Virus record (IMG/VR): IMGVR_UViG_3300042691_023664
Span: 1 to 26,158 of that record
From: a virus
DNA: 26,158 bases
Direction: 5' to 3' (one strand)
In this document: one piece after another, positions 1 through 26,158 of the stretch
Position numbering within the stretch: position 1 is the first letter of the stretch
Layout: every line of letters begins with the position of its first letter
Translations under genes and position numbers: made by a program
The notes under the pieces: generated by a model
The model's input: the letters and a program-made list of their open reading frames with translations, nothing else
What the model was told of the DNA's origin: nothing
Databases searched by the model: none

Positions 1-189
1 AACTAAGGCGGTTGTTTTACCTGTATCACTATGTCCTAAAAACATATTGATGTGTCCCATTGCTGGTCCAGGTAATCCAACAGCATCTAAGAATGGTTCA
101 CCCAAATCAAAAAACCTTTGTGGTTTATATTTTGCAGATGTAGAAAACTTTTTCTTTAGTGAACTAAAATCGTTCTTTTTAATTGCCAT
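1..189 (-). CDS. uvsX: UvsX-like RecA-family recombinase, N-terminal 63 residues (runs off the window)
   Basis: This is the first 63 codons of a strand-exchange recombinase, read from the ATG at 189-187; the rest lies outside the window. The frame is open to base 1. A canonical Walker A loop, GHSDTGKT, sits at residues 52-59, preceded by a hydrophobic strand (GHINMFL), the layout of the RecA/UvsX ATPase core. The family coats ssDNA bound by gp32 and drives recombination-dependent replication. As I recall it, the T4 UvsX P-loop is GPSKSFKS, so this loop is closer to the cellular RecA form. The start overlaps the end of the 98-residue gene by 11 bases, so translation is probably coupled. An AAAGGAG stretch 6-7 bases before the ATG could be a Shine-Dalgarno site, although it also encodes Lys-Gly-Glu of the upstream protein. 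The RecA-like assignment is firm; UvsX rather than another phage RecA rests on the gp32 neighbour and T4-type context. Confidence 0.85.
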   Translation of the reverse strand, partial: MAIKKNDFSSLKKKFSTSAKYKPQRFFDLGEPFLDAVGLPGPAMGHINMFLGHSDTGKTTALV

Positions 190-475
190 TTTCTTCTCCT
201 TTTTGTTCGTTTAAAATTTTTAACATGTCTTCAGTGATTTCAAACTTCTCATCTCTTTTAACATTATACTTGTAAATTGTTTCCAACATTTCAAGTTTAT
301 CTTTTGCGTTTGTCATCTTCTCAACAAACTTATCCATTTCTTCTAAATGTTGTGGGTGTTCCCCAATACCAACGGGGTTATTGAAATAAATTAAAAGTGT
401 TGCTTCGGCTTCAGCCATTTCTGACCTATATTTCAAGGTCAGGGCTTCATACATTTTTTCTGATATCTTATTCAT
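179..475 (-). CDS. Conserved-looking small protein of unknown function between gp32-like and uvsX genes (98 aa)
   Basis: A 98-residue, soluble, charged, largely helical protein. The central part (about residues 8-65) reads as a helical hairpin: a helix with MAEAEATL, a turn NNPVGIGEHPQ at about 32-42, and a second helix rich in Glu/Lys (EEMDKFVEKM, DKLEML). I have the impression that this turn motif recurs in T4-like phages, but I know no function. It has no signal peptide, membrane segment or cysteine. It lies 11 bases after the gp32-like gene and overlaps uvsX by 11 bases, so the three genes look like one replication/recombination unit. A role as a partner of gp32 or UvsX is inference from position only. 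It does not resemble T4 gp33 or the UvsY sequence as far as I can judge. Confidence 0.8.
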   Translation of the reverse strand: MNKISEKMYEALTLKYRSEMAEAEATLLIYFNNPVGIGEHPQHLEEMDKFVEKMTNAKDKLEMLETIYKYNVKRDEKFEITEDMLKILNEQKGEENGN

Positions 476-486
476 ATTTAATAAAA

Positions 487-1338
487 TTAAAATGGTAATT
501 CTTCAGATGGTTCATCATTTGCTTGTGGATCAACAATAGGTGTTTCTTCTTTTTGTATACCACCTAATGAAATTTCGGCCTCGTCACCATATACATATTT
601 TTTAAGTTCTGAACTCCACATTGGTGTCTCTCCTACCGCTACAGCCTCTAAATACTCAACAGGTTTTTTAGAATAAACATCTCTCCAAGTAAGTTCATCT
701 ACTAACCAACCTTCCATGATTTCTTTATCTGTGTGTACAGGTGCTGGATCATCATACATAATTGTTTGAACTACAGTATATTCTTTTCCTTGTGGTGTCT
801 TAGCCTTTGTTAATTCAATAATAAGGTCTCTACCTTTTTCTGAATCAGTCACATCACCCTTTGCTTTCCAAATAGGTAGAATTTTATCTAATACACCTTC
901 TTGTTTGTAGTTATGTTTAAATCTCCAAAACTTAACTCCGTCTTGTTCGTTATCACGGTCAATAACTTTTACGATATAAAATAATCGTGAACGGTATTGA
1001 GATGCCAATTCTTTATCTTCTTTTTTACCTGTAGAAATTAATTCGTTATAAACTTCTGTTAAAGGCGATCTTTCGTTGTCGTTTTTTTCGGGGTCGTACA
1101 ACTTAACCCATTGTCCATTAACTTGAATTTCGTGATACCAAACTTCTACAAATGGTGAAGAACCATCTTTTGTAGGTAGCACTCTGATTCTTTTTTGTGC
1201 AGATTTTTCATTTTTTTGAAGAATTGCTGAAAAATATCTTTTCATTCTGTCTTCTTGTGAGATGTTTTGTCTCGGTGAACTACTTGGTGTTGAGTTCTTT
1301 TCGTACTGTGCTAGTACTGCGTCAATTGAATTTGCCAT
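487..1338 (-). CDS. 32: gp32-like single-stranded DNA-binding protein
   Basis: A 283-residue protein with the plan of T4 gp32: a short polar N-terminal arm, a basic OB-fold core (RIRVLPTKDG at 50-59, FVEVWYHEI at 63-71, LFYIVKVIDRD at 119-129, VKFWRFKHNY at 135-144) and an acidic C-terminal tail. It coats ssDNA during replication, recombination and repair and recruits partners through the tail. Two things are odd. The protein has no cysteine, so the zinc site of T4 gp32 is missing; the matching region is a polar loop (LYDPEKNDNERSPLTE, about 80-95). The last residues are DEPSEELPF, which resemble the acidic Pro-Phe tip of bacterial SSB more than the T4 gp32 tail. The start ATG follows an A-rich leader with no Shine-Dalgarno site. 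It is the first gene after a terminator, with the 98-residue gene and uvsX downstream. Confidence 0.88.
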   Translation of the reverse strand: MANSIDAVLAQYEKNSTPSSSPRQNISQEDRMKRYFSAILQKNEKSAQKRIRVLPTKDGSSPFVEVWYHEIQVNGQWVKLYDPEKNDNERSPLTEVYNELISTGKKEDKELASQYRSRLFYIVKVIDRDNEQDGVKFWRFKHNYKQEGVLDKILPIWKAKGDVTDSEKGRDLIIELTKAKTPQGKEYTVVQTIMYDDPAPVHTDKEIMEGWLVDELTWRDVYSKKPVEYLEAVAVGETPMWSSELKKYVYGDEAEISLGGIQKEETPIVDPQANDEPSEELPF

Positions 1339-1363
1339 AGATTTTGTTTTTAATTTTTAACTC

Positions 1364-1378
1364 TTTTATCTATAACAA
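1364..1378 (-). promoter_or_regulatory. Candidate promoter of the gp32-98aa-uvsX unit (divergent copy of the phage motif)
   Basis: On the minus strand this reads TTGTTATAGATAAAA, 25 bases before the gp32-like ATG. It matches the window-wide consensus TATTTATAAWWAAAA at 12 of 15 positions and contains TATAGATA, one base from the T4 late box TATAAATA. It is the most divergent copy on this strand, which would suit a replication gene that also needs earlier transcription. No transcript data are available. Confidence 0.4.
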
Positions 1379-1407
1379 TAATAAGTGAATTTGGTAGAAT
1401 GTCAAAT

Positions 1408-1441
1408 AAAAAAGGGACCTTTTGGGGTCCCTCACTTTTTT
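1408..1441 (-). terminator. Intrinsic terminator between tail block and gp32 unit
   Basis: Minus-strand RNA would form a GC-rich hairpin, GGGACC paired with GGTCCC (1426-1431 with 1414-1419) around a CCAAAA loop, followed directly by six U (1408-1413). It starts at the stop codon of the 252-residue gene. A run of T also follows the hairpin on the plus strand (1436-1441), so it may work in both directions. This is the strongest terminator in the window, and it separates structural genes from replication genes. Confidence 0.85.
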
Positions 1442-2198
1442 ATAAATATCTTTTACTTCTCCTATGTAGTTCTTCTAATTTTTCCTCTTCTTCATCAAAA
1501 GTATTAAAGGTCCCTTTAATTTCATTTGGTGAAAAGTTTTCAACTTCGTCAGAGGTTAGGACATACTCGTTTTTCCCGGTTTCTTCCATCTCTGATTTTT
1601 TATCATCAAAGAAATCTGTTAATTTTTGATTATATGGGTAAGAATCTAAAGAACGTAACATAAGTTTTTCTTCAGGTGTTTTTTCTCTAAATTTATCAAA
1701 TTTATTTTCTAAAGAATTAATTTTATCCATTATTTGGTCCATATGTTCTAATTTACCTTGTAGGTCATCTAATCTAGAAAATAGGGTATCCATTAACTCA
1801 TCTTGTTTTTCTTTCATTTCTTGTTGACTTGTTACAAGATCTGTTATATCAATTTCTTCAGTTTCTTCGTCACCTTCAGTACCTGTTTCGGCACCAACTT
1901 CTTCAACGTCAGGATCGTTTTCAATATCAACAGGTTCAGGAACTTCAGTACCACCAGCAGGTGCTTCACCACCGGCAGCAGGATCTGTTGGTGCTGCAGT
2001 ATCACCACCAGCCGCTGGATCTGTAGGGGCAGCAGCGTCACCACCCGTTAATGCAGGATCTGCAGGTGCATCACCACCAGGTGCGGGTTCTTCAGCTCCA
2101 CCTGTAAGTGCAGGATCGGCATCTTGTTCTTTTAAGATATATCTATTTATTTGATTAAATCTTTTAAGTTCTTCAATTATTTTAGCGTCAACTTTCAT
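1440..2198 (-). CDS. Repeat-rich acidic coiled-coil protein, probably virion-associated (252 aa)
   Basis: I do not recognise the family. Residues 1-25 form a charged amphipathic segment ending LKEQD. Residues 26-90 are a low-complexity linker of Pro, Ala, Gly, Asp and Thr, with a near-perfect tandem unit (AAPTDPAAGGDT twice) and two copies of DPALTGG. Residues 90-118 are very acidic (DPDVEEVGAETGTEGDEETEE). Residues 118-172 have strong coiled-coil character, with heptad-spaced L, M and I (TLFSRLDDLQGKLEHMDQIM). The rest is charged and ends RRSKRYL. Its position, after the baseplate genes and right before a terminator, suggests a structural or assembly role such as a fibre-like linker, but this is inference. 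It starts 9 bases after the end of the 74-residue gene, so the two are probably cotranscribed. The repeat region has higher GC than its surroundings and produces long meaningless ORFs in other frames. Confidence 0.8.
   Translation of the reverse strand: MKVDAKIIEELKRFNQINRYILKEQDADPALTGGAEEPAPGGDAPADPALTGGDAAAPTDPAAGGDTAAPTDPAAGGEAPAGGTEVPEPVDIENDPDVEEVGAETGTEGDEETEEIDITDLVTSQQEMKEKQDELMDTLFSRLDDLQGKLEHMDQIMDKINSLENKFDKFREKTPEEKLMLRSLDSYPYNQKLTDFFDDKKSEMEETGKNEYVLTSDEVENFSPNEIKGTFNTFDEEEEKLEELHRRSKRYL
1966..2070 (-). repeat. In-frame tandem repeat, units of 36, 36 and 33 bases
   Basis: Read on the plus strand, units start with TCACCACC at 1966, 2002 and 2038, with a further degenerate partial unit from 2071. 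Unit lengths are multiples of three, so copy-number changes keep the reading frame. The units encode the Pro/Ala/Gly/Asp linker of the 252-residue protein. The repeat is a likely site of slippage or recombination. Confidence 0.85.
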
Positions 2199-2207
2199 CT
2201 TAATATT

Positions 2208-2432
2208 TTATCCGTTCAATAAAGTTTTATTACCTGTAGGTGTTTCTACTTTCAAGGTTCTGTTTAATTTCATGGTATTATCAAACCTTTCAATAAGCCC
2301 GTCTTTCATTTTTACCGTATAACATTCTCCTGTATCTAAATCACAAACTTGTTTGTGATCTACATCAATTTGTTTTTCTGTGATTCTTGTATCTTTTTTC
2401 AAGTAATCGTCTAATAAATTTTTCACATTCAT
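2208..2432 (-). CDS. Small hypothetical protein with a C-x(6)-C motif (74 aa)
   Basis: A 74-residue hydrophilic protein. The middle carries CDLDTGEC (residues 30-37), in which two cysteines flank an acidic turn, followed by YTVKMKDGLIERFD, which looks like a small beta-hairpin. A single two-cysteine pair could form a disulphide or half of a metal site, but no second pair is present. The function is unknown to me. It starts a short unit: a good copy of the promoter motif lies 5-20 bases upstream of the ATG, and the 252-residue gene follows after 9 bases. The start has no Shine-Dalgarno site. Placement after the last giant baseplate gene makes a minor virion or assembly role plausible, on context only. 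Confidence 0.75.
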   Translation of the reverse strand: MNVKNLLDDYLKKDTRITEKQIDVDHKQVCDLDTGECYTVKMKDGLIERFDNTMKLNRTLKVETPTGNKTLLNG

Positions 2433-2437
2433 AGTTT

Positions 2438-2452
2438 TTTTATTAATAAATA
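2438..2452 (-). promoter_or_regulatory. Candidate late-type promoter of the 74aa-252aa unit
   Basis: The minus strand reads TATTTATTAATAAAA, one base off the consensus TATTTATAAWWAAAA, with 5 bases of A/T-rich spacer before the ATG at 2432. Confidence 0.5.
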
Positions 2453-2459
2453 TATTGTT

Positions 2460-5400
2460 TTATGGAAAACCGCCGGCAGAACCAAAATTATCTACGGCAA
2501 TTACAAATTCTTTTACGTAATAAAGATATGTTGTATCTGAAAGTGCTTTGTTTGTTCTTTGTGTAATTATGTAGTTATAAATATCTGTAGCGTTTTTACC
2601 ATAAGCAAAATTTGTATCCCAAGCGGTTAATTTTAATTGTGTTAGAGTACAAGCTAATCTTAATACTTGAACAGGTGTTGTTGCGGTAATAGCCGATAAT
2701 GCAATATCATTTTGTGTTTTAAATGCGGTGTTAGCACCATAAAGAGAATTTACAGGACCGGTAACAATTGATTTATAAACTTGGTTCATGAACTTAACCG
2801 GTTCGGTAGTACTAGTAAATGTCGGTATAGGAATTTCATTACCAACAAGATTACTACATGTTTGTGCAGTAAAGAAAGGATTAAGTTGTGGAACAGGATT
2901 TAAACAACTAATACCAAATAAATTATTTTGTGTGCAACTAACACTAGTTGTTGTTACAGAGTTTGAAGGCCACGTTCTTGAAATACCAAATAACCAAGCT
3001 CTGAAAGCATCATCAGTTTTATCTGTCCCTGTAGTGTTACCATTTATTACTGTTTTGATATCTGTATTTAAAATTGTTGTTTTCGTCTCAGCGATAAATG
3101 GTTTTGCAGGAAAACTAACACTCCCACCATCAAATACCGTTTTAGATATACAAACGGAGTTTGTGTTAGGATTTGGTGCGTTACTTAAATTTTGTTCGTA
3201 TGTTGAGGTTGTGGCCACGGCAGTTGCCTCTCTTTGTGATGTTACTTCTTTTTTCCATCTTTCACTAAAACTTTTATTTACTCCCATAAGAAAACTTTGT
3301 GGTTTAGGTAGTGAAAATAATGGCATTCTAATACCTTTAAAATTAGTTTCAAAACCCCTATCTGAAATAGAATGTTTAACTTCTGATATCCAATACGGTC
3401 CTCTAAATAATGGTACGTGTCTTAGGTTAAAATACATTGTTGGTTGTATAACCGCACAGCCCATGGCCTTAACGTCACACGTATACGATCTACTTTTATA
3501 GATACTATATAATGAAACCGATTGTTGAGCAACGCTATCACCAGCACCTGCTTTACCCATTTGTTCATTAACTGCAAATGTTTCGGCGGTATTCTTTTTT
3601 TCTGACATATCCAAACTGGATATTTCTCTGAATATGTTTTGATTTAATATTCCAAAATCCACATTGAACCCAACAACAGGGCTTGATTTTTCATAATCAA
3701 TATTACTTGCCGGTACTCTTAACGGATTTGTAGATTGATTTCTCATATCAAAAGAATCGTCTCCAAATTTAGAAAAACTAGTATCATTTGTTTGTAAATA
3801 TTCTGATTGTTTACCAACATAAATACATAAAAATTTTGGTTTAGAATTTAAATAATCAACATTCAAATATGTTGCAAACATGGAATTAGGTATCTCTACA
3901 GGTATTGTTTGATTATTAACAACCGCACTTTGGATTCCATAAAAATTTATATAGGATGGTAATGCAAAAAATATAAAATTATTATCTGTAAGAATATTAC
4001 TTAAAACATCCATGATTGATTTTTTATCGTTATCTTTCAAACTTGTTAAAACTTTCATAATATCAACAGTATATTCGTCACCAATATCTACATTAGCTCT
4101 GTCGTGAAAAAGAAAGTCTTCAAATAATAATTTGTTTTTAAAATCACTACCCGCAACCCATTTATCATTAAAGTTTTTAAATACGTTATAAGTTTCTAGT
4201 TTTAATATATCACCATAAGTCGCATTACTTGTGTTTGTTAAATTTGTATTAGTATTACTATTTTTTAATTTATTATTCAAATACCTTAACGCCTCATTTA
4301 TTGTGTCAGTATTTTCAGTTCTAAGTTCTGTCAAGTAATTAGCTAAATCTGTTTTAAAATTAGTTGTTGTGTACGAAGAATTTTCAATTTTTTTACTTAC
4401 ATATATTTTTAATAATTGTGAAAGATTTTCAATATTGTTAGAGTTAAATTCTATATTAAAATCTTTAAAGAAAGAAAACACATAAGAATTAATGTTACTA
4501 ATAGTTACATCATTTATTGTGGACGTTCCAATGTATTTGTATAATGTTTTCCAAGCGCTATTATTATTAGGACTACTTGTTTGTGACACCAATATTGTGG
4601 TATCTGGTGGTAAATCATTATTATATGTTCCGTAAGATAACTTTTTTAACACAAAACTAGAATTGTCTGTAAAATCCGCAAAATACAACCTATTGAAATT
4701 ACCGGGATTTCCAATTTTTAAAATACAATCAAAATTTAAAAAATTACCAATACCTGAAACCATAGAATTAACTTGGCTCTCTAACAAACTTTTTCCGGTT
4801 TCGTCCTCAGTTGAAACCGCAACAGATGTTTTATCAACAAAGAAAATATTTTTCATTTGTGAAATAAGCGATTTTTGTTCAACATTTTTTAAACCTGTAG
4901 CGTTATCTTCTTCTTTTAACGCCAAATTAGTTGGGTTTGGGTTACAAAACTCTAAAAAGTAAGATTCAAACTCATCTAAAAGTTTAGGGGTAAATAAACT
5001 AAAAATTTCTTCTATATTTGAATAGGTAATGGGTCCCACAGAAGGTGCCCCTCCAAGAAAATTATTTTGTAAAGTACCTAATCTAACATATTGATCTGGT
5101 TCAGGTTTACCTATAACGGAATTATCAAAATATCCAAAGTTTCCAGTAAACCATAATCCTCTAACAGATCCGTTATACATTTTAGGATTATTCAAAAGTT
5201 CTTCTTTTTTATTATTTGTTTCATTATATGATTCCCATACCGCTTGATTAATATCAATTGCCCCACAAGAAGGAAATAAAAAATATTTGTTACCAACATT
5301 TAATTCTAAGTTACCCTCAGCATCCATATATTGATAAAAATTTTGTAAACTTATAGCCCTATTTATTTCTGTGGAATCACCATTTAATGGTAACTGAAAA

Positions 5401-8400
5401 GTTGCGTCGTTGTTTTTTCCTATTTTCAATTTTTTATTTTGAGTTATTCCACTCAAATCATCAATTCCGTAACTAGTGAACAAATCTTTTCTTGTAAAAT
5501 AATAGTAAAAGTCATTAATTAATTTGGGGTAAAACCCTAAATTAATATTATCAATTTGTTTAGTAACATTATTTATTACTTGATTTGTCGATTTTTGTAA
5601 AACGTATTGTATTGGGTTATTTTGAAAATCAAATAAATTATATGTATTAGTTGTTAAACTATTGTTTGGACTATAATTTACCTTAAAATCAAAATCTTTC
5701 CAAACATTGTCTAAAATATCCGTTACCCTATTGGATTCAACCCAAACTTTATACCTATGCCATATTGCGCCATATTTTAAAACCCAACTATATGGTACTT
5801 GATGTATTGCCGAAAATTTGTTTAATGTTGCATATAAATAATCAATATCTGTTTGTATTGATGAATTTGAATTACTTATTTTTTTTAATTTATCTTTTGT
5901 TGTAATTAATGGTAATGAATTTAAAAACAAATACCCTAAAGCAACATATGGGTTTTTATCTCCCGCCTTTTCTTTTTTTACTCCTTCAGTTATTGCATTA
6001 ACAAAATAAGGAGTATTAAAAATTGATGTTGTTTGTATTTGTTGCTTAACTTCTCCTGCGTAAGGAGTGTATAATACACCTAATTCGGTAAATTGTAGAT
6101 TGTCACCATTACTAGTTGGGTTCACTCTAAATCGATAGAATTCTTTTAAGTCTGCTCTACTATTAATAGAGTATTTGTCGGTACTTCCAGGTATTCCCAA
6201 AACTTTTTGTGACCCATTTGTAAAACCATTTCTATTAGTTAATAAAGATAATGTTTCAGTACCACTTTGATTTAATCTAGATATAACTTTTTTTTGTGTG
6301 TTAAAATCAAAACTTGCGGTTGTTTGATTTGCGGTTTCAATACTTGTTATTGTGGCTCCGTCTGCCATATTTGTTTGTAACCAAGACAAATTATCAAATG
6401 GAAACGTATCTAAAAAAGATAATTTATTTGATTGTGTACTTTTTAAATAACTTTTAATTTTATCGGCAATGTCAATACCACCAACAACTGTAGGTGATGA
6501 AGAACCTATAGAATCAATACTGTATACTGAATTTTCTATTTTTAATTCATTGTTTATATCTGTTGTTACAAAATTATTTGATTGATAAGTTTTAAAATTA
6601 TTTGTTGAAAAATTTTGTAACTCTACTAATAAATCTGGATATGATTTAATTTGATTTGAAAATAAAGTATTTAAGGTATTATCTGATTCTATCTCATCTA
6701 ATGCATTTTCAGCCTCAAATTGACCAATTAATTGTGAGAGTCCTGCAATTTTTCCATCTCTAACCATTTTGGTGTAGTGAGTATTTAAAAAACACCTTTC
6801 AAATAATTCATATACAAACGAAGCCGGTTGAGGGTTACTGTATGGTGTGTATTTGAATGGAAACTCTAACGCATTAAATGTTGCAAACTTTAATTGATTT
6901 TTAGGGTTGTTGTAGACATTAACAGGTGGTGGTGAATACGTGGTACTAGCCGCTCTTATATAATCCTCTGTAAATTGAACTTCAGGCCAAACTGTTGGGT
7001 TATCTCTTACTGGACAAAAATTTGTTGTTGGGTTGCAGTTAGCGTCCCCAACATATTTTACTTCATAAATTTCTCTTTTATTTTTATCTGTTGTTTTTTC
7101 ATAATATAAGGGCCATGGATAAACAATGGCCTCGTTTTTTAAAGTGCCGGAACTCAATTCAACCGACTTATTATAATCGGGACCAACTTTACCATTAACT
7201 ACTAAATCTAATCTTAATTTATTTTGTCTTTGTGCCCAAGCTCTTTCATGAACATCATCCATCAATTTATAAAAAGCATCAGCACCTGCTAATATTGCAC
7301 AAAACACATTTCGTATAGTTGGTTCAAATCCTAAACTACTTTTATCTGTCACTAAACCACCAAGTATATCTGAAATGTCGTCTTCAACAATTTTTTTTTG
7401 TTTATCTAAAGTTTCTTTACTTTTTTTAATAACATCTAAAAAACTATTTGCAATATAAACTAAACTACCGTCCCATCTTTCTCCAAAAGAAAAAACATTA
7501 GGATTTAAAGTCACTATAGAACTACCATTCCATACTTGTGAAGCAACACCAATCGACGCTTCTTCAGATATTCTAAAATTATCTAATTCTTGTGGTGTTG
7601 GTGTCTGTTTAAATCTATATGTATATGTTTTTTGCCAATCAACTTCACTTTTGAAACTATTTAAATCTACATTGTCTTCTGTTATTTTTTTAAATCCTAC
7701 ATTTTTGTCATAGTTGAATGGTGATATTTTTACTCCCACATTTTTCAACTTACCATTTTTCAACTTTAAATTGAATGTGCTACTACCATCAGGTGCTTGT
7801 CCGAATGCTGGACTGGCTTTCAATTTATTCAAATAAGTTTCGAAAGCAGCTTTGAGGTTGTTTAGTCTCAAATCCCTGTCATTAAAGTTTAAAGAATTTT
7901 TAAAAAAATAATATACCTCATCATTTTTGATAAAAGGTTTAGTAGTATCCAAAAATTTATTTTTACTACTAGTGTAAACAACTGATTCTAAATTTTTTAA
8001 ATTATCTTCATAATCAGAAATATGATTGATTATTTGAAAATCGGCCTCTTTTGCCCTTGCTAGTGCGTTCTTATCATAATTTTCTATTCTTTTTATAAAT
8101 TCTTGTAAATCTATCTCATCAAAACTTGGGTCTATTAATTTTTTATCCTTGTATTGTTTATAAACTTCTTCTAATTTTTGTCTACCTAAATAACTGTTAA
8201 CTTGCGTTTTAGTTGTTTTACCACCACCTTGTGAAATTGTTTTTGTTACTGTCGCCGGTATCATTTTAGGGGCATTTCTTGCATACCCTAAAATTGTATC
8301 AAACAATAACGCATTTAACCTACCAATTAAACTAATATCAATTTCAAAATTTCCATTATCTGATGAAAATTTTGCATTAAATGATTTTAACATTAGTTGT

Positions 8401-9032
8401 AGTCTTATCGCTTTACCATAATAACCTTTAAGTGTTAAATAAAACGCCGGGTATGGTAAATTAAAAAAAACGGAATACATAGAGTTATCCCCTTGTTCAA
8501 ATAAACTTCTTCCCTGAACATCAACTAAAGTCATGTTTACCGTTGGTGTACCTGCAGGTGTTATAGTTACATTGATTGACTTTATACCCAACATTTGGGT
8601 ATCTTCATAATTTAAAACTTTTCTTCTGTATTGCGTTTTACCATCAAAAGCAACGGAGTACTCCGAAGTTTGATTTAGTGCTTTCCCCTCTCTTGATCCT
8701 TTTCCTGTTATTTGATCAGACCAAGACGTATCAAATGCCGTTTTACCTTTAGGTTTTAAAAAACTTAAATTTAAATCTTCATCACCACCCGCAAAACTTG
8801 CAATAGTTGTGTTTACCACCGGATTTGAATCAAAGGCCTCTCCTATCGCTAATTTTGTGCGAGGTATTATTTTAGTCTCTAAATTAGCATAATAAACTAA
8901 ATTTTCTTGTTGTACTAATCTAGGGTCTCCATCCGCATTTTTTTTAGATGTCACCTTGTTAGGATCAATAAGTATTATATTATCATATCCTGTTTCTACA
9001 TATATATCTTCGTTACTATACTTATCTGCCAT
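2460..9032 (-). CDS. Giant baseplate/hub-type structural protein (2190 aa)
   Basis: A 2190-residue protein with no signal peptide or membrane segment, rich in Asn, Ser, Thr and aromatic residues as phage structural proteins often are. Near the N-terminus (about 145-250) a beta-rich domain includes FYLTLKGYYGKAIRLQLML and NFEIDISLIG, a layout I associate with tube-like hub domains. A helical segment at about 570-610 contains PTIRNVFCAIL and KLMDDVHERAW. Near residues 1845-1905 a segment with AVIQPTMYFNLRHVPLF, GPYWISEVKHSI and GFETNFKGIRMPLF resembles the closing part of contractile-tail hub proteins (gp27, gpD, VgrG type), in which a ligand-like entry is followed by a Y-I-x-x-V-x-H strand. 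About 285 further residues follow and contain several cysteines. T4 gp27 is under 400 residues, so if this is the hub it is much enlarged. The start overlaps the gp53-like gene by 11 bases. Baseplate role: likely. Exact equivalence to gp27: inference. Confidence 0.75.
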   Translation of the reverse strand: MADKYSNEDIYVETGYDNIILIDPNKVTSKKNADGDPRLVQQENLVYYANLETKIIPRTKLAIGEAFDSNPVVNTTIASFAGGDEDLNLSFLKPKGKTAFDTSWSDQITGKGSREGKALNQTSEYSVAFDGKTQYRRKVLNYEDTQMLGIKSINVTITPAGTPTVNMTLVDVQGRSLFEQGDNSMYSVFFNLPYPAFYLTLKGYYGKAIRLQLMLKSFNAKFSSDNGNFEIDISLIGRLNALLFDTILGYARNAPKMIPATVTKTISQGGGKTTKTQVNSYLGRQKLEEVYKQYKDKKLIDPSFDEIDLQEFIKRIENYDKNALARAKEADFQIINHISDYEDNLKNLESVVYTSSKNKFLDTTKPFIKNDEVYYFFKNSLNFNDRDLRLNNLKAAFETYLNKLKASPAFGQAPDGSSTFNLKLKNGKLKNVGVKISPFNYDKNVGFKKITEDNVDLNSFKSEVDWQKTYTYRFKQTPTPQELDNFRISEEASIGVASQVWNGSSIVTLNPNVFSFGERWDGSLVYIANSFLDVIKKSKETLDKQKKIVEDDISDILGGLVTDKSSLGFEPTIRNVFCAILAGADAFYKLMDDVHERAWAQRQNKLRLDLVVNGKVGPDYNKSVELSSGTLKNEAIVYPWPLYYEKTTDKNKREIYEVKYVGDANCNPTTNFCPVRDNPTVWPEVQFTEDYIRAASTTYSPPPVNVYNNPKNQLKFATFNALEFPFKYTPYSNPQPASFVYELFERCFLNTHYTKMVRDGKIAGLSQLIGQFEAENALDEIESDNTLNTLFSNQIKSYPDLLVELQNFSTNNFKTYQSNNFVTTDINNELKIENSVYSIDSIGSSSPTVVGGIDIADKIKSYLKSTQSNKLSFLDTFPFDNLSWLQTNMADGATITSIETANQTTASFDFNTQKKVISRLNQSGTETLSLLTNRNGFTNGSQKVLGIPGSTDKYSINSRADLKEFYRFRVNPTSNGDNLQFTELGVLYTPYAGEVKQQIQTTSIFNTPYFVNAITEGVKKEKAGDKNPYVALGYLFLNSLPLITTKDKLKKISNSNSSIQTDIDYLYATLNKFSAIHQVPYSWVLKYGAIWHRYKVWVESNRVTDILDNVWKDFDFKVNYSPNNSLTTNTYNLFDFQNNPIQYVLQKSTNQVINNVTKQIDNINLGFYPKLINDFYYYFTRKDLFTSYGIDDLSGITQNKKLKIGKNNDATFQLPLNGDSTEINRAISLQNFYQYMDAEGNLELNVGNKYFLFPSCGAIDINQAVWESYNETNNKKEELLNNPKMYNGSVRGLWFTGNFGYFDNSVIGKPEPDQYVRLGTLQNNFLGGAPSVGPITYSNIEEIFSLFTPKLLDEFESYFLEFCNPNPTNLALKEEDNATGLKNVEQKSLISQMKNIFFVDKTSVAVSTEDETGKSLLESQVNSMVSGIGNFLNFDCILKIGNPGNFNRLYFADFTDNSSFVLKKLSYGTYNNDLPPDTTILVSQTSSPNNNSAWKTLYKYIGTSTINDVTISNINSYVFSFFKDFNIEFNSNNIENLSQLLKIYVSKKIENSSYTTTNFKTDLANYLTELRTENTDTINEALRYLNNKLKNSNTNTNLTNTSNATYGDILKLETYNVFKNFNDKWVAGSDFKNKLLFEDFLFHDRANVDIGDEYTVDIMKVLTSLKDNDKKSIMDVLSNILTDNNFIFFALPSYINFYGIQSAVVNNQTIPVEIPNSMFATYLNVDYLNSKPKFLCIYVGKQSEYLQTNDTSFSKFGDDSFDMRNQSTNPLRVPASNIDYEKSSPVVGFNVDFGILNQNIFREISSLDMSEKKNTAETFAVNEQMGKAGAGDSVAQQSVSLYSIYKSRSYTCDVKAMGCAVIQPTMYFNLRHVPLFRGPYWISEVKHSISDRGFETNFKGIRMPLFSLPKPQSFLMGVNKSFSERWKKEVTSQREATAVATTSTYEQNLSNAPNPNTNSVCISKTVFDGGSVSFPAKPFIAETKTTILNTDIKTVINGNTTGTDKTDDAFRAWLFGISRTWPSNSVTTTSVSCTQNNLFGISCLNPVPQLNPFFTAQTCSNLVGNEIPIPTFTSTTEPVKFMNQVYKSIVTGPVNSLYGANTAFKTQNDIALSAITATTPVQVLRLACTLTQLKLTAWDTNFAYGKNATDIYNYIITQRTNKALSDTTYLYYVKEFVIAVDNFGSAGGFP

Positions 9033-9339
9033 AATAGAAGAAATGTGTTTCTAATGCTGATTTATAGTCTTGTATAGCAGCAACTAAAGGATATGGAATA
9101 ATTAATATTGTATCTTCAGTTATGTTAGTTTCTAAACCTTCATATTGTGGATTTGCTAACATAATTAACCAACCAAATGTTGGTGATCCATATTTTTCTA
9201 AACTTATTTTATCTAGTCTACTTCTATTTTTTTTGTAAATATATCTTTGATCACTAGATCTACTAGGTAACTTTACAAAAGGAACCATTGTTTGTTTTCC
9301 GTCAATTAAAAATTGTTGGTATCTGTTATAAAACTCCAT
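9022..9339 (-). CDS. 53: gp53-like baseplate wedge protein with LysM-like domain (105 aa)
   Basis: A 105-residue protein whose middle (about 40-85) has the LysM-like plan found in T4 gp53: RLDKISLEKYG, then FGWLIMLANPQYEG, then TILIIPYPL. In the T4 family this small protein joins wedge subunits and promotes closure of the baseplate around the hub, where the LysM fold mediates protein-protein contact and does not bind glycan. It lies 22 bases after the 2279-residue gene and overlaps the 2190-residue gene by 11 bases, so the three look like one translationally linked baseplate unit. It is shorter than T4 gp53 (about 200 residues). A generic LysM tail protein (gpX/XkdP-like) is the main alternative. 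Confidence 0.75.
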   Translation of the reverse strand: MEFYNRYQQFLIDGKQTMVPFVKLPSRSSDQRYIYKKNRSRLDKISLEKYGSPTFGWLIMLANPQYEGLETNITEDTILIIPYPLVAAIQDYKSALETHFFYYGR

Positions 9340-9361
9340 AACTATTATATAATTTGTTTAT

Positions 9362-12300
9362 TTAATAAGTAAATTTGTTTTTCAAATTAAAATTATTGTT
9401 GGGTACGTTTTGAGGAGGAGCCAAAAGTTTATAATTGCCACTGTCAGTTTGATTTGTTGGGTTTTGTCTACTAAAATTTAAAGTTCTTTTTATATTAAAA
9501 TCAAAAGGTTTAAATGTTGTCTCATCTTTGAAAAACTTGTACTCTTCTGTTTTTTCTAAATCTTCAATATTAGTATTAATTTGTTTTTTTGATTTTTCAT
9601 AGGTAGTTTTAAGAAAATCAACGTTGTTTTGTAAAAATGTCTTCCATTTACCAATATCTTCTTCTTTAATTCTATCTAGTGTACCGGCATTTTTTCTTGC
9701 GTTTTCAATAAAATCATCAACAAAACTAGGTATATTTAAAATTTCATTATAAAATAACATGAAGAATCTATTTTCAGGACCCTTATCTATTTGTGGACTT
9801 GTGTTATCAAAAATAAAAGTATCAAAATTAAAAGTATTTTCAAATTTACTATTTCCTGCCGGTATAAAATTATAAGCGATTAACTTATTATAATAAGTGT
9901 TTCCTGATGTAGCAACATTATTTACGTCTGATTGTAATTCTTGATAAGCTGAAGTATATGAAACGCTTGATGGTGTTCCTCCCGAAATATCAAATATAAA
10001 TATTTCTCCATTATCTCTTTTATAACCATCTTTACCACTGTATATAAAATTTGTTTGGTCAATTAATTTAACTAACTCCAATTCTTTTTTAGTGATTTTA
10101 ATATTAGCCTCTTCTAATTTTTCTTTTAATATTTCTGAATGTGTTTTGATTAACTTTTTAATATAATTTTTAACACTAAACTTGTTTAAGTTTTTAAAGT
10201 CTTCCAATAACATTCCCGCAAACATAGGACAAAGATCATTTGCAACATCATCAATAGCCCCCGTTTCTAATAATTTTAAATTTTGTGAAATTTTAGTAGA
10301 CACACCAAATAAAAAACTATTATTAATTCCCCCTATATTTCCTGTTGAATATTTTCTTGAATCAGTAAATAAAGACGTTACTCCGATACCGTATTTTTTA
10401 GTTATATCTTTTAATTCACTTTCCACTAACGAAGCATATTCTCTATATTTTTTTGCAAAGTTATTAATGTTTTCTTTGTATTCTATTGTTCCTTTTATTG
10501 AATTATTTGGTATATCTAAAACCCTTTCAACTATAGTTCCAAATGGAACTCCATTATCATTTTCGTTTTGTCTATCTTTTCTATCATTTATTCCAACATC
10601 ATTTAATATTCTATCAATATCCTCTTTACTATAATTACCTTTTACTATTTCTGTTTGGGTTGCTCTTTCATCATACATTTCAGTATTCGCATAGAAATTA
10701 AATGAAAGTGCGTTTTGTAATTGTTGTACTGGTTCGGCTAATCCATGACCACCAATAAAGTTAAAGTTTATTGATACTTCAGCAATCATAGGTTGTAATC
10801 CAATACCTTCAGGATTAATGTCCCACTGACCGTCTTTAGGGTAAGTTAAACTAAGTGAATCAATAACAACTTTTGTATGCCAAAAATCACCAACTCTTAA
10901 CACACATATTGGTGGGGCACCAAAGGCACTATTAAACGCATCTTTGTAGAGTAAAGTTGTTGTATCAGCTCCTGTTTCAACTACCGTTGGTATGGTGTCT
11001 CCCGGTCTCATACATTGTTGTAAAAACACCAACCTTTTATTTAATCCTTCTGGCGTAATTGCATGAAATGCGGGATGAAAATATTTTAATTTTTCTTTTA
11101 ACCCATTATATATCATGGGTGATTCATTATTTAACATTTCAAAATAATCACATTCACAAATTAGTTTTCTTACTAACTTACCTGTCAACTCTTTTTTTAT
11201 TGTTCCATTGTATGAAGGTTCAGGATAAATTATTTCTTCAACGTATTTTGGTTCTGGTTTTGCGTCTCCCCCTTTTTGGTTATTATCTTTAGGTTCGGGT
11301 ACAATAACTTCTTCTTTAGGTGGTGTTGGTATTGGATCTGTTTTTTTGGGTATTGGTACAATTTCGTCAATTGTAATTTTCCTACAAGCGGATCCGTTTA
11401 TTGAATATCTGTTTTCAATGTAATCACTTCCATTATCACCTAATTCTGTTCTAGCAAAAGGTCTACTACAATCAACTCCTGCAAATTTATCCTGTTGAGT
11501 AATTTCATCAAATCCAGCAAAAGTTAGTTTAAATGTTAATGGTTTTGTTGTGTCACAAGTCCCTTTTGTGTGGTCATAAGAAAAGAAGTCTTTTAATTTT
11601 TTACCACTAGCAGATGTTACGTCGTATTTTTCCATATATTGAACAAAAGAACTAACCCTTCTATATGATAAATTAACATTATAATCTACTTTATGAAAGG
11701 CGGCCGAACATGTTGCCTTAAAATTCCAACTAAGTGTGTTTCCTCCGTCTAACCAATCTAAAGTTTTTTGAAGAAACTCCCCAACTTTTGAATAAGACTC
11801 TCTACCATAACTAAAAAATTGTCTTATTGAGTTTTCACTTATATCAATATAATTTTTATAAAAGTCTGCACTTTGTCTTAAACTATCATCAGTATTAATA
11901 AATTTTCTTAAAAGTAGGTTATTTTTTGGTGGGTAAACACCTAATTTATTTGAAGTATCTCCATTTAAATTTTTTGCCTGCCTAACATAATACTCTTCAA
12001 CATTAGTTTTTGGGTTGTTATTCCAAGGTTTACCTCCTCCGTCTTTAGGTGCCGGTATTTGCGGCGTACTAGCTAAAGACACATTAAAGTCTGTTTCTAA
12101 ATATTGAGCATAATAAACATCGTATGACGTAAAAGCACTTTTTACAGTTCTATCAGTGTTTTTTCCATCGTCATTAAATCGTGGTTTAGCTTGTTCATAA
12201 TAAAAAACAGGTTTATCTTCTTTGAATTTATTAAACTCTTCGATGTTTGTATTTCCCCCTTCTTCTTTTAAAACTTCTTTTGGTTCTTCTACTATTTCTT

Positions 12301-15300
12301 CTGATGTGACGTTTGGTGGTGTAATTACTTCGGGAACTAACTTTTTTATCACTTGTGGTTCCCCTTTTGTTACTTCCAAAACTTCTTGTATATCTTTCAA
12401 AGTAAAGTAACTATATCTACTCGCCAATTCGTATGGGTCGTATTCTAAACATCCTGCAAAAAAAGAATCAAGTATTCGTGTAAATTTAGATTCTTCTACG
12501 TTTTTCAACTCCTCGGCAACTAATTTATCTAAAATACATGGATGATCAACAACAATTTTGAAACTTAACTTACCCGATCTCTTTGTATTGGTGTAAGTAT
12601 AAATTGGTTCTGTTCTACCCAAAAAGGTGTTTGGGTTCCAATCAGTACTTACGCTCTCATCAAATGAAACGTCATATGGCGGAAACCACATTATCCTACC
12701 TCCGTTTGGTCCTCTTTCACATAAGGCCAAATCTTCATAAGTAAGTCCTGGTCTATTAGATGTTCTCCATGCTAAATTTTCCAAAGAAATCATATACTTT
12801 TTAACTCCTCCAGGAAATATATTTGTAGAGTCACCATTGGCACTATTTCTCATAGGTCCAATATTTAAGTTGTAGGTATTATCAAATACTGAATTTTTAT
12901 ATTTTCTAATATTACCTGAAGTTTTTTGTAAATTACCGTATAAAACATAAGGATCGTCTTTTGTCCATACTCTACAATACTCTAAACCTTCAGGTACACC
13001 TCCAGCAACTGTTGACTTATCTACTGAATTTTTAGTTCTCCATTTTACAACTCTAGAACCTTTAGTCATTTCAGTGTACCCGTCGTTGAAAACTTTCGAT
13101 ATTTGATTAATTGCCGTTCCTACGTGTCTTTGTCTTTTATCGTCATTACCAATATCATTTGCAACTTCAACTATTCTTTGAGTAAAGTCCAAAATAGATC
13201 CTTTAGTAAAGTTTTTTTCTAAATTACCTGATATATTCTTTTTTAATGCGTCTTGAAATGAGTTTGATTTAGTTTTAAAACTAGCACTTTTGAACTCAAC
13301 ACCGCCAGGTCCTACTTTTTTTCCAATTTGTGGTTTAGTGTTACCAAAATTATCACCCCAAGTGAAACCACCTTGTAAATCTCCACCATCAAAATCATTT
13401 ATTGATTCAACACCAAACCTTGTAGTTTCATAAAGTTCTCCTTCAAAAATTCTAGCAAACTCACCTGAACCATAAACATTCATTTCAACTCTATTTCCAA
13501 ACCCAAGTTTTGGTAATTCTTTTTCAGAAACCAATCCTTGTATAAATGTTTTTCTTGATCCTATATAAAAATTAGGATCGGGAGCAAACACATTAGGGTC
13601 TCTAAAAGAGTTTAATTTATAATCAGGTCTATAGGTATTATATTTAAGTTGTGTGAATAATTCTTTTTGTGTTCCTGAACCTGTATTCGCTAAAAATAAT
13701 TCAGAAGCGGTTTTTATATTAAGTGATGTTATACTATTCCAAGTGTTAGTAAGTGGTTTTGTAAATAATGCACTTACAGGGTTATCCGTTACTTGAGTTA
13801 AAAATCTTTCGGTTGGGTAATCGAAATACTCTCCAGGTATAAATGAATAAGGAGAATAAAGTCCGGCTAACTTAGCTGCAAAATTTAACGTTTTACCGAT
13901 TATTAAATCAGGAACACTTATACTCCAATTTCTTTCAATAAGAGGTATATTACCGGTAGCTAACCCTAATACATCAAATGGATCTGTATTTGGTTTTACA
14001 GAAAGTTGTGTAGAATTAAAACCATCAGGTTGAGTAAATGATGTGTCTAAAAAATTAACTCTGTCTAATGTTTGTTGTAGTAATTCGGCAGTTACTCTAT
14101 ATGCAAATTCTTTTTTTAATCTGTCAGCAGCAAATGAAGCCAAAGAAGAGTCTTGACTAATTTTTCCTGAGTCACCTTGCGGATCTTCTTGAATTAATAT
14201 AGCGTATGGAGTATAAAAAGATGAAATAAAAGTTCTTGGTGTTACTCCAGTGTCGTTTGAGTATGGTTGATTCAAGAGTAGTGTTGGTAAATCCTCAACT
14301 AAAACAGTTTCAGGATTTCCGTACCCCGTTTCAGGAACGTATGTGTTTTTTACGTAAGCATCTCCTAATTCTACTTCTGCATTTATTTCTAAATTACTAT
14401 TGTTTGCAACATTTTGATTGTATGCATCATATTCACCTTTATCATAATTTCCTGGTTGATTTAGGTTTTCTATTTTTTCATCATCTAATATATCATATTG
14501 TGTTGACCCATAACCATTTTGTCCGTCTTCAGGTTTATATAGATTAGTATTGTATGCTTGAATTGCTTTGTTTTTACCATAAACAGTTTCTAAAAGACTT
14601 CCTTGCGCATCGGTTGACTTGTCGTACTCACCATCAACTTGTGTTGAAAAAGATTCTCTAACCCCTTGTGTGTCGTTATTTATTTCATAGTTTGTACCTC
14701 CGTATGATGTTGGTTTGTATTGGTTAGCATTGTATTGTTCCCCTCTTGCGGGACTTGCAATGTTTGATAATGCGTTTAATTCTATCCATTGTTCGTTACC
14801 TGCAGTTACATCATACGCACCTGAACCCGTAGTTAAACTATTATTAATGTTAAAATTTATATCCCAATTTACTGAACCATATTGAGTACCAGCAGGTGTG
14901 TATATATTTAATGGAGCTAAATTAAACAACAAAGTCTGTTGAGCATTAATTGAAACATAATTTGTTTCAATCCAAGATAGATTGGATGCCGTTTGATCGT
15001 AATTAACACCTCCTTGTGTTAATTGATTATATGTGGCATTCCAAATATCATATCTTGTTGATCCATAAAAATCATTACCTTGTAGTTGTGGTTTCCAAAG
15101 GTTTATTTGATAATAAATGTTTTCTTGTTCATTACCTTTTGTTGTGACATAATTTTGATTAATCCAATTTAAATCTCCCGCTCTATCGTCGTACTCACCA
15201 AAACCAGTTGTAATAGTATTAACTATGTCGTAATTAATATCCCAATTAACATTTCCATAAAATTGTAAACCTAAACCTGTAGAGACAGGTTTATAAATAT

Positions 15301-16201
15301 TTGTTTGATATAGTATCGCCTCTTGCTGATTACCTTTTATAGATAATGCGTTTGATTCTATTACTTGTTGCGACTGTGTCGAATTATCATAAACAAATAA
15401 CCCATTTCCAGGCGTTGTAAATAATCCCTCGTCATCGTAATTAATATCATATTCTACACCGTTTGGTACAATTAACCTAAACTTGTTTTTAATTGTATTA
15501 TCAAAAAATTCCACAGATCCTACAACTGAAACATTATTGTTACTTACCCAAAATGGATCTAACCCTCTTTGTATATAATTTCCAAAACCTGTTGTATCAA
15601 TTACCTCATCATCGTTAATATCATAAGAAGTATCACCATAATCAGCACCTGAAGGGTAATATGTGTTTTTTGTTTTTAATAATATTTCTTGTTGATTACC
15701 GACTTGTTCAAGTTCATTGTTAAATGTGTCACTAATATCGTACACATCATTTTTATTACCTTTTTGTAAATCATTATTAATATCATATCTTGAAACACCA
15801 TACCCTTGCCCATCAACTGTTGGTACATAAATATTTTTAACGTAAAGTAGTGTTTCTTGAAAATCCCCGTTTTTTTCTAACTGACTTTGTATTGTTTTAG
15901 ATAGATTATAATTACCTTCAGGTGATTTAAAATTTTGATCTTTATTAATATCAACAGTATCACCATATGAAGGATCGTTTGGTCCGTATTGGTTTTTTGT
16001 TATTAATACTCTTTCTTGTTTTTCACCAATGTCTTCAACAGACGGAGAGTCGGACACACTATAGTTTACTAATATTAATTCACTGCGTGCGACATTTTCT
16101 TCAAAACTTGGACCTCCTTTAGTTTTATATGGGGGTAAGTTTATTGATAGTAATTTTTTTCTAAAATTCTCACTTGCGTCAAACGATAATGGGCTTTCCA
16201 T
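9362..16201 (-). CDS. Giant tail tube initiator / baseplate protein with N-terminal repeats (2279 aa)
   Basis: A 2279-residue soluble structural protein with at least five regions. (1) Residues about 60-640 hold nine degenerate YDIN-type repeats. (2) Residues about 660-790 are mixed helical. (3) Around 1138-1223, RIMWFPPYDVSFDE, FLGRTEPIYTYTNT and LSFKIVVDHP form a beta domain that resembles the Gly-Arg-x-Glu-Pro strand pattern of tube-initiator/tail-terminator-type proteins. (4) Residues about 1330-1600 look like an interrupted, degenerate OmpA-like fold (YNVNLSYRRVSSFVQYM at 1503-1519). (5) Around 1706-1845, YFHPAFHAITPEGLNKRL, then WDINPEGIGLQPM, IGGHGL and LQNALSFNFYANTEMYD. Two Pro/Glu/Lys-rich linkers (about 1278-1318 and 1618-1665) separate domains. 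It follows the tape measure gene, which is where T4 has genes 48 and 54 (tube cap and tube initiator), so I infer a fused, enlarged tube-initiator/baseplate protein. The start follows an A/T-rich leader with a strong promoter motif. Confidence 0.75.
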   Translation of the reverse strand: MESPLSFDASENFRKKLLSINLPPYKTKGGPSFEENVARSELILVNYSVSDSPSVEDIGEKQERVLITKNQYGPNDPSYGDTVDINKDQNFKSPEGNYNLSKTIQSQLEKNGDFQETLLYVKNIYVPTVDGQGYGVSRYDINNDLQKGNKNDVYDISDTFNNELEQVGNQQEILLKTKNTYYPSGADYGDTSYDINDDEVIDTTGFGNYIQRGLDPFWVSNNNVSVVGSVEFFDNTIKNKFRLIVPNGVEYDINYDDEGLFTTPGNGLFVYDNSTQSQQVIESNALSIKGNQQEAILYQTNIYKPVSTGLGLQFYGNVNWDINYDIVNTITTGFGEYDDRAGDLNWINQNYVTTKGNEQENIYYQINLWKPQLQGNDFYGSTRYDIWNATYNQLTQGGVNYDQTASNLSWIETNYVSINAQQTLLFNLAPLNIYTPAGTQYGSVNWDINFNINNSLTTGSGAYDVTAGNEQWIELNALSNIASPARGEQYNANQYKPTSYGGTNYEINNDTQGVRESFSTQVDGEYDKSTDAQGSLLETVYGKNKAIQAYNTNLYKPEDGQNGYGSTQYDILDDEKIENLNQPGNYDKGEYDAYNQNVANNSNLEINAEVELGDAYVKNTYVPETGYGNPETVLVEDLPTLLLNQPYSNDTGVTPRTFISSFYTPYAILIQEDPQGDSGKISQDSSLASFAADRLKKEFAYRVTAELLQQTLDRVNFLDTSFTQPDGFNSTQLSVKPNTDPFDVLGLATGNIPLIERNWSISVPDLIIGKTLNFAAKLAGLYSPYSFIPGEYFDYPTERFLTQVTDNPVSALFTKPLTNTWNSITSLNIKTASELFLANTGSGTQKELFTQLKYNTYRPDYKLNSFRDPNVFAPDPNFYIGSRKTFIQGLVSEKELPKLGFGNRVEMNVYGSGEFARIFEGELYETTRFGVESINDFDGGDLQGGFTWGDNFGNTKPQIGKKVGPGGVEFKSASFKTKSNSFQDALKKNISGNLEKNFTKGSILDFTQRIVEVANDIGNDDKRQRHVGTAINQISKVFNDGYTEMTKGSRVVKWRTKNSVDKSTVAGGVPEGLEYCRVWTKDDPYVLYGNLQKTSGNIRKYKNSVFDNTYNLNIGPMRNSANGDSTNIFPGGVKKYMISLENLAWRTSNRPGLTYEDLALCERGPNGGRIMWFPPYDVSFDESVSTDWNPNTFLGRTEPIYTYTNTKRSGKLSFKIVVDHPCILDKLVAEELKNVEESKFTRILDSFFAGCLEYDPYELASRYSYFTLKDIQEVLEVTKGEPQVIKKLVPEVITPPNVTSEEIVEEPKEVLKEEGGNTNIEEFNKFKEDKPVFYYEQAKPRFNDDGKNTDRTVKSAFTSYDVYYAQYLETDFNVSLASTPQIPAPKDGGGKPWNNNPKTNVEEYYVRQAKNLNGDTSNKLGVYPPKNNLLLRKFINTDDSLRQSADFYKNYIDISENSIRQFFSYGRESYSKVGEFLQKTLDWLDGGNTLSWNFKATCSAAFHKVDYNVNLSYRRVSSFVQYMEKYDVTSASGKKLKDFFSYDHTKGTCDTTKPLTFKLTFAGFDEITQQDKFAGVDCSRPFARTELGDNGSDYIENRYSINGSACRKITIDEIVPIPKKTDPIPTPPKEEVIVPEPKDNNQKGGDAKPEPKYVEEIIYPEPSYNGTIKKELTGKLVRKLICECDYFEMLNNESPMIYNGLKEKLKYFHPAFHAITPEGLNKRLVFLQQCMRPGDTIPTVVETGADTTTLLYKDAFNSAFGAPPICVLRVGDFWHTKVVIDSLSLTYPKDGQWDINPEGIGLQPMIAEVSINFNFIGGHGLAEPVQQLQNALSFNFYANTEMYDERATQTEIVKGNYSKEDIDRILNDVGINDRKDRQNENDNGVPFGTIVERVLDIPNNSIKGTIEYKENINNFAKKYREYASLVESELKDITKKYGIGVTSLFTDSRKYSTGNIGGINNSFLFGVSTKISQNLKLLETGAIDDVANDLCPMFAGMLLEDFKNLNKFSVKNYIKKLIKTHSEILKEKLEEANIKITKKELELVKLIDQTNFIYSGKDGYKRDNGEIFIFDISGGTPSSVSYTSAYQELQSDVNNVATSGNTYYNKLIAYNFIPAGNSKFENTFNFDTFIFDNTSPQIDKGPENRFFMLFYNEILNIPSFVDDFIENARKNAGTLDRIKEEDIGKWKTFLQNNVDFLKTTYEKSKKQINTNIEDLEKTEEYKFFKDETTFKPFDFNIKRTLNFSRQNPTNQTDSGNYKLLAPPQNVPNNNFNLKNKFTY
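14280..16025 (-). repeat. Nine degenerate protein repeats of about 55-65 residues within the 2279 aa protein
   Basis: The core pattern is a Q-E-x-L-L-Y strand, then N-x-Y-x-P, then Y-G-x-x-x-Y/W-D-I-N-x-D, then a Gly-x-Gly-x-Tyr-Asp turn and often a W-I-x-x-N strand. The D-I-N signature or its variants occur near residues 83, 139, 193, 251, 320, 384, 446, 505 and 569. Spacing is regular at about 54-69 residues. The copies are divergent at DNA level, so they are old duplications and not a recent expansion. The Asp/Asn-rich turns could bind calcium, but that is inference. Confidence 0.8.
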
Positions 16202-16214
16202 TCTATATTATTTT

Positions 16215-16229
16215 GTTTTATTATAAATA
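16215..16229 (-). promoter_or_regulatory. Candidate late-type promoter of the 2279aa-gp53-2190aa baseplate unit
   Basis: The minus strand reads TATTTATAATAAAAC, 13 bases before the ATG at 16201, in the 47-base gap after the tape measure gene. It matches 14 of 15 consensus positions. Confidence 0.55.
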
Positions 16230-16248
16230 GAACATAAAGTAATTTTTA

Positions 16249-18261
16249 TTAAAGGTTACCCAGTTTTTCACTGTAAGATTTACTTAATCTTTCATTAACA
16301 ATATTCATTACGTTTTCTTTAAACATCCTTTGAAAGTTAGGATCTGATTCTAAAATATTCGCCAAAGACCCGTTAAGCCCTTCTATTTTTAACTTAACCT
16401 CTCCATTTACACCAACATCACCTTTTACTTCATTAGTTGAGGTGGTATTTACGTTGACCATGTTTGAAAGTTTGTCTGAACTCATATTTTTAGTTAATAA
16501 GTCTTGCAGTGTTCCAATATTTTTTGAATCAATGTTTTTCATTGTGTTCAGAATAGAAAACGCCCCCTGAGAGTCATTTATAAATTCACTGATATTGGGG
16601 GCCGCAAGAATGTCGTCTCCTGGATCTGTTGTAAATGAACCAAAACTACCTGTGATTAAATTACCACCTTTCATGGTTGACGGTACATATAAATCACTCG
16701 CAGTACTTACAGTGGTGATTTGTGTTTTAACAGCCTCAAATACATTTGTTATTTGTCCAGCGATATTTGTTAATTGTGTAATCACTTCGTTCAAATCTGT
16801 CTGAAATTCAACCCCTATAAGATACATATTAAATGCGTTATTAGCTTTTGTTATAAATTCTTCAACTCCAGTTAATATTCTTCCTCCCTCATCTGCAACT
16901 CTTTTAGCTGCAGTTTCTACCGCACTAATTCTCATTGTTTCATAATATTCATCAGCCATTTTTGAACCTCTTTCATACCCCGTTTCTTTCGAAAAAATTA
17001 AAGAATTTGCCATTTTTTGAAGTGCGTTTGCCGCCTTTTCTGATGATGACAATTGGGCTTCTGCCGATTTTTCATTTTTTGACATCATGTCTTTCATTGT
17101 ACTATCAATTGACCCTAATTTTTCACCGTCGGTTCTATTAGCTTCTGTTTGGGCATTTTTAAATTCAGTTAATTGAGACTCTTGTACTTTACTTAAATCA
17201 ACCCAATCTTTAGTTCCAGGTAATTGTACTTGAAATCTTCCGTCTTTAACTTCGGCCATAGACGCTAGTAATCTTTTGTCCTCTTCTGTCATTCCAGCAC
17301 TAAAAGAAGTTTGGGCCATCACCTCTTGTTCTTTTCTTGCGCTAATTGCCGACCTTGCTACGTCTTCGTATTTCATTCCTAGTTGATCAGCCATTTCTTT
17401 CAATCGGTACATTTGCTGAGTACCAATTTTAAATTGTCCTGTTTCTTTGTTATATTCGGCAGATGCTGCAGCAACTTTAATAAATTCGTTTTGTAACCCC
17501 TCAACATCATTTTGAGCCATGTATAACAATTTAAAGGGGTCCCCAAGTGCACCAATATTTCCTCCCAACATTTGCATACCTGATGCCATCTCAATAGCCT
17601 TTTCAGGGTCTAACGCTTTTTCTGCTGTTGCCATTATTTCATCAAACTTAATTCCAAGTTGTTGAGCCCTAGCAACCATATTAGTCAGTCCTTGAACCCC
17701 ATTTTTAAATTGGTATGTGTTTGTTTTTTCTAAATTTGTCATTACTTCTTTTGTAAGTTTGGTAGCATTTAAACCAAACCCTTTAGCAGTATTGTACATT
17801 TTAGTTAGGTAAATTTGAGATTGTTGTTGTCCCATACCAACTTTAGAAAATTCGGCAGTATATCCAGCCAATTCTTTTACACTTATACCTGTCAAATTAG
17901 ATAAATAAATTGTGTTTTTAATCATCTCGTCTTGAAGTGTAGGTATTCTTCCTGTTTGATCAGCAAATCCAGACATTATTTCCATAACATCTTTCATTTC
18001 AACACCAAAATCCTGAGTATTTTTCATGATATCAAAAACTTGACGTTCCAAAATGTCGGCGTAACCAGTAACACCACCAAAAGATCTAGAAAAGACTTGA
18101 GCACTTTCTTCTAATTTAACAAAAAAGGTTTGGTATCGATTGTAATCTAATGCGTCTGAAAGAGCGGATTTTAAATCTGTTTTGAATTGATTTATTCCAA
18201 AACTACTTCCAACCTGATCGGTGTATGCTCCGGTTGCTTTCTGTGTGTTTCCTAAAAACAT
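16249..18261 (-). CDS. Tail tape measure protein (gp29-like)
   Basis: A 670-residue, mostly helical protein matching the tape-measure pattern: a helical N-terminal region with ERQVFDIMKNTQDFGVEM (about 69-86), MEIMSGFADQTGRIPTLQ, ISVKELAGYTAEFSKVGM and AIEMASGMQMLGG. These are the repeated helix-turn blocks of TP901-type tape measures. The C-terminal 60 residues (EVKGDVGVNGEVKLKIEG, then a helix) are the beta-strand plus helix tail common in phage tape measures. It occupies the tube lumen during assembly and sets tail length; at about 0.15 nm per helical residue, 670 residues imply roughly 100 nm, close to the T4 tail. No membrane segment or lysozyme domain is evident. It sits directly after the chaperone pair and before the tube-initiator-like gene, the expected order. 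A promoter motif lies 8 bases before the ATG. Confidence 0.88.
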   Translation of the reverse strand: MFLGNTQKATGAYTDQVGSSFGINQFKTDLKSALSDALDYNRYQTFFVKLEESAQVFSRSFGGVTGYADILERQVFDIMKNTQDFGVEMKDVMEIMSGFADQTGRIPTLQDEMIKNTIYLSNLTGISVKELAGYTAEFSKVGMGQQQSQIYLTKMYNTAKGFGLNATKLTKEVMTNLEKTNTYQFKNGVQGLTNMVARAQQLGIKFDEIMATAEKALDPEKAIEMASGMQMLGGNIGALGDPFKLLYMAQNDVEGLQNEFIKVAAASAEYNKETGQFKIGTQQMYRLKEMADQLGMKYEDVARSAISARKEQEVMAQTSFSAGMTEEDKRLLASMAEVKDGRFQVQLPGTKDWVDLSKVQESQLTEFKNAQTEANRTDGEKLGSIDSTMKDMMSKNEKSAEAQLSSSEKAANALQKMANSLIFSKETGYERGSKMADEYYETMRISAVETAAKRVADEGGRILTGVEEFITKANNAFNMYLIGVEFQTDLNEVITQLTNIAGQITNVFEAVKTQITTVSTASDLYVPSTMKGGNLITGSFGSFTTDPGDDILAAPNISEFINDSQGAFSILNTMKNIDSKNIGTLQDLLTKNMSSDKLSNMVNVNTTSTNEVKGDVGVNGEVKLKIEGLNGSLANILESDPNFQRMFKENVMNIVNERLSKSYSEKLGNL

Positions 18262-18269
18262 AGTATTAT

Positions 18270-18284
18270 TTTATTTTATAAATA
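18270..18284 (-). promoter_or_regulatory. Candidate late-type promoter of the tape measure gene
   Basis: The minus strand reads TATTTATAAAATAAA, 8 bases before the ATG at 18261, in the 26-base gap after the gp51-like reading frame. It matches 14 of 15 consensus positions. Confidence 0.5.
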
Positions 18285-18287
18285 GAC

Positions 18288-18470
18288 TTACTTTCTTTTT
18301 TCATATTCTTTTATTAACTTATCAATGAAATATTTTCTTTCATAAGTTGGCATTTTCAAAAGGTCAGAATAAGAAAAATTACCGTGTTTTATTAAATAAT
18401 AAAACTCATCTAAAAGAATTTTTTGATAATTAGAAGAAAGGACGAAAAAATTCAGCCCCAAAGGAAACAT
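18288..18470 (-). CDS. gp51-like / tape-measure chaperone T domain (60 aa if translated alone)
   Basis: The informative part is about residues 14-60: YQKILLDEFYYLIKHGNFSY followed by SDLLKMPTYERKYFIDKLIKE. It is a short helical domain with a P-x-x-x-R motif before the last helix. I know this pattern from the second half of tape-measure chaperones (the T of lambda-type G/GT) and from baseplate hub assembly proteins of the gp51 kind. The family binds the tape measure and helps the tube form around it. The frame overlaps the end of the gp26-like gene by 41 bases in another frame. The ATG at 18470 directly follows a TGA in the same frame. The first 12 residues of this ORF are probably not a natural N-terminus, because they mirror the upstream coding sequence. 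Expression is more likely by ribosomal frameshift as a fusion, or possibly by re-initiation. Confidence 0.75.
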   Translation of the reverse strand: MFPLGLNFFVLSSNYQKILLDEFYYLIKHGNFSYSDLLKMPTYERKYFIDKLIKEYEKRK

Positions 18471-18473
18471 TCA
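18430..18473 (-). other. Candidate programmed frameshift (+1 or -2) overlap
   Basis: The window between the in-frame TGA of the downstream frame (18473-18471) and the TAA of the gp26-like frame (18432-18430) is 44 bases. To pass from one frame to the other, the ribosome must shift +1 or -2. Two slip-prone sites lie inside: TTT GGG GCT, where Gly-tRNA can move one base along GGGG, and GAA TTT TTT CGT, where Phe-tRNA can move from UUU to UUC. Lambda-type phages use -1 and Mu uses -2 at this same gene pair. Confidence 0.5.
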
Positions 18474-19182
18474 AAGTTACCTTTTCTCCAGACGGGGCTA
18501 TAATTTCTCTTTTTAGGTCAACTTTAGGTTCACACTCATTTAAAAACTTTCTTAAAAATTTAGAATCGGCGATTGGTAATTGTGGAATGATTTTAGTCAC
18601 ATAATCTTTTTGTTCGTTATCGTCTATTGATATAATTTGCTTTTCCAATCTTTTTGTTGCTGCAGGAGCAATAAATCCTTTTGGGTATGTTTGAATAATT
18701 TTTTCCAATTCATTTTGGTCACCCATATTCATTATCTTACAAACAACTTTGTGTCCACTTTTAGGTAAGGTAGTTGTAAAATAACCTTGTTCGTTTGGTT
18801 CGTGCATTGCTGGAACATAATCAACGGAATCTAAAATAATTGCCCCTTCAAATTCTTTTCCTGTTGCAGGATCTATTAATGTAAAATTATATTCGGGACC
18901 AAAAGATGTGTTTCTTAAAAATACCAATATTGCTTGTACATCAGCATCAATTAATTCATTAATATCAAAGTTAGGTTCATATATTTTTTGTCTTAAAAGT
19001 CTTGAAATTATCCCGTCTGTTCCAATGTTTGGTGATAATAAAATATTCTCATCTTCGGCGGTTAAGTATCCGACTTTTAATGATTCTTTTTTATTTCTAT
19101 AAAACTTACCCTTACTAGGTAGTTTAATTACATCATGAGGTAGACTAAAATCCATTTGTCCGTAAGCTGCAGTATTATCCAT
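18430..19182 (-). CDS. 26: gp26-like baseplate hub / tape-measure chaperone (250 aa)
   Basis: A 250-residue soluble protein. The first half has the pattern I associate with the T4 gp26 family: VIKLPSKGKFY (18-28), LTAEDENILLSPN (40-52), a helix IISRLLRQKI (58-67), the acidic DINELIDADVQAILVFLR (73-90) and FGPEYNF. The second half is charged, with KIIPQLPIADSKFLRKFL and a final beta strand ending in FFRPFF. The family helps assemble the hub and load the tape measure. It lies next to the tape measure gene, with the gp51-like frame between, the same layout as the G/GT pair of long-tailed phages. It is preceded by a terminator (19220-19252) and a promoter motif, so it starts its own transcription unit. 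The start ATG has an A/T-rich leader and no Shine-Dalgarno site. Confidence 0.8.
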   Translation of the reverse strand: MDNTAAYGQMDFSLPHDVIKLPSKGKFYRNKKESLKVGYLTAEDENILLSPNIGTDGIISRLLRQKIYEPNFDINELIDADVQAILVFLRNTSFGPEYNFTLIDPATGKEFEGAIILDSVDYVPAMHEPNEQGYFTTTLPKSGHKVVCKIMNMGDQNELEKIIQTYPKGFIAPAATKRLEKQIISIDDNEQKDYVTKIIPQLPIADSKFLRKFLNECEPKVDLKREIIAPSGEKVTLNVSFGAEFFRPFF

Positions 19183-19187
19183 AATTT

Positions 19188-19202
19188 TTTATTTTAAAAA
19201 TA
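19188..19202 (-). promoter_or_regulatory. Candidate late-type promoter of the chaperone unit
   Basis: The minus strand reads TATTTTTAAAATAAA, 5 bases before the ATG at 19182. It differs by one base from the copy before the tape measure gene. It lies just after the terminator that ends the tail tube unit. Confidence 0.5.
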
Positions 19203-19219
19203 ATATGATAGTATTTTAT

Positions 19220-19252
19220 GTAAACAAAAAACCCCACTTTGTTAGTGAGGTT
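19220..19252 (-). terminator. Intrinsic terminator after the tail tube gene
   Basis: Minus-strand RNA would pair AACCUCAC (19252-19245) with GUGGGGUU (19237-19230), eight pairs including one G-U, around a seven-base loop, followed by UUUUUGUUUA. The G-U pair would be a C-A mismatch in plus-strand RNA, so the direction is minus. It lies 27 bases past the tube stop codon. A terminator here fits a highly expressed, separately transcribed tube gene. Confidence 0.8.
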
Positions 19253-19279
19253 CTTAATAAAATATTTACATTTATTTTT

Positions 19280-19768
19280 TTAGTAAACTAAAATACATCT
19301 ATCAGGTCTTAGTGTTGCTTTAACTGTTACAATTTTTTCATCACTATAATCTAATGAATCCATATCAACCCCTGTTAAAAACACTCCTTGTAGGATCCAT
19401 TTTTCAACGGCAACTCCTGTTGGGTCTAGCATTTCTAATGTAAGGTCTCTTTTATAACCTGCAGCATATCCCATACGTCCTGTAATTGATTCTGCGTGTA
19501 GACGAACCCATTCCATAAGTGCTTGTGCTGCTGAAGGTCCGATAGGGTCTAAGAACGTAACATCCATAGATTCCCAATTAAATCTACCTGCAACATATGT
19601 AGAAGTATTTAAAAACGGTATTTCAACCTCACCGATTTTAATTTTTGGTCTTGAAGTACTTGTAACGTACCAAGAGTTGATTCCTAATGGTGAAGGAAAC
19701 GTAAGTATAAATCTATTTTTCTTTTTAGGTTCATACGTTAGGGGCATTTTCATTAATAAATCAGCCAT
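19280..19768 (-). CDS. 19: Tail tube protein (gp19-like)
   Basis: A 162-residue beta-rich protein, the same length class as T4 gp19 (163 aa), with the tube-protein order: an N-terminal strand KKKNRFILTFPS (15-26), the loop around TSTSRPKIKIGEVEIPFLNT, then WESMDVTFLDPIGPSAAQAL, a central helix, and strands DLTLEMLDPTG, WILQGVFLTGVD and EKIVTVKATLRPDRCILVY. It polymerises in hexameric rings on the tube initiator, inside the sheath, guided by the tape measure. It forms a single-gene unit: a perfect promoter motif lies upstream, and a strong terminator lies downstream. The upstream gap of 110 bases is among the longest in the window. In T4 this gene directly follows the sheath gene; here a 46-residue ORF and a HAD phosphatase gene lie between. 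Confidence 0.93.
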   Translation of the reverse strand: MADLLMKMPLTYEPKKKNRFILTFPSPLGINSWYVTSTSRPKIKIGEVEIPFLNTSTYVAGRFNWESMDVTFLDPIGPSAAQALMEWVRLHAESITGRMGYAAGYKRDLTLEMLDPTGVAVEKWILQGVFLTGVDMDSLDYSDEKIVTVKATLRPDRCILVY

Positions 19769-19793
19769 TTCTTATTGTGTTTAAATTTTTATT

Positions 19794-19808
19794 TTTTATT
19801 TATAAATA
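19794..19808 (-). promoter_or_regulatory. Candidate late-type promoter of the tail tube gene (best match)
   Basis: The minus strand reads TATTTATAAATAAAA, a full consensus match that also contains the exact T4 late box TATAAATA, 25 bases before the ATG at 19768. The 110-base gap also holds T-rich runs (about 19815-19855) but no clear hairpin. Confidence 0.6.
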
Positions 19809-19878
19809 TCTGAATTTAATTTTTTTTCTATTTACTTTCTTTTTTTTTAAAATTATATATTAGCTATAACTTAACTAC

Positions 19879-20904
19879 TTAATTAAATTTTCTTTTTTCT
19901 CCTCCTTTAGTATAATATACATTAATTGGTTCATTTGGATATTCTTGACTTAACATATCTCTTTGAGCTTCTGCATTTTTCAAATCGTCATCTGAAAATC
20001 CTATCTTAACGTTTTGTGTAATAAACTCATCAATATCTATATCGTCCATAACTTCATTAAATGAAACATCATTTTTAAATTTTGGGACCAAGTCAGATAA
20101 TTTTAAATTTGGGTTTTTATCTAAAAGAGATTGAACGAGTTCTTTTGCTGATTGTCTACAATCACTTATAAACTTTCTTAAAGCCACTTTTTTACCTTCT
20201 TCTGGATTAGCTGCACTTCCCTGACCGTAAGTTACAGGTGCCATTAAACATCTGTCTAAATACTCAAGTACTAAATCACTACCATTAAAATCCGCTTCAA
20301 ATTTTTTTGAATCAATATCTTCTTTTAAATTTTTAGTTTTAGAAATCATTTCGTGGTATCTTTTAAGATTTTTTATCATCTCACTTTTATTAATACCATT
20401 ATGATTTTTTGCAATTAAATTAAAAATTCCTTTCCTTAATGTTTGTGGACTATGACCCCTTGCGGTAATAATGGCAAATAGTGACCCACCATTTAAACAC
20501 TCCACAAAATCATTCCAAGCAGGACCAACAGGAGCAATCATTGAATCAATAAGGAATTTATTCTCTCCGGCCTCTTTAAAATAAATAAATGGATCAGGAG
20601 AATAACCAACAATAGTTGACCCCTTATATTTAAAGTCCTCAACACCTATTTGGTGTCTGTGCTCCGCAAAATCTTCTGTAGACATACCAATTTCATCATC
20701 ATTCTCTGACATGACCATAATTTTTGTTGGCATGTACATCAAATTATCGTCCCAATCAAATGCATAATATTTTAAATCAGGTCTTAAATCTTCAGACTCT
20801 TCAGACCCAACATCATAAATACCTTCATAAATTGAGTATTTATAAATTTGGTTTCTGATTTTATTTTTAAAATCCTGTTCTTTTATATGTTTTTTAAAAT
20901 TCAT
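19879..20904 (-). CDS. HAD-superfamily phosphatase-like protein inserted between sheath and tube genes (341 aa)
   Basis: A 341-residue soluble protein with haloacid-dehalogenase motifs: motif I YYAFDWDDNL (D50 nucleophile, D52 acid), motif II AIITARGH (T147), a Lys/Arg-rich helix around 238-250 that could supply the motif III lysine, and motif IV GFSDDD (D305, D306). A long helical cap sits between motifs I and II and another insert precedes motif IV. Such proteins usually hydrolyse phosphomonoesters, with Mg2+ held by the Asp residues. Phage members include polynucleotide 3'-phosphatases, but the substrate here cannot be read from sequence. The N-terminus (MNFKKHIKEQDFKNKI) is a basic amphipathic helix outside the HAD fold. 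The start codon overlaps the stop of the 46-residue ORF (ATGA), so translation is coupled. An enzyme in the middle of tail genes is odd; it may be a virion-packaged protein or a moron-like insertion. Confidence 0.82.
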   Translation of the reverse strand: MNFKKHIKEQDFKNKIRNQIYKYSIYEGIYDVGSEESEDLRPDLKYYAFDWDDNLMYMPTKIMVMSENDDEIGMSTEDFAEHRHQIGVEDFKYKGSTIVGYSPDPFIYFKEAGENKFLIDSMIAPVGPAWNDFVECLNGGSLFAIITARGHSPQTLRKGIFNLIAKNHNGINKSEMIKNLKRYHEMISKTKNLKEDIDSKKFEADFNGSDLVLEYLDRCLMAPVTYGQGSAANPEEGKKVALRKFISDCRQSAKELVQSLLDKNPNLKLSDLVPKFKNDVSFNEVMDDIDIDEFITQNVKIGFSDDDLKNAEAQRDMLSQEYPNEPINVYYTKGGEKRKFN

Positions 20905-21041
20905 TTTCTATTCAGTTTTTCTAAAAGTTTTTCAAGTTGTTTTTCAGTAATTACAATGTTTTGTTTTTTTTCTGAAAAACTATTTTTGTCTTGTTTTTCT
21001 AAACCGACACTTTCTTTGATAAGTTTTTTTTGAATTTTCAT
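20901..21041 (-). CDS. Small basic coiled-coil-like ORF coupled to the HAD gene (46 aa)
   Basis: This is a 46-codon ORF running from the ATG at 21041-21039 to a TGA that overlaps the next start (ATGA). The product starts MKIQKKLIKESVGLEKQD and ends ITEKQLEKLLEKLNRK. It is rich in Lys and Glu, with a heptad-like C-terminal helix. Support: a good promoter motif lies 4 bases upstream, the stop-start overlap with the HAD gene is precise, and it fills an otherwise empty 136-base gap. Its first residues (KKLIKE) resemble those of the HAD protein (KKHIKE), which suggests a shared targeting signal or an old duplication. The function is unknown. It could also be only a leader peptide for coupled translation. 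Confidence 0.65.
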   Translation of the reverse strand: MKIQKKLIKESVGLEKQDKNSFSEKKQNIVITEKQLEKLLEKLNRK

Positions 21042-21045
21042 AGTT

Positions 21046-21060
21046 TTTTAATTATAAATA
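21046..21060 (-). promoter_or_regulatory. Candidate late-type promoter of the 46aa-HAD unit
   Basis: The minus strand reads TATTTATAATTAAAA, a full match to TATTTATAAWWAAAA, 4 bases before the ATG at 21041. With the start so close, the transcript would have a very short leader or be leaderless. Confidence 0.5.
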
Positions 21061-21064
21061 TAAT

Positions 21065-21090
21065 ATGGGTGATAATTTCTTACCACCCAT
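21065..21090 (-). terminator. Hairpin after the sheath gene, weak terminator or processing site
   Basis: The inverted repeat ATGGGTG (21065-21071) and CACCCAT (21084-21090) gives a seven-pair stem with a 12-base loop. On the minus strand it is followed by ATTATATTTATAA, which is only moderately U-rich and merges with the promoter motif of the next unit. It begins 16 bases past the sheath stop codon. It could stop or slow sheath transcription, or protect the 3' end of sheath mRNA. Confidence 0.55.
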
Positions 21091-21106
21091 ACATTTATTT
21101 TATTTT

Positions 21107-24100
21107 TTATACATCATCAAATGATGCTCCTGCCGGTGTAATAACAAATTCTATATCTATATATTCTAAAGCTCTTGTAGGTTTTAAGAATATTTTACCA
21201 GTCATAGTATTTGAATCTAAATCTTCAGCCGCACTTGATACTTGTACTCTAAAGTCAATTAAACCTCTTTCTCTTCTAATTTCATCCAAGATTGGGTTAA
21301 CGGAGTCTAAGAATTGTTGTCTAACTTTATCGTCGTTTTGTTCAAATAATAATCTAACCGCAACTGCTGAAATCAATTTTCTTGCTTGTAACAGTAATCT
21401 TCTAACGTTGATTCTGTCAAGTGCAGATTCTCTAATTTGTAAAGTTTTATTACCCCAAATTACAGTACCAATATCTGTAAATGTTGCAATAGGATTAATT
21501 CTACCTTTATAAAGAGTGTCTCTATCGTCCTGAGTTAATCTTTTTCTTGCTTGAACAGCATTTACAACACCTCTTGTGTAACCCGCAGATGCAAACCATG
21601 GCTTGAATATCTTATCAGTGTATGCTAAGTTTTTAACTACTTCACCTGTTGCCGGTATCCATATTTGTTCATTATTTTCCGTGTCATTTTTTAAAATCCA
21701 AGGATAATAAGTGGCGGTATAGTTTGAATCAATTGCAGTGTCTTCCAAGTTTTCAACAACACTTTCAGGGAAATATAAATTGTCATTTAAATTATTAATT
21801 GCTGCTGTGGTAAACAAATTGTAATCTGCAGTTGTACAAATATATATAGAATCGGCCCTATCCCTTTCAACCATTTCAATCGCTTCTTCAACCAAATTTG
21901 AATTATTATAATAATCAATACCAGGAGTTGTAAAAATATTGATGTCAACCGCCTCAGGATTAGCAAAAGTTTTTTGTCCCCATAGGTAAGCGTAATAATC
22001 AGTATTAGCCCAAATTTCTTGATTTGGTCCTGTAATTCTTCTAAACGCTCCCCATCCAGTTGCGTTAGGGTATGTGGCGTCTGATTTATAACCTTTTAAG
22101 AAATTAGTTCCTCCTAATGCAAATCCGTCACCATTTGTTCTCCATTTTCTATAAATGTCCCATCCGTCAAATCCACCAGCAAATAATAATGTGAATTTTC
22201 TAGCATTCAATCCGTAGTAAGGATCTGAAGTACTTGTTGGGTTAGTTTGAAAACTCGCTTCTCCAACGAAGAATTTAGAATCTCCCGAAGTTGGTCCATT
22301 ACCTCCTATCAATACAACAGTTGCTCCACTATCCATATGGAAACCTTTGGTTACATAGTTCCATTCAGTCCCTTCACCTGTTGCCAAATTTGTTGGTGCT
22401 TGTTTTCCTCTATATGTTAATTGATCAAAATCATATCCTAACTGAGATGAAACACCTAACTGTACATTTCTTTTTCTATCACCACTTGCTCCTGCTCTAA
22501 TTTCACCTCCGAAGAAATATGAAAACGGTGGGCTGTATTTTAAACCATTAGGTCCGTAATATAATGTTTTAAAGTTCAAGAATGGTGGTTTAGCAGAACC
22601 GTAAGATCTTTGTACTAAACCTTCAAATCCTGCAGGTACCGCATCTGTCGGTGCTTCTTCACTTAATTCTATCATAACGTATCTAGACCTCAATGGGAAT
22701 TCTCCATTTGACGTACCTATTTTTTTAGCAACATATGAGTTACTTGTTGGGTCCATAGTACAATTAGAAAATCTATCTAATACAAGTTGACTAGAGTCTG
22801 TATCGTTAAAATCTCTAACAACAACATCGAATGTGTTATTATCTAAATCAATATTGGCTAATGTAATTTTAAATCTAAAGTTTGCATTTGTACCGTCAGA
22901 GATAGTTATTAACTTAAATAGTTTATAAACTTTATTACCTCTTAGTTCAGAAACAATAAATGGGGTTTCTGGTGTTTGGTATTTTTCTAAGTTGTAAGCT
23001 ATTGTATTTGTATTAGGAGTATTTCTTAATCCCGGTAAAGCAACTAAAGTAGAATTTAAACCTCTAATTTTATTTTGTAGATAACCTTCAGATAAAAAAG
23101 TAGGATACGCTTCCTCAACAAATATAGGAAAATCATCAGAGTTAAGTGAACCATTAAAGTTGGTTGTTCCTAATGTTTTTGCTATAAAATTTGTTTGACT
23201 ACTTGCCATTGAAACGTCAAAAGAAAAAGAACTATTTGTACCATCTGTCGTTGTTCCTGTTATTAAAAATGAAGAATAAGGATCTTTAGAGATTCCGGAA
23301 TAAACACCAGTACCTACCATTCCTACAGATGTTGTCGCACTTACTTTATAAACAGGTCCATTATCACTTGCGTAAGTACCCACACCTCTTGAACGTAATG
23401 TTGCAACAACAACATCATCATAATCAGTATAACTACTACCTGTATATAATGTACCATAAACTCTAACAGTACCTGAGTATGAACCACCACCTGTAGATGT
23501 AATTGCTGAAACAACAATACCGAAACCACTTCCTGTGTAAGTTTGGGGTCCTATTATACTGAAAAGAGATGAGTACCAAATATCATTTTGACCTGACGTA
23601 TAATCTAATGAAGTACTTATAACGTCCTCAACTCCAAAAACATTTTCGTAAATATTAACACCTGAAGGATTATACGATGAACCAGTAAGAACGTTAAACG
23701 TTTGTTGTGAAACTGAACCAAAGAACAGTGCAGTTCTACCTGAAAGAGAAGAACTTGAACTAACATTTGATATTTCATTATAAATGTAATTTGCAAAGTC
23801 TTCAGATAATGTAGTTTGCCCACCATCAGGATTAATGTAAGGTAAATTAATATTTGGTATAAATGCTGGTATAGATGAGGTATAAGCTATAGTTGATGTA
23901 CCACCAGTTGATCCTGTAAAAGTAAAAGTAGTTAATCCTGCAGGATATGATGGTAAAATTGCAGATATTGTTTCTCCGTCAATATTTGCGATTGTTGTTA
24001 TTGACCAAGAAGGACCGGCGTCATATCCTGACAACCCTAAAACTCTAGTAACATAGAGTTGATTTGATTCTTCAAGATAAGCCTTTGCTATATATGCTGC

Positions 24101-24337
24101 TTCATATTTTGGTATACTTGTATCAACAAATTTTGCTGGGCTTGTACCCTTGTCTCCGTTACCAAAAACAGAAACAAACTCATCATAATCTTTTATAAAA
24201 ATAGGTTCGAAAGCGGGACCCTGAAGAGTCTCACCAACAATACCCAAAGTTGTAACACCAACACTCTGTGTTACGAATGTTAAGTCTCTTTCGGAAGTAT
24301 ATACTCCTGGAGATACAAAAACTTTTCCACTTGCCAT
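21107..24337 (-). CDS. 18: Tail sheath protein (gp18-like), enlarged
   Basis: A 1076-residue contractile sheath subunit. The N-terminus has the typical SPGVYTSERDLTF (9-21), GVTTLGIVGETLQGPAF (27-43), the F-x-x-V-F-G-N loop (54-60) and YIAKAYLEESNQLYVTRVLG (82-101). The C-terminal core holds LFAGGFDGWDIYRKW (near 720), VRRLLLQARKLISAVAVRLL (near 980) and the closing strands GKIFLKPTRALEYIDIEFVI. N- and C-terminal arms link neighbouring subunits in the known sheath mesh. T4 gp18 has 659 residues; the excess here is mostly a Gly/Ser/Thr-rich beta region at about 105-430, probably one or more outward-facing domains. It forms a single-gene unit, with a promoter motif upstream and a hairpin downstream. 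The start has an A-rich leader without a Shine-Dalgarno site. Confidence 0.93.
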   Translation of the reverse strand: MASGKVFVSPGVYTSERDLTFVTQSVGVTTLGIVGETLQGPAFEPIFIKDYDEFVSVFGNGDKGTSPAKFVDTSIPKYEAAYIAKAYLEESNQLYVTRVLGLSGYDAGPSWSITTIANIDGETISAILPSYPAGLTTFTFTGSTGGTSTIAYTSSIPAFIPNINLPYINPDGGQTTLSEDFANYIYNEISNVSSSSSLSGRTALFFGSVSQQTFNVLTGSSYNPSGVNIYENVFGVEDVISTSLDYTSGQNDIWYSSLFSIIGPQTYTGSGFGIVVSAITSTGGGSYSGTVRVYGTLYTGSSYTDYDDVVVATLRSRGVGTYASDNGPVYKVSATTSVGMVGTGVYSGISKDPYSSFLITGTTTDGTNSSFSFDVSMASSQTNFIAKTLGTTNFNGSLNSDDFPIFVEEAYPTFLSEGYLQNKIRGLNSTLVALPGLRNTPNTNTIAYNLEKYQTPETPFIVSELRGNKVYKLFKLITISDGTNANFRFKITLANIDLDNNTFDVVVRDFNDTDSSQLVLDRFSNCTMDPTSNSYVAKKIGTSNGEFPLRSRYVMIELSEEAPTDAVPAGFEGLVQRSYGSAKPPFLNFKTLYYGPNGLKYSPPFSYFFGGEIRAGASGDRKRNVQLGVSSQLGYDFDQLTYRGKQAPTNLATGEGTEWNYVTKGFHMDSGATVVLIGGNGPTSGDSKFFVGEASFQTNPTSTSDPYYGLNARKFTLLFAGGFDGWDIYRKWRTNGDGFALGGTNFLKGYKSDATYPNATGWGAFRRITGPNQEIWANTDYYAYLWGQKTFANPEAVDINIFTTPGIDYYNNSNLVEEAIEMVERDRADSIYICTTADYNLFTTAAINNLNDNLYFPESVVENLEDTAIDSNYTATYYPWILKNDTENNEQIWIPATGEVVKNLAYTDKIFKPWFASAGYTRGVVNAVQARKRLTQDDRDTLYKGRINPIATFTDIGTVIWGNKTLQIRESALDRINVRRLLLQARKLISAVAVRLLFEQNDDKVRQQFLDSVNPILDEIRRERGLIDFRVQVSSAAEDLDSNTMTGKIFLKPTRALEYIDIEFVITPAGASFDDV

Positions 24338-24362
24338 TTTTCAGTTTGTATTTGAAATTTAT

Positions 24363-24377
24363 TTTTTATTATAAATA
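24363..24377 (-). promoter_or_regulatory. Candidate late-type promoter of the tail sheath gene
   Basis: The minus strand reads TATTTATAATAAAAA, a full consensus match, 25 bases before the ATG at 24337. This is the same spacing as at the tube gene, the other very highly needed tail protein. Confidence 0.6.
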
Positions 24378-24426
24378 CTTTGAAAAACCGCAAAAAATTA
24401 GGTCTATTTTATTTATTTTAATAGTT

Positions 24427-24450
24427 GTAGGAAAAAATTCTACCTTTTTT
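24427..24450 (+). terminator. Weak intrinsic terminator on the plus strand, upstream of the RHH-like gene
   Basis: Plus-strand RNA would pair GUAGGA (24427-24432) with UUCUAC (24438-24443), six pairs including one G-U, around a five-A loop, followed by C and six U. The minus-strand version is not followed by a U run, so the direction is plus. It lies just before the promoter motif of the plus-strand gene and could stop antisense transcription coming out of the sheath region. Confidence 0.5.
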
Positions 24451-24452
24451 CA

Positions 24453-24467
24453 TACTTATAAAATACT
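24453..24467 (+). promoter_or_regulatory. Candidate late-type promoter of the plus-strand RHH-like gene
   Basis: The plus strand reads TACTTATAAAATACT, 12 of 15 matches to the copy before the tape measure gene, 10 bases before the ATG at 24478. It is the only copy tied to a plus-strand gene, and it points the same way as that gene. Confidence 0.5.
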
Positions 24468-24477
24468 TATTAAGGAT

Positions 24478-24627
24478 ATGAAAAAAATAAAAAATATTAA
24501 AATTTCAATTGAAAGTCACAAATTGTTAAAGGATTATTGTGAAGAAAAAGGATATAAGATTTATAAATTTTTAGAAGAACTAATAAAGAAAAAATGTACT
24601 AAAGAAAAAGATATATATGGTGAATAA
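24478..24627 (+). CDS. Small ribbon-helix-helix-like DNA-binding protein (49 aa), the only plus-strand gene
   Basis: A 49-residue basic protein. A short strand, KNIKISI (5-11), is followed by a helix (about 12-24, SHKLLKDYCEEKG) and a second helix (about 27-39, KIYKFLEELIKKK). This is the strand-helix-helix order of Arc/CopG-type repressors, which bind DNA as dimers through a paired beta ribbon. Longer reading from 24268 is possible in frame, but that part is antisense to the sheath start and rich in hydrophobic residues, so I chose the ATG at 24478, which begins exactly at the domain. The stop codon abuts the gp15-like stop on the other strand with no gap, so its transcript would run antisense into that gene. 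Likely a regulator of phage or host genes. The fold call is from pattern only. Confidence 0.75.
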   Translation: MKKIKNIKISIESHKLLKDYCEEKGYKIYKFLEELIKKKCTKEKDIYGE

Positions 24628-25668
24628 TTATTGAAGATACGCCGTTGTTTTAATTGTTGACGTAGAACCACTTGAAATTTTAACAATATCAACTGTAACA
24701 ACATCACCATTACTTACCTGAATTGTTTCTATATTGTCTCCAACATAGTTATCATTTATATAAACTGAATAAGAAAAAACATTTTCTAACGAGGTAACTT
24801 TTAAATCTGCGGTATAAAAAAACGGTTCAGTTATTCCGGTAACACCAACAAAGTAAGGAAAATTAAAATCAAAAAAATTAGGTCTTTCAGGTTGTGGGTT
24901 AACTTTCCTACTTGTATTTAAAACATCGGTTTCAAACATTGTCACTTGTCTTGTTATACCCGGACTAACTTTAAACTCTTCTTCATCCAATAAAAACCCT
25001 TGCATTAAAAACTTATAGTTTTGAACGTAATACTTTCTTTTTTCTAATTCTTTAGTTGATTCATCAGAAACATCTTCCCATATAATTGGAATATAATGTC
25101 CTTTAACAACGGTGTAAGCCTGTCTTGATGCGAATTTTTGATTAACAATTTTATTAAATTCATTTAATTCTCTCATCCTATTACAAAATATTTTTATATT
25201 GAATGAGATATCGACAGGGATTGGTTGTGGTATTGTATAAACATCAAACCCTTTTCTTTGTCCGTCCCATGTTGGTACTTGAGCGTATAAAAATTGTCTT
25301 CTATCCGGAATTTTATATTGAGTTATAAGACTTGTTCCAAATTTTACCTCTGGCATTCTTACTGTTGATATAAACGGTAACTTAACATTATCATCTAAAT
25401 CTTTAAAATCCCAAGTTTCAGTAAATTGAGACCAGCTTTGGTTCGTTATTATTTTATCTATAACGGGTACCTTTTTCCCGTCAACTGAAAGTAATAAATC
25501 GTTTTTAACAAACTCTAACATACCCTTATCTAAATCTGCGTGTAAAACACCCTTTGGTAAATAAGTTCCTTTATCTTGGATTTTATCCAAGAGTTCTTGT
25601 CTCCTTTCAGTTAAAACTTTTACGGGAGTTAGTGGTAAATTTTTTCTTAAAGTTTTAGGTAGTGCCAT
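24628..25668 (-). CDS. 15: Tail sheath stabiliser / tail completion protein (gp15-like)
   Basis: A 346-residue protein. The middle (about 145-230) has the gp15 pattern: PQPIPVDISFNIKIFCNRM, a helix NEFNKIVNQKFA, then GHYIPIIWEDVSDES, KELEKRKYYVQNYKFLMQGF and the closing LLDEEEF. In T4, gp15 (272 aa) caps the tail after tube and sheath reach full length and presents the surface for head joining. About 75 C-terminal residues (from TADLKVTSLENVFSYSVYIN onward) look like an added small beta-sandwich absent from T4 gp15. It starts 2 bases after the neck-type gene, with a possible AAAGGA Shine-Dalgarno site 8 bases upstream. In T4 the terminase genes 16 and 17 follow; here the inverted RHH-like gene and the sheath follow. 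Confidence 0.8.
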   Translation of the reverse strand: MALPKTLRKNLPLTPVKVLTERRQELLDKIQDKGTYLPKGVLHADLDKGMLEFVKNDLLLSVDGKKVPVIDKIITNQSWSQFTETWDFKDLDDNVKLPFISTVRMPEVKFGTSLITQYKIPDRRQFLYAQVPTWDGQRKGFDVYTIPQPIPVDISFNIKIFCNRMRELNEFNKIVNQKFASRQAYTVVKGHYIPIIWEDVSDESTKELEKRKYYVQNYKFLMQGFLLDEEEFKVSPGITRQVTMFETDVLNTSRKVNPQPERPNFFDFNFPYFVGVTGITEPFFYTADLKVTSLENVFSYSVYINDNYVGDNIETIQVSNGDVVTVDIVKISSGSTSTIKTTAYLQ

Positions 25669-25670
25669 TA

Positions 25671-26158
25671 TTAAATTCCTTTAAATTCGTTTTCGTTTAC
25701 AGGTGACGCAATAATTGATCTATAAAATCTTTTATATCCAGCATAAGTGTGTTTATTGTCTGTAAAAATCCTTCCATCGTTAACTACAGAATAATACCTA
25801 ACTTTATCTTCCGTCTCATAATAACCAATATAATCACCATATTCTATTTCAATACCCATCTCATCTAAATGTTTTTGATAAACACCAACTTTTAAATTAC
25901 CTGGTTCCATTTGTGACAATTTTGAACTACCTAAATCAGTATTTGTTGGTGCCTCAACTTGAACGTACCCTTTAAATTCAACAGGGGGTAAAAATTGGAT
26001 ACCGTCTTCAAGGGCTTCACCATAAACATCATCGTTATTGGTTCTTTGTTTATCTACTTTATATAATACAAGTGTAAAGTTCATGTCCCCATGTAACCAT
26101 TCTTCACCCATAGTAATATCTAAATTAAAATCTTCTTCTGAGAAGAATTTATTTAATC
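25671..26158 (-). CDS. Neck / head-completion-type protein (gp14-like), C-terminal part (runs off the window)
   Basis: The frame stays open to the window edge, so the N-terminus is outside. The ATG at 26111 is internal: 15 codons upstream of it read cleanly as LNKFFSEEDFNLDIT. The visible part contains GEEWLHGDMNFTLVLYKVD, then DVYGEALEDGIQFLPPVEF, then GVYQKHLDEMGIEIEYGDYI and VRYYSVVNDGRIF, a beta-rich structural protein. It lies directly before the gp15-like gene with a 2-base gap, where T4 carries gene 14 (neck protein, joins head to tail). The assignment to gp14 is mainly from gene order plus a loose pattern match; another neck or head-tail connector protein is the alternative. Confidence 0.6.
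   Translation of the reverse strand, partial: LNKFFSEEDFNLDITMGEEWLHGDMNFTLVLYKVDKQRTNNDDVYGEALEDGIQFLPPVEFKGYVQVEAPTNTDLGSSKLSQMEPGNLKVGVYQKHLDEMGIEIEYGDYIGYYETEDKVRYYSVVNDGRIFTDNKHTYAGYKRFYRSIIASPVNENEFKGI

What the first reader, a model, noticed from the sequence alone, without database searches (positions are those of the whole stretch)
18288..19182. Tape-measure chaperone pair overlaps in a frame that needs a +1 or -2 shift
The gp26-like frame ends 41 bases inside a second frame that encodes a gp51/T-type domain, directly before the tape measure gene, as in lambda G/GT. The second frame is closed by TGA just before its only ATG, so the real domain begins inside the overlap. Slip-prone GGGG and UUUUUUC lie there. 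A T4-type phage using recoding here would connect gp26/gp51 to the G/GT system of other tails.
Basis: partly seen in the sequence, partly recalled or inferred. Interest (0 to 1): 0.6.

Follow-up and report, generated by a model that had tools for sequence, protein, structure and literature searches.

The report
Ribosomal frameshift in T4-type tail chaperone
In this T4-type phage and hundreds of relatives the ribosome very probably slips by one base near the end of the tail-chaperone gene to make a second, longer chaperone, so these phages use the lambda G/GT trick where T4 itself carries two separate genes.

Summary
On the minus strand a gp26-like gene (19182-18430) overlaps by 41 bases a +1-register frame (18470-18288) that lies before a tape-measure-like gene. 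All 104 distinct junctions of its clade (45-100% identical, IMG/VR), and 71 sites found by DNA pattern alone, keep that register, with an invariant UUU_UUU_CGN at the crossover. The nine most synonymously constrained of 120 scored codon columns lie in the gene's last 22 codons. The codon after the slip site is always the disfavoured Arg CGN. Three of 73 representatives have no ATG, GTG or TTG in frame B before the site. Reading through the +1 shift gives one continuous 297-aa match to the gp26/gp51 profile. More distant T4-type relatives shift at the same Phe-Phe, either +1 (SP-15, LIS04, GXN1, RM378, immuto, Mel-JY01) or -1 (cyanophages, KVP40, XacN1). T4 gp26 and gp51 are a short and a long paralogue without frameshift. 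+1 is favoured over -2. An upstream 5-bp stem, whose GGGG arm lies 8 nt before the slip codon, is a probable stimulator. This is a new variant of the known tail-chaperone frameshift. No fusion protein was shown.

The parts
18430..19182 (-). gp26-like short tail assembly chaperone (G-like, TAC-N), 250 aa, zero frame
   Evidence: phrog_150 2.2e-8 and PF12322 3.1e-4, the latter below its cut-off; AlphaFold2 model pLDDT 83 matches T4-type gp26 models such as SP-15 and Aeromonas phage 25 gp26
18288..18470 (-). +1-register frame B (stop to stop, includes stop codon); its C-terminal part encodes the T-like / gp51 C-terminal domain
18444..18450 (-). slip site UUU_UUU_C(GU): P-site UUU (18447-18445) re-pairs with UUC, base C 18444 skipped; zero-frame A-site codon CGU (18444-18442)
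   Evidence: TTTTTTCG invariant in 104/104 distinct junctions
18291..18443 (-). frame-B codons added to the fusion: 51 residues VLSSNYQK...EKRK (T-like domain)
   Evidence: translation with the +1 step gives 297 aa; profile matches
18288..19182 (-). predicted long chaperone (GT-like, equivalent of T4 gp51), 297 aa, 246 zero-frame + 51 frame-B residues
18493..18498 (-). 5' arm GCCCCG of a conserved upstream stem (five conserved pairs RCCCC)
   Evidence: RNAalifold finds it unprompted; core 5 bp pairs in 133 of 134 representatives
18455..18460 (-). 3' arm UGGGGC of that stem; GGGG ends 8 nt before the slip codon
   Evidence: GGG 103/104 at this Gly against 11.7% elsewhere in the gene
16249..18261 (-). 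putative tape measure protein, 670 aa, directly downstream
   Evidence: position; weak match to the long protein after the chaperone of Mel-JY01 (3.5e-8)
19280..19768 (-). tail tube protein, directly upstream
   Evidence: phrog_4542 5.6e-25

Best explanation
The locus is a lambda G/GT-type tail assembly chaperone gene of the T4 gp26/gp51 family. Most ribosomes finish the 250-aa short chaperone. A minority, with peptidyl-tRNA-Phe on the second UUU and a slowly decoded CGN Arg codon in the A site, slip +1 (UUU to UUC), skip the C and read 51 frame-B codons, making a 297-aa long chaperone whose T-like tail corresponds to the C-terminal domain of T4 gp51. A 5-bp stem RCCCC/GGGGY, whose 3' arm lies 8 nt upstream of the slip codon, probably stimulates the shift. 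Shown: register, conservation, RNA-level constraint, homology. Inferred: that the shift occurs, that it is +1 and not -2, its efficiency, the role of the stem, and the chaperone function (from family knowledge of lambda G/GT).
For: Register kept in 104/104 distinct clade junctions and in 71/71 distinct pattern-found sites, each with at least 49 open codons in frame B, while the other alternative frame closes at a median of 12. UUU_UUU invariant; A-site codon CGN 104/104, CGG 64/104, although CGG is 0.4% and AGA 79% of Arg codons elsewhere in the gene. The nine most synonymously constrained of 120 scored codon columns all lie at residues 229-250. L009, L099 and L104 have no ATG/GTG/TTG in frame B before the site, and L009 and L099 have TAG one codon before it. 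A-wobble positions (= second base of frame-B codons) vary freely one and two codons before UUU_UUU (entropy 1.33 and 1.15 bits) and are largely fixed after it, the CGN wobble excepted. Frame B downstream evolves as coding: entropy by codon position 0.95/0.79/1.42. One collinear profile match through the junction. Distant relatives keep a crossover at the same Phe-Phe, +1 or -1. +1 over -2: GXN1 (UUC_UUU_CGU), immuto (UUU_CUU_UGG) and LR756508 (UUU_CUA) offer no plausible -2 re-pairing.
Against: No protein, ribosome-profiling or reporter data. Frame B of the window has an ATG at 18470 and 25 of 73 representatives have some ATG in frame B before the site, so separate initiation cannot be excluded for every phage. 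In the window's clade UUUUUU would also allow -2, and the invariance of the first UUU is not needed by a +1 model. In LIS04 the +1 re-pairing is poor (UUU to UUA). Stem covariation is limited to one end pair (no A/C combination in 134, 5 expected) and one double change (L149); relatedness was not controlled. CGN is partly forced by frame B, which needs the C.
Confidence: 0.78

Rival explanations
1. -2 frameshift: peptidyl-tRNA-Phe on the second UUU slips back two bases within UUUUUU, giving the same fusion with one extra Phe (as in phage Mu, which uses -2).
For: UUUUUU is invariant, including the wobble base of the first UUU, which a +1 model does not need; the review PMC5009743 records -2 in Mu.
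Against: Relatives in the same register with UUC_UUU, UUU_CUU or UUU_CUA lack a -2 re-pairing; a slow A-site codon fits the usual +1 mechanism better.
Confidence: 0.17
2. Frame B is a separate small gene started at ATG 18470 (or at TTG/GTG in relatives), giving a free T-like peptide.
For: TGA-ATG at 18470 with AAAAGG upstream; 25 of 73 representatives have an ATG in frame B before the site; public records annotate short separate ORFs there.
Against: Three representatives have no ATG/GTG/TTG before the conserved part; frame B shows no constraint in the codons just before the slip site; the ATG is a by-product of zero-frame Asn-Val (AAT GTT) and TTG of Phe-Gly (TTT GGG); synonymous constraint sits on the slip site; relatives use -1 heptamers at the same place; T4 gp51 carries the domain fused. 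The leader differs from the A/T-rich leaders of the window's 13 long ORFs.
Confidence: 0.04
3. Transcriptional slippage on the U6 run makes mixed mRNAs.
For: U6 is invariant in the clade.
Against: Six U is short for bacterial polymerase slippage (own knowledge); relatives in the same register have UUCUUUC or UUUCUUUGG; it would not explain the CGN A-site codon or the upstream stem.
Confidence: 0.01

Closest known systems
Phage lambda gpG/gpGT tail assembly chaperones
   Same: Short and frameshifted long product from overlapping frames between tail tube and tape measure genes; shift near the end of the short gene; neither domain has its own well-spaced gene
   Different: Lambda shifts -1; here the register is +1 (or -2). 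The short protein is of the gp26/PF12322 type and matched no solved structure, so a shared fold with G was not shown
T4 gp26 / gp51
   Same: Same family: gp26 and gp51 both match PF12322/phrog_150 strongly, the window protein weakly; the +1 fusion aligns over the whole gp51-type profile
   Different: In T4 the long form is a separate in-frame gene (51), divergent from 26; Vladimirov, Gautam and Davidson 2022 (Virology 566:9; known here only by title and through citing papers) argue for a mechanism other than frameshifting
Cyanophage, KVP40 and jumbo-phage gp26 plus short 'gp51'
   Same: Same gene order and same Phe-Phe crossover; the T-like tail lies in another frame
   Different: Register -1 on U_UUU_UUC or U_UUU_UUU; PMC12846349 cites the 2022 paper for poly-T -1 signals in T4-like chaperone genes; PMC3037559 had noted that cyanophage gp51 is only ~20% of normal length
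+1 frameshift cassettes (prfB CUU_UGA; Listeria phage PSA; archaeal HSTV-2 tail chaperone)
   Same: P-site tRNA re-pairs one base forward next to a slow A-site codon
   Different: A sense codon CGN instead of a stop; no SD-like element at prfB spacing; a conserved upstream stem
Phage Mu tail chaperone (-2 frameshift)
   Same: Same net register
   Different: Another protein family; -2 not favoured here

Membership tests
gp26/gp51 (PF12322 / phrog_150) tail assembly chaperones | Sequence match of the short protein to the family profile | tested here: met
   phrog_150 2.2e-8; PF12322 3.1e-4 but below Pfam's cut-off; predicted fold matches T4-type gp26 models
gp26/gp51 (PF12322 / phrog_150) tail assembly chaperones | A long form carrying the C-terminal T-like domain exists | tested here: met
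   As a reading frame: the +1 fusion matches phrog_150 13-290 to 11-276/282, 45.1 bits against 34.8 for the short form; the domain alone is too diverged for a direct match to T4 gp51; the protein itself was not observed
gp26/gp51 (PF12322 / phrog_150) tail assembly chaperones | Gene lies between tail tube and tape measure genes | tested here: met
   Tube phrog_4542 upstream; 670-aa tape-measure-like protein downstream, weak match only
G/GT-type programmed frameshift | Conserved overlap in one register with a slip site at the crossover | tested here: met
   104/104 and 71/71 distinct sites
G/GT-type programmed frameshift | Long domain cannot start on its own | tested here: inconclusive
   No ATG/GTG/TTG in 3 of 73 representatives, GTG/TTG only in 45, an ATG in 25 including the window
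G/GT-type programmed frameshift | Both products made in a fixed ratio and essential for tail assembly | not testable with these tools
   Needs protein data
Lambda gpG protein family (shared fold) | Structural match to solved tail chaperones | tested here: inconclusive
   No PDB match at E<=0.001
Canonical -1 heptamer frameshift (lambda type) | Long frame in -1 register on X_XXY_YYZ | tested here: not met
   Register is +1 in the window's whole clade; -1 only in other lineages

The most novel reading that the evidence does not exclude
A self-contained +1 frameshift cassette of a new design: UUU_CGN with a rare Arg codon in the A site and a short stem that re-forms just behind the ribosome and pulls the mRNA so that the ribosome moves forward one base, carried by a large clade of T4-type phages; the same Phe-Phe crossover has switched between +1 and -1 in the family, and T4 replaced it by gene duplication.
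Probability: 0.3. Interest if true: 0.7.

Novelty: new variant of a known kind. Interest (0 to 1): 0.55.

Why it matters
Reviews list T4 as the exception to the tail-chaperone frameshift (PMC5009743). Here the T4 gp26/gp51 family itself contains frameshifting members in both directions at one homologous point, which makes the two-gene T4 state look derived. +1 programmed shifts are rare in bacteria, and this one comes with well over a hundred natural variants, a clear slip site and a candidate RNA stimulator, so it can be tested directly. It also shows that public records lose or truncate the T-like domain in these phages.

Tried and rejected
Slip at GGGG: rejected, since in L009 (6 identical junctions) and L099 a stop (TAG) lies in frame B between GGGG and the U run. 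-1 frameshift in the window's clade: the -1 frame closes early. Downstream stimulator: RNAalifold finds no conserved structure 3' of the site. Sixth stem pair (-43/-10): no support. A second, pseudoknotted pairing GGAGAA with UUCUUC: rejected by inspection, because 9 of 73 representatives carry an A at -36 opposite C (column counts). SD-like role of GGGG: not excluded, but the spacing of 8 nt is not that of prfB and the window's genes show no SD leaders. hhalign of the T-like domain with T4 gp51 alone was not significant; the link rests on the full-length profile and on KVP40/cyanophage intermediates. No exact match of the extended site in bacterial and archaeal genomes.

Full report
Observation. 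On the minus strand a 250-aa gp26-like gene (19182-18430) overlaps by 41 bases a 60-codon frame (18470-18288) in the +1 register. The second frame opens with ATG right after TGA; a further ATG lies at 18353. GGGG and UUUUUUC lie in the overlap as described. Tail tube lies upstream and a 670-aa tape-measure-like protein downstream.

Conservation. A scan of IMG/VR with the short protein gave 70 relatives and a profile scan 80 loci, some of them the same. In the window's clade (45-100% identity, 142 loci, 104 distinct junctions) the second frame is always in the same register, and the crossover reads UUY GGG GYN GAN UUU UUU CGN; GGG is GGU in one. Selecting loci only by a 24-base DNA pattern gave 71 distinct sites with usable flanks (some in contigs already seen). 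All 71 have at least 49 open codons in the +1 frame, and all carry the CCCC element about 48 bases upstream that was not part of the pattern. The pattern has no exact match in bacterial and archaeal genomes.

Where the frames cross. The wobble base of the zero frame is the second base of frame-B codons. It varies freely one and two codons before UUU_UUU and is largely fixed from there on, apart from the CGN wobble. L009 (six identical junctions) and L099 have TAG in frame B one codon before the site, and L009, L099 and L104 have no ATG, GTG or TTG in frame B before it. The ATG in the window is a by-product of zero-frame Asn-Val and the TTG seen in most relatives one of Phe-Gly. Of 120 scored codon columns the nine with the strongest synonymous constraint all lie in residues 229-250; the median before residue 228 is 0.10 bits. 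The zero-frame codon after the slip codon is CGN in 104 of 104, CGG in 64, although CGG is 0.4% of Arg codons elsewhere in the gene; the window's 13 long ORFs use CGN for 17 of 257 Arg and contain a single in-frame UUU-CGN.

What frame B is. The window's short protein scores 34.8 bits against phrog_150; the +1 fusion scores 45.1 and aligns to profile position 276 of 282, where T4 gp51 aligns to 280. T4 gp26 and gp51 both match PF12322 and are sisters in a tree of the family. T-like domain profiles link the window's clade to Mel-JY01, immuto and KVP40, and the cyanophage domain to T4 gp51 (E-values are for a set of about 20 sequences). The short protein's model (pLDDT 83) matches T4-type gp26 models but no solved structure.

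Relatives. SP-15, LIS04, GXN1, immuto, LR756508, Mel-JY01 and RM378 have the T-like frame in +1; XacN1, RAS14, PA5oct, Atu_ph07, LR756511, KVP40 and the cyanophage-type Kyanoviridae have it in -1. In nearly all of them the crossover falls at or next to the same aromatic pair, in most after UUU_UUU or U_UUU_UUC. On the gp26 tree the +1/-1 label needs two changes, with deep branches uncertain. GXN1, immuto and LR756508 allow a +1 but no plausible -2 re-pairing, which is why +1 is preferred for the window too, at about four to one.

Stimulator. RNAalifold finds one conserved element, an upstream stem. Its five-pair core RCCCC/GGGGY pairs in 133 of 134 representatives against 126 after shuffling (0 of 10,000 as high). 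At the outer pair G-C, G-U and A-U occur but never A/C, and one sequence (L149) has a compensating double change. On the first 73 representatives alone the six-pair shuffle test was not significant (476 of 5,000), and relatedness was not controlled. When the slip codon is in the P site, the GGGG arm lies in the exit channel, so the stem could re-form behind the ribosome and pull the mRNA, as PMC5009743 describes for the 5' stem of T4 gene 60. This is inference. The segment between the arms (UCWGGAGAA) is also synonymously constrained and unexplained.

Known. PMC5009743 states that the G/GT shift is widely conserved among long-tailed phages except T4, that -1, -2 and +1 all occur, and that archaeal HSTV-2 very likely uses +1. 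Vladimirov et al. 2022, not held here, identified the T4 chaperones and argued for a mechanism other than frameshifting; PMC10885494 summarises this as one short and one fused long gene, and PMC12846349 cites it for poly-T -1 signals in T4-like phages. PMC3037559 noted the short cyanophage gp51. The addition here is the +1 variant with its site, A-site codon and stem, and the switch of direction at one homologous point.

Limits. All evidence is comparative. No fusion was detected, efficiency is unknown, and the ATG at 18470 leaves a small chance of separate initiation in this phage.

Noticed in passing
window 18484-18492 (minus), segment UCUGGAGAA: Besides the stem arms, the codons TCW GGA GAA between them are synonymously constrained across the clade; no pairing or other role found.
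   Followed up: partly
L071, L073, L075, L076, L166, L170: Public annotations of SP-15, immuto, Mel-JY01 and P-SSM2 show a short separate ORF where the T-like domain lies, truncated in some; LIS04 and S-PRM1 have no gene there.
   Followed up: yes
window 21107-24337 (minus): Tail sheath protein of 1,076 aa in which the sheath match covers only residues 761-1073; the first 760 residues are unassigned.
   Followed up: no
window 2460-9032 and 9362-16201 (minus): Two giant ORFs (2,190 and 2,279 aa) in the tail region; the first has no PHROG match at E<=0.01, the second was not searched.
   Followed up: no
window, all 13 long ORFs: Leaders are A/T-rich without a clear Shine-Dalgarno sequence, as in phages of Bacteroidota.
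   Followed up: partly
window 19222-19255 (minus): By eye, a hairpin followed by T-rich sequence between tail tube and gp26-like gene, not called by the scan; SP-15 has an annotated terminator at the same place.
   Followed up: partly
window 487-1338 (minus): Single-strand DNA binding protein (phrog_1192, 8.7e-10), possibly T4 gp32-like, at the end of the tail region.
   Followed up: no
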